Assembly (NCBI RefSeq): GCF_028389875.1
Contig: NC_084663.1
Coordinates: 1,172,466-1,236,465 of the forward strand
Source: Rhea pennata
Taxonomy: Eukaryota; Chordata; Aves; Rheiformes; Rheidae
Reading direction: 5' to 3'
Length of the DNA stretch: 64,000 nt
Shown one piece after another: positions 1 to 64,000 of this stretch. Position 1 is the stretch's first letter. The number at the start of each line of letters is the position of its first letter. A program made the position numbers and the translations under genes. The notes under the pieces are model-generated. The model saw only the letters and a program-made list of their open reading frames with translations. It did no database searches and had not been told where the DNA came from.

Positions 1-1904
1 TGAATTATATAGGGTTCAGAGAGGGTGGTTACGGGGGGGTGCAGCGAGTTCCCCAGGTTGTTCTCTGTCCAGTGGGCCCCGTGTGCCGGTTTGTAGGTGT
101 TGTAGTTAATATGGTCATGAATTGTGGGCAGCACAACTGCCCCCTCACCTGATACGCTGGTCGGAGCCGCGCTGGCGGCGGCCGCGGCGGCGGGGATGTC
201 CTCGTCCACCTGGATGATTTCGACCGTCCGGGCGGCCGTCACGGTGCTGCGCTGCTGGTGCCGCTTGCGGAGCTTGTAGAAGACGATCAGCATGGCTGCG
301 GCCAGCAGCGTCACCGCCACGAAGCAGCCGATGATGATCTTGGTGGTCTTCATCACCTCGTCGAGGCTGGTCTGCATCTTGTCGTTGGAGTCCGCGGTGG
401 GCACCGCCACCTGCTTGGGCGTCCGCGTGGTCTGGATCAGCACGGTGGTGGTGGTGGTGTACGCCGGCTGGTACCCCGTCGACGTCGTGGGCACGGGCTT
501 GGTGAACTTGGGGGAGATGTCCTCCGGGGAGATCTCCGTGGTCTCCACCGTGACGGTGGTGAAGAAGCTGTAGTTGGAGGTGTTGAGCTCGGCCGTGCTC
601 ACGTTGAGGTAGGCCGAGGCGTTGGAGTTCCCCGCCACGTTCGTCACCATGCACGTGTAAACCCCGGTGTCCGTCAGCAACACGTGGGAGAAGTTCAAGG
701 TGCCGTCGTTGAGGACGGAGATCCGCGGGTGGCTGGACGCGTGGCTCAGGACCGTCCCGTTAGGCAGCAACCACCTAACGGAGGACATGGAAGGAGTTCG
801 GCACTTGAGCTCGGCCACCCGCCCCTCGGAGATGTTGAGGTCCATCGGGGCGTCCATGATAAAGGGCGCCGAGCACTGGAAGGAGGTCTGGTCCACCTCC
901 ACCAGGAACTTCCCTCGCATGTGCAGGGGGGCATGGCAGCGCCCGCAGCAGGTGGAGTTGGTGGGGATATACTCCCGCAGCCACCACGACAGCCAGAGGA
1001 TGTCGCAGTCGCAATCCCAAGGGTTGTGGTGCAAGTGCAGCTCCACCAGGTACCGCAGCGGGGCAAAGAGGTCGTGGGGCAGGGAGGAGAGGTTGTTGTG
1101 GGCCAGGTTGAGCTCCACCAGCGCGGTGAGGTCGTCGAAGGCGTTGCGCTCGATCAGGCTGATCTGCGAGTTCATAATCCAGAGTTTTTTGAGCGACTTT
1201 AACCCATGGAAAGAGCCCGGTTTGATCTCGGGGAAATTATTCCCCGACATCTCTAGTTCCTCCAGCCCCACCAAGGGCGTGAGGTTTGGCATGTCTTTAA
1301 TGTTACACATCCCCAGATTAAGGTATTTCAGGTTGTATAATCCCTCGAAAGCCCCCTCGGAAATGTACTCCAGTTTCTTGAGCTCGCCCAGGTCCAGGCG
1401 CATGAGGGAGGGCACCCGGTTGAAGGCGTACGAGGGGATGCTCTCGATGGGGTTGTTCCTCAGCCACAGCTCCCGCAGCTTGGACAGGTACTCGAAGGCC
1501 CCGCTGGGGATGACCGTGAGCCAGTTGTCGAACAGCTCCAGGGTGTTGAGGCTGGCCAGCCCGTTGAAAGCCCCTACCTCGATCTGGCGGATGGAGTTCC
1601 TGCCCAGCTGCAGGACTTCCAGGTGGTGCAGATGGCGGAAGGTGTCCGCCTGGATCAGCTGGATGTTGTTCTCCATGAGGTTGAGGTACCGGGTGTTGGA
1701 GGGGATCCCCTGGGGGACCTCGGACAGGCCACGGCGCGTGCAGACCACTTTGCTGAACTGGTTACTGCACGAGCAGACCGAGGGGCAGCTTTGGGGTCCG
1801 GGCGAGGCGGCCGCTGCGCACAGGATCCACGCGTGTACCGTGAGGTAGACAAAAAGGGCAGCTTTCCAGGTGTGGTGCACAGTTACCTGCCACAAGAGCT
1901 TCAT
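1..1904 (-). CDS. LRRC4: LRRC4 (netrin-G ligand 2), single coding exon, 3' end off the window
   Basis: Postsynaptic adhesion protein that binds netrin-G2 and organises excitatory synapses (family knowledge). The frame is open from the ATG at 1904-1902 to the left edge, about 634 codons; it begins [13 protein letters not shown], as in vertebrate LRRC4, and is cut at ...SEPYIIQ, so roughly the last dozen codons and the expected C-terminal PDZ-binding motif are missing. Visible in order: a hydrophobic signal segment (residues ~15-34), an LRRNT cysteine cluster ([11 protein letters not shown], ~40-50), about nine leucine-rich repeats, an LRRCT ([12 protein letters not shown]), one Ig domain with its cysteines at about 363 and 417 (YTCMVTN), a Thr-rich stalk, a membrane segment ([18 protein letters not shown], ~521-542) and a cytoplasmic tail. 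No frame breaks were seen. It lies antisense inside an SND1 intron, as in mammals. The N-terminus and tail fit LRRC4 better than LRRC4B or LRRC4C. Confidence 0.97.
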
Positions 1905-1930
1905 GATGTGGCACGTTCATAATTCACCAT
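1901..1930 (-). other. Upstream ORF whose stop overlaps the LRRC4 start
   Basis: In the minus-strand leader an ATG at 1930-1928 opens a nine-codon frame (MVNYERATS) ending in TGA at 1903-1901. The stop shares bases with the LRRC4 ATG (ATGA overlap). If the leader is spliced as proposed (exon start 1933), this uORF is the first AUG of the exon and could limit LRRC4 translation by requiring reinitiation. Seen directly; the regulatory role is inferred. Confidence 0.55.
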
Positions 1931-1933
1931 CGT

Positions 1934-2226
1934 CTGGGATTTGGCGTGAAAAGGAAGAACTGGCGCGGGCCCCCCCTCTCCCAGCTCACACAAGCTGCGC
2001 TCGCCGCGTCCCGGCTTCCCGCAGGGGGGTCGGGGCTGGGGGCGGGCAGGAGCCGGGGGGGGGTGTCCGGGGGTCCAGGATGGGGACAGCGAGGTGGTGA
2101 TGGGGGTGGTGGGGGGGTAAATTAAAAAAAAATAATAATAAAATGGGAGCAGCACGGCGGGGGGGGGGGGGGAGGGAAGGAGAAGCCCTCCCCCCCGGCC
2201 GAGCCGCCGCCGTGAGCGGTACCTAC
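1934..2226 (-). other. LRRC4: Probable LRRC4 5' UTR intron
   Basis: On the minus strand a strong donor, CCAG|GTAGGT (GT begins at 2226), is followed by a pyrimidine-containing acceptor, AAATCCCAG|ACG (AG at 1935-1934), 29 bases upstream of the LRRC4 ATG. This would leave a noncoding first exon ending at 2227. LRRC4 genes have a noncoding leader exon and a single coding exon, which fits. Splicing is inferred from the signals only. Confidence 0.5.
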
Positions 2227-3715
2227 CTGGGGAGAAGGGGCTGGGTGCCGCGGTGCCGGGCTCACGGCGGGGCCGCCCGCGCCCGCGCCCGGGCCGCGCC
2301 GCGCCGCGCCGCGCGGAGGGGCGGAAAACCGGGAGAGCGGGCGGGGGGGAGGGGGGGAAGGGAAGGGAAAGGAAAGGGAAGGGAAAGGCGGGGAAGGGGG
2401 GGAGGAAAAAAAAGAGAGAGGGGAAAAAAAAAAAAAAAAAAGGAAAAACCCGCAAAAGACAAGATGGCTCCTGGCGGCGGCGGAGCGGGGCGCGGGGGGG
2501 CCGCGGCGGCGGCTACGCGGGGGCGCGGCTGCCCCCCGCCGCGGCGAGCCCCGCCGCCGCCCGCGCCTCGCGCCGCTGCCCTTGGCCGCCGGCCGCGGCG
2601 GGCGGCTGCCGCGGCCGCCGCTCCATCGCGGGCGGGCGAGCGCCGCCCTCCGCCGCTCCCTCCCCGCCCGCTGCGGGAGCCCCGCCGGGGCGGGGGGCGG
2701 GAAGGGGGTGGGGGGGGGGAGCGGGGCGGGAAGGGGAAGGGGAGGGGGGGTTAAAAATAACGGGGTGGTGGTGGGGGGGGGGGGTTAAAATGGGGTGCGC
2801 GGGTGGAGAGGCGGCGCGGGGGCTCGCGGCCCGGAGCGCGGCGGCCCCGCGGCCCGGAGCCCGGCGGCGGCGGCGGGGCGCGGGGCGCGGCGGCGGGGGG
2901 CCCCGCTAGCGGGCGGCGGCCGGGCGGCGGCGGCGGCGGGGCGCGGGGCGCGGCGGCGGGGGGCCCCGCTAGCGGGCGGCGGCGGCCGGGCGGCGGCGGC
3001 GGCGGCGGCGGGCGCCCGGCGCGCCGGCGGCTCGCGCATCCTTTTGTCCTTGAGCGGGAGCGCGGACGGGCTGCTGACGCATGGCCGCCGGGGCCCGGCG
3101 CCGTGCCGAGCCCCCACGAGCTGCTCCCGGCCCGCTCCGCTTCCCCCCGCCGAGCCCCGCGAGCGCAGGGGCAAGTGGCCGCGGGCCGCGGCTCGCCGGG
3201 CGCCGGTGCCGCGCGAGCGGCTATTTTTGGCCCGCGCCGCTTTGAGGAAGATGCGGGATGGCAGCGGGACGGGCTGCGGCGGGCGCCGCGGGTCGCCGGC
3301 GCCTTCCTCCTCCTCCTCCTCCTGCCTGGCGTCCCCCCCCACCCCCCCGCCGGCTGCCCCACTCGTGGCCCCCCAGAGGAGGGCAGAGCCCTGGCCGCGG
3401 GGCCGGGACGGACGGACGGATGGACAGACGGAGGCGGCGCGGTGCAAACGGAGCGGCTCGGCGGCTGTAAGGTGACGGGGGGCAACGCTCGGCTGGGCAG
3501 GGTCCCGCGGCACGGCGCTGCTGCCCCCACCCCCCCACCGCCCGCCCGCGCGCCGCCGGCGGGCCCCCGAGCCGGGCCGGGCCGGGCCGGGCCGGGCCGG
3601 GCCGGGCCGAGACGCCCGGGAGAGGCCGGCGCTGCCCGGGGCCCGGGGCCCGGGCCGGCTGCGTGCGCGGGAGCCGGCGCGCTGCTCCAGGCTTTCCCAC
3701 GCTCTCTATTTTAAG
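2100..3715 (-). promoter_or_regulatory. LRRC4: CpG-island promoter region of LRRC4
   Basis: CpG is dense across the whole interval upstream of LRRC4, with long G-runs, a poly-purine stretch with A-tracts (~2350-2450), CGG repeats (2860-3015) and a GGGCC run (3575-3610). A unit of about 63 bp containing CCCCGCTAGCGGGCGG occurs twice (about 2862-2910 and 2925-2972). Possible factor sites are a TGACGCA half-CRE at 3075 and CTATTTTTGG at 3221-3230. No TATA box is evident. A CpG-island promoter suits a brain-expressed gene; the transcription start cannot be placed. Confidence 0.6.
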
Positions 3716-5515
3716 ACCCTGCTTCAGTCGCTTGCAGCTTCTCTAAAATTTTAACCGTTGCCGCTGCGATACCCCGGGCCGGGCGCCTGCCGCTGGGCTG
3801 CACGCTGGGGAGGTTTCCGCCAGCGTTTTAATTAAAACGGGGAGCGGGAGGCCAGGAGGGGGGAGAGCGCTCCGGGGGAGATGGTGGTTTTCCCTCCGCG
3901 GGGAAACGTTGAGCCCTTTCCTCGGCAGAGCTGTTTCCGCTGGGGGAAAAGGGGCTGCTGCTCTCCCGGGAAGAGCTCCTGGCATTTGGCCGAGGGTGGG
4001 GGCTCCTGGAAGCAGCCCCTCGGAGCAGGGACACACAGGGCTTCAGCAGCATGGCCGGGGCCGGTCCTGGCACCGGAGCGGGGGGGGGGCTCAGCACCGG
4101 GCAGGATGTGTCCCCACGGGCTCCAACGAGGCTCCCCAGGCCGAGAAACGGCCTCAGAACCGGGGCAGTGCCGCGGGAAGGGCTCGGAGCCGCGCTTGGG
4201 ACATGCGCGGGAGGGAAAAGGCAGGCAGAGGTGGCAAAAGCCCCGAGCTCCGATCCTGAGGAGGGGAAGTTACCCCCCGAATCCCGAATCCCGTGCGGAT
4301 TCTCCGGCATCCGCTGGAACGGGCCGGGAGCCAGCCGGGTAAGCCGGCCGCGGCCGTGCAGGCACCCTGGCCGGCGCTTTGCCGGCAGCACGAGCCTTCG
4401 GGGGGAAGAGGGGTGATGCCAGGCTTTTGGAAGCGGCGGGGAGAGGTTATGAAACGATTGATGAGATTCGGGATGGGAAAACAGATCCGAGTCCTGGGAA
4501 CGTCGATGGAGCCAAACACAATTAACAAGGCGGAAGGCTACGGTGGCGTAATTAGATTACCGCAGCGTGGCACCTGTAAAGCAGCACGAGGGCCCATCCA
4601 TCTCCCGCTCTGCGTCAGCCTCTCCGTCCCAAATCCCCCCCGCCGGAGCCGGGGGCCGGCGGAGGCAGCGGTGAGCCTCCGCAGAGCAAGGAGGCAGCTC
4701 CCGCGCCGCCGGCCGGGCCGCCCGGCAGGGCTCGCTTTGCCCGAGCCCCTGGAGCCGGAGGGAGCGATGCCGCGCCGGTGGCGTTCCCGGAGGTGGCCCG
4801 CTGCGGGGGACAGCGCTGAGCAGCCGCCGGCGAGGGGCCGGCCTGGCCGCGCGCTGCTGCCCTTCTGCCGGGCTGCCGCTAGATGGAAATGCAGCCGCGC
4901 GGTGACGGCGGTGGTGGTGGCGGCGCTGCAGCTGCTGCAGGCCATGCGCCGGCCGGGGCACCTGCAGGGCCTGCAGCCCGGCGGCCGGCCCGCTGTGCCG
5001 CTGCTGCCGCCGGCTTTTGCATCCCACTGCCGCTTCCCGAGAGCCAGGAGATCCCAGTGGGAATCGCGGTTGGGCCCCCATCGCCGTGCCGCGGGAGGTC
5101 TCCCTCCGGCCGCCGCTGTGCCGACCCTCGGAGGTTCTCCCAACCCGGCTCCGTCAGCAAGCGGAAAACCCGGGGCCGAGCCCTCTGGGGCAAGCCTCGG
5201 GCCCCGGCGGAGGGGCGCGATGGGGGCTGGAGCGGGGCAGGCAGGCGCCGGGCCGCGCTGCACGCTCAGCGAGCTCCCGGAGCGACTGGGTCCCTTCCCG
5301 CGGCGCGCCGCTGCCCGTGCAGACGCCAGCGGCGCGGGGCAGAGCAGAGGCGGGCAGCAGGTCGGGCGGGAGCTGGAGGCGGCGCTGCGGGCGGACGGAC
5401 CCGGCTGTCCCGCCATGGGGGCTGAGCACAGTGCGCAGCGCGCCCACCGAGCCACAGCGTCCTGCTCGGGGACGTCCTGGGGCCCTACTGGAGTGGGGCA
5501 ACGGCCAGGCTGGGG
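3716..5515. other. SND1 intron/LRRC4 upstream flank; no gene seen, one possible conserved element
   Basis: Unique GC-rich sequence with no exon I can recognise. The part at about 4430-4625 is less GC-rich and holds AATTAACAAGG and GTAATTAGATTA, homeodomain-type motifs, so it may be a regulatory element. Open frames here have bird-GC shadow composition (Ala/Pro/Arg/Gly) and no known domain. Confidence 0.4.
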
Positions 5516-6490
5516 GTGCGATGCCCCGGCTGGAGGTGGGTGTGATGCCCTTGTCTGATGGTGGGTGCGGTGCCCAGTCTGGAGGTGGGTGCGATACCCA
5601 GTCTGGTGGTGGGTGCAATGCCCAGTCTGGAGGTGGGTGCGATGCCCAGTCTGGTGGTGGGTGCGACGCCCGGTCTGGAGATGGGTGTGATGCCCGGTCT
5701 GGAGGTGGATGTGATGCCTGGTCTCGAGGTGGGTGCCTGGTCTCAAGGTGGGTGCGATGCCCAGTCAGGAGGTGGGTGCGATGCCCAGTCTGGTGGTGGG
5801 TGCGATGCCCAGTCTGGAGGTGGGTACGATGCCCAGTCTGGAGATGGGTGTGATGCCCGGTCTGGAGGTGGATGTGATGCCTGGTCTCGAGGTGGGTGCG
5901 ATGCCCAGTCTGGTGGTGGGTGTGATGCCCAGTCAGGAGGTGGGTGCGACGCCCGGCCTGGAGGTGGGTGCGATGCCCAGTCTGGAGGTGGGTATGATGC
6001 CCAGTCTGGAGGTGGGTGATGCCCAGTCTGGAGGTGGGTGCGATGCCCTGGTCTGGAGGTGGATGTGATGCCCGGTCTGGAGGTGGATGTGATGCCTGGT
6101 CTCGAGGTGGGTGCAATGCCCAGTCAGGAGGTGGATGCGATGCCCAGTCTGGTGGTGGGTGCGATGCCCGGTCTGGAGGTGGGTGCAATGCCCTGGTCTG
6201 GAGTTGGGTGCGATGCCCTGTGCTGGAGGTGGGTGCGATGCCTTGGTCTGGAGGTGGGTGTGATGCCTAGTCTGGAGGTGGGTGCGATGCCCGGTCTGGA
6301 GGTGGGTGCGATGCCTGGTCTGGAGGTGATCCCCAGCCTGGAGGTGGGTGCAACACCCAGTCTGGTGGTGGGTGCGATGCCCTGGTCTGGTGGTGGGTGC
6401 GATGCCCAGTCTGGAGGTGGGTGTGATGCCCTGGTCTGGAGGTGGGTGCGATGCCTGGCCTGGGGGTGCGTGCGACGCCCGGCCTGGGGG
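5515..6490. repeat. Minisatellite, 24-bp unit
   Basis: About 40 copies of a 24-bp unit containing GATGCCCAGTCTGGAGGTGG, with variants (CCGGTCTGG, CCTGGTCTGG, AGGTGGATG). The period divides by three and stops are rare, so open frames appear on both strands; these are artefacts. Confidence 0.95.
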
Positions 6491-7060
6491 AAGTAGGGGC
6501 AGTAGGAGCCGTTACTTCATCTTATTAAGAGTCGGACAAATTTATGGCTGCTCCCGGCCCGCGACTCGGGCCCTGGGACCGCTCCGAGCTCGGTCCCTGC
6601 CAGCGCTGCCGGCTCCACCTCCTCCCCCCGAGCCGTCTCCTTGCCCGGTGCGGGCAGCCGGCAGCGGTGCGTGGTGCAAAACCGCTTCCCCCGGCTGGAC
6701 GCCAGTTTTTTGGTGTCTCTCGCACTGCCCGAGCTCCCGCCGTAGCCGGGATTACCCTCTGCACCGAATAACTCCGGGAGCTGCCGAGGCGCCGCGGAGC
6801 GAGGTGCCGCCGGGGCCGGGGGTCCCCACAGCCCCGCGCCCCGCTCGCCGGCGCACCCCGGCTCCCCTAGCGCCGGAAGGCGGCCGACGCCTTTCGATTT
6901 GCAAGGCGCCTGGTTTGGCAAATCCACTTGTGTGCTGCGGCTGTAACTGCCGGTTGCTGGATTAACGGCGATTGCCCAGCGCCGTCGGTACATTAACGGT
7001 GCTGCCGCGCGACGGGGCTGTGCAAGAGCGGCCGGGCCGAGGGATGCACCGCGGGGGCTG
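6491..7060. other. Unique intronic sequence between two minisatellites
   Basis: No gene is recognised. Short AT-richer patches (CTTATTAAGAGTCGG near 6525 and TTTGCAAGGCGCC with TTGGCAAATCC near 6895-6925) differ from their surroundings and could be regulatory. Confidence 0.3.
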
Positions 7061-7462
7061 CGTCCCGCTGCGTCCTGCTGCGTCCCCCCGTGTCTCACTG
7101 CATCCCACCACATCCCGCTGCATCCTACTGCATCTCACCACATCCTGCCACATCCCGCTGCATCCTGCTGCATCTCACCGCATCTTGCTGCATCCCGCCG
7201 CATCCTACTGCATCTCGCTGCATCCTGCCACATCCCACTGCATCCCGCTGCATCTCGCTACATCTCGCTGCATCCTACTGCATCTCACTGCATCCCGCTG
7301 CATCCTGCTGAATCTCGCTTCATCCTGCTGCATCCCACCACATCCCGCTGCATCCCGCTGCATCCCGCCACATCCCACTGCATCCTACTGCATCCTGCTG
7401 CATCCCGCTGCATCCCCACACATCCCGCTGCATCCCACTACATCCCACCGCATCCCGCCGCC
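7061..7462. repeat. Short-unit minisatellite, 10-bp unit
   Basis: About 40 copies of a decamer of the form CATCCYRCTG, with variants CATCTCACTG and CATCCCACCA. Nearly all units carry the CATC core. No coding meaning. Confidence 0.93.
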
Positions 7463-7855
7463 AGGGCAGCGACAGCTGCCGGCTCTCAGGGCTGTAACAG
7501 GGTCGGTGCCCGGCCCGGGCGGGCACAGGCGGTGCCGGGGCCAGCAGGGACGGGCGGACGGGGGCCACGCTCCTGGCCGAGCTGCTTGGCTCGGCACCGG
7601 GGGGGCCGAGGCGGTGGTGGGCCGGCGGCGGGGGGGCCGGCCCGGTGTGCGCCTCCGGCAATGCTCCGGCTGTAAATCACGGCGCCGTTCCTCGCGGCGG
7701 CGGTGATTTAGCGCCGGCCCCGCTGGCCCGCGGCCGTGCCGGCTCTCCATCACGCCGTAAATCACTGCGGGAGCGCGGGGGCCGCGGCAGCCCCGGGGCG
7801 CCGTTTGCAGCCCCGTGCTGTGCCTGTGCTCCGTCCCATCTGCAGCTCCGCTGGG
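7463..7855. other. Unique GC-rich spacer with repeated GTAAATCAC motifs
   Basis: No gene seen. CTGTAAATCACGG (~7671), its inverted form GGTGATTTAGC (~7702) and CGTAAATCACTGC (~7755) lie within 90 bp; TGATTTA is a Pbx/Hox-like core. A regulatory role is speculative. Confidence 0.3.
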
Positions 7856-8640
7856 GCACGCTGGGAGCACTGGGGGGCACTGGGGTGCACTGGGAATACT
7901 GGGGACACTGGGAGCGCCGGTGGCAGTGGGAGTGCTGGGGTGCACTGGGGGCACTGGGAGCGCTGGGGTGCACTGGGAGTGCAGGGGAGCACCAGAAGCG
8001 CCGGGGGGCACTGGGAGTGCTCAGGTACACTGGGAGCACCAGGGGGCACTGGGAGTGCTGGGGTGCACTGGGAGCACTGGGGTGCACTGGGAGTGCAGGG
8101 AGGCACCAGGAGCACTGGGGGACACTGGGAGTGCTCAGGTACACTGGGAGCGCCGGGGGCCACTGGGAGTGCTGGCAGGCACCGGGAGCCCTGGGGTGCA
8201 CTGGGAGTGCAGGGGGGCCCTGGGAGCCCTGGGGGTGCACTGGGAGTGCCGGGGTGCACTGGGAGTGCAGGGGGGCCCTGGGAGCCCTGGGGGTGCACTG
8301 GGAGCGCTGGGGTGCACTGGGAGCCCTGGGGTGCACTGGGAGTGCTGGGGAGGGCACTGGGAGTGCAGGGGGGGCCCTGGGAGCCCTGGGGGTGCACTGG
8401 GAGTGCCGGGGTGCACTGGGAGCCCTGGGGTGCACTGGGAGTGCAGGGGGGCCCTGGGAGCCCTGGGGGTGCACTGGGAGCCCTGGGATGCACTGGGAGT
8501 GGTGGGGGGGGCACTGGGAGTGCAGGGGGGCCTGGGAGCCCTGGGGGTGCACTGGGAGTGCCGGGGTGCACTGGGAACCCTGGGGTGCACTGGGAGTGCT
8601 GGGGTGCACCGGGAGTGCCGGGGCACCAGGCGAGCGCTGG
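7856..8640. repeat. Minisatellite, ~18-19-bp unit
   Basis: Array built on GCACTGGGAGTGCTGGGG and GGAGCCCTGGGGGTG variants, with longer higher-order groupings. Open frames translate to Gly/Cys/Trp/Ala- or Pro/Ser/Cys-rich repeats and are spurious. Confidence 0.93.
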
Positions 8641-8879
8641 CCCGGCAGAGCAGGGCGCATTTCCGCATCCCGGTGCACCCCGGGGGCTCCGGGCGCCCCC
8701 ACGCTCACCGCCGCCCCCGGTGCTCCCCGCGGCGCCGAGGCTCCGGGCTTGCTTCAGCGCTGCGTTAGGAAGATGGATACGCGCTGCCGCGGGCGGCCGG
8801 GAGGATGGATGGCTGCGAGGCCGGCGCCCGCGCCGCGGTCACGGCACTGCAACTTCCTCCTCCGAGCAGTGATAAATCC

Positions 8880-9665
8880 CGCGGCAGCGATGGCTGCGAG
8901 GCCGGGAGCTGCGCGGGAGCGGGACGGAGGGTGCTGGGCGCCAGGAGCTGCACGGGAGCGGGACGGAGGGTGCTGGGTGCCGGGAGCTGCGCATGGGAGC
9001 GGGACGGAGGGTGCTGGGTGCCAAGAGCTGCATTGGGAGCGGGACGGAGGGTGCTGGGTGCCGGGAGCTGCATTGGGAGTGGGATGGAGGGTGCTGGGTG
9101 CCGGGAGCTGCGCATGGGAGCGGGACGGAGGGTGCTGGGTGCTGGGAGCTGCATTGGGAGCGGGACGGAGGGTGCTGGGTGCCAGGAGCTGCATTGGGAG
9201 TGGGATGGAGGGTGCTGGGTGCCGGGAGCTGCATTGAGAGCGGGACGGAGGGTGCTGGGTGCCAGGAGCTGTGCACGGGAGCAGGACAGAGGGTGCTGGG
9301 TGCCAGGAGCTGCATTGAGAGCGGGACGAAGGGTGCTGGGTGCCGGGAGCTGCATTGAGAGCGGGACGGAGGGTGCTGGGTGCCAGGAGCTGTGCATGGG
9401 AGCAGGACGGAGGATGCTGGGTGCCAGGAGCTGCATTGGGAGCGGGACGGAGGGTGCTGGGTGCCGGGAGCTGCGCATGGGAGCGGGATGGAGGGTGCTG
9501 GGTGCCAGGAGCTGTGCACGGGAGCAGGATGGAGGGTGCTGGGTGCAGGAGCTGCATCGGGAGCGGGACGGAGGGTGCTGGGTGCCGGGAGCTGCGCATG
9601 GGAGCAGGACGGAGGGTGCTGGGCACTGGGAGCTGTGCATGGGAGCAGGGCGGAGGGTGCTATGC
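8880..9665. repeat. Minisatellite, 40-42-bp unit
   Basis: About 19 copies of a unit containing GGGACGGAGGGTGCTGGGTG followed by CCGGGAGCTGCATT or CCGGGAGCTGCGCATG; the two-base length difference gives 40- and 42-bp units. No coding meaning. Confidence 0.93.
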
Positions 9666-9759
9666 ATGGGGCGGCCCCATGCACGTGGGAGGACGGCACC
9701 GTGTGGGGCCGGCGTGCTGGGGGGGGGTGGAAGGGCGGCACTGCGTGGGGCGGGCGTGC

Positions 9760-10905
9760 CGGGGTGGGGGTTGCACTGCTCACGGAGGGGTTTATCACTG
9801 CATGCCGGGGGGCAGCACGTGACCCACGGGGTTAGCACTGCGCGGGTGGGGGTTAGCGCCCTGTGGGAAGGGGGTAGCACCGTGCACGCAGGGGATAGCA
9901 CTGCGTGGGGGGAGCACTGCACAGGGCACGGGACAGCACTGCGTGGTGGGAGCACTGCACAGGGCACGGGATAGCACTGCATGCAGTGCTATTGCACTGC
10001 ACAGGGTCATGGCTAGCACTGCACACAGAGGGGCTCACACTGCACGGGGTCACGGCTGGCACTGCATGCAGAGGGGCTCGCACTGCATGGGGTCACGGCT
10101 AGCACTGCATGCAGAGGGGCTCGCACTGCATGGGGTCACGGCTAGCGCTGCACGCAGAGGGGCTCGCATTGCACGGGGTCACGGCTAGCACTGCACGCAG
10201 AGGGGCCCACACTGCACGGGGTCACGGCTAGCACTGCACGCAGGGGCTCGCACTGCACGGGGTCACGGCTAGCACTGCACGCAGAGGGGCTCACACTGCA
10301 CAGGGTCATGGCTAGCACTGCACAGGGTCACGGCTAGCGCTGCACGCAGGGGCTCACACTGCACGGGGTCATGGCTAGCACTGCACAGGGTCACGGCTAG
10401 CACTGCACGCAGAGGGGCTCACACTGCACGGGGTCACGGCTAGCGCTGCACGCAGAGGGGCTCACACTGCACGGGGTCACGGCTAGCGCTGCACGCAGAG
10501 GGGCTCGCACTGCATGGGGTCATCGCTCGCATTGCACAGGGTCACGGCTAGCACTGCGCACAGAGGGGCTCACACTGCACGGGGTCACGGCTAGCACTGC
10601 GTGCAGAGGGGCTCACACTGCACGGGGTCACGGCTAGCACTGCGTGCAGAGGGGCTCACACTGCACAGGGTCACGGCTAGCACTGCGCACAGAGGGGCTC
10701 ACACTGCACGGGGTCACGGCTAGCGCTGCACGCAGAGGGGCTCGCACTGCATGGGGTCATCGCTCGCATTGCACAGGGTCACGGCTAGCACTGCGTGCAG
10801 AGGGGCTCACACTGCACGGGGTCACGGCTAGCACTGCGCACAGAGGGGCTCACACTGCACAGGGTCACGGCTAGCACTGCGCACAGAGGGGCTCGCACCC
10901 CTGGG
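9760..10905. repeat. Minisatellite, ~43-bp unit
   Basis: About 25 copies of a unit containing GGGGTCACGGCTAGCACTGC and GCAGAGGGGCTCACACTGCA, with shortened copies. The first few hundred bases are degenerate. Confidence 0.93.
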
Positions 10906-10979
10906 GCCGGCAGCCCCCCACGGTGTTTCCCAGCCCCGGGGGCCTCTGTCCCCGTGTCGTGGTCCCGGGCAGCCCCGTG

Positions 10980-11110
10980 CGCTGCGTTGTTAATGAGCTC
11001 GCATTAACGATGATTCCGGAGGAGAGTCGATAAGAGGCCGCCGCCGCCTCGGCAATTTGCTCCTGCTAATATATTAATGCGATGTGTCTCGCTGCATTAG
11101 GGGCTTTTCC
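10980..11110. promoter_or_regulatory. AT-richer island in the SND1 intron, candidate conserved element
   Basis: Between repeats, about 130 bases of clearly lower GC contain GTTAATGAGCTCGC, CATTAACGATGATTCC, GAGTCGATAAGAGG and GCTAATATATTAATGCG, a cluster of homeodomain/POU-like words. SND1 and LRRC4 introns in vertebrates could host LRRC4 enhancers; conservation is not testable here. Confidence 0.4.
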
Positions 11111-11589
11111 AGCGGCGGCGGGTGCCGCGGCTTCCGGGCGGGATTAATGAGGCCGAACGCGCTGCGCCGGCGGCCGGGAGCTCCGGGGACGGGCGCCGGT
11201 GTCGGGGACCGTCCCGGGGACGGGCGAGCGCTGTCCCCGCGCCCGCTGGGCGCCGCGGCGGGGCCCCCCGCCCGCCCCGGCTCGGCGAGAGGCGGCTCGG
11301 AGCAGCCCCGCAGCACCCTGCGGCGCACCGGGGGCGCCGGTTGCTGCGCCGTGCCCCAGCTGCTCCCGTCCGACCTCCGCCAGCCGAGGGGCAAGCAGCG
11401 GAAATAACCCCTTGGCCCCAGAAACCCTGCTGAAACGTATGCTCGGTGCACGGGAGCGCAGGGCTGCAGCTTGTCCCTGGCCGCGCAGCGCTGAGGGAAG
11501 AGTTCGGGCTGCACCGCCGCCGGCAGCCCTGGCCGGGCCGCGAGCCCTGAGCTGGGGCGCTCGTTTCGGGGGGCAGAGGTGGCTGGTTT

Positions 11590-13565
11590 GGTGCGCTGGT
11601 CTGGGTGCTCTGGCTTGCACACACTGGTCTGGGTGCTCTGGTTTGGATGCTCTGGTTTGCACACACTGGTTTGTGTGTTGTGGTTTGCACACACTGCTTT
11701 GGGTGCTCTGATTCGGGTGCTCTGGTTTGCACACACTGGTCTGGGTGCTCTGGCTTGCACACACTGGTCTGGGTGCTCTGGTTTGGATGCTCTGGTTTGC
11801 ACACACGGGTTTGTGTGTTGTGGTTTGCACACACTGCTTTGGGTGCTCTGATTCGGGTGCTCTGGTTTGCACACACTGGTCTGGGTGCTCTGGTTTGGAT
11901 GCTCTGGTTTGCACACACTGGTTTGTGTGTTGTGGTTTGCACACACTGGTCTGGGTGCTCTGGTTTGCACGCACTGGTTTGGGTGCTCTGATTTGGGTGC
12001 TCTGGTTTGCACCCACGGGTTTGTGTGTTGTGGTTTGCACACACTAGTTTGGGTGCTCTGATTCGGGTGCTCTGGTTTGCACACATGGGTTTGTGTGTTG
12101 TGGTTTGCACACACTAGTTTGGGTGCTCTGATTCGGGTGCTCTGGTTTGCACACATGGGTTTGTGTTGTGGTTTGCACACACTGGTTTGGGTGCTCTGAT
12201 TCGGGTGCTCTGGTTTGCACACACTGGTCTGGGTGCTCTGGTTTGCACACATGGGTTTGTGTGTTGTGGTTTGCACACACTGGTTTGGGTGCTCTGATTC
12301 GGGTGCTCTGGTTTGCACACATGGGTTTGTGTGTTGTGGTTTGCACACACTAGTTTGGGTGCTCTGATTCGGGTGCTCTGGTTTGCACACATGGGTTTGT
12401 GTGTTGTGGTTTGCACACACTAGTTTGGGTGCTCTGATTCGGGTGCTCTGGTTTGCACACATGGGTTTGTGTTGTGGTTTGCACACACTGGTTTGGGTGC
12501 TCTGATTCGGGTGCTCTGGTTTGCACACACTGGTCTGGGTGCTCTGGTTTGCACACATGGGTTTGTGTGTTGTGGTTTGCACACACTGGTTTGGGTGCTC
12601 TGATTCGGGTGCTCTGGTTTGCACACATGGGTTTGTGTGTTGTGGTTTGCACACACTAGTTTGGGTGCTCTGATTCGGGTGCTCTGGTTTGCACACATGG
12701 GTTTGTGTTGTGGTTTGCACACACTAGTTTGGGTGCTCTGATTCGGGTGCTCTGGTTTGCACACACTGGTCTGGGTGCTCTGGTTTGCACACATGGGTTT
12801 GTGTGTTGTGGTTTGCACACACTGGTTTGGGTGCTCTGATTCGGGTGCTCTGGTTTGCACACACTGGTCTGGGTTCTCTGGTTTGCACGCACTGGTTTGG
12901 GTGCTCTGCTTTGGGTGCTCTGGTTTGCACGCACTGGTTTGTGTGTTGTGGTTTGCACACACTAGTTTGGGTGCTCTGATTCGGGTGCTCTGGTTTGCAC
13001 ACACTGGTCTGGGTGCTCTGGTTTGCACACATGGGTTTGTGTGTTGTGGTTTGCACACACTAGTTTGGGTGCTCTGATTCGGGTGCTCTGGTTTGCACAC
13101 ACTGGTCTGGGTGCTCTGGTTTGCACACATGGGTTTGTGTGTTGTGGTTTGCACACACTGGTTTGGGTGCTCTGATTCGGGTGCTCTGGTTTGCACACAC
13201 TGGTCTGGGTGCTCTGGTTTGCACGCACTGGTTTGGGTGCTCTGCTTTGGGTGCTCTGGTTTGCACGCACTGGTTTGTGTGTTGTGGTTTGCACACACTA
13301 GTTTGGGTGCTCTGCTTTGGGTGCTCTGGTTTGCACACACTGGTTGGTGTGTTGTGGTTTGCACACACTAGTTTGGGTGCTCTGATTCGGGTGCTCTGGT
13401 TTGCACACACTGGTCTGGGTGCTCTGGTTTGCACGCACTGGTTTGGGTGCTCGGGTTTGTATACGCTGGTTTGCACGACCTGTTTTGCTCTCGCTGGTTT
13501 GCACACACTGCTTTGGGTGCTCCAGTTTGCTCACGCTGGTTGTGCACTCTGGTTTGCTCTCAGAT
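11590..13565. repeat. Minisatellite of 14-bp units with 306-bp higher-order repeat
   Basis: Basic 14-mers such as GGGTGCTCTGGTTT, GCACACACTGGTTT and GTGTGTTGTGGTTT alternate in fixed order. A super-unit of 306 bp (21 x 14 plus one 12-bp copy lacking GT) repeats with near identity from about 12044 to 12960, then becomes variable. Long minus-strand frames across it are repeat artefacts. Confidence 0.95.
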
Positions 13566-14365
13566 TTTTCACGCTTTGGCTTGCTCTCGCTGGCTCGCAC
13601 ATGCCATTTTGCTCCCACGGCGCTGATCGCACTGCTTTGCACATGCTGGCTCCCTCTCGCTGCTTTGCATGTGCTGGTTTTCTTGCTCTCTCGGTGGCAT
13701 TTCAGTGTGCGCAGCAGTGGCATTTCTCAGGCTCGGTTAGGATGGGGATTGAGGATTTGTCCTTTTGCTTGGCAGGCAGAAGCTGTGGGATTGCTCACAG
13801 GAACAGCTGCCATCTCGCAGGCAAAGCTCCCCTCCCTGCGGGCCGGCTGCGGCTCCGGGCGGCCGCGTGCCTGGGGGCTGGGCTCCTCGCGCCGTGCGGC
13901 GGGTGCCACCCCGTCCTCACGCCCCGTGCTCCTGGGGACGCGAGCTGGGAGCTGCTGCGCCGCAGCCCGCTGCAGCGCCGAGCCGCGCGGAGCCGCCCCG
14001 GCTCCCCGGCCGGCCGTGGGAACCGGCGCTGGCGCCGGCACCGCCGGGGCGGCCGCGTGCCACGAGGGGGGTTCTGCGCCTGGGGAGCAGCTCGGCTGCG
14101 CGCTGGCATTTTCCGGCTGTGGATCCCGCAGCCAGCTGGTGCCGGCACACGTGGCGTGGAGGCGGGAGGTGCGGCACGCACGTGGCCCACGGCTCGCCTG
14201 GGTTTTGCTTTGCGTATCGCGGCCAAACCTTGCACGGTGCCGCCCCGGAGCTGGGTTTATCGCCTCCCTCTCTGGAGCCTCTGATTCGGTCTCCTTCCCT
14301 GCCCCGCGCCTCCCTGTGAGGCTCCGTGCACGGCAGCCGGTGCGCTAGGTCAGCACCCGAGCGCT
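13566..14365. other. Unique intronic sequence, no gene seen
   Basis: GC-rich single-copy SND1 intron between two arrays. Open frames are Ala/Arg/Pro/Gly-rich without recognisable domains or splice context. Confidence 0.4.
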
Positions 14366-14885
14366 GCAGCGATGCACGTGCTCGCGCTGCAGAGACCCGT
14401 GCACACACGCTGCAGCAGCCAGCGCGCGCACGCTGCAAAGGCCGGTGCGCTCGGTCAGCACCCGAGCGCTGCAGTGACCCCGGTGCTTGCACTGCGGGGG
14501 CCCTTGTGCTCACGCTGGGGAGGCCAGCAAGCTCGCCCTGCGGACGCCCATCTGCTTGCACTGCAGATGTCCATGGTCTGTGCTGCAGAGGCCCCCGTGC
14601 TTGCACCAGGGAGGCCAGCACGCTTGCACTGCAGAGACCAGCACATCTGCACTGCAGAGGCTAGCACGTTTGCACTGCAGAGGCCAGCACATTTGCACTG
14701 CAGAGGCCAGCACATCTGCACTGCAGTGGCCCGCACGCTTGCACTGCAGAGGCCAGCACGCTTGCACCGTGGAGGCCCGGATGCTCGTGCTCTGGAGGCC
14801 AGCGTGCTCGCACTGCAGCAGCTCACGGGCTCACGCCGTGGAGGCCAGCACGCTCACACCGGGGATGTTCTCCGGCTCACGCTGC
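14366..14885. repeat. Minisatellite, 23-bp unit
   Basis: About 20 degenerate copies of a 23-bp unit containing TTGCACTGCAGAGGCCAGCA. Best-preserved copies lie at about 14630-14770. Confidence 0.9.
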
Positions 14886-15700
14886 GAGGGCTGCTGTGCT
14901 TGTGCCATGGCGGGTGCTGAGACCCTTTTCCAGCTGCGCTGCCGAGTGCAGGGCAGGCCCACACTCACCTGGCCTGGGTGCGGGAAGCAGACCTGGCCCA
15001 GGAGGGGAGGGGAGCCACAGGATCCTGCTGCCCAGATCCCAGCGAGGGGATCCGCTGGGTTGCTGGACGCTGCAGTCCTGCTCGGCGCCTGGCACAGGGT
15101 GCGCGGTGCTCCGCTCCGGGAAAGCTCCGCGTTGCAAACGAGGGGAGCGCCGGGCCCCCGCTGCAGCAGGGCCGGCGAGGTGCCCGAAGTGCCCCCAGTA
15201 TGGCAGGGAGCCGCGGCGGGGGCACCTGCGCGGCGCTGCGAGGAGCAATTTGCTGCTTCTAAACGGCTTCCTGGGAGCGGCGCCGCGCACGTCAGCGCGC
15301 CAGCCCCATCCAGAGCGCGCGAGGCACCATCTGTTCCCGGCCCGCGTGCCTGCTGCCTGCAAACCCCGCGCTGCTCGCAGCGTGCCGCTTCCAAACGCCG
15401 TGCCGGGGTGGGGGTGGGGGGCTACTTCTATGCGTAAAAGCAAATTAAAAAGCAGCGAGGCTGGGAGCTGCCAGGAGCAGACAGCGAGGTGCACCGTCGG
15501 GGCCGAACATGCGGCAAGTGCCACAGCCTGCCGCAGGCGCTGGTCCCCAGCGGCGCCCGGGAAGGGCCCTCGCAGGGCTCCTGCTCAGCCCGACAGCAGC
15601 GTAGGGCGCTGCGGGGCTGCCCCTCGCCCCGCGGCCCTGCGGAGCCACCCGGCAAGGCGGCAGGGTGCCTGGGGACTGTGGCGCTCACTGCCAGCTGTGC
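14886..15700. other. Unique intronic sequence, no gene seen
   Basis: GC-rich SND1 intron. A less GC-rich patch at about 15425-15465 (TATGCGTAAAAGCAAATTAAAAAGC) stands out but matches nothing I know. Confidence 0.35.
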
Positions 15701-16235
15701 GATTGCCCCTTGCATGCTCCTCCTCATGTCCTGTGCACCCTGCCCTTGCCCCTTGCACCCTGCCCTTGCCCCTTGCATGCTCCTCCTTGTGTCCCGTGCA
15801 CCCTGCCCTTGCCCCTTGCACCCTGCCCTTGCCCCTTGCATGCTCCTCCTCATGTCCCGTGCACCCTGCCCTTGCCCCTTGCACCCTTCCTTGCCCCTTG
15901 CATGCTCCTCCTCGTGTCCCGTGCACCCTGCCCTTGCCCCTTGCACCCTGCCCTTGCCCCTTGCATGCTCCTCCTCATGTCCCGTGCACCCTACCCTTGC
16001 CCCTTGCATGCTCCTCATGTCCTGTGCACCTTGCCCTTGCCCCTTGCACCCTGCCCTTGCCCCTTGCATGCTCCTCCTCATGTCCCGTGCACCCTGCCCT
16101 TGCCCCTTGAACCCTGCCCTTGCCCCTTGCATGCTCCTCCTCGTGTCCCGTGCACCCTGCCCTTGCCCCTTGCACCCTGCCCTTGCCCCTTGCATGCTCC
16201 TCCTCATGTCCCGTGCACCCTTGCACCCTGCTTCT
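15701..16235. repeat. Minisatellite, 63-bp unit
   Basis: About eight copies of a 63-bp unit combining CTTGCATGCTCCTCCTCATG, TCCCGTGCACCCTGCCCTTG and CCCCTTGCACCC; it ends some 230 bp upstream of the first SND1 exon in the window. Confidence 0.93.
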
Positions 16236-16463
16236 CCCCGCCCTGCCCTTGCCCCATGCCAGGTCCCCAGCACGGCCAGCCAGCTCGTGCGTCACCCCAA
16301 GGCCACTCTCTCCCACTGCTAATTGCACCCATTAATTAACGCCGCGCGGGAGCTAGGTGGCCGCCCGCCGGCCGTTTGCGGCGGCGTGGTGCCGGGTCTC
16401 GGGCCGGTTCCTCCCAGCGGGGAGCGGGGCCAGGCTGAGGGCTCCTCCGCCCCACGCCCGCAG

Positions 16464-19400
16464 GTGGAGGTGGAAGTGGAGAGCATGGACAAAGCCGGCA
16501 ACTTCATCGGCTGGCTGCACATCGACGGCGTCAACCTCTCGGTGGCCCTGGTGGAGCACGCCCTCTCCAAGGTGCACTTCACCGCCGAGCGCAGCCCCTA
16601 CTACAAGTCGCTGCTCGCCGCCGAGGAGGCCGCCAAGCAGAAGAAGGAGAAGGTGAGAGCGGGGGCCGGCGCCGCGACGTGTCCCCGCGCGCCGGCCGGG
16701 CACCCGGCTCCGCTGCCTGGGCGCCCGGCCGCGCCGCGAGCCCGCCTCTCCCCCGCCCCGCAGGTCTGGTCCCACTACGAGGAGGCGCCGGTGGAAGAGG
16801 TGGTGCCGGTGCTGGAGGAGAAGGAGCGCACGGCCAACTACAAGCCCGTCTTTGTCACGGAGATCACGGATGACCTGCACTTCTACGTGCAGGACGTGGA
16901 GACGGGTAAGGGGCCAGGTCGGGCGCACGGCGCTGCACAGCACTGCATGGTGCTGCACAGTGCTGCACGGTGCTACGTGGTGCTGCACAGCACTGCACGG
17001 CACTGCACAGTGCTGCACGGTGCTACACGGTGCTGCATGGCACTGCACAGCACTGCATGGCACTGCACAGTGCTGCATGGTGCTACAGTGCTGCACGGCG
17101 CGGCATGGCACTGCACAGTGCTGCACGGTGCTACACGGTGCTGCATGGCGCTGCACAGCACTGCACGGCACTGCACAGTGCTGCATGGTGCTACAGTGCT
17201 GCACGGCGCGGCATGGCACTGCACAGTGCTGCATGGTGCTACACGGTGCTGCATGGCGCTGCACAGCACTGCATGGTGCTGCACCGTGCTGCTCCCCAGC
17301 TCTGCCCCTCGCCTTGCAGCGCGGCTCCCTGACCGCCCCATCGCTGCAACCTGCCCAACCCTGCAGCCTCTCCCTGCCCCCACCAGCACTTTAATTAGGC
17401 TGGCTTAATTAAAAGGCAATCTGCAGGGGGGGTGCACAGCTCCCTCCCCGCCGGGGGCTGCGAGCGCTGCCCGTTAAGGGCACGGGCTCCTCCGGGGTGG
17501 GCGAGGGGCGCGCGCCGGGTCCCGGGTGCCAGGCACGGGGCGCTTCGCAGGTTCCCAGCTGGAGAAGCTGATGGAGAACATGCGGGGCGAGATCGCGGCG
17601 CACCCGCCCGTGGAGGGCTCCTACGTGCCGCGCCGCGGCGACTACTGCATCGCCAAGTTCGTGGACGGAGAATGGTGAGCCGGGCCCCGGGGGCGGGCGG
17701 GAGCCGCGGCTCCGGCTCTGCCGGCGGCGCCGCTCGGGGCATCGCTGCGATCGCTGCCGCGCGCCGCTTGCAGGTACCGGGCGCGGGTGGAGAAGGTGGA
17801 GTCGTCGGCCAAAGTGCACGTCTTCTACATCGACTACGGCAACGTGAGTGCGGGGCGCCGGGGAGCGCAGCGGCTGGGGGGGGGCCGGGTCGGCACCGCC
17901 GGCACCGTGGCACCGCCGGCACCGCGACCCCGCACCGGGTCCCGCGGTGCCACCGCAGCCCCTCCGCGCCCCCGCAGAAGGAGACGCTGCCGTCCGCGCG
18001 CCTCGGCGCCCTGCCGCCCGCCTTCAGCACCCGCGTCCTGCCCGCCCAGGCCACCGAGTACAAGTTCGCCTTCATCCAGGTGCCCCAGGACGTAAGTGCG
18101 GGGCAGGCACGGGGCCGGGGATGGGGATCAGGACGGGGATGGGGACGGGGATGGGGATCGGGGTCGGGACGGGGACGGGGACGGGCACGGGGTCGGGGAT
18201 GGGGATCAGGACGGGGACGGGGATGGGGACGGGGACGGGGATGGGGATCAGGACGGGGACGGGGATCGGGATCGGGATCGGGATCGGGATGAGGATGGGG
18301 ATCGGGACAGGGATGGGGATGGGGACGGGGACGGGGATGGCGCCGGGGATGGGGTCGGGTTTGGGATGGGGATGGGGATCGGGACGGGGATGGGGATGGG
18401 GATCAGGACAGGGATGGGGACGGGGACGGGGATGGGGACAGGGATGGGGATGGCGCCGAGGCCGGGGATGGGGATGGCGCCGGGGATGGGGTCGGGGATG
18501 GGGATGGGGATGGGGCCGGGGATGGGGATCGGGCCGGGGATGGGGATGGGGATCAGGACAGGGATGGGGACGGGGACGGGGATGGGGCCGGGGATGGGGA
18601 TGGCGCCGGGGATGGGGTCGGGGATGGGGATGGGGATCAGGACGGGGATGGGGATCAGGACGGGGATGGGGATGGGGCCAGGGATGGAGATCGGGACGGG
18701 GATGGGGACGGGGCTGGGGCTGGGGATGGGGCCGGGGATGGGGATGGGGATCGGGACGGGGATCGGGACAGGGACGGGGATGGGGACAGGGCCGGGGCCG
18801 GGGATGGGGCCGGGGATGGCGCCGGGGGGACCGTCCTCGAGCCGTGCCGTGCCCGCAGGAGGACGCGCGGGCGGACGCGGTGGACAGCGTGGTGCGCGAC
18901 ATCCAGAACACCCAGTGCCTGCTCAACGTGGAGCACGTGGGGCCCGGCTGCCCCCACGTCACCCTGCAGTTCGCCGACTCCAAGAGCGACGTGGGGCTGG
19001 GGCTGGTCAAGGAGGGGCTGGTCATGGTGGAGGTGCGCAAGGAGAAGCAGTTCCAGAAGGTGGTAGGTGCCGCCGGCCGGGACCCCGGCAGGGTCTCCTC
19101 GCCCCCCCCCCCCCCGCCCCGGGGACCCCCGGGACCCCAGAGAAGGGCCCCCCCGAGGTGCCCCGAGGGCGCTGCGGAGGGGCCGGGGCGCCTGACGGCC
19201 GCTGCCCCGCAGATCACCGAGTACCTGAACGCCCAGGAGACGGCGAAGAGCGCCAGGGTGAGTCCGGCTCGGCGGCGGCCGCCTCGGGGTGCCGGGAGGG
19301 GCGGGGGGGGAGCGCGGCCCCCCCCGCGCCCGGGGCGGTGCTGGCTGCAGCCCCATCCCCGATTAGAGACCGCGTGCACAGCCCGTGTTGCAGCCCCCCC

Positions 19401-20171
19401 ATCTCCGGGGGAGGGCGATGCTGGCTGCAGCCCCCCATCTCGGGGGTGGGGGGCCATGCTGGCTGCAGCCTCCCATCTCTGGGGGGGGGCCATGCTGGCT
19501 GCAGCCCCCCGTCTCCAGTGGCAATTCTGGCTGCAGCCCCCCATCTCTGGGGGGGGGCCATGCTGGCTGCAGTCCCCCGTCTCCAGTGGCAATGCTGGCT
19601 GCAGCCCCCCGTCTCCGGGGGGGGCCATGCTGGCTGCAGCCCCCCGTCTCCAGTGGCAATGCTGGCTGCAGCCCCCCCATCTCCGGGGAGGGGGGCCATG
19701 CTGGCTGCAGCCCCCCATCTCCGGGGGTGCGGGGGGCTGGTGCTGGCTGCGGCCCCCCATCTCTGGGGGGGGGGCCATGCTGGCTGCAGCCCCCCGTCTC
19801 CAGTGGCAATGCTGGCTGCAGCCCCCCCATCTCCGGGGAGGGGGGCCATGCTGGCTGCAGCCCCCCATCTCCAGGGGGGCGGGGGTCTGGTGCTGGCTGC
19901 GGCCCCCCATCTCTGGGGGGGGCAATGCTGGCTGCAGCCCCCTGTCTCCAGTGGCGTTGCTGGCTGCAGCCCCCCGTCTCCGGGGGGGGGGGCCATGCTG
20001 GCAGCAGCCCCCCATCTCCGGGGGGCGGGGGGCTGGTGCTGGCTGCGGCCCCCGCCTCGGGGGGGTGACGCCGGCTGCGCCCCCAGCCCGTCTCCTTTCC
20101 TGCAGCTGAACCTGTGGCGCTACGGGGACTTCCGCGCCGACGACGCGGACGAGTTCGGATACAGCCGCTAA
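16464..20171 (+). CDS. SND1: SND1 (Tudor-SN/p100), last eight coding exons
   Basis: Staphylococcal-nuclease and Tudor-domain protein: RISC-associated nuclease, transcription coactivator and splicing/mRNA-stability factor (family knowledge). Exons: 16464-16652, 16764-16905, 17551-17674, 17774-17843, 17978-18091, 18859-19062, 19213-19257, 20106-20171. All borders are GT/AG and phases join without a break. They encode 317 residues plus TAA, matching roughly the last third of the ~910-residue protein, and collinear with human SND1 as I remember it. Visible: the end of SN4 ([16 protein letters not shown]), the Tudor domain ([20 protein letters not shown], then [20 protein letters not shown] with D for F-C here read DYCIAKF, then HVFYIDYGN), the split SN5 part ([20 protein letters not shown]) and the conserved end DADEFGYSR. 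Upstream exons lie left of the window, beyond the nested LRRC4. Introns are 100-850 bp and three of them carry tandem arrays. Confidence 0.97.
16922..17292. repeat. Tandem repeat in SND1 intron (CTGCACRGTG type)
   Basis: Decamer-like array of TGCTGCACAGTGCTGCATGG and CTACACGGTG variants filling much of the intron between the exons at 16764 and 17551. Confidence 0.9.
17380..17425. promoter_or_regulatory. Small AT-rich patch with TTAATTA motifs in SND1 intron
   Basis: ACTTTAATTAGGC and GGCTTAATTAAAAGGC sit 10 bp apart in otherwise GC-rich intron. These are homeodomain-type sites; function unknown. Confidence 0.3.
18096..18835 (+). repeat. GGGGAY hexamer array in SND1 intron
   Basis: Over 100 hexamers GGGATG, GGGACG, GGGATC and GGGGCC fill the intron before the exon at 18859. 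All G-runs are on the SND1 sense strand, so the nascent RNA could form G-quadruplexes. The array begins within about 20 bp of the donor and ends about 30 bp from the acceptor. Confidence 0.95.
19385..20065. repeat. Minisatellite in last SND1 intron, ~34-38-bp unit
   Basis: About 18 copies containing CATGCTGGCTGCAGCCCCCC with alternating CATCTCCGGGGGG and GTCTCCAGTGGCA ends. It occupies nearly the whole intron between the 45-bp exon (19213-19257) and the last exon. Confidence 0.94.
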
Positions 20172-20443
20172 GGGACGCTTCGGGGCCCGGCCGTGCCCCC
20201 CCCCCCCCCCGCCGCCACCGCACTAACGCCCCCCCCCCGCCCGGCCCCCCGCGCCCCTGTCCCCGTCCCCGGGCCCGGATGGGGCGGGGCGGGGGGGCTG
20301 GCAGTGGCCCAGCGCCTTCGGGGCCCCCCCAACCCCCGGGCTCGGCTCGGCGGGGGGGCGGGTGGCCCGGGGGGGGGGGGGTCCCGGCCCCCCTCGCCCG
20401 CCCCCGCCGCCGCCCTGGCCTGTATTTAAAGCTTTGGAGGCCC

Positions 20444-20449
20444 AATAAA
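20444..20449 (+). terminator. SND1: SND1 poly(A) signal
   Basis: AATAAA 273 bases after the SND1 stop codon, followed within 20 bases by a GT-rich stretch (GTGGCGCTGTGCCTGTG). The implied 3' UTR is about 290 bases and C/G-rich. Confidence 0.85.
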
Positions 20450-20619
20450 AGTAGTCAAGCGTGGCGCTGTGCCTGTGCCTGCCGCGGGCGCCGCAGCACC
20501 CGGGGGGTCCCCTGCACGGGGGCCGCAGCCCCCCGGCCCCGCAGCGCCGGGGTGGGGGGGCGGTCTTAGGAGGACGGTTCCCCCACAGGATGGCCTAGGG
20601 CACCTTGCAGGGTCCCGGC

Positions 20620-21560
20620 CCCACGCCTCGACCCTGAACCCCATCTGGTCCCCAGCTCGGGTGCCCCCGTGCCCCAGGTCTGACCCCCAACCCCAGCTCT
20701 GGTGCCAGCCCCAGCCCTGACCTGCTCCCAGACCCCAACCCCGGAGTTCAGCTCCAGGCTCCAACCCGAACCCCAACGTCTACCCTGGCTCCAACCATCA
20801 ACCCCAGACCCCAGCCCGGACTCCAGAGCCACATTCCAACCCTGGACCTCAACCTTGGCCCCCAACCCCAGATCCCACCCCTGGACCCCAATCCCAGACC
20901 CGACCTCAACACTCAGCCCAGCACCAGACCCCAGCTCCAGACCCCAGCCCTGTCCCCAACCCCAGACTCCAACCCCAGGCCCCAGCCTGGCCTCCAGAGC
21001 CACATTCCAACCTTGGCCCCCAACCCCAGATCCCACCCCTGGACCCCAATCCCAGACCCGACCTCAGCTCTGAGCCCAGCCCTGTCCCCAACCCCAGACT
21101 CCAACCCCAGGCCCCAGCCTGGACTCCAGAGCCACATTCCAACCTTGGCCCCCAACCCCAGATCCCACCCCTGGACCCCAATCCCAGACCCGACCTCAAC
21201 ACTCAGCCCAGCACCAGACCCCAGCTCCAGACCCCAGCCCTGTCCCCAACCCCAGACTCCAACCCCAGGCCCCAGCCTGGACTCCAGAGCCACATTCCAA
21301 CCTTGGCCCCCAACCCCAGATCCCACCCCTGGACCCCAATCCCAGACCCAACCTCAGCTCTGAGCCCAGCCCTGTCCCCAACCCCAGACTCCAACCCTGA
21401 CTCCAGATCCACATTCCAACCCTGGACCTCAAACTTGGCCCCCAACCCTGTCCCCAGTTCCAGACCCAACCCCAACCCCAGATCCCAACCCTTACCCCAA
21501 CCCAAGCCCAGCCTCAACCCCGAGGCCAGCACCAGACCCCAACCCCCCAGTCCGTCTGCC
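20620..21560. repeat. C/A-rich minisatellite downstream of SND1 with ~290-bp higher order
   Basis: Short CCCCAACCCCAGA-type units group into blocks sharing GAGCCACATTCCAACC; the block starting CAGCACCAGACCCCAGCTCC recurs at about 20917 and 21207, giving a 290-bp period. All purine-poor on the plus strand. Confidence 0.9.
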
Positions 21561-21734
21561 CCCCTGGACTCCCGTGCTGGAGGCACGTCTCCGTGCCCGC
21601 TTCCCCGCGTGCCATGCTGCCACCCGGCTCGGCGGCGGCCCCGGAGCCGCTGCGCTCTTGATTACTTCGATGGCCTTGACGAGGGGCTTGCTGCCGGCGA
21701 GGTCCCCGCGCAGCCCGGGGCGGGCGGTGCCGTT

Positions 21735-21895
21735 CGCGGAGCCCTCACCGCAAGCCGCCTCGCTGTTGGCGAGCTAATTATAGGGCCGTGCTAATTTAAT
21801 TTGAGCGTAATTACAGTGGAGTGCGCTCTACGGCAAGTTTCGATAATTAATGCCATCGAACAATTGTAATTAAAGGAAGAGCTTGCAGAGGCGCC
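21735..21895. promoter_or_regulatory. AT-rich island, candidate conserved noncoding element downstream of SND1
   Basis: GCTAATTATAGGGCC, GCTAATTTAATTTGAGC, GTAATTACAGTGG, GATAATTAATGCC and GTAATTAAAGG occur within 130 bp, five TAATTA-type homeodomain cores in a region that is otherwise above 65% GC by eye. Such islands in GC-rich bird DNA often mark conserved enhancers. Inference only. Confidence 0.5.
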
Positions 21896-22199
21896 AACGA
21901 ATGGCTACGGCGAGGGGAAGGGGGTCGCGGGACACCGTGGGGCCTCAAAGCAGGGGGCTTCTCTGGGTTGCCCCAGTTCTTGTGCCCGTCACCATGGCAT
22001 CGGGGCTATGTCCAACACATGCATCCTGTCCCAGCCCTGACCCAACGCTCGCTGTCCCCGTGGGCCATCCCCACTGCAGCCCCGGGGATAGAGCCATGGT
22101 CCCCCCTGGCCCCCTGCCCCAGCCTGCCCCCCCCCTTATCCACCCCAGCAAGGTGCTGCCAGGCTGCAGGGGGGAGCAGGGTCTCCGGGGGGAGGGGGC

Positions 22200-22540
22200 T
22201 GGAGGTCTTTGAGAGGTGTCTAGGGGGTCTTTGAGGGTCCCTGGGTGTCTCTGCCTGTCCCTGGCTGACTTGGGGCAGGGGATCCCCTATGGTCCCTGGG
22301 GATCTTATGATGGGTCCTGGTGGTCTTTAGAGATGTCTGGGGTGGGGGGGCACTGGTGGTCTCTATGGGTCCTTGAAGGTCCGTGGGGAGGCTTTCTGGG
22401 GTCTCTGGGGTCATACCCCCCAGGATCTCCAGAGCAGCCCTTGAGGGTCTCTGGGGATCTCGAGGTGTCCTGAGGGTCTCCCGGGAGCCCTGGGAGTCCC
22501 TGGAGGTTCTCCAGTGTCCTCTCCGGTCTGGAGGGGGCCA
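22200..22540. repeat. Degenerate GGTCTCTGGGG-type repeat
   Basis: Loose array of GGTCTCTGGGG/GGTCCCTGGGG words at irregular spacing of 15-30 bases. Confidence 0.6.
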
Positions 22541-22689
22541 CGGGACCATGAAGGGAGCCGCTGACAGGCCCTCAGTGCTGGGGGCTTCCTCCGCCTGCCC
22601 CGGCAGCGGGGCCGGGCACGGCCTCCCCGAAGGAGCTGTCCTGGCTCGCGCTGCCGGCAGCAGCGGGCTCCTGCCCTTGGAGCTCGCTG

Positions 22690-22830
22690 CAGGTCTTCTG
22701 GCTTTTGCTCTCGCTCTTCTTTTCTTTCCTTTTGTTTGCTTTTCTTTTTCTTTTTTTCTTGGCACTTAACCTTGAAATTATAATAGCAAATGGCCCTGAG
22801 CCCAGCTTCGTCGCCTGCGCTGCTGATTGA
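22690..22830. other. Pyrimidine tract followed by unique AT-richer sequence
   Basis: A 60-base T/C-rich tract (CTTTTCTTTCCTTTTG and similar) leads into TTGAAATTATAATAGCAAATGG. It could be a retrotransposon remnant or regulatory element; I do not recognise it. Confidence 0.3.
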
Positions 22831-23049
22831 AGCCCTGCGCCCGAGCAGAGCCGCGGGGTGCGGCGGGGATGGCAGCTGGGCAGCGGCACAGCGCGGGTGC
22901 CGGGGGGCGGCTCCCCAGGGCAGCCCCCACCCCGCTCGCCGAGGCCCCAGCCTCTGTCGCCTCTCATCGTGCTGGGGGCCGCCGGGTCCCTGCCGAACCA
23001 GAGGTGCCCAGAGCCACCCCATCACAGGGACCTGGGACTGGGCGAAGTC

Positions 23050-23295
23050 ATGTGGGGGGGTGTGCAATGGCCAGGCAGGTAGGTGTGCAATAGCCAGGCA
23101 GGTAGGTGTGCAATGGCCAGGCAAAAGGGGTGTGTGTTTGTGCAATGGCCAGTTGGGGGTGTGTGCAATGGCCATGCAGATGGACATGTGATGGCTGTGC
23201 AGGTGGGTGTGCAATGGCCATGCTGGTGGGTGTACAGTGCCATACAGGTGTGTGAGCAATGGTTGTGTATGTGAGTGTGCAATGCTACACAGGTG
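23050..23295. repeat. Tandem repeat GTGTGCAATGGCC type
   Basis: About nine degenerate copies of a ~20-25-bp unit centred on GGTGTGCAATGGCCA. Confidence 0.8.
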
Positions 23296-24077
23296 GGTGG
23301 GCAGGCACCCAAAACCAGTAATCCCGAGCACTGCTGCGAGCAGCCGAGCACGCGCAGAGCCCCGCAGTGACACCCGTCCGTGGCGCACATCGGTGGGGGC
23401 ACGCCAGCCCGAGGCACACGTGTGTGCAGCGACACGATGCACCGCACACGGTGACCCCGGGCAGCTCTGACTGCAAACCAGCTCCGCCTGGAGCGCCTGC
23501 GCGCTCGGACGGCGGCCCGAATGCCTGCCCGCCGCCCCCGCCGCGCGCAGCCGCCGCGGTGTCCCCGCGCAGCTGGCTGCCGCGTGGCACAGGCCAGCAC
23601 GGCCCGGGGGTGGCAATTTTGGCTCCCCTGCGGCGGAGGGGACAGTGGCCACCAGCTGCTGCCGCGCACGGCTGGGCGCCAGGGGAGCTGTGCAGCTGGT
23701 GTGGCAGATATGCCGGCACGGGGCCAGATGTGTGCCACAGCTGGTGGGTCGGCGCCAGCCCCGGCGATGCTCTCCTGGGTGCCGGGTGCCCTGCGCCGGG
23801 GTGGGCCAGGGCGCAGCGCACCGCTGCGGGGTGCCGAGGACGGGAGCGCTGCCAGAGCGCCTCCCCGCTGGCACTGCCAGCCCACGGCCACGTCCGCGCT
23901 GCCGCTCCCTCGGGGCCCTCCGCGTCCCCGGGCTGCCGCTGAGCCGGGAGCACCCGCCTCCCTACCGCCTCCGGCCCCTGCCCGGCGCTCCCGGCTAGCC
24001 CCGCGTGACGGGGGAGCTGGGGACAAACGGGGGCCCCTCCTCCTGCCACTGCATGAGGCTGTGTAGGGCCTTCAGTC

Positions 24078-24094
24078 TGGGTGTGCACGCACGC

Positions 24095-24132
<38 letters not shown>

Positions 24133-24720
24133 ACATGCATCAGTGCATGCAAATGCAATGGGGGGTGTGCATGTGCATGAGTGTGCGTGCACATGTAGGG
24201 ATGTGAGTGTACATCATGGGGTGCATTTGTGTGCATGCACATGCGTGGATGCAGGCACGTGCAGGGGTGTATGCACATGCGTGGGGGTGTGCGCATCATG
24301 GGGTTCATTTACATGCACGCACATGCATGGGTGTGTGCACATGTGGGAGGGTGCACACATGCCTAAGGGTGCGTGAACATGCATAGAGTGTGTGTACATG
24401 CATGAGTGTGTGTGCACATGGATATGTGTGTGTGCACGCATCACGGGGTTCATTTACATGCACACACATGCATGGGTACATGCACATGCAGGGGAGTGTG
24501 CACATGCATAGAGTGTGCACGCACATGTATGGATGTGTGTGCACATCATGGGGTGCGATTACATGCACGCGCATGCAGGGAGTGCACACACACACGGGGT
24601 GTGTGCACACGCAGGGGGTGCGTGCACACGCAGGGGGTGCATGTGCAGCCGGGGGTGTGTGCACACACAGGGGGTGCGTGCACACGCAGGGGTGCGTGTG
24701 CAGCCAGGGGTGCGGGCGCA
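24078..24720. repeat. TG/CA-rich low-complexity tract with GT microsatellite
   Basis: A (GT)n run at 24099-24130 opens 640 bases of alternating purine-pyrimidine words (GTGCATGTGCATG, ACATGCACGCACATG). Such sequence can adopt Z-DNA. No coding signal. Confidence 0.85.
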
Positions 24721-25369
24721 GCATCGGTGCCCGTGGCCCTCGCGCAGGGCCGTGCCCAGCCAGCGCTGACGTCTGGGTTTCGCTCCCTCCCCGGGCAGGT
24801 GCCCTCTCAACGGGCAGCTCCGACACCCAGCTGCAGATAGCAGCAGAGTCGTCTAATCCCAGCGCTGCTACGGAGTGGGGAATGACGCCACACCAGGAAG
24901 CGGGTGGGCAGAGCTGCGCCCCACAGAGCTGCAGGCTCACCCAAGCCTTGGGGCTGGCGGGGACCCCCGGAGACCACCGGCTGCAGCCCCTGCTCGAGCA
25001 GGGTCACCTGGAGCGGTGTGCCTCCTCCGCATGCCCCTCACCTGCCCGTCGGGGCGGCTCCGGCCCGGGATGGCCACCTCCGCTGCAGCAGCTGTGCAGG
25101 AGCAGGAAGGGGCCCTGCCCCACGGCGCTCAGTGGGGCTTAGCCAGGCAGGTGCTGCAGTTAAACTGTCCCACCTGTCCCTCTCGTCCCCATACCGGGGG
25201 GCTCGGGGCCCTGAGCTCCCCCAGCCACTGTCACCCTGCACTGGCGCGGGGACAGGGCCACCCACCCTCCTCCTGCCCATGCAGCTGGCAGTGGGGCCAT
25301 CCTGCTGGGCTGCCCCACGGCGCCTCCCCTTTTCCCTGTCACCCTGCTTCCAGGTGTCACTGGCCACCT

Positions 25370-25800
25370 CTCCGTGGCAGGGGACTGTGTTTCCCCAATG
25401 TGCACAGTGTCCCCAGGCAAGGGACATCCTTGGGACTATCCGCATTCCCGTGTGCACAGTGCCACCAGCTGGGGACACCTTTGGGACCATCTGCCCTTCT
25501 CATGTACACTGTGCCACCAGCCAGAGGACATCTTTGGTACTGCGTGTCCCCAACATGCATAGTGTCCCCAGCCAGGGGACACCCTTGGGACCATCTGCCC
25601 TTCCCATGTGCGCAGTGCCACCAGCCAGGGGACATCTTTGGGACTGAGTGTCCCCAATGCTCACAGTGTCCCCAGGCAAGGGACACCCTTGGGACTGTCT
25701 GCCCTTCCCATGTGCCCAGTGCCACCAGCCAAGGGACACCCTTGGGACTGTGTGTCCCCAACATCCACAGTGTCCCCTGGCAGGGGCCATCTGCCCCCCG
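25370..25800. repeat. Minisatellite, ~55-bp unit
   Basis: About eight alternating copies containing GGGACACCCTTGGGAC, CAGTGCCACCAGCCA and CACAGTGTCCCC. Confidence 0.88.
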
Positions 25801-25984
25801 GGTATCTCCTTTCTGGGTGCTTTCCATGAGGCTGGGTGCCGAGGCAGGTCCCGCGGGAGCGGAGGACCCCGGCACCGTCCCCGCCGCTGCGGCAGCCCGG
25901 AGCGCGCAGGAGCGTGGCGGCACCCGGCAGCTCGCGGGGACCCCGCTCGGCAGCACCCACGTGAGCCCCCAGGCCCACAGCCCC

Positions 25985-26690
25985 CCTGGGCCGCCGTTGG
26001 AGCTGGGGCAGTGCTGGGCGGTGCTGGGGCTGCACCAGGCTGGTGCTGGGCAGTGCTGGGGCTGCACCGGGGCACTGCTGGGTGATGCTGGGGCTGCACC
26101 GGGGCACTGCTGGGGCTGTGCTGGGTGGAGCTGGAGCTGCACTGGGGCAGTGCTGGGCAGCGCTGGGGCTGCGCTGGGGCTGCTCCAGGCAGCTCTGGCC
26201 CCGGCAGGGCTGCGGCAGGGCCTGGGCACAGATTTGGCTCTGCCATGGCTGCAGCTCCCCGCCGCGGCCAGGAGGGAAACGGCTCCAGTGCCGGTACCGG
26301 GCCCGGCCCCAGCCCTGGCACGGGACTGCATCGGCGTGGTACGGACCTGGCACGATATGGACCCGGCGCGGGACAACCTCCACCCGGCACACATGCTGCA
26401 CAGTATGGCCCCGGCACGGTACGGCCCCATCCTTGCGTGATCCAGACCCGGCACGGGGCAGCCGTAGCACGGTACAGCCCCAGCACAGCACGGACCTGGC
26501 ACAGCAGAGACCCCCGCGATGCAGCCCCGGCACGGCTCAGCCCCGGCGCAGTGCAGGCTCGGCGCCGTACAGCCCCGGCGCGATGCGCCGCATCCCCGCG
26601 CAGCCCCGGCCCGGCCCGGCACGGCACGGCACGGCCCCGGCGCGACCCGGCTCCGACCCCGCCCAGCCCGTCTCCGCACGCCGAGCCAGG
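25985..26690. repeat. Two adjoining short-unit tandem arrays
   Basis: First GGGGCTGCACCGGGGCACTG units of ~28 bp (25985-26190), then CCCCGGCACGGTACGGCC units of ~18-20 bp (26280-26690). Confidence 0.8.
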
Positions 26691-26859
26691 GCCAGGATAA
26701 CCCGGCTGGATTTTTACCCGGGAAACGTCTGTAGCTCCCCTAGGGCGCAGCGTCCCGGCCGCGTCCCGGGGACCGTCTCCGGCACAGCCTCCTGCCCCTT
26801 CCCGGGAATAAGCCAAGGCAACGCACCAGCAGCCTCAGGCCGGAGCCCAAGGAGTGAGC

Positions 26860-27235
26860 GGAGAAGACATTAAACTTAAATTAAAATTAAATTGAAATAA
26901 ATTGGATTAAACCTGCAACTTTCCGGCAGCTCATCTCAGGCCAAACTCTTGCATCCAGAAGAAGCGAGGGCGGATAATTAACACGTCTCATTAGCAACTG
27001 ATCATTTGCTGCCAGCTGCCAGGGCCAGCCGGGGGAGGGGGGGGGCAGCGGGCAGGCCGGCGGGGACCCCGCCAGGGGCCCGCTCTGCCCCGCGCCCCGC
27101 ACCGCGCTGCAGCCCGGCGGGGAGCGCGTCCGCGGGCGCCCGGCTCTCCCGAAGCCCCCGCGCCGCTCCGCACGCCGAGCAATTAGCTGCCAGGACAATT
27201 AGGCTAATTTTAGCCGGTTTACAGGCAGCAGGCCC
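26860..27235. promoter_or_regulatory. AT-rich islands, candidate conserved noncoding element
   Basis: ACTTAAATTAAAATTAAATTG and AAATAAATTGGATTAAACC (26873-26912), GGATAATTAACACG (26972) and then CAATTAGCTGCCAGG, CAATTAGGCTAATTTTAGCC (27179-27220) flank a CpG-rich segment. The density of ATTA cores in single-copy sequence suggests regulatory function; untested. Confidence 0.45.
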
Positions 27236-28480
27236 CCGGGCTGAGCGGGGCGGGGAAGGCAGGCGCGGGTGCGGTGAGCGAGGCGGCGCGGAGGGGAAAC
27301 CGAGGCAGGCGGCGCGCGCGGCCGCGGAAGCCCCGGGCGCGCGGGAGGGGGCCTGGAGGCCCGCGGCTTGCAGCCGGCTCCGAGCAGGAGCAGAGGCCGG
27401 CGGCAGGAGAGCTGCTGCAGCGAGGAGCAGGCGCGCACCCTCCCTCCCGCGCAGGCCGGGTAGGGATCAGACGCAGTGGTGAGGGGCTCCCTCGGGCAGG
27501 ACCCCCGGCAGCCCCGCTGGGAAATTGCTGGGAATCGGGTTCAGCGAGTGAAGGCGGCAGGTTTTCCTTCCCGGCCCGCGGGGCTCCTCCTTGCAGCAGA
27601 TGCAAGCATTTGCGAAGGCTAAAAGGGTAACTGGATGTCTGGAGGGAAGAAAGTCCCCGAGGGCCGGAGGGCAGGCGAGGGCCGCGGCGCTTTCTCGGCA
27701 CCGGGCAGACGTGCCCTGCCGTGCTGGGGCACGAGGAAAAGCAGGAAGGAGGTGGAGGAGGACCTGGGGACGCGCTCAACGTCGCTCCCCTCCAGCACGT
27801 TGCTCCTGGGGTGCCGAGTGCTGCAGATGCTCAGGCAAATGCTGCACGCAGCCCCGGCGATCGCCCGGGGGTGCAGGAGCGGCAGCCCCACGCGCCCTTG
27901 CACGGCGGAGCAAGGGGGAAGGAGGCAGTGGGGTGAGAGGTGTCCACGGGCACCCCCCTCGCTGCCAAGCACCTGTCAGGGCAGATTTTGGGGGTGGCAT
28001 CCGGCTGGGTGCCAGCTCCATGCCGTACCTGGGCCCCGCGAATGAAACGGGCGCAGGGACCGCGGCGGGTGGCAGGGACCGAGGTGGGTGACAGGGCCCG
28101 TGGCGGGTCCGAGTGGTGGCTTGGCCCCACCTCAGCCCCTCCTGGGGGGCGGGAGGGACAGGAACATCCCGCTGCAGGTCCGTGCCAGATGCAGGAAGCC
28201 TCGGCACATCGTAGGTGTCACTGTGGCGGTGGGTTGGGGACGTGCCCCCGGGCTGGCTGAGCCCCAGGTGGCCTGGCCAGCCCCCGGGGTGCACGGCGCT
28301 GGCCTGGGACAGAGCCCGGCACGGGACGCTGCATGGTGGTGGCACCTGGGACGGATACCGGTGAGGGGCACGTGTAAGGGGGGGCACTGGGGACACGCCA
28401 CGCAGGGAGAGGGTGGCAGTGGGGACAGGCCCCGGGGGCAGCTAGCAGGAGCAGCTGCTGCGCAGGGTGTGGGTGTGTGC
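27236..28480. other. Unique GC-rich intergenic sequence, no gene seen
   Basis: No exon, hairpin or repeat family recognised. CpG density is high at 27240-27480. Confidence 0.35.
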
Positions 28481-28639
28481 GCGGGCAACGCGTGTAAGTG
28501 TGTGTGCACGTGCGTGTGCGTGCACGCTCAGCGCGCTGTGGGTGGTGGCTGTGCACATCCACGCACCCGCGTCCTGGAGGACACCCTGGGTGCGCGCGGG
28601 GGTGCGCACGCGCACGCGCGACGTGGGAGCTTGTGCCCG

Positions 28640-28920
28640 CCTCGCCCCGCCCCTCCTCGCCCCCCCCCCCCCCCCCCCGGGCCGCGGCTATTTTTAGCTC
28701 GCGCGTGTTTCCAGGGGAACCCTGATGACGCAGTGACGTCAATGCGGGTCAATAGCCGCCGCGAGGGCTCGCGCCGCTCCGCGCCGCGCGCCGGGGCTCC
28801 CCCCCCCGCGCCCCCCCCCCCGCCCCCCCCGCGCCGCGGGGGCGCCGGCACCGGGCGCAGCGCAGCGGAGCGGAGCCGGCAGCGCCGAGCGCCGCGGCAG
28901 GTAGGACCGAGGGTGGAGGG
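28640..28920 (+). promoter_or_regulatory. CpG-island promoter with CRE and MEF2 sites, probable pri-miR-129-1 promoter
   Basis: CTATTTTTAG (28688-28697) fits a MEF2 site; TGATGACGCAG (28723-28733) and the full palindromic CRE TGACGTCA (28734-28741) follow within 50 bases. After a CpG-dense stretch comes a consensus donor, GCGGCAG|GTAGGACC, with GT at 28901. This looks like the promoter and first exon of a plus-strand spliced transcript. The first clear plus-strand RNA downstream is miR-129-1, 1.6 kb away, so a primary-transcript promoter is the natural reading. Activity and start site are inferred. Confidence 0.5.
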
Positions 28921-30518
28921 GGGGACACGACACCGGGATGGGGCTCCGGTATCCTCGAGTGCGCCCCCGCCGCGGCCCCGGGGAGGCTGCTGCAGCGCCG
29001 AGTACCCCCCCTCCCCACTCTGACCCCCCCCCCCCCCCCCACCGCGGCGGGCACGGCCGCCGGCGCCGCCCGGGCAGCACCGCGCCCCGGGGCCGCCCGA
29101 GCTGCCCGCTCCGCCCTGCCCCGGGGGCTCCTGGCTGCTGCGCCCCGCAGCGCCCGCTGCCCTCTGCACGCTGAGGCCGCCCGTGCACCCCCCGCCCCCC
29201 CCCCCCCAAAAAAAAGAAGGTTCCGTGTGCCTCCCCTCCCCAGGGCCCTCTGTACCCCCCCCCCCCGCAGGGTGCACTGTGCATGCACCCCTCCACGGCT
29301 CCATGCACCCCCTGTCCGAGAGCCCGTGCACCCCCCACCGGGCCCCATGCACCCCTCTGCAGGGCACCCGTGCGGCAGCTCCCTGTGCCGTGCTCCTGCA
29401 GCACTTGGGGTGCCCCTTCCCCGCTCCCGGTGCTGCCCCCGCCAGGCTCTGCACCTGCGCCCCGGGGCCTGGCCACCCCCCAGGGCTGAGCCCCCGCCAG
29501 ATCTGGGGCTCCCACTGGCCCTGCGCAGCCCTGCCGCCGGGCACGGCCCCAGTGCCTGGGCTTGGCCCAGGCTGCCGCAGTGGGGACACGGCCCTGGGCC
29601 CCCCCGGGAGGGAGGGGAGCCGGTGGGAGTCCGCGCTGGGCAGCCAGCCCTCTCCCGCCCGTCTCCGCGTGATGGATGCGCCACGCTCTCCAAAAACGTC
29701 CTCCGAGTCGTAGCTGCAAATCTAGAAAGGTCTCTCCCATGCACACTCACGCATCCCTTGCACACTCACCCATGCACGTTCATGGCGGCATGCGCACATG
29801 CACGCCTGTGCACGCACGTTTGCACGGTGTGCGTAGCCCCGGCTCACAGCCGGCCCCTCCAGACAGCGGGGTGCCGTGCGTGCCCAGGCCGAATCTCGGG
29901 GGCTCCCGGAGCGGCCCCGCGGCGTGCCGGGAGCCGCCAGCGACCTCGGGAAGCGCCCGTCCTCGCGCCGGCCCGGCTCCTGGGAGAGACCCCGAGGGCG
30001 CAGCCGACCCTGGCGAGCGCCGCCACGCTGCCTCCGGCTCCCTCTCCTCCCCCTGGCATGGCCCGGCCTGGCCCGAAACCTCGGGAATTTTCCAAGCTGC
30101 GGGGAAAATTGGGGACCCCCCGCCGGCTCTCGCAGCCGCCTCGCCCAGCCGCGGACCGCCGAGCCGAGCGGAGAGGGGCGGCGGGTCTGCCTCGTCCGCC
30201 GCAGCCTCTGCGGACGTCAAACCCCTCCAGGCACCGCAGCGGATGTTCCTCTTGGCTTTTTGTTCGTCTCAAGGCCCTGGCGCGTGGTTCTGGCGGCTAA
30301 GGAGCCCCGCGACCCCCGATGCACGGGGGGGTGGTGGTGCACGGCCTGCGCCGCACGCCCCGGGGCGCAGGGCATCGCGGGACCCTCTGCAGCCGGAGCC
30401 GTCCCACCCTCGCCCGGGGCTCGTCCGGCGCAGGCGCCCTCCCGGCGAGGAGAAGCCCCCGGAATCCGCCCCGGCGCGGGCGCTGCGCCCGGCCGCCTCC
30501 GTCTCGGTCTCTCTCTCG
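28921..30518. other. Putative pri-miR-129-1 intron, unique GC-rich sequence
   Basis: Contains C-runs (29023-29040, 29188-29210) and no recognised gene. A pyrimidine-rich stretch ending GTCTCAAG|GCC near 30270 could be the acceptor of the exon carrying the miR-129-1 hairpin. Confidence 0.3.
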
Positions 30519-30589
30519 GATCTTTTTGCGGTCTGGGCTTGCTGTTCCTCCAGCCAGCAGTCAGGAAGCCCTTACCCCAAAAAGTATTC
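30519..30589 (+). ncRNA. MIR129-1: microRNA miR-129-1 precursor hairpin
   Basis: The 5' arm at 30522-30542 begins CTTTTTGCGGTCTGGGC, identical to miR-129-5p. The 3' arm at 30566-30587 begins AAGCCCTTACCCCAAAAAG and ends GTAT, the form that separates miR-129-1 from miR-129-2 (GCAT). The arms pair around a ~23-base loop (CTGTTCCTCCAGCCAGCAGTCAGG region) that differs from mammals. miR-129 is enriched in brain. Its place between SND1/LRRC4 and LEP on the plus strand is the same as in human. A splice-donor-like CCAAG|GTGAGT lies 47 bases after the 3' arm (GT at 30636). Confidence 0.97.
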
Positions 30590-31144
30590 GCGAGGGATGT
30601 AGTCGGCGGGGAACCGTGGGGGACCCGCAGCCAAGGTGAGTCTGGGGGGCTGCAGGGAGCTGGGGGCGCACGGGGGGCAGAGGTGGCGGTGCTGGGGGGC
30701 TGCAGAGGGGCGACGCACAAACGCCCCTTCCCCGAGGCCGCACTGTGCACGAGGGGCTGACGGGCCCCCCAGTTCCATCCCCATCTGTACCCGGGGACAG
30801 GGGGAATAAAGCAGTGGGGCTGGAGGGGCGCCCGGCCCTCCCCACGCTGTGCCGAGCCCCAGCTCAGGGACCCCGCGTTCACGTGGCGGGGACACGGCCC
30901 CGAGGTGGGCAGCGGGCGCTTGGGGCTGCAGCACCCACGGTGGGGCCCGCTCCCCTGGCTTGGCCCACGGGTACATGTGGAGCTGCTCCGGCACCAGCTG
31001 GAGCCTGGTCCCGGCTGGAGGCGTTTCTGGGTCCAGGCACACACACAGGGACCAGCCCAAGCCCCAGACCCTGCCAGGGGACACTTTCTGCTCCCTGCTC
31101 ATCCTGATGGGATGTAGGACCTATCCCAGGCTCAGCTGCATCCC

Positions 31145-32640
31145 TGCTCCCACCAGTGAAAGGCTGGATCCCGGGCTGCACCCCCGACCCTCGCAATGCA
31201 CAGCCAGGCCCTGGGCTGCTGCTCTGCTGCGTGGGGTGCACGATCCCGGGCTGCACCCCTGATCCCCGTGGTGCACAGCCAGGCCCTGGGCTGCTGCTCT
31301 GCTGCGTGGGGTGCACGATCCCGGGCTGCACCCCTGATCCCCGTGGTGCACAGCCAGGCCCTGGGCTGCTGCTCTGCTGCGTGGGGTGCACGATCCCGGG
31401 CTGCACCCCTGATCCCCGTGGTGCACAGCCAGGCCCTGGGCTGCTGCTCTGCTGCGTGGGGTGCACGATCCCGGGCTGCACCCCTGATCCCCGTGGTGCA
31501 CAGCCAGGCCCTGGGCTGCTGTTCTGCTGTGTGGGGTGCACGATCCCGGGCTGCATCCCTGATCCTCGTGGTGCACAGCCAGGCCCTGGGCTGCTGTTCT
31601 GCTGTGTGGGGTGCACGATCCCGGGCTGCACCCCTGATCCCCGTGGTGCACAGCCAGGCCCTGGGCTGCTGCTCTGCTGCGTGGGGTGCACGATCCCGGG
31701 CTGCACCCCTGATCCTCGTGGTGCACAGCCAGGCCCTGGGCTGCTGCTCTGCTGCGTGGGGTGCACGATCCCGGGCTGCACCCCTGATCCTCGTGGTGCA
31801 CAGCCAGGCCCTGGGCTGCTGTTCTGCTGTGTGGGGTGCACGATCCCGGGCTGCACCCCTGATCCTCGTGGTGCACAGCCAGGCCCTGGGCTGCTGCTCT
31901 GCTGCGTGGGGTGCACGATCCCGGGCTGCACCCCTGATCCTCGTGATGCGCAGCCAGGCCCTGGGCTGCTGCTCTGCTGCGTGGGGTGCACGATCCCGGG
32001 CTGCAACCTCGATCCTCGTGATGCGCAGCCAGGCCCTGGGCTGCTGCTCTGCTGCGTGGGGTGCACGATCCCGGGCTGCACCCCTGATCCTCGTGGTGCA
32101 CAGCCAGGCCCTGGGCTGCTGCTCTGCTGCGTGGGGTGCACGATCCCGGGCTGCACCCCTGATCCTCGTGGTGCACAGCCAGGCCCTGGGCTGCTGCTCT
32201 GCTGCGTGGGGTGCACGATCCCGGGCTGCACCCCTGATCCCCGTGGTGCACAGCCAGGCCCTGGGCTGCTGTTCTGCTGTGTGGGGTGCACGATCCCGGG
32301 CTGCAACCTCGATCCTCGTGATGCACAGCCAGGCCCTGGGCTGCTGCTCTGCTGCATGGGGTGCACGATCCTGGGCTGCACCCCTGATCCTCGTGGTGCA
32401 CAGCCAGGCCCTGGGCTGCTGCTCTGCTGCGTGGGGTGCACGATCCCGGGCTGCACCCCTGATCCTCGTGATGCACAGCCAGGCCCTGGGCTGCTGCTCT
32501 GCTGCGTGGGGTGCACGATCCCGGGCTGCACCCCTGATCCTCGTGACGCACAGCCAGGCCCTGGGCTGCACCTCTGCTCTGCGGGGTGCACGATCCTGGG
32601 CTGCACCCCGATCCCTGCAATGCCCCCAGGCCCTGGGCTG
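31145..32640. repeat. Minisatellite, 75-bp unit, ~20 copies
   Basis: Highly regular 75-bp units with GCACAGCCAGGCCCTGGGCT, GCTCTGCTGCGTGGGGTGCA and CGATCCCGGGCTGCACCCCT. Adjacent copies differ at a few sites (CCCCGT/CCTCGT, CTGCTCT/CTGTTCT). The unit is 25 codons and lacks stops in several frames, giving open frames of 540-680 codons on both strands; these are artefacts. Confidence 0.97.
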
Positions 32641-33630
32641 CAGCCCTGCTTCCCAGGATGTAGAGCCCTGGGTGCACCCTGCCGCCCACAGTACACAGCG
32701 TGGGGCTGCACCCCTGCTCCCCCGGGTGCATGGGCCCTGCCTGCACCTCTTCCCCTCCTGGGGCGCACGGCCAAGCGCCAGGCTGCTGCCTCCGGTGCGC
32801 AGCCAAGTCTCTTCCCCCTGGTGAGCTGCAGGCCCAGCGTGGCCATCTCCTGCGCTCTGCACGGGTGCCAGGCTCAGCACTCTGAGCGCAGGGCTGGGCG
32901 AGTGAAATCCCTGCCCAGAAACCTTCCTGCCGTGGGGATGGCCACGCCGGGCCTACAGTGGGGTGCCGGGGTGCGGGGAGCACCCACCTGCTTCTCTACC
33001 TGCCGCATGCACGGTCCCCACCGCAGCGCAGCGGCTGGAGCAGCCCGTGCCCCCCACGCCCAGCATGGCACCGGCCTCGCTCTTGGTGGCTGCACCCACC
33101 GCGAGCCGGGGCACGGGCTCGGGCGCCCGGGACAGCCGGCAGCACCTCTCCCAGCCCGGTCAGTGTTGCTCCTGCTCGGGAATTTCTACTGACTGCAGGA
33201 GTCCAGCACCCGAGGAGCCAGATCCGCGTCGCCTCGACCTGCCCGGGAACGGCCTGGACTCCCACCGCAGCTGGAGACTCGGTGCCCCCAGCAAAGCACC
33301 ATCCCGGCAGCCTGGCGCTCTGCAGTGAACCGCGTCAGGCCTCCAGCTTGGGAAAACGCTACTTGGGACTGCAAAACCCAGTGGTGGCTCCGAGGGGTCC
33401 CCCGCGTTTCTGCCTGAGCGGGGCGGGAGCCGGCAGGGCTCGCCGTGTGCAGCGGCAGAGCCCTGCTCGCGTTGCTCGGGGGCGCGCGCAGCCCCCGGGC
33501 CCTTGCGCTTGTTCCCCAGCGCTGCCCCCCCCGCTCCCCAGCCGTGACACCGTGCTGGGCGGCCTCGTGGGCACTGCCTGCTCGGCCACGGGCCAGCCCG
33601 AGCACGTCATCCACCCCCGTCTTCCCGGGC
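32641..33630. other. Unique intergenic sequence, no gene seen
   Basis: GC-rich single-copy sequence after a degenerate tail of the 75-bp array. No domains in any frame. Confidence 0.35.
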
Positions 33631-33634
33631 ACAC

Positions 33635-34095
33635 GTGTATATGCACAACCTGGCTGTGTGCAAACGGGGATGCACGGCCCGTGTGTGTGCACACGGATGC
33701 ACAACCAAGCACACGGGAATGCACAACCCCATTGTGTGTGCAATGGAATGCACAACCTGCTGTATGCACACAGGAATGCACAAACACTGTGTGTGCACAG
33801 GGATGCATGACCTGCTGCTTGCACACAGAGATGCACAAACACTGCGTGTGCAGGGATGCACAACCTGCTGCTTGCACACACGAATGCACAAACACTGTGT
33901 GTGCACAGGGATGCATGACCTGCTGTGTGCACACAGAGATGCACAAACACTGTGTGTGCAGGGATGCACAACCTGCTGCATGCACACAGGCATGCACAAA
34001 CACTGTGCACACAGGGATGCACAAATGCTGTGTGCACACAGGGATGCAGGGCCCCACTGCATGCCCGCAGGCATGCACGGCCCCATTGCGCACAC
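33635..34095. repeat. Minisatellite, ~65-bp unit
   Basis: About seven copies of ATGCACAAACACTGTGTGTG and CAGGGATGCACAACCTGCTG words. Confidence 0.9.
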
Positions 34096-34584
34096 ACCCC
34101 AGCAGAGGGTTGTGCTTGGAGCAGGCGCACGGTGCTCCTGGGCCCCGCGCCCAGGCCTCATGCCGCCTTGGGCTGTTTGCAGCCACATCCCCAGGCGGAG
34201 CCGCTTCTCCCACCATCCCACCGCCCCGTGGCACAAGGTCCGCGCTGGCCGCCCCGTGCCAGCACACGGCTGGACAGCCAGGAGGGGGCCCAGGGGAGAC
34301 CTGCCCTGCGTGACGTCCCTCTCCCCGCTGCTCCAGGCTCTCCCGGGGCCTCGGCTGCTGGCGCAGACCCTCGGTGGAGCTGTGGGATGGCAGAGCTGTG
34401 GGACAGCAGCGCTGGGCCTCCCGCTGCCGTGAGGCTTCCCAGCAGTGTCCTTAACTCTGCCCCAATGCGGCTGCAGTGTGGTGCATCGGCGTGGGGACAG
34501 GAACAGCTCCCGCCGCCCCACCAGTGATGCTCCGCGAAAGCTCGCTGCCTCTGCGAGCAGCAGAGCCCGTAACCTTCAGGCTCC

Positions 34585-34800
34585 GCTGCACACACATTTC
34601 CTAAGTGTGGAGTAATGACATTTTAATTACCAAATTACAGGATGTAGGCACTGCACAAAGATTGTTGCTTCATAGCTAATGCAGAGATGTCACCAGGATC
34701 TATCTCCCCACAGCTCCCTCTCTCCCGCCTGGGCACGTAATCGCTGAAATGACACACTCTAATTGCAGTATTCATTGCCCTAATCCGGCCGCTCTCCGAG
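34585..34800. promoter_or_regulatory. AT-rich island, best candidate conserved noncoding element upstream of LEP
   Basis: About 200 single-copy bases near 45% GC by eye, with TGGAGTAATGACATTTTAAT, ACCAAATTACAGG, TTCATAGCTAATGC, CGTAATCGCTGAAATGAC and CTCTAATTGCAGTATTCATT. It contrasts sharply with flanking 65-75% GC sequence. Lies 7.2 kb upstream of the LEP TATA box; target gene unknown. Confidence 0.5.
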
Positions 34801-34944
34801 CCGTGGGCCGGCGGCGTGCCAGGCTCCGGCAGGGCCGCGCGGAGTCAGGGTGCCTCGCGCCGCAAAGCCGGAGTCCCGGCACCGGTGCCCTGTCCACCAC
34901 GGCCATGTGAATCACCCGGCTGCCTTGTGCCCCATGGGGGAGAT

Positions 34945-35310
34945 GTGGGGCTCCAGCGCACATGCGTGTGCATGTGCACATGCCTGCAGGGGGGGGGTGT
35001 GTGCGTGTGTGCACATGTATTTGTGCTGATGGATATGCATGTGTGTGCACGCACATGTGCGTATCTAGCTGCGTGCACACATGTGCATGCACTTGTGTGC
35101 ATGTGTACCTGTGTCTGTGCATGCTTGCTTGTGCCTCTGTTGTACACGTGTGTGCACAGGCCTGCGTGTATATCTGTGCACTTAAGCACATGTACCCACG
35201 TTTCTGCCCATCCATACCTGTGTGCATGCCTAAGCATGTGTACGCATGTGTACGTGTGCATGCGTGCATGCCTGCCCATGTGCCTGTGTGCGTGCACGAG
35301 CGCTGAGGAC
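34945..35310. repeat. TG/CA-rich low-complexity tract
   Basis: Alternating words such as GTGCATGTGCACATGCC and GTGTGTGCACGCACATG; Z-DNA-prone. A second tract of the same type lies at 35575-35765. Confidence 0.8.
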
Positions 35311-36344
35311 GGGGCAGGGACAATCCCGCCGGCTCCCCAGCACCGCCGCAGCCACGGCAGCACTCGGCAGCACGCGGTGAGGCCTGGGGGGTGAAAAGGG
35401 GACCGGCCACAGGGAGCACCGGCCACCGCACTGGGGCCATGTCTGAGTGCAGTGTCCACGCTCGGAAAGCGCAGCAGGGTCCCAGTGTTCCCAGTTTGAC
35501 TGCTGCCCGCCACATCCCCATTACCAGGATGGGCCAGTCCGTGACCACCCCACCAGTGTGCCACAGGGCGCTATCGCACATGCCTGCACACGCATGCATA
35601 CGTGTGCCCACGGACAGGCGCACAGACATGCATGCACGCACAGATGTGCATGCACATGCACAGACATACAGGCATGCACAGACACGCATGCACACTCATA
35701 GACACATGCACACGCACAGCCATGCGTGCACACACATGCATGCACACAGCCATGCATGCTTGTCCACCTGGGGGCTGCCCACCCTTTGCAGCCCATCTGC
35801 AGAAAAATAGCCCTCAAAACCCAGCCAAACCAGGGAAGCGCTCCGTTCGTCCAGACTTGGGGGAGAGTTCTCTGCCACGCTGCGGAGCGGAGGAAAGCCG
35901 GGCTCGGGAGCGGGCTGAGCTCCGGCTCCATCTCACGGGGTGCGCGGGAAAGGCAGCGCCGCGCGTGCGGTTTCCCTGCCATGGCAGGAAAGGGCACAGC
36001 CCGGGCTGGGAGACGGAGCCCCCGGCTCTGCCTCCGCGGTGCTCGGCTGCTGGCCCTGAGCAGCACTGGATTCGCCACAGCACTGGGGAGAAGGGGGGGG
36101 GGTCTGCCCCACAGCGGGAGCTGGGTGCCCCCGGGCTGGGGAGCTTTGTCCCGGTGGTTGTTCCCCCCCCAGGGCCCAGCCATGCCGGCAGCTCCTCTCT
36201 GGTCCTGCTTGCCGTGGGAGCCGCGTTTCCCAGGTGTGGGGCTGGGACGCAGCTCGTGCAGCCCAGCCCCATGCATGCAGCCCGGCCCCACGCTCGTTCT
36301 TTGCCTCTTCTCTGCGTTTTTTGCTCGGCAGGGCCCTGAAGTAC

Positions 36345-37200
36345 CTGGTAGCTGTGGCCAGGAGACCATGGCTGGAGGATGATGCCCACCCCAGGGGCCA
36401 GAAGGAGATCAGGGATGCTGAGAGAGGAGTGATGCTCGCCCCAGGGGCCACATGGAGAGCGAGGAACATGAGTGGGGAGCGATGCTTGCTCAAGGGTCAG
36501 GACAGAGCCTGGGGACCGTGAGTGGGGAGCAATGCCTGCACCAGGGGCCAGATGGTGCCTGGGGACCTTGAGCAAGGACTAATGCTCACCCCAGGGGCTG
36601 GATGGTGCCTGGAGGCCATGAGTGTGGGGCAGTGCTTGCCCCAGGGACAGGCAGATATCAGGGACCATGAGCAGGGAGCGATGCTCACCCCAGGGACCAC
36701 ATGGAGATTGGGTACCATGAGTGAAGAGGGATGTTCTCTCCTGGGACAAGACAGAGGTTTGGGACCATGAGCAGAGATCATTGCTCACCCCAGGGGCTGG
36801 ATGGAGTTTGGGGACCCTGAGTGAGGAGCAACACTCAATCCATGATCCAGCTGGAGCTTGGGGACTATGAGTGAGGAGCAATGTTCAGTCCAGGGGCTGG
36901 ATGGAGACTGGGAACCATGAGTGAGGAGCAATGCTCGGTCCAGCGGCCAGATGGAGACCGTGAGTAAGGAGTAAAGCTTGGTTCAAGGCCAGATGGAGCT
37001 TGGGGACCAATGCTCACTCCAGGGGCTGAGTGGAGCTTGGGGGGACCATGAGCGAGGAGCAATGCTTGCTCCAGAGGCCAGAAAGACATTAGAGACCACG
37101 AGTGCAGGGCAATGCTCACCCCAAGGGCCAAACGGAGCTCGAGGACCGTGAGCAGGCATTGGAAGGAGCTTGGAGACCATGAGAGAGGGGCAATATTCAC
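36345..37200. repeat. Minisatellite, ~52-bp unit
   Basis: About 16 degenerate copies containing GGGGACCATGAGTGAGGAGC and AATGCTCACCCCAGGGGC, with indels between copies. Confidence 0.92.
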
Positions 37201-40055
37201 ACGGGCTCCCTGTTTTCGGAGGAGTCCCCGGGAAAGCTGCTGGCCAGGCCCTGCCAGCCGCTGCCAGGCAGCCGGTCGCGCCGCCCTCCCCTTCCTGGAA
37301 CCGGGCTGCGTCAATGTTTGCAGAGCCCGGCTGTCTTGGGCAATTCGCACTTCAACCGACGGCGACGGCGAGGTGGGAAGCGCCAGGCAGAGCCTTCCCC
37401 TTCCCGGCCGGCGGTGGGAAGGGCTCGCGCGGGGCCCAGCGCGGCCGCAGCGCCGGGGTGCCGGGCCACCGGGCACCCCTGCAGCCCGCTGCGCCCGCGC
37501 GCAGCCTCAGCCGGGGTCGCACCAGGCCTTTTTTCAGCCGATTGCTGCGTTTTCCACCCCGGAGGGCACCGCCGCTGCCCCGCGACCGCAGGAATGTGCA
37601 GGGCCGGCGCTAATCCGCGCTGGCCGCGGGGGGTCCCCCGGGGCCGCTGAGCTCACGCCGGCTGTCGTCAGTCCCTGCACGGGCGCGAGAAATCCCGTAA
37701 AACCCATGAATCAACCAGGGCTTTTCTGGACCAAAAATAACAGCGGGGAACACGGCGGGAGCAAAGAGAAGCGCCCGGCGCCTGCCCGGGCTCCTGGCTC
37801 CCCCAGCTGCTCCCAGCCCCACGAGGGACCCGGCTCCCAGGGGACCCCCCTGTGCCGAGCCCGGGGCACGGACCGAGGCTGTGCCCCCCCCAAAAAAAAA
37901 CCCCACTCGTGGGACCCGTTCCCCTCCTGGCTTCCCCGGAGAGGCTGTGGGTGCCCCGGGCTCTGCTCCAGCGCTGCCGCCGCGGCCGCCGGGCCAAGGG
38001 CAGCTGAGCTCAGCCGCGGGCCCGGTGCCAGCGCAGGGCTCGTGGGGGGGGATTCGCCGGTGGCCACTCGGCGCGGTCGGGCTCCCCAGGCCGCGTCCTG
38101 CCCAGGCAGCGCCGGGAGCATTTGCGTCAGGCCGTGAGTCAGCGGCGAGGGCGCACGCAATCCCAGCCGTGCCGGGGCCGGGCAACGTGCCGGAGCCGGT
38201 AGCTGGCCCCCATGCAAAGGCTCCGGCAGCCGCACCGGCGCGGGAGCTCCCGGGGGCATGCGCGGCGCAAACGGGACCATCCCCTCCCGGTGCCGGCGGC
38301 TCCAACCCCGCGGCTGGTCAGCGCTTCCCCGCGGGCGTTTTCCAAAGCTGGACCAGCTCCAGAGCAGGACCAAGCCCACTGCTTCCCGCTCCCTGCAGCC
38401 ACACTCGTGCTCCCACCTGCGCGGAGCCACGCTAGCCACGGCACGGACACGATGCCCCACCGACCACACTGCCAGCGACACCTGGCCCAGAGCAAGCGCG
38501 AGGGCGAGCACGCAGCTGCGGCACCCCCGGGCGGGGGGCTGCAAGCCCCGGCGGCGGGCAGTGCCTGCACAGGGTCGGGTAGGACCCGCAAGGCAGGAAG
38601 ATGCTGAGCATCCCAGGCTGGTGCTCAGGGTGCCCAGGGGGCTTCCGCTGCTGAGAGGGGACATGAGGGGCCTGGCACCGCAGGACCCCCAGCGCGGTGG
38701 CTGGAGATGGGGTTATGCAGGGCCCACTTGGGGCACGTGGCAGTCGTGGCCGTGGGCAGAGCCCGGGGGCGCTGCCAGCAGCTCCCTCCCCGTGCACGAG
38801 CGGAGCTGCCACGGGAGCGTCGGCGTCCGGCCGCTGCGGGATGGGGCACAGCCGGGGGGGGGGGGACCCTCCAGCCTGCGGCCTTGGTGGGCTTGTCGCC
38901 TCCAGAGCAGCAGGTACCCAGGACGGAGAGCCCCGAGGTGCTCGCGGCCCCGGGGAGGGCTCGGGTCCAGCCCGGCCTCTGGGTCCGCGCCGGGCGGACA
39001 CAGCCACCTCCCTGGGGTGCCACGAAGCGCCCTATGAGCTCACGTGTCCGCCCTTCCCCGGAGCCCCATCCATGTGGGACATCCCCATGAGACGGCCACG
39101 TGCGCCCGGAGGAAGCCCCGCTGTGCGAGGGCGTGCGTGTGCACACACACGCATGCAGCAGTGTATGTACGCACGAGCACCCAGGTGCGTGGCCAGCACC
39201 TCCGGCTGCGCCGGCCGAGGGTGCCTGCACCCACCGGCGTGTCCAGGTGCCCAGAGGCAGGGTGCACCCCGGTGTGTGTGCACGCCTGCCTGCATGCTGC
39301 ACCCACAGCGTGCATGGGTGTGCAGGTGTGTGGGCACCCCAGCAACCCTGGTGCGCTCCTGCGCGTGTTCACCCTACCCACGCCGCGCACACCTGCGTCC
39401 CGGCCCGCCGCCTGGGGCGTGTGCAGGGTGCTGGGGGGGGTAGGCAGGATGGGAAGCCCCCACCCCACAGCCCCCAGGCCCAGGGCCCTTGGGCGAGCCC
39501 GGGGAAGCGCAGGGTGCCCGAGGCCAGCGGCAGCCTCTGTCCCAGGGTGCCCATGCTGTCCTGCCCCCCAGCTCCGCCAGGCTCGAGCAATATGGGGCAG
39601 ATGGCTGTGCAAAGGCGGGGGGGGGGGGCAAATCCCCCCCCCTTGCCGGGCAGGTGGGGGGGGCAGTGGGCAGGGCCATACTGTGCTCGGGGGGGGGGGG
39701 CACGACACCCCAACCACAGGGTGTGCCTGTGTGCGGCTGTATGTACACACTGGCTGTGCGTATGTGTCAGTCCGCACACCGGGGTGGGGGGGTGTTACTG
39801 CACCTGAGCACGTATTTCCCCAGGGAGAGGGGGCTAGGATGGGGGGTGGGGTGCTGGGGGGGGGGGGGCAGTGCACTTGTGCAGGGACCGCAGGGGATCC
39901 GCACCCGGGTGTCGGAGCCGCTCAGAGCTCTGCTGCCGCACGCCCGGGCTGGCGGGCGCTCCGGCTCCGGCTCCGGCTCCCGCTCCGGGGTGCGTTCCCA
40001 TCCCGGACACCGGCACCCACTGTGCAAGTCCACCCCTGGACCCCACCCCCCCGTG
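37201..40055. other. Unique GC-rich intergenic sequence, no gene seen
   Basis: No exon recognised. A less GC-rich patch with CCGTAAAACCCATGAATC and GGACCAAAAATAACAGC (37695-37745) may be regulatory. G-runs occur at 38856-38870, 39617-39630, 39690-39700 and 39858-39868. Confidence 0.35.
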
Positions 40056-41785
40056 TGTGTGTCCCGGGATCCCCCCGGGATCTCTGCAACCCGGGATCCC
40101 CCCGAGCTCCCTGTATCCTGAGATCCCCCTGTATCCCGTGTGTCCTGGGATCCCTCCATGTTCTATGTGTCCTGGAATCCCCTCGTGTTCCCTGTGTCCA
40201 GGGATCCCCCCGAGCTCCCTGTGTCCCGAGATCCCCCCGTGTCCCGTGTGTCCCGGGATCCCCTCGTGTTCCCTGTGTCCCAGGATCCCCCCGAACTCCC
40301 TGTGTCCCGAGATCCCCCCGTGTCCCGTGTGTCCCGGGATCCCCCCGTGTTCTCTGTGTCCCGGAATCCCCTCGTGCTCCCTGTGTCCGGGGATCCCCCA
40401 GAGCTCCCTGTGTCCCGAGCCCCGTGTATCCCGGGATCTCCCCTGAGCCCCATATATCCCACGATCCCTCCAGAGTCCCTGAGTCCCGAGATCCTTCCCG
40501 AGCTCCCTGTGTCCCGAGATCCCCCCGTGCCCCGTGTGTCCTGCGATCCCCCCGGGATTCCCGTGTCCCAGGATCCCCCCGTGCTCCCTGAGTCCCTGGA
40601 TCCCCCCGTGTCCGGTGTGTCCTGGGATCCCCCCGTGTTCCTTGTGTCCCGGGATCCCCCAGAACTCCCTGTGTCCCGAATCGCCCCCCTCCCCGCGTAT
40701 CCAGGCATCCCCCCTGAGCCCCGTGTATCCCACGACCCATCCGGAGTCCCTGAGTCCCGAGATCCTCCCGTGTTCCCTGTGTCTCGAAGTCCCCCCTGTG
40801 TCCCGGATTCCCCCCGTGTCCCGTGTATCCGGGGATCCTTCTGTGCCCCGTGTGTCCTGGGATTCCCCCCGGGATCCCTGTGTGTCCCAGGATCCCCCCG
40901 TGTCCCATGTATCCCGGGATCTCCTCGTCCCCGTGTGTCCCAGGATCCCCCCGTGTTCCACGTGTCCCGGGATCCCCCCCGAGCCCCAAATATCCCACAA
41001 TCCCTCCGGATTCCCTGAGTCCCGAGATCCTCCCCATGTTCCCTGTGTCTCGAAGTCCCCCCCGTGTCCCGGAATCCCCCCGTGTCCCGTGTATCCCGGA
41101 ATCCTTTCGTGTCCCGTGTGTCCCATGTATCCCGGGATCCCCCCCTCCCCGTGTGCCCAGAGATCCTCCCCGTGCTGCCTGTGTCCCGAAATCCCCCCGT
41201 GTCCCGTGTATCCCGGGATCCTTTCGTGTCCCGTGTGTCCCTGTATCTCGGGATGCCCCCGTGCACCCTGTGTCCCGGGATTCCCCCGTGTCCCATGTAT
41301 CCCGGGATCCCCCCCGAGCCCCGTGTGTCCCAGGACCCCCCCGTGCTCCATGTGTCCCAAAATCCCCCCGTGCTCCCTATATCCCTGTATCTCGGAATGC
41401 CCCCGTGCTCCCTGTGTCCCGAGATTCCCCCGTATCCCATGTATCCCGGGATCCCCCGTGTCCCGAGATCCCCTCGTGCTCCCTGTATCCCACGATCCCG
41501 GGATGACCCCGTGCTCCCTGTGTCCCGAGAATCCCCCGTATCCCATGTATCCCGGGATCCCCCCGTGTCCCGTGTGTCCCGAGATCCCCTCGTGCTCCCT
41601 GTGTCCCACGATCCCGGGATCCCCCCGAGCCCCGTGTGTCCCAGGATCCCCCCGTGTCCCATGTATCCCGGGATCCCCCCCGAGCCCTGTGCTTCCCGGG
41701 ATGTCTCCGTGCTCCCTGTGTCCTAGGATCCCCCCGCATCCCATGTATCCCGGGATCCCCCCGTGCTCCCTTTATCCCCGGACCC
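40056..41785. repeat. Large minisatellite directly upstream of LEP, 27-bp unit
   Basis: About 60 copies of a 27-bp unit around TGTGTCCCGGGATCCCCCCG and TGTCCCGAGATCCCC, with inserted variants (CCGTGTATCCC, CACGATCCC). GGATCC recurs almost every unit. The array ends about 180 bases upstream of the LEP TATA box, so the promoter is squeezed between it and the CpG-rich first exon. Confidence 0.96.
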
Positions 41786-41799
41786 CCCGCGCCCGTCGG

Positions 41800-42000
41800 G
41801 CCCGGGCAGGCCCGGTGCAGCGGCCCGGTCTGCGCTCCTGGCCGCCCCGTCGGAGCGGGCCGGGGCCGGGGCCGGGACCGGGGCCGGGGCCGGGGCCGGG
41901 GCCGGGGCGGGCAGCGGCGGGCGGGGGCGGGCAGCGCCCGTTGTGCAAGGGCCCCGCAGCGCTATATAGGAGGGGCCGCGGGACATGGAGCCACCGGCCG
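41800..42000 (+). promoter_or_regulatory. LEP: LEP core promoter: GC boxes, C/EBP site and TATA box
   Basis: A GGCCGG/GGGGCC-rich stretch (41850-41930) precedes GTTGTGCAAG (41940-41949), a C/EBP-type site, and GCTATATAGGAGGGG (TATA at 41963-41968). Mammalian LEP promoters have the same order: GC boxes, a C/EBP site and a TATA box just before the start. Expected transcription start is about 41990-41995. Confidence 0.8.
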
Positions 42001-42032
42001 CGACGGGACGGGAGCGGACGGGGCGGCCCCAG
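41992..42032 (+). other. LEP: LEP noncoding exon 1
   Basis: From the start expected ~28 bases after the TATA box to the donor GGCCCCAG|GTAAGC (GT at 42033). A short untranslated first exon is typical of leptin genes. Start is estimated, donor is clear. An ATG at 41984 lies at or before the expected start. Confidence 0.65.
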
Positions 42033-42730
42033 GTAAGCCGGGGCGGCAGCGGGGAGGAGGGCCGGGATGCCGGCGGAGCCCCGCGGAGGGGGGTCCGGGC
42101 CCCCTCCCGCTCCCGGGGCCGGGATCGCTGGGAAACTCGCGCCTCTGCCCCCCCGCTGCCCCGGCCCCCAGGCCCCGCGAGGGGACGGGCGACCGGGGAC
42201 ACCCGGCGCCCTGGGGTCCCTCCACCGCCGCGGCGAGGGCGGCCGCGTTGTCACCTGCCGCCGCCGAGCGGGGCCGGAGGCCGGTGCGGGGCCCAGCGCC
42301 AGCCCGCGCGGTCACGGCTGGGCACAGCCCGGGCCCTGGGGACCTTGGGCCGTGGGGCAGCGCTTGCGAAAGGGCAGCTCCGGGAAGGCTCCCGGCGTGG
42401 CACGGCCGCCACGGCACGTGCTGGCGGCCGGGGAGGCGACCGGGGACGGCCGCACGCCGGTGACACCGCCGACACCCCGTGGCCCTGGGCACCTCACTGC
42501 ACCCACCTCCTCCCGCCGCACCGCGGAGGGGGGCAAGGTGCAGTGACCCCCGCTTTAGCAAGGTGACACCCTGCCCGGGCAGCTGGGTTAGCTGCGCCCC
42601 ACATCCCCTGGGCCAGGCGGGACGGGGGCCATGCCTGGCCCCAGGGAGGTGGGTTTCGGCTCTGGGTGGGTGCCGAGCCGGGTGGGTGCCCGAGCGTGTT
42701 GGCACGTGTCGCCCGGCAGAGCCCGGCAGG

Positions 42731-44211
42731 ATGCGGTGGCCCGGCGTGTCGCTCTGCGGGCTGCTCTGGATGTGGCTGCCGCTGTCCTGCGGCCGCCCCG
42801 TGAAGATCGACAAGCTCAAGGCAGACACCAAGAACCTGGCCCGGACCCTCATCGCCCGCATCCAGGAGCTGCAGGCAAGGGCTGCGGGAAGGGGCCCCGG
42901 CCGGGGAGGGCAGCAGGCTGCAGTAGGGACCCCGGGTGTCACCCCCGTCCCAAAGTCCCTGTCGTGCAACCCCTCACTCCCGGGGTGCCCTATGGGGTGG
43001 TGGTGGACAAACAGGGATGGGGACGGCTCGGGGGAGCCTGGTGGTGCCCTGGCCTCGGAGGGGGTCTGGCTGCTTGCTCTGGAGCCAAGGTGCCGAAGTG
43101 CTCCGGAGGGGTCCCAGCTCCAGAAGGGACAGACATCCTGGGCTGAGGTGTGATGAGGTGGCCCTGAACCCCAAAGGGGTCTCAGGGAGGGGCAGCATCC
43201 CTGCACTGGCGTGTGATGGGGTGGCCCTTTGCTCCAGGGGTCCCCAAGGAGTGAAACCGATGAGCTCCGGAGAGGTCCACATGGAGGAATGTGCACCTGG
43301 GGTTAGAGATGGGGTGTGCTGGGTTGTCCCTGCCCCCCAGAAGGGTCTCCAGGGAGGGAAACCCCAGGCTGGTTTGTGACAGCAAGGCCCTGCACCTTAC
43401 AGGGGTCCCAGGGAGGCACACTCACTGGGGTGCGCCAGGGTGTCCCTGAGCCCCAGGGAGGTCCCCATGGAGGGACATGCACGCGGGGCTGGGGTTGGGG
43501 TGTGCCAGGGTGTCCCTGAGCCCCAGGGAGGTCCCCATGGAGGGACATGCACGCGGGGCTGGGGTTGGGGTGTGCTGGGGTGGTCCTGCACCCTGGGATG
43601 TCCCCATGGAGGGACATGCACCTGGGGCTGGGGTTGGGGTGTGCTGGGGTGGCCCTGCACCCTGGGATGTCCCCATGGAGGGACATGCACCTGGGGCTGG
43701 GGTTGGGGTGTGCTGGGGTGGCCCTGCACCTCGGAGAGGTCCCCATGGAGGGACGCCCACCAGGGCCTGGGGTCCGCCGAGCTGGCCCCGCGCCCGGGGC
43801 AGGGAGCGGGCGCCGTGCCCTGACGGCAGCCCGTGGGTGCAGCTCTTCCCCCTGAACCTGAAGATCAGCGGGCTGGAGTTCATCCCCGGGGAGCGGGCGC
43901 CCGAGGGCCTGGCCGCCGTGGACGAGCGGCTGCAGGGCTTCCAGCGGGTGCTGGCGGGGCTGCCGGCGGGCAGCCTGCCGCTGGCGCAGATCGCCAACGA
44001 CATGGAGAACCTGCGGAGCCTCCTGGCCGCCCTGGGCGCCCACCTGGGCTGCGCCCTGCCCCGCGCCGCCGGCCCCGCCGCCGCCGGCCCCGCCAGCCTC
44101 GCCGACGTGCTCGCCGTGTCGCCCTACACCGCCGCCGGGCTGGCCCTGGCGCGCCTCCGCGCCTGCCTCGACGGCATCGCCCGCCACCTCGACGGCCTCC
44201 AGAGCTGCTAG
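42731..44211 (+). CDS. LEP: Leptin, two coding exons, intact
   Basis: Secreted long-chain four-helix cytokine that signals through the leptin receptor (family knowledge). CDS joins 42731-42874 and 43843-44211: 170 codons plus TAG. Exon 2 begins after GCCCGGCAG at 42719 or 42729. The first coding part is exactly 48 codons, as in human LEP. Signal peptide is about residues 1-21 (MRWPGVSLCGLLWMWLPLSC); helix A follows (KADTKNLARTLIARIQEL). The CD-type loop motif GLEFIPG (residues 58-64) equals mammalian GLDFIPG, and IANDMENLRSLL (98-109) matches mammalian ISNDLENLRDLL. Cysteines at 118 and 170 sit where the mammalian disulfide is, and a third at 156 is extra. Residues 119-133 are an Ala/Pro/Gly stretch. 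The intron donor is GC, not GT. GC is extreme. Neighbours miR-129-1 and RBM28 confirm identity. Confidence 0.95.
43430..43765. repeat. Minisatellite in LEP intron 2, 70-bp unit
   Basis: About five copies of a 70-bp unit with GTCCCCATGGAGGGACATGC, GGGGCTGGGGTTGGGGTGTG and CCCTGCACC/CCCTGAGCC. It ends about 80 bases before the exon 3 acceptor. Confidence 0.95.
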
Positions 44212-44254
44212 CGCCGGCGGCCCTCGGCCCGGCCCGAGAACAAACTCCAGGCTC

Positions 44255-44411
44255 TTTTTTACCGTCGTTATTGCTATTGTTATTATTGCTATTGTTATTG
44301 CTATTATTATTATTGCTATTTTATTGCTATTGTTATTATTGCTATTGTTATTATTGTTGTTGTTATTATTCAACCCTCGTATTTATTTCTCCCACGTTAA
44401 TTTAAAATAAA
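44255..44411 (+). terminator. LEP: LEP 3' UTR with ATT-rich microsatellite and poly(A) signal
   Basis: A TATTGCTATTGTTATT-type microsatellite (44268-44372) is followed by TCGTATTTATTTCTCC, an AU-rich-element-like word, and AATAAA at 44406-44411. The 3' UTR would be about 215 bases, far shorter than the multi-kilobase mammalian one. Confidence 0.75.
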
Positions 44412-44699
44412 GTGAGTTTCCCAGCAGCCCGTCCCAGATGTCTGAGCACCCCGGCCGGGCACCGGCGCGGACCCGCCGGCCCGAACGCGCCTCGAGCCGG
44501 GCAGGGAGGGAGGAAACGCTCAGCGGAGCGGCGGCGGCCGCACTGAGCCGGGCCGGGGGCAGCGGGGCCGCGGCGGGGAGGGGGCGCCGGGACCCACTGA
44601 CTCACGGCTCCGCGGAGCTGTATGAGCCGCCACTTCCCGGCTCGGGCCCAGACACCCGCTGCTGCCCGTCGCCTGGAGTGACCCCGACTGCTCCAGCTG

Positions 44700-45110
44700 C
44701 CGTGGGGATGGGATGGGCCTGGGGACAGGGATGGGACCAGGATGGGGACAGGAATGGGGGAAGGATGGGGCAGGGATGGAACTGAGATAGGGACAGGGAC
44801 TGGGGACAGGGATGGGACAGGGATGGGGATAGAGATGGGGCAGGGATGGGACCAGGACTGGGACAGGGATTGGGGACAGGGATAGGATCAGAGATGAGGA
44901 CAAGGATGGGGCAGGGATGGGACCAGGATGGGGACAGGGATAGGGACAGGATGGGGACAGGGATGGGACAAGGATGGGGACAGGGATGGAGATGGCGAGG
45001 GGGACAGGGAGGGGGCAGGGATGGGAATAAAGATGGGGACAGGGAGAGGGACAGGGAGGAGGACATGGAAGGGGCAGGGATGGGGATGGGGAGGGGGGCA
45101 GGGAAGGGAG
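44700..45110 (+). repeat. GGGAYAGGGAT-type array downstream of LEP
   Basis: Hexamer/dodecamer array of GGGATGGGGACAGGGATGGG and variants; G-runs all on the LEP sense strand. Confidence 0.9.
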
Positions 45111-47100
45111 CCACGTGCTCCCCAGGAGCAGCAGGAAGGTGACGTGCTTCCCCGGGGAGCCCGTGCACACGTGCGTGCATGCGTGCGCGCGCACACGTAG
45201 CTCTGTGCGTGCCTGTGTTTGCACCTTCGCACGTGTCCACACGTGTGACCCCAACCCACCCCGGCCCCGGGCACCGCCTGCCCCCAGCCCCTGCCTTGCT
45301 CTCGCTGGTCCCAGCTCTGCCATCCGGTCCCCGGTCCCTTGTCCTTGGTTCCTCGTCCCTACCCCCATCTCCAGCCCCGGTCCCCAGTTCCTGCTCTTAT
45401 CCCTGGATCCTCGTCCCTGCTCCCTGTCCCCAGTCCCTGCTCGCTGAGCCCGGCTCCACTGTCCCTGCTCCCCAGCACTGCTCCCTGTTCTGCTGTCCCG
45501 GTCCCTGATTCCCCCCGCCTGCGGCTCCGCTCGCCCTCCCCGGCGGGGCCGGAGGGGAGTTTTTTTCCCCTGACATCAGCCAGCGGGTGGAAAGTTTCCG
45601 TTGGACGGGCCCAGCCCCACGGCGTGGGGCTCCCCGCCTGGAAAATCGCCCGCCGGCTGGCTGGGGTCTGGCCGGCAGCGCCTGCCCGCGGGCCGGGACT
45701 CCGGCTGGCTCCGTGGCCCTGGGGCCGCCGGTGCCGGGTGCGCGGTGCTGGGCCCCGCGCCGACCCGTGGCTGGGTGCCCCCGGGGGGACCCAGGGGGCT
45801 GCGCGCGGGCTGGCTCAGCTGTGGAGGGGCCGGTGGGTGTCACGAAGGCGCAGGTCTCTGCAGGGGACCCCGCACGCAGCAGCGGGGAGGCGGCGGGGCG
45901 CCGTGCGCCCCCCAGCCCCGCGGCACGCAGCCGCCCCACGCCGAGGGCTCGCCCCCTGCACCGCGGCGGGGGCCGGGGTCGGTCCCCCCCCAGCCACCCC
46001 GACGCCGGTGCGCACGGGGCAGCACGTCGCTCACGGAGCCGGGCGGCCGCCGGGGCGGGCGCCAGGGGAGGCCGGCCTGGCCCGGAGCCCCGGCCCCCGG
46101 GAGGAGGGAGCCGGCTGAGTCAGGCCGGGGAGCCCGGCGGCACCTGGGCCGACCGCAGCCGGGGGCCCCGGCCCCCCCCCGCCGCCGGGGCTCCCCGCCG
46201 GCCCGTGTGCCGAACGGCACGGGCACCGGGCACCGAGCCCAGGGATTGCCGTGGGCACAGGGACTCCCGACCCTCGGGCACCGAGCCGGCCCCCGGGTGA
46301 GGGGATCCACATCCCTCGGGCACTGGGACCACCGCGGGCACGAGGATCCCAGCTCCTCGGGCGCTGGGCACCGGGACCCCAAGCCCAGGGCTCAGCACAG
46401 CGAGGCGCCTGGGGCTCAGAGACCCCCCTCCCCGACGTGGTGTGCACGGGGACCCCCACGGGTCTGACCCCGCAGGCACCAACCTCCCCCTACTCCAATC
46501 CCCAGAGCACCTGTGGCACGGGCAGCGAGGGCAGAGGGATCACCCCGGTCCGAGCCCATGGGCACCCTGGGTACAGGGACCCCTGGCCTCACGGAAATGG
46601 GAGCAGTGACCCCCCCCAGGGGTCTACCCTTCCCCCCCATAGCTCTGACCCAGACACTTGGGGCACCAACCACCCAGCTCTACCTCCCCGGGCACAGGGA
46701 CCTCCTGGCTCCGAGCCCACGGGCACGGGGAGCCCCCATGCTCACAGGCTCCCACCCCCAGCTCTGAGCCCACAGCCATAGGGACCTTCTTGACCTACGC
46801 GACGTAGCCATGCCCCAGACACTGGGGGCACGGACACAGGACCCTCCTCCACCTCCAACCTCCATCCTCCCTCTCTCAGAGGGATGCTGCTGCCCCAGGG
46901 CCTGGTTTGACCGTAGGGCTAGCACCTACCCTCCACCACCACGCTGCGAGACGGGCTCAAGCCCAGCCCCATGAATCCCCACCGAAGGGGATCCAAGGAC
47001 GTGTCACAGGCAGCCCCCATGCTACTGGCCTCATCCCACCCTTACCAGGGCTGCAGTAGGTCTGGGGCAGCTCCCAGGCGGCCAGCAGAGAGCAGGGCTA
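45111..47100. other. LEP-RBM28 convergent intergenic region, no gene seen
   Basis: CG-rich at 45540-46210 without recognised exons; 46240-46760 is a loose GGCACCGGGACCC-type low-complexity stretch. No conserved domain in any frame. Confidence 0.4.
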
Positions 47101-47126
47101 AGCAGGATCCTCATTCCAAGAGGCTA

Positions 47127-47132
47127 TTTATT
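47127..47132 (-). terminator. RBM28: RBM28 poly(A) signal
   Basis: TTTATT on the plus strand (AATAAA on minus) lies in an AT-rich stretch 750 bases beyond the RBM28 stop codon, making a ~770-base 3' UTR. Confidence 0.7.
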
Positions 47133-47883
47133 AAAATATATTCCTATTCCTTTACAGTAAAAACCTTTGTCAGTGACGCGGCATCAGGGCCCCAGAGACA
47201 GGTGCTGAGGGCTGCTGCAGCCTCCTCCATCATCGGGGAAAGAGGCTATTCCCTCCCAGGGTCCCCAAGGATGCGAGGCCCCTGCACCAGGGCTAAAACC
47301 TAGTGCAAGGATGGGCAGGAGAAGGGAGGGGGGCACCCACAGAGCCCGGGTGAGCGAGGGTGACCAGCCAGACGTAGGGGTGCTGGAGGGAGGGAAGCAG
47401 TAGCTGGAGAACTTGGCCCTTTTCTCAAAGCAGGACAGAGATGCTGGGGTGCAGGTCATGTCTTGGCACAGATACCGGTCTTGGCAGCCCAGGAGGGGTC
47501 TGAGCAGCCCCCAGAAACTCTGTTGGTGCTCAAGGCCTTTGCCCCTGCCTAGCACTCAGCTGGGAGTGCAGTGAGGTGCAAGAGTGCTGCCCCTCCGTTT
47601 CCCCAGCCCAGCACAAGGGGAGATGCCTAGTTCTTCCATTACTGAGGGGGAAGTTTCTTGGAAGCAGATACAAAAAGTTATTAAAAGAAGAAGAAATGTC
47701 CACTTTGCCCCACACCAGGGGCAGACTGTGTGCCAAGGGCGCAGATCCTGCTCGCCCCACGGTGCGCATCCCCCAGCTGCACCCGAGCAGAGGCCGAGGG
47801 CGCGGACCCCACGGGCCGCAGGCCCCCGGCTGTGCCGGGTGAGGTGCTGAGGACACGGCCCCCTCCCGCTGTGCCGGGCAGGA

Positions 47884-50800
47884 TCAGCTCTCAAACCACT
47901 TGCTCCTCTTGGCTGTGGGGGCACTGTCGGAGCTGCCCAGGATCTTCCTCTTGTACTGCTCCACGAGCTGGCTGAAACGGGCCTCGGCCTTGCTGCCCGC
48001 TGGGCGCTTTGGGGCGGCCTGGGGGCGAGACACGGGGACGAGGGCAGCGCGCGGGGCCCTCCGTCACACTCCTGCTGCTGCCCGCAGGATCGAGGGGGGC
48101 AGAGCCCCAGAGCACCACTGGGGTTGGGCAGAGGGTGCAAGAGGGAAAAGGGGGCTCTGGAGCCGCAGTGACGTGGGTCAAAGCAGGTACAGAGGTAGAG
48201 CACGCCGGGCCTCGCAGATTTGCCCCACAGCTCTGCTCTGCCTGGACCAGAGCTGGGACAGAGGATCTCCGTAGGGATTCAGGATCCAAGAAAGGGAACT
48301 ACCACATGCTGGGTCCGCCCAGGCCGAGGGAATGAGGGAACCCACGACCCCCGCTGCACCCCACAGCTGGGGGACTTGTCCGCGAGCAGCTGGGGCTGGG
48401 AGCACGTGAGCCCCCTGCTCCGTCCCTACCTGCGTGGGGGCCACGTTGCGCTTCTCCTTCCGCCGCTGTGCTTTGCCCTTGGGCTGCTTGGAGGGAACTG
48501 GCTTCACCTTCCCCTTGTCACGCTTCCTGTGCAGACGAGAAAGGACAAGCGTGGGTCCTCTGCCACGGCGTGCTGAGACACCCACGGGTGCCGCACAGTG
48601 CTGTGGGAACAGTCTTCCAGCAGCCACAGCGGATGGTGCAGCCCAGCCACAGCCGCGCTGCCGAGGACCCCCCGGGACAGCCCTCGGGAAGCAAGGGAGA
48701 AGCCACCCCCGCGATGCAGAGTGCGAAATGGAGGCATCACACCTACCTGATCTTGGGCCCGCGGTGTGATGGCATCACCAGCACCTTCCTCCGCTTGGTG
48801 CCATCAGGCAGCTCCATCCGCTCTACCTGTGCCTCCGTGCGGAAGCCAGCCCAGGGCACCGTGGGGAGGCCTCCCGGGGGGGCCGGGGCAGCCTCCTGTC
48901 CCCCAGGCTTCTCCTGCCCCTTTTGGCCCTTAGGTCCTGGCTCTGCTTGCTTCCCAGGACCTTGGGAGCCCTTGGGCCCCTTCGAGCTGTTTTTCTTCTT
49001 CCCCTGGTACTTCTTCTGTGGTCCTTCCGGCTCAGACGTCCCAGCAGCAGCTGGTCCCTTCTCCACTAGCTTCGGTTTCAGCTTGAGCTGTGCCAAACAC
49101 TGAGTCAGTGACAGGAGCCCTTGGCACAACACGGTCTGGCTGAGGGCAGCGGGTTGGCCCTACAGAGAGGGGACCCTCCAAACTGAGGCAAGCAGGGGGC
49201 AGAGAACCACTCCCCCGGGCCAGCATAGGACAGCGCAGCAGTAGCCCCTGCCCTGCTGCTGGTGGCCACACAAGGGCCTCTAGGCTCTGAGTACGCCTGC
49301 AACACGGTGGTCACCAGGGCCAGGGAGATCTCTGATGGTGCTGGACACCAGCACCAGACACGTGCAGGGCCACAGCAGCCAGACAGGGGCAACAGGAGCC
49401 AGGCCGAAGGGGGCTGAGGCCAGGCACGCACAGGGCGAGGGGACACGCCACGCACGGCCGTGCTCGGCAGCGTCTCCTACCAGGCTGCGCTGAGCTCGCT
49501 GCTCCTTCATCTTCAGCTTCCGGCGGTCCTCCAGCGAGAACTCCACGATGGGTCTCTGGGGGCAGAGCGCAGAGCAGGAGGGTGCGGGCAGGTCAGGGGA
49601 AAACTGAGGTAAGAGACCTGCACAGAGCTCCTAGGGTCCAGCCCCCCAGCATCAGGAGCATCTCTGGCTCTAATCTCCCCCCGTGACCCACAGCGCAGGG
49701 GGGTGATGAGGGGAGACCGCGTGCTCTCTGCAAAGTGGGAAGATAATGGGGGAGACCCCATGGAGCTGTGCAGAGCAAGGGGGTGATGGACAGGGGAGAC
49801 CCTGTGGTGTGGGACAGTGATTGCGGAGACCCCCAGCACCCTACAGGGTAGGGGAAGGTGACAGGGAGACCCCAGAGCGCAGGATGACAGGGGGACCCCA
49901 TGCTGCCCGACAGGGTGCTTTAGGAGGCAAAAGGGGTTGTGAGAATGATACCCAAGTGATTTTTCTAAGCTCTAGATCAGATCCTCGGCTGGGAACCACT
50001 CAGGAGAAGGAATGCATTAATTCACCTGGCACTGGTGACTTCCATTTTATGGTCTTTTTTGACTAAGTTTTTCTAGTCAGCATGGTGAATTGAAATGAAG
50101 TTAAACTATGACAGCAGCCCAACCACTGTGCACACAGCAGTGTTTGCTATTCCAATAAGAGTATAATTCTACTGCAAATCTTCTGTGCAGAAGGTGACAG
50201 GTACATCCTTGAGACCCGGCAGGGCAGGGCGAGGGCGCCCGCCTGCTGTAGGTGCACGTGTAACAGGAAACCCTGCAGGGTCCCACACAGTACGTCTAAG
50301 AGGGGAGACCCTGAAGGGTCCCAGCATCAAGGAGAGGGGGGAATGGTGGAGACTGCACGCTGCTCTGCCAGGCCGGGACATCACGGGGAGACTGCAGCAC
50401 CCCAGCTCCTCCAAGGAAACCCAGGCCCCTGAGATGCCTCCTCTCGCACACCCCAGGGAGGATCCCTCGGGCTGGAGGGGGCCGGAGGGATCCAGAGCCA
50501 GGCTCCAAACCTGCTGCTCCTGTGGGATGCACTCACCTTCTGGGGCCCGAAGAGCTGGGGGTTGTTGTTGGTGTGTCGCAGGGCGGCCAGGGCCTGCTCA
50601 TGCTCCGCGAACTCCACGAAGGCATAGCCCAGCGACTGCCCCTGCCCCTTCAGGTCCCGCATCACCCGGCACTGGGGACACAGCAGGGGCTGTCCAAGCT
50701 GCAACCGGGCCTCCTCCCGGCACCCCACCACTAGATCCCCACCGCCCCCACAGCCTGGGGCCCATAGTCCCACCTCACTGAGCGACACCCACCTTGCCTG

Positions 50801-53800
50801 CACCCCACTGTGCCCGCAGCAACCGCCGCCCCACAGCTCATCCCGGCAGCCTCACAGGGCTGGGACAATAAAGCCACGACGCAGCCGCGGTGGCCTGGCA
50901 GCAGCTGCCCGGAGCAGGGCTGTGCACCGACCCCTGCACAGGGCAGGGACACGTGCGGTGTGTGGGACAACACCTACCTCCTTGATGCGCACGTTCTTGC
51001 CGCCGCCGGCAGCCTTCAGCAGCAGGCGCCGGAGCTGCGCGCTGTCCACGGCCTTGGGCAGGTTGTGCACGCAGAGCCGCGTGCGGGACACAAAGATGTT
51101 CTGGTCCCTCAGCTTCTGGTACTTGAGTTCTTCAAACTGGGAGCAGGAAATTGTTACTGGGGACATCCCCCCTACCGGGGCAGGCTGTCCCTGACCTCGT
51201 CAGCCTGCGTTGCCTCCCTCTCAAGTCGGACACTGACACAGCAGCCATCACGTCTGCCTCCCTCCCCAGGACCTGCACACACTCACCCGTGCTCGCTTAG
51301 CCATATCTGCATCGCTCACTCCCTCTGCAGCCTTCGTCCCAGCTCGGATCACTGCAGGGGGACAAGATGGGGGTATCAAGGGCACCTCAACATCCCCTGG
51401 GCTGGAGATTGCTCCCAAGAGCCAACCCTGCTCCCCCAGCAGCCCTGTGGACCTGGGACGTGCTGCTGCTCTGTTGGAAAAGAGCCACAGTCACCCCGCC
51501 CTCAGCAGAGAGCTGCAACGAACCCCCTTGAGGGGGATGCAATCCGCCGAGCTCAAGGCGGGCCCTGCCCTGCTGGCTGCTGTGAGCCTGCTCTGGCCAC
51601 AGCCTGCTCACAGCACTACCTGCAAAGCCCTGGACACGAAGAGCAGGTCCCACAACATCCCTCTCGCTGAGGGACCAGCCTCTCGGCACACCCCAGTGAG
51701 GGAAACTGAGGCACAGCCTTCCCCGAAGGAGCAGGGACACTGCACCAGGGCCCGAGGCACAGACGAGGCCTCAGCTCCTGCTTTCCAAAGCCCTTTGTCC
51801 TCAGGGGACAGCAGGGAGCTCGGTGGTGGCAGGAGAAGGTACTCACAGCCTTCGCGGGCCAGGTAGAGGTTGCGGGTGCCCGTGGGCTTCTTCGCCTTCT
51901 GCCCACGGAGCTTCTGGGCCTCCTCGCGGCTCACGGCCAGGTCGATACGGAGCAGCCGCCCATCCAGGCGCAGCCCCCCATCCTGAAAGGGGGCAGGGAG
52001 GAACAAGGTCAATTAGGACTTTGCAGCCTTGGCAGGGGAGCTCTTGCTCCCCCTCTGCATGCAGCAAAGGGGGCTGAAATAACCCCAAAGAGCAGGGCTG
52101 AGCCCTTCCCCACAGCATCCCAGAGATCCCCTGGGTAAGAAACTGGGTGGCTGGTGCTCTTCTCCATGCCCCCGGTGCTACTCCTTGCCACCCCCGCTCA
52201 CCTCGCTGTCCTCTTCGGCAGCCTGGAGGCATTTCTGGGCTGCTTCCTGCGTCAGGAACTGGGCAAAGGCACAACCTGCGGACAGAGGCCCCACCACTTC
52301 GTGACCTCTTGCAGGAGCAGAGGAGCCAGAGCCCTCCTCCAGCAGGAGGGGCAAATGGCAGCCCAGGGGTCCCCCAAGGGCTTGGGGGACCCACTCACAG
52401 GGAACACGGCTCCCTCCCAGGGTGGCACGGCTGTTTGCCCCCTTGCAGGGGCCCTGGCAGCAGGACAGGAGGCCCCAGGGACTCCCCTCCTCCCCAGGCA
52501 GGGTTACCTTTGGAGTGCTCTGTGTCAGGGTGCAGGACAATGCGGACGTACTTGAGGTCTCCGAACTGCTGCAGCATCTCCCCCAGGGCTTCCTCCTCTG
52601 TATCAAAGGACAGATTCCTACCAGGGCAACCAGACACCGTCACGGCCTGCCACAGCGCACAGCTCTTCTCTCCAGCATGCCCCAGAGCCTCTCCAGGCCG
52701 TATCCCCCAGGACCATCCCCAGGCACCCTGTCAGTCTTGGGTGAGGGCTTCTGGGGAAGCACAACTGCCCTGCACGCCACAGATGGACTACCTGTGCTGG
52801 CAGAGGGTCCCAAACCACTGCAGGGAGGGCGGGCCAGGGTTTCTAGGCACCTAGGGTCATCCTGGAGACATTTCTAACACACACCCAGCAGGAGAGGATC
52901 CAGTCCCATCCACCATTGCTGGTGATGGGGGTCCTGCCCGCCCTTGCTGAGAACTCATGGATGGGGTGTTCCTGTTCTGCCCCCCAACAGGGTTTCCCTG
53001 GCAGGAGCTGAAACACGAGACCCAGCCACACACCGGCACTAACCCTCACCTTCTCCACCCATCTGGCGATACCCAGCACCCACCTAATAAAGACAGTCTT
53101 CCCTTCACCCACGTCCGAGGGAGGCTTTTGTCCCTTCCGCTTCTTCTTGGGTGCCTCTGATTCTGGACCTGGAAAGCATCCAGCACAGTTTAACGCATGT
53201 AGGGATGCTGCGTCGCCCTGCAAGGCAGCAGCTGGGCTGCAGGAGTCCCAGTACCCTGGTAAAGCTCTCCCAGTACCTAACTGGTGCAGGCTCTGCACAA
53301 GGGCACCCCAGTGCCCTGCCCACAGCAGCTCACCACCAACCCTCACTCACTTGCTCCCAGTCTCATCTACCAAGGCAGAACAGACCTTCCTCCTCCTCAT
53401 CATCATCCAAGCCCTCCTGGTCACTGTCATTCTTGCTCCCACTGGCTGCTTCATCATCATCTTCTTCCTCTTCTTCCTCATCTTCCTCCTCCTGCTCTTC
53501 CTCCTCACTGCTCTCCACAGCCACTGTCATCTTCCCAGCCCTGCAACAGCCGAGGCAGCATGTGAGTCCATTCAGCCCAGCTGGGAGCCCTAAGCCACAC
53601 AGTCCCCAATCCCATAGCAGCCCCAAAAAATCCCCAGTCCCCACATAGAGGCCAAGCAAGGGGCGATCCCAGTCCTGCCAATCCTGTGCTGGGGACATGG
53701 CGCAACCTGGAGTCCCACAGGGAGGACAGACACCCCCAGTTCTGGCAGCGTGGGGGGCAGAGGCTGTAAAGGAAACACTTTCCGGGGAGGACGGGGGCAG

Positions 53801-56800
53801 GCAGAGGCGAGCAGCGGATTCTGCCACCCCAGGCCTGTGCTGGCAAGGTCCTAAAGCAAGATGGATCCCCCCAGGATGAGCCCCAGCTCTCACTTCTCTC
53901 TGTCCCCAGCCAGCACAGCCCTCTCCCCTCACTCACCGGCCTTGCCCCTGGGAAAGGGACGGCTTGTTCTGTCCAGCTGCTTCCTCTTCCTCCTCCTCCT
54001 CCTCTTCCTCTTCTTCCTCCTCTTCACTGGCATTCTCCGGATCCTGCTCTTGGATCCCTCCAGATTTCTCCTCCTTGTTCTCTGTGGAGTGGACCAAGAC
54101 AGGAGACAAGGAAGAGAAAGAAGAGATCATTTCCAACACTGCCACCGCCCCGAGGATGGCAGCAGTCCCTGCTGCCCTGTTTCTGGGAATCCACGAGGAG
54201 GGCGGCATGGGGCACAGGGCAGGGCCCAGAACCGGACTTGGAGAACAGGCTGGGACACCTGGGTCCCAGCTGGACAGCGGCAGGCACTCACCGGAAGGCA
54301 GGGAGCCCTGCGTCGCGCGGTACTTATCCTTGGCCACAGCCCAGTCCACAGCTACCAGCCGCTCTGGGGAGGCGAAAAGGGGCATCAGAGCCCGCTGCGA
54401 GCGTCCCCGTGCCCAGGTGGCCTTCAAGGCCAGCCACAGAGAGTGCTGGGACGTGTTCAGCAGCCCAGGGCAGGCCTCGCCCGAGGAGGAGGGGGAGCAG
54501 GCAGGCCCGGACCTTTGATCTTCGTCATGTTCATCCCCTTGAGCGCCTTGGCTGCTTCCAGCATGTTCCTGAACTGCACGAAGGCGAATCCCCGCATCTT
54601 CCCATCTGCGAGAACAAGAGCTCAGAGCCCGCCAGGAGCTGCCACGAGGGCACCGCAGCCCAGGAGATCCCCGTCAGGCTTGGCGGGGCCAGGCTACCAG
54701 TGCGGAGCACCCAGGCAGAGCCCAGCCCCACCAAGCAGGCCCAGGAAGGCCCACCAGAGGCTGGCCCAGGTGGTTGGCATAAGAACAACTACTACAAGGG
54801 AAAGAACAAGGTTGTTTTGACTGAGAAAAAGGCATCAAGGAAATGCAATAAAAGACTGGAAAGCCCCAAGGGTGAGGAGGGTTGAATCCGCTGCTCCTTC
54901 TAGCGCAGGATGGAAGGGCTCCTCTGCAGGCGGGGAGCCGCTTTGGAAAAGCAGGAGAAAACATTTTTTTTCCCCAGAGCGCCCAATTCGGCTTGTGAAC
55001 TCATTCCTGCAGGACGCGTTTAACCGACCCAGCAAGTAGGGGACTAAGGCAGATAGAGAAAACACAATGCTGCTGCTGTTACGTATGGCTCAGCCGCTGA
55101 AGCGCAGTGGTCATCATCAAGCAAAACCCATCTTGTTCACCTCGTTTTTCGCACTTCTTGCCAAAGTACCTCTCGCTACCTAAGATAAGAAAGCAGGCCA
55201 AAAGGTCTGAAGAGCTTGGCCCACCTCTGAGAATGATTTCCTGCAGAGTCATGCAGCACCAAAACACCTGGTCCCACTAGAAGTGAGGGCTGGAGGCAGC
55301 GCTGGGCAGCATAGTCCGGGTGCTGGGGCCCACCTAGACATCAGCAGCAGCTCCGAGCCTGGCCCACAGGGACTGATCCTGCACATCACTCCCCTCTGCA
55401 GTCCCTGGAGAAGATATGCTCCACAGGAGCTTCATCAGGGGAATGAGGCTCAGCCTCACCTGGCTTCCTGGGGATGTTCACCTCCAGAACGGTGCCAAAA
55501 GGAGAGAACACAGACTTCAGGTCATCTTCAGAGCACTGAGGAGACACAGCAAAGAGCAGCCTGGTGAGGGAAGGGTTGGGAGGGGGAACAGGAGGCAGTC
55601 GGAAGCATCTCCCATGACATGTCCCCCAGAAGCAAGCAAGGATGTCGCTTGCGTTCCCTGCTCCTCAGCGCACGGTCACCATCCTATGAACGGGACAGAT
55701 CAGTGGTCCCAGGGCAGCCCTCAAGTGGTCACTTACAGGTCCTCAGTCACAACCCGTGCCAGGCTAGAAGACAGAAACCGCCAGCCGGGGACGCTTGGTG
55801 GGCGGGGGCCGCCCTCCCCGCCCGCTGGGGGTCACATAGTGAAAGCCAAAACGGAGGCGAGGGCGGGACACGGGGCGAGAGCTCCCCATACCTTGAAGCT
55901 GAGGTTGCGGATGATCAGCCTGGCCTTCTTGGAGGCACCTTTGGGCTTCCTCAGCTCCTGCTTCGCTGCAGGAGCGGCCTTAGGGGTACCTAGAACGGAG
56001 CGACGATAGCGACTCGGGGTCAGCGCCGCCTGGGAACGGACCGAGAGCTGCCTGCCCGTCCCACAGCACCACCTGCCCCCCCAGCTGCTCCCGGAGGGCC
56101 TCCTGAACCCTCCTTGAGGGACAGCCACCCACCAGGCCCCAAAGCCCTACACCCCTGCAGGGTCTCCAGCCGGTTCCCAGCTCACACCGCCGCCGCCGCA
56201 TCCTCCTGCTGCCGCTTCCTCTTGTTCTGCCCTTCCCTCAGCTTCTGCCTGGCCACGGTCACGCTGAGCCTGCGGCCGCCGAAGGTGGTGGCCTCCCCGA
56301 GGGCTCGCCGCGCGTCCTCGGGCAGGCAGAAGGTGACGTAGCCGAACCCGCGGCAGGTCTCGCTGCCTGGGGCCAGGGGCCGCAGTGAGGTCCTCGCGCC
56401 CCCCCCCCTCCAGCGCACCCTCTCCCAGGGGGGTGGGGGCGCAGCGTCCCACCCCCAAGGGACGCTCGGGCTCACGCTGTCCCTGGGTCCCCTCCCCTGC
56501 CCCCAACGTGGCCCAGTCCCCCCACGGCCCACCGCAAGGGTCCTCGTGTTCCCACCCCCCCCCCCCCGGCACGTTTTAGCGTCCTCCCCCAGCCTGCCCC
56601 CCAACCTCCCCCAGGCCTCCCCCATCCTGCCCCCCCGACATGGCCCAGAACGTCCCATGTTCCGGCCCCTGCCTCCTGCCCCCCACATCTGCCCCCACAT
56701 CCTGTCCCCACACACCTGTGCCCCCCCAGTCTGCTTCGCCCACGTGCCCCAAGCGCCCCAGTATAACCCAGGAACCCTCACTGCCACCTCCAGCCCCCCA

Positions 56801-57733
56801 ACACACTTCAGCCCCATTTCCCTGCCCCCCCCAGCACCAGCCCCCATGTCCTGCTCCCCACTTGCCCCAGCCCCTATGTACTACCCCCCACACACCCCAG
56901 ACCCTACACCCTGCCCCCCAACATGTGCCCCGTCCCATGTCCCTAGCCCCTTCACACCGCCCCAACCCATGTCCTGCCCCATACACCCCAAACCCATGCC
57001 CTGCACCCCAACTTCAGCCCCATGCCCTGCCCCACGTGCCCCAGTCCCATGCCCTGCACCCCTACTCCCAGCCCCATGTCCTGCCCCCACATGCCCAGAC
57101 CCATTCCCTGCACCCCCCACTCTAGCTCCATGTCCTACCCCACGTGCCCTAGCCCCACACGCTGCCCTCCACTCCAGCCCCACGCTCAGACCCCCCACGC
57201 CCCAGACCCACAACCCTGCCCCCCCACTCCAGCCCCACGAGCCCCAGACCCATGCCCTGCACCCCCACTCCAGCTCCATGTCCTACCCCCACGCGCCCTG
57301 CCCCCCACTCCAGCCCCATGCCCTGCCCCACAGGCCCCAGACCCATGCCCTGCACCTCGCCCAGCCCCACACCCTGCCCCCCCACTCCAGCCCCACTTGC
57401 CCAGACCCACGCCCTGCGCCCACTCCAGCCCCATGCCCTGCCCCACATGCCCAGACCCACGCCCTGCCCCACACACCCCAGACCCATGTCCTGCACCCCG
57501 CCCCAGCCCACGCCCTGCCCCATTCCAGCCCCACGCGCTTCCCCCCGCGCTGCCCCCCCGCGCTGCCGCCCGCAGCCCGCGGCCCCCGGCGCGCCCACCC
57601 CGCTCGGTGACGACGAAGCAGCGGCGGAGCGGCCCCGAAGCGGCCGAAGAGCTGCTCGAGGGCGGCGGAGCGGGCGGCGGGCGGCAGCCCCCGCACCAGC
57701 ACCGTGCGCGGCGCCGCCGCCGCCGGCCGCCAT
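47884..57733 (-). CDS. RBM28: RBM28 (nucleolar RNA-binding protein, Nop4-like), 19 exons
   Basis: Nucleolar protein with four RRMs, linked to ribosome biogenesis and spliceosomal snRNPs. Exons 5' to 3' on minus: 57733-57599, 56366-56188, ~55978-55892, 55535-55460, 54605-54513, 54363-54292, 54081-53937, 53540-53386, 53168-53084, 52617-52508, 52275-52202, 51982-51847, 51351-51287, 51136-50978, 50671-50537, 49555-49481, 49087-48747, 48526-48430, 48018-47884. About 783 residues (human 759). RRM1 spans exons 1-2 (CRGFGYVTF), RRM2 exons 3-6 ([19 protein letters not shown]), acidic E/D tract exons 7-8, RRM3 exons 9-12 (KTVFIRNLSF across a junction, CAFAQF), RRM4 exons 14-16 ([19 protein letters not shown]), then a Lys-rich tail ending KRSKWFES. 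Phases fit from exon 4 on; the exon 3 acceptor is uncertain (55978 or 55989). Exon 1 has two one-base frame breaks. Convergent with LEP. Confidence 0.95.
49960..50215. other. AT-richer unique block in RBM28 intron, possibly old transposon or snoRNA
   Basis: Lies between exons at 50537 and 49555. Contains AGATCCTCGGCTGGGAACC, resembling the core of ancient CR1/MIR-like elements, then ATTCCAATAAGAGTATAATT and a terminal GGTGACAGG. An H/ACA-like fold is conceivable but not shown. Confidence 0.25.
54770..55290. other. AT-richer unique block in RBM28 intron
   Basis: About 500 bases of near-average composition between the RBM28 exons at 55460 and 54605, unlike the rest of the gene. Could be a decayed retrotransposon; no family recognised. 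Confidence 0.3.
56575..57540. repeat. C-rich low-complexity array in RBM28 intron 1
   Basis: Irregular units of CCCATGCCCTGCACCCC and CACTCCAGCCCCATG, ~30-45 bp apart, fill intron 1. Long open frames on both strands are spurious. Confidence 0.85.
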
Positions 57734-57830
57734 CGTGGGCCGCGCCGCGCCGCGGGGGCTGCCGGGAGGCGGGGGGGGGGGGGGGGGGAGCGACCCCTGG
57801 CGGCGCGGCGGGGCGCAGCAGGGTGTGCGG
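57734..57830 (-). promoter_or_regulatory. RBM28: RBM28 5' flank/promoter
   Basis: CpG-dense GCGGCGCGGC sequence and a G-run (57770-57790) directly upstream of the ATG, then a minisatellite starts at about 57830. The unique promoter is therefore under 100 bases unless the array takes part. Confidence 0.45.
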
Positions 57831-58760
57831 CGATGGGGTGCGCTATGGGGCGTGTGCTATGGGGGGCGCTACGGGGGTGCTATGGGGGTGTGCGCGATGG
57901 GGTGCCCTATGGGATGCGCGCTATGGGGGGTGTGCGATGGGGGGGTGTGCTATGGGGTGCGCTATGGGGTGCACGCTATGGGGGGGTGTACACTATGGGT
58001 GCACTACAGGGGGGTGCGCTACGGGGGATGTGCTATGGGGTGTGCGGTGGGATGCGCGCTATGGGGGGTGTGCACTATGGGTGCACTATGGGGTGTGTGT
58101 GTTATGGGATGTGCTATGGAGTGCGTGCTATGGGGTGTGTGCGATGGGGGGTGCACTATGGGGTGTGTGCTATGGGGTGTGCACTATGGGGGGGGTGTGC
58201 TATGGGGTGCGCTATGGGGCGTGTGCTATGGGGTGTGTGCTATGGAGTGCGCACTATGGGGGGGGTGTGCGATGGGGTGTGCTATGGGGGGTGTGCTATG
58301 GGGTGTGTGCTATGGAGTGCGCACTATGGGGGGTGCGATGGGGGGTGTGCTATGGGGTGTGTGCTATGGGAATGTGCGATGGGATGTGCTATGGAGTGTG
58401 CACTATGGGGGGGGTGTGCGATGGGGTGCGCTATGGGGTGTGTGCTATGGGGTGTGTGCTATGGGGTGTGCTATGGAGTGCGCAATATGGGGGGGTGTGC
58501 TATGGGGTGCACTATGGGGTGTGTGCTATGGAGTGCGCACTATGGGGGGATGTGCGATGGGGTGCGCTATGGGGTGTGTGCTATGGAGTGCGCACTATGG
58601 GGGGATGTGCGATGGGGGTGTGCTATGGGGGGTGTGCTATGGGGTGTGTGCTATGGATGTGCTATGGAGTGTGCACTATGGGGGGGGTGCGCGATGGGGT
58701 GTGCTATGGGTGTGCACTATGGGTGTGCTGTGGGGTGTGCTATGGGGTGCTCTGGGGCAG
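57830..58760. repeat. Minisatellite upstream of RBM28, ~13-bp unit
   Basis: About 70 copies of GTGTGCTATGGGG with variants GTGCGCACTATGGGG and GTGTGCGATGGGG. Open in several frames; not a gene. Confidence 0.95.
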
Positions 58761-59178
58761 AGCGGTGCTCTGGGCCTGTGCTGTCGGAGCGCGCGCTCCG
58801 TGGGTGGGTGCTCTGGAGGGGAGGGGTGCACGCCGTGGGGTCCTGTGGGGCCGTGTGACCCTCCTGCCCCAGCTCCGCAGGGCTCCCCCTCCCTGCCGCC
58901 GCCCCGAGCGCCCGGCTGTGGGGGCAGCCACCACGGCCCCCGCTGGCGGCACAGTGCGGCCCTGCCCTGCCCGCAGCGTCTCCTGGGGCGCCGTGGGGCA
59001 GGCAGCGGGGTCCCATCCTGCTCCGTCCCGTCCCAGTGGCGGTGGGTGCACAGTCCCCCCCCCACCCCCGCAGCCGTGGGGCGGCAGCCCGGGGGCGGCG
59101 CCGCTCGCAGTGGGGCCGGCCGGCGTGGGGCGCACAGGGTCCCCATGGGGGTCATGCTGGCAGCCTCGGGCATGGCGC

Positions 59179-59184
59179 TTTATT
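59179..59184 (-). terminator. PRRT4: Probable PRRT4 poly(A) signal
   Basis: TTTATT on plus (AATAAA on minus), 936 bases past the PRRT4 stop. The intervening 3' UTR would be mostly a tandem array. Confidence 0.5.
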
Positions 59185-59339
59185 GGGTACAGCGGGGGGC
59201 ACGGGCGAGAGCGGGCCCCGCCGGCAGCACGCGGGGGGCCGGGCGAGCAGCCTGGGGGCAGCCCCAAACGCCCCCTCCTCCAGCGGCTGTGGGGCTCGGG
59301 GGCCTTCATCGCTGGGGGGCTCGGGGGCACGGCATAGGG

Positions 59340-59895
59340 GTGGGGGGCTCGGGGGCATGGTGGGTGGCTATAGGGGGTCTCTGGGGCACGCCAGCAGGTG
59401 GCTATGGGGCGTCTGTAGGGCACGGACAGGTGGCTATGGGGGGTCTCTGGGGCACAGCATAGGGGAAGGGGCCTCTGGGGCATGGTGGGTGGTTATAGGG
59501 GGGTCTCTGGGGCATGGTAGGGGGCCATAGGGGGTCTCTGGGGCACGGTGGGCAGCTATAGGGGGTCTCTGGGCACGGTAGGGGGCCATAGGGGGGTCTC
59601 TGGGGCAACGGCGGGTGGCTATAGGGGGGTCTCCGCAGCACGGTAGGGGGCCATAGGGGGGTGTCTGGGGCACGGCGGGTGGCTATAGGGGGTCTCCGGG
59701 GCACGGTGGGGCGGCTATAGGGGCTCTCTGGGGCATGGTGGGCGGCTATAGGGGGGTCTCTGGGGCATGGCAGGTGGCTATAGGGGCTCTCTGGGGCATG
59801 GTGGGGCGGCTATAGGGGGTCCTCTGGGGCATGGCAGGTGGCTATAGGGGCTCTCTGGGGCATGGTGGGCGGCTATAGGGGGGTCTCCAGGGGCC
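59340..59895. repeat. Minisatellite in PRRT4 3' UTR, ~33-bp unit
   Basis: About 16 copies with GGTGGCTATAGGGGGTCTCT and GGGGCACGGT/GGGGCATGGT. Confidence 0.93.
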
Positions 59896-60119
59896 TCAGC
59901 GGCAGCTGGGGTCCCCAGCACGGCGATGACCGGGGGGGTCATGGTGACCTGGGGGGTGGCTGAGGAGGGTCTCTGGGGCACGGTGGGTGGCTGGGGGTCT
60001 GGGGGTCTCTGGGCATCACCTGAGCGGGGGGGGTCCCCCGGCACGTCGGGGGCCGGGGGGTCTCCGGGACGTGCGGGGGCGCCGGGGCGGGGGTCTCTCG
60101 GTGGGGCCCACCCCGCGCC

Positions 60120-62439
60120 CTACAAGTCTATGGTGTCGCTGCCGAGGCTGAGGCGGTCGCCGAGGCTGCCGGGGGCCCCGGGGGGTGGCGGGGCGGTGGG
60201 GGCGACCGCGGGGGCTGCCCCCCGCCCAGCTCTGCGAGGCCCGTGCACCGCCCAGCCCCCCCGGGACAGTCCGTGGGGCGAGCCGGCGCTGCCCCGACAC
60301 CCGCCGCGCCGGGGGGCACGCCGCCGGCACCGCCGCGCACGAGGCGGCGCGCTGCAGGGCCGCCGGCGGCTCCGGGCTGGGATCGCGGCGGCGCTGCCGA
60401 GCCCCGACGTGCGCGTGGGGCTGGACCCGGGCGTGCTGGCGGTGCCGAGCCCTGGCGTGCCGGCGGCGTGGGGCCCTGGGTGTGTTGGCGGTGCTGAGCC
60501 CCGGTGCATTGGCGGTGCTGAGCCCTGGCGTGCCGGCGGCCGTGGGGCCTGGGTGTGTTGGCGGTGCTGAGCCCCGGTGCATTGGTGGTGCTGAGCCCTG
60601 GCGTGCCGGCGGCGTGGGGCCTGGGTGTGTTGGCGGTGCTGAGCCCCGGTGCATTGGCGGTGCTGAGCCCTGGCATGCTGGTGGCTGGGGCCTGGGTGCA
60701 TCGGCGGCGCTGAGCCCTGGCGTGCCGGCGGCGTGGGGCCTGGGTGCATTGGCGGTGCTGAGCTCCGGTTGCATTGGCGTGCTGAGGCCCCGGTGCATTG
60801 GCGGCGCTGAGCCCTGGCGTGCCGGCGGCGTGGGGCCTGGGTGCATTGGCAGTGCTGAGCTCGGTGCATTGGCGGTGCTGAGCCCCGGTGCATTGGCGGT
60901 GCTGAGCCCTGGCATGCTGGTGGCGTGGGGCCTGGGTGCATTGGTGGTGCTGAGCTCCGGTGCATTGGCGGCGCTGAGCCCTGGCGTGCCGGCGGCGTGG
61001 GGCCTGGGTGTGTTGGCGGTGCCGAGCATGGGTGCATTGGTGGTGCTGAGCCCCGGTGCATTGGTGGTGCTGAGCCCTGGCGTGCTGGTGTCGTGGGGCC
61101 TGGGTGCGTTGGTGGTGCCGAGCGCTGGTGCATTGGTGGTGCCGGATCCTGGTGTGCTGGCAGTGCTGAGCCCTGGTGCATTGGTAGTGCTGGGCTCCGG
61201 AGCACTCGCGGTGCCGAGTCCAGTGCGTTGGCGGTGCCGAGCCCCCGGTGCGCTGGCGCGATCAAACCCCGGTGCGCCAGCAGTGCCGAGCCCCGCGTGC
61301 CGGCGCCGCGGGGCCGGGGGGCCTCGCCGAAGAGCGCCTCGTCGATGCTGCGCCGCAGGTCGATGGGCGAGGGCGGGCGGAAGCCGGCCGTGGGGTCCCC
61401 GTCGGCGCCGGGCGCCTCGCCGGGGGTCCCGGCGCCCGGCGGCTCCTCGGGGCGGGCGGGCCGGCGGCGGCGGCGGCGGGCGGGCTTCTCGGTGTCGGGG
61501 GCCCGTCGGGCGGCCGCGCAGCCCCCAGCAGCGCCAGCGGCAGCCCGGCGCCGGCCTCGGCGAGCCGGCAGCCCAGCTGCAGCGCCCACCACGGCCAGGG
61601 GCGCAGCGGCGGCGGCCCCCAGCCCAGGGCGCGCACCGCCGCCAGGCCCTGCAGCGCCGCGCTCAGCAGCAGCGCCCGCCGCCGCCCCCGCCAACCGCCG
61701 CGCCGCCGCCGCCCGCGCCGGCCCCGCCGCGCCGCCGCCGCCGCCAGCGCCCGCCGGCCAGCGCCGCGAAGAGCCCCCGCGGCGCCAGCAGCAGCAGCGG
61801 CGGCGCCGGGCGGCCCGGCGGCACCGCCAGCGCCGCGCCGCCCGCCGCCGCCGCCGTGCAGCAGCGCCAGGGCGGCCAGCACGGGCGGGCGGCGCAGCGG
61901 GCGCCGCAGCGGGCGCCGGCGGCTGCAGCGCGGCGGCGGCGGAGGCGGCCGCGGCCGGCGGCAGCGCCAGCGCCAGCGCCAGCGCCCAGGCGAGGCAGGG
62001 GAAGGGCAGCTCGAAGAGGAGGCGCGCGGCGGCGGGCGGCAGCCGGCCCCGGCGCTCGTAGGCGTCGTAGAAGAGCGGAAGGCGCGGGCGGCCCCGGCGG
62101 CGGCCAGCAGCCCCGCCAGCGGCGCCAGCAGCCCGGCGGCGGGCGGGCGGGCGCGCGGCAGCACCGCCAGCGCCGCCAGCGCCAGCAGCGCCAGCAGCCC
62201 GAACAGGCAGCCGGCCCCGTAGACGTGGGCGTCCCAGGCGGCGCCCCAGGCGGCCGCCGCCGTCGCCCAGTCGGCGCGCAGGGCCCACCAGGGCCGGCGG
62301 CCACGGCGGAGGCACGGCGGGGCCCGGCGGCGCCGGCGTGCCGCACGGCTCCGGCGCCCCGCACGCGGCCGCCGCCGCCGCCGCCGCCGCGGCTCCTCTC
62401 CCTCGGCGCCGCGCGCCGGCTCGCGGCCGGGCAGCCGGG
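60120..62439 (-). CDS. PRRT4: PRRT4, 3' part (membrane exon and C-terminus), several frame breaks
   Basis: Proline-rich transmembrane protein of unknown function, RBM28's neighbour in vertebrates. On the minus strand an acceptor, CCCCCTCCGCAG (exon start 62439), opens a stretch encoding, in shifting frames, WWALRADWATA and AWDAHVYGAGCLFGLLALLA (~62175-62300), a membrane segment to GAARAF, then LFYDAYERRGRLPPAAARLL and FELPFPCLAWALALALAL (~61970-62075), LLLLAPRGLFAALAGG (~61770), WWALQLGCRLAEAGAGLPLA (~61530-61590) and FRPPSPIDLRRSIDEALFGE (~61322-61385). The last frame continues through a minisatellite to SLGSDTIDL and TAG at 60122-60120. At least four single-base frame changes occur; one is a missing C at about 62077 (TTCCGC for TTCCCGC). 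The N-terminal proline-rich exon lies off the right edge. Name rests on synteny plus remembered PRRT3/4 motifs. Confidence 0.72.
60430..61255. repeat. 24-bp/72-bp minisatellite inside the PRRT4 C-terminal region
   Basis: Units of 24 bp (TTGGCGGTGCTGAGCCCCGG core) group in threes with a GCGTGCCGGCGGCGTGGGGC member to give a 72-bp period, about eleven repeats. It lies between the SIDEALF motif and the C-terminal residues and keeps one minus-strand frame open throughout. Confidence 0.93.
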
Positions 62440-62499
62440 CTGCGGAGGGGGAGCGGGCTCAGCGCGGCGGCGAGCGGGACGCACGGGCGGGCACCCATG

Positions 62500-63840
62500 T
62501 GCCCCCGCGCCCCACGCGCAGCCCTGGTCACCCCCCACGGCCCCACCCGCGCGCCCCCCCGCGCCCCACGCACAGCCCTGGTCACCCCCCACGGCCCCAC
62601 CCGTGCGCCCCCCGCTCCCCACGCACAGCCCTGGTCACCCCCCACTGCCCCCCGCCGTGCCCCCCGCGCCCCGCGCACAGCCCTGGTCACCCCCCCACGG
62701 CCCCACCCCGCGCGCCCCCCGCTCCCCACGCACAGCCCTGGTCACCCCCCACTGCCCCCCGCGTGCCCCCGCGCCCCACGCACAGCCCTGGTCACCCCCC
62801 CACGGCCCCCACCCGCGCACCCCCGCTCCCCACGCACAGCCCTGGTCACCCCCCACTGCCCCCCGTGTGCCCCCCGCGCCCCACACACAGCCCTGGTCAC
62901 CCCCCACTGCCCCCCGCGTGCCCCCGCTCCCCGCTCCCACGCACAGCCCTGGTCACCCCCACGCACCCCCCGCGTGCCCCCCGCGCCCCACGCACAGCCT
63001 TGGTCACCCCCCACGGCCCCCCCCACGCGCTCCCCCACTCCCCCACGCACAGCCCTGATCACGCCCCCGGCACGCACGCCCCCTCCCCGCCGCGTGCCCC
63101 CCGCGCCCCAAGCACAGCCCTGGTCCACGCCCGCCCACAAGCTGGACCCCCCGGCCCCCCGCGTGCCCCCCAGCTCCCACGCACAGCCTGGTCACCCCCC
63201 CACGCCACCCCCCGCGTGCACCCCCGCGCCCCACGCACAGCCCTGGTCACCCCCCCACTGCCCCCCTGGCACCCCGCTCACAACAACAACAGCCTTGGTC
63301 ACCCCCCACGGCCCCCCCCCGCGCGCCCCCACTCCCCACGCACAGCCTGATCACCCCCCATGCACCCTCCCCCTGCGCCCCCCCGCTCCCCACACACAGC
63401 CTTGGTCACCCCCCACGGCCCCCCCCCGCGCACCACCCCCACTCCCCACGCACAGCCCTGATCACCCCCCATGCACCCTCCCCTGCGCCCCCCGCTCCCC
63501 ACACACAGCTGGTCACCCCCCACGGCCCCCCCCCGCGCGCCCCCCCCCCACTCCCCACACACAGTCCTGATCACCCCCCATGCACCCTCCCCTGCGCCCC
63601 CCGCTCCCACACACAGCCTTGGTCACCCCCCACGGCCCCCCCCGCGCGCCCCCCACTCCCCACGCACAGCCCTGATCACCCCCCATGCATCCTCCCCTGC
63701 GCCCCCGCTCCCCACACACAGCCTTGGTCACCCCCCACGGCCCCCCCCCGCGCGCCCCCCACTCCCCATGCACAGCCTTATCACCCCCCATGCACCCTCC
63801 CCTGTGCCCCCCGCTCCCCACACACAGCCCTGTCACCCCA
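62500..63840. repeat. Minisatellite upstream of the PRRT4 membrane exon, ~58-bp unit
   Basis: About 23 copies with CACGCACAGCCCTGGTCACC and CCCCACGGCCCC/CCCCCCACTGCCC, degenerating after 63840. Probably PRRT4 intron. Confidence 0.93.
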
Positions 63841-64000
63841 CATGGCCCCTGTAAACCCCCACATGCAGCCTTGTGCACCCCACAAACCTTGGCCACCCCC
63901 ACATCCAGCCTTGTGCCCACTCCCCACACGCCTGTGCACAGCCCCCATCGCCCACAGCACCCTGGGCACCCTGCACACCCCCCCACACCCCTGGGCACAG

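Follow-up and report, generated by a model that had tools for sequence, protein, structure and literature searches.

A probably intact leptin gene with a predicted GC-AG coding intron near a telomere-repeat contig end in Rhea pennata

Bird leptin has been in print since 2014, in many species. Leptin coding sequences have a G+C content of 74 ± 2% in birds and 52 ± 3% in other vertebrates, and the chicken gene (LEP) has been mapped to the tip of 1p, together with ARF5, SND1, LRRC4, RBM28, and FLNC (PMC5550943). The protein of birds is described with two conserved cysteines, and the non-coding leptin exons of the dove have canonical splice sites (PMC4094774). Reported activities include JAK-STAT activation by an authentic bird leptin (PMC3963946) and binding of chicken LEPR by the chicken protein (PMC10700341). 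Expression in chicken is highest in brain and pituitary, extends to pancreas and duodenum, and is very low in fat (PMC10700341, PMC5550943, PMC5385356, PMC6770569), with values of at most 0.28 RPKM in quoted J-line tissues (PMC6770569). By analogy with this brain- and pituitary-high, fat-low pattern, local action would be likelier than a fat-mass signal, and published bird data favour autocrine or paracrine action over that of an adipose hormone (PMC5385356, PMC10700341).

A first-pass annotation of the DNA considered here had described avian leptin as disputed for two decades. This is accurate in that the gene escaped cloning and assembly for some 20 years, but it has been in print since 2014, and a leptin gene in the rhea is mostly expected and confirmatory. 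The window, that is, the whole stretch analysed, comprises 64 kb of Rhea pennata DNA (NC_084663.1, 1172466-1236465; contig C1 of the assembly), and the analysis covers one species and one assembly. Tests of sequence, synteny, and architecture lead us to regard the stretch, with high confidence, as an intact LEP orthologue, with a promoter, one predicted non-coding and two coding exons, a predicted GC-AG intron, and a precursor that would yield a four-helix cytokine. It is the only one found: a protein query (best eight candidates scored) and PF02024 (best two scored) gave no second leptin locus in the 1.27-Gb, 180-contig assembly. The features are collected in Table 1.

Table 1. Features of the rhea leptin locus and its neighbours, in window coordinates (a slash within a motif marks the exon border).
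Feature	Position	Strand	Basis or detail
SND1, last exons (final 21 protein letters not shown)	18065..20171	+	5 of 11 peptide patterns, in gene order, all on the plus strand
mir-129 precursor (miR-129-1 by position)	30516..30590	+	Rfam RF00486, 92.1 bits, gathering score 48.6
Minisatellite, 27/54-bp units, immediately 5' of the LEP promoter	40058..41796	+	Tandem Repeats Finder
Four uninterrupted GGGGCC units, inside the G4-type G-run stretch 41857-41931	41880..41903	+	Pattern scan
C/EBP-like site TTGTGCAA (mouse leptin TTGCGCAA)	41941..41948	+	One of two TTG[CT]GCAA in the window; aligns with the labelled mouse C/EBP site
TATA box CTATATAG	41962..41969	+	Aligns with the mouse leptin TATA box
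Predicted non-coding LEP exon 1 (about 41997-42032)	41997..42032	+	Start placed from the homologous mouse start site; donor CAG/GTAAGC at 42032/42033
LEP exon 2	42720..42874	+	Predicted acceptor ...CGGCAG/AGCC; ATG 42731; residues 1-48
LEP intron 2	42875..43842	+	968 bp; GC-AG borders CAG/GCAAGG ... GTGCAG/CTC; phase 0
69-bp x 5 tandem repeat in LEP intron 2	43426..43773	+	92% match, four G4-type motifs; Tandem Repeats Finder and pattern scan
LEP exon 3, coding part	43843..44211	+	Residues 49-170 and TAG; PF02024 1.4e-26 alone
LEP 3' UTR	44212..44411	+	TTATTG-type repeat; AATAAA at 44406-44411
RBM28, C-terminal exon to RRM-bearing exon	47884..56322	-	RRM_1 and conserved peptides

The identity of the product is carried by profile and sequence searches. 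The Pfam Leptin family (PF02024) matches the protein at 6.5e-34 and 117.2 bits (cut-off 25), over residues 26-170 and profile positions 2-145 of 145. Each coding exon matches its own part of the profile, in the proper order; exon 3 does so on its own (Table 1), while exon 2 alone stands at 0.0016, under the curated cut-off, and matches that end of the profile where it should. The PDB search gave 14 sequences up to E 10: 11 are significant, all of them leptins (1.3e-26 to 1.8e-18), and the remaining three have E-values of at least 0.39. Human leptin is identical at 54 of 143 aligned residues (38%), in support of the annotation's assignment of the 170-residue product, and Cys118 and Cys170 of the precursor align with human Cys96 and Cys146. 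The leader is hydrophobic (MRWPGVSLCGLLWMWLPLSCG), and mammalian precursors in the PDB sequence search align from residue 7. Published duck leptin primers with a stated product of 81 bp (PMC4094774) find their best placement in the window, on either strand, at 43933-44013, where 28 of 38 bases match and the product measures exactly 81 bp; the next best placement reaches 23.

When joined by script, the coding exons (42731-42874 and 43843-44211, plus strand) give a 513-nt frame of 170 residues without an internal stop, from an ATG at 42731 to a TAG ending at 44211. The annotation had claimed such a two-coding-exon gene without stop or frame break, and its coordinates agree with the spliced frame almost to the base. 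The sequence features that it listed are likewise present: the hydrophobic leader, GLEFIPG, QIANDMENLRSLL, and the C-terminal cysteine were all located in the translated precursor, and the TATA box (from 41962) and poly(A) signal in the DNA. The layout, with a predicted non-coding exon, an ATG exon whose start codon is near the acceptor, and a large last exon, is the published leptin architecture (PMC4094774), in which exon 1 and its acceptor are predictions for the rhea.

The setting was also described correctly as GC-extreme and flanked by repeats, given a coding sequence of 75.0% G+C and the tandem repeats detected at LEP. This value lies within the published range for bird leptins. G+C at third codon positions is 99.4%, as 170 of 171 codons end in G or C, the sole exception being codon 31 (GCA). 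The fractions at codon positions 1, 2, and 3 are 0.749, 0.509, and 0.994, and that of the intron is 0.693. GC-biased substitution, in a region that is subtelomeric and rich in repeats, seems the best explanation for such extreme composition. Since the GC-rich window contains 198 ORFs of at least 150 codons, an open frame by itself is weak evidence for LEP, and homology and context carry the case. A chance origin of the frame is ruled out by homology, position, and codon signature: although ORFs are abundant, two exons that are homologous and in order do not arise at random.

LEP lies about 1.2 Mb from the telomere-repeat end of a contig of 216,929,375 bases (217 Mb), which begins with CCCTAA repeats (403 counts in the first 10 kb). 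The gene order is SND1, mir-129, LEP (+), and RBM28 (-), and the annotation's placement of LEP between miR-129-1 and RBM28 holds, with mir-129 identified by Rfam and RBM28 by RRM_1 and conserved peptides. SND1 is presumed from peptide patterns rather than from a profile search. Of nine RBM28 exon ORFs, three match RRM_1 with E-values of 1.6e-4 or lower, and a fourth does so at 0.057; Pfam gave no RRM in eight other minus-strand ORFs of the 44.5-56.8 kb region. LEP and RBM28 are arranged tail-to-tail. The RBM28 stop codon is at 47884-47886 (-), and the nearest minus-strand AATAAA past it, at 47127-47132, is 2.7 kb from that of LEP; two further minus-strand AATAAA lie within the LEP 3' UTR. A motif search did not locate LRRC4 in the window, and the minus-strand ORF 18072-20015, a candidate for this gene, was rejected as it has no leucine-rich repeats. 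Another minus-strand ORF (60120-62729), a PRRT4 candidate, has no Pfam match.

Repeats occur at several other places in the window. Some 0.6 kb downstream of mir-129, a 75-bp unit is repeated 19.8 times with 95% match (31167-32650), and a C-rich 54/105-bp repeat extends over 1.3 kb near the window end (62502-63849). A 200-N assembly gap starts directly after the window, from contig position 1236466 on, adjoining the C-rich repeats at 62-64 kb. Closer to LEP, the G-run stretch listed in Table 1 is a strong G-quadruplex-type pattern a few dozen bases 5' of the TATA box.

The promoter was compared with that of mouse leptin, on which C/EBP and TATA elements have been labelled (PMC5381469); the same mouse C/EBP sequence also appears in PMC8528721. 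From the C/EBP site to ATGGAGCC, 39 of 55 alignment columns are identical, with 54 bases in both species, and the common order of elements is C/EBP, TATA, GAGGGGC, and CATGGAGCC. The best match of the mouse C/EBP-to-start stretch to either strand of the window is at 41940-41996, with a score of 33, compared with 27 for the best elsewhere. Within 300 bp, two of 5000 dinucleotide shuffles reach the score. Significance across the whole window is not claimed, as 42 of 500 shuffles equal 33, and a separate run of 200 shuffles peaked at 36. The match is therefore strong only as a local test, by virtue of its place, and such a test presupposes knowing where to look. At the C/EBP site, the rhea has TpG where the mouse has CpG. 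The C/EBP recognition sequence of human LEP contains a CpG that is reported, citing earlier work, to matter for methylation-dependent activity (PMC5289914).

After leader cleavage, a four-helix cytokine would form, in which Cys118 and Cys170 are the conserved lasso pair. There is a third mature cysteine, Cys156, close to the C-terminus, opposite human Ser132 in the alignment and probably in helix D. The odd number of mature cysteines could leave a free thiol or permit a disulphide-linked dimer, and the unpaired cysteine could hamper folding. Thr121, presumably part of site 3, is Ala in the rhea. Six of the seven contact residues named for site 2 (Asp9, Leu13, Thr16, Arg20, Gln75, Asp85, and Leu86; PMC10066393) are identical to those of human leptin, and Asp85 is replaced by Ser. 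Of the five site-3 side chains that the same paper names, two are kept (Ser117 and Tyr119), Ser120 is replaced by Thr, and Lys33 and Gln34 are changed beside an alignment gap; alanine substitution at 33-35 made human leptin a partial agonist (PMC10066393).

The assembly contains five PF06328 matches. One, on contig C8, is LEPR by sequence (8.3e-45 to leptin receptors in the PDB, 0.68 to gp130), and three adjoining exons match LEPR at 1.9e-25, 3.4e-22, and 1.1e-22. The LEPR exons examined are open, and the gene is on a contig other than that of LEP. A further exon at this locus is open for 271 codons, has no Pfam match, and contains YVPQ, which we take to be a motif of the STAT3-docking type; its place and this motif suggest that it belongs to LEPR. 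Elsewhere, on contig C61, two Ig domains of the leptin-receptor type lie about 60 kb from each other and in opposite orientation; they are perhaps IL6ST/IL31RA, a pair arranged in this way.

In LEPR, with positions numbered from our own alignments, Leu503, Leu504, Tyr470, and the aromatic cluster of Phe403, Tyr405, Tyr409, and Tyr420 are kept. Ser468 and Glu563 of the mouse are changed to Lys and Asn, respectively (locus-local positions 5180-5569 and 4068-4349, minus strand). A contact between Ser468 and leptin Asp85 is reported for the solved complex, and both partners in it are thus changed; Glu563 is the contact of leptin Thr16, and Thr441 is that of Arg20 and Gln75. Helix A has Ala for Asp8 and Asn for Thr12, and LEPR position 565 is Asp in place of Asn. 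For the falcon, a leptin-receptor co-change of three residues is described without positions (PMC3963946). The three rhea changes fit this description, if our own assignment of the positions holds.

Taken together, a C/EBP-TATA promoter that is retained without a methylatable CpG, and ligand-receptor co-change at the contacts Asp85/Ser468 and Asp8 plus Thr12/LEPR 565, would make a combined reading that we put forward tentatively and consider rather improbable. If this were general in birds, fat-specific leptin expression would have been lost for a reason other than loss of the core C/EBP-TATA elements, and birds would lack the methylation switch that is described in human LEP.

GC donors are uncommon. 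The LEP coding intron begins with GCAAGG and ends in GTGCAG, and CAG/GCAAGG otherwise fits the donor consensus. The window has three plus-strand copies of CAGGCAAG and one on the minus strand; one of these four is exactly at the phase-0 border of exon 2. Among 15 exon ends inspected in RBM28 and SND1, 11 have a clear GT donor, three are unclear (two with a possibly usable GC), and one is a duplicate. The RBM28 exon ends near 52190 and 51848 (-) show no clear GT donor in their local context, and each has a GC that may be usable. Human LEP presumably has GTAAGG at the corresponding donor, in which case one T-to-C substitution would account for the GC donor of the bird; GC-biased substitution could have driven it. 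Splicing might instead use a nearby GT, GCA/GTAGGG at 42922/42923, which is 48 nt downstream and in the same phase, with no stop before it when the intron is read by eye. Use of this site would insert 16 residues after helix A, a Gly/Arg/Ala-rich stretch, whereas the GC donor leaves an alignment gap of just three residues there. By eye, the GT site also fits the donor consensus poorly, and it is very unlikely to be the true donor.

Similarly improbable is a recently silenced pseudogene, in which mRNA production would fail through the GC donor, repeats, or promoter changes despite an open frame. The GC donor at a coding intron could be read in this way, as could the tandem repeats and G4-type motifs on the promoter side and in the intron, and the low leptin mRNA of chicken tissues (PMC6770569). 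Against silencing, the gene has no stop or frameshift and keeps a codon-structured composition (GC2 0.51 versus GC3 0.99), most site-2 contacts, the examined receptor exons, and the core promoter elements. Its GC donor otherwise fits the consensus. An even more distant reading is that the locus encodes a different class-I helical cytokine, CNTF-like or of the IL-6 family, since these and leptin have a common fold class. The synteny is that of leptin, and leptins were the only significant matches in Pfam and PDB, which leaves no better match to another cytokine family. Among Pfam matches up to E 10, where HMMER filters drop most weak ones, there was no other such family, nor was there one among the PDB sequences up to the same E-value, and the next whole-protein match in Pfam was a non-cytokine at E 0.89. 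This reading can be taken as refuted, with a residual chance that is negligible.

For the intact LEP orthologue, we infer the following course. The TATA promoter with its C/EBP-like site would start a three-exon transcript whose first exon is non-coding, from which the 968-bp GC-AG intron would be spliced out, giving the 170-residue precursor for secretion. The folded leptin would then activate LEPR-JAK2-STAT3 signalling, and would act locally, as published for other birds. The annotation's view that the gene should encode a hormone is retained in part: a secreted ligand is predicted and receptor exons are open in the assembly, but published bird data favour local action over an adipose hormone.

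The gap-free gene presents promoter, introns, repeats, and neighbours in one piece, with LEPR on another contig of the same assembly, and the complete locus makes GC-AG splicing, tissue use of the promoter, and the extra cysteine directly testable. The GC-AG intron, predicted exon 1, third cysteine, TpG C/EBP site, and two-sided Asp85/Ser468 change go beyond the earlier account. In the part of the literature covered, nothing was found on a GC-AG intron, a C/EBP site, or a third cysteine in bird leptin, which does not imply absence from print, nor was the GLEFIPG motif mentioned. The excerpts of three avian leptin papers (PMC4094774, PMC3963946, PMC5550943) likewise contain no mention of a GC donor, Cys156, or a TpG C/EBP site.

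In other respects, the rhea gene resembles the leptins described from falcon, tit, zebra finch, rock dove, quail, chicken, and duck, in which the ATG is close to the exon 2 acceptor and the last exon is large. As in the rhea, G+C contents are about 70-75%, RBM28 lies tail-to-tail, and mir-129 belongs to the synteny group (PMC4094774, PMC3963946, PMC5550943). Chicken LEP, at the tip of chromosome 1, is likewise subtelomeric (PMC5550943), and the helix-A changes appear to be common to falcon and rhea (PMC3963946). Precursor lengths are similar (166 residues in falcon, 161 in tit, and 170 in rhea). Dove leptin has two non-coding exons (PMC4094774), whereas one is predicted here.

Likenesses to the leptins of human and mouse comprise the full-length profile, the Cys96/Cys146 pair, six of seven named site-2 contacts, and, in mouse, the order and spacing of the C/EBP-TATA core promoter. 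In contrast to mammalian leptin, the rhea protein is only 38% identical to the human one, is three residues shorter after helix A, and has an extra cysteine, Ser for Asp85, and Ala for Thr121, while its gene has lost the CpG of the C/EBP site and has a coding sequence of 75% G+C.
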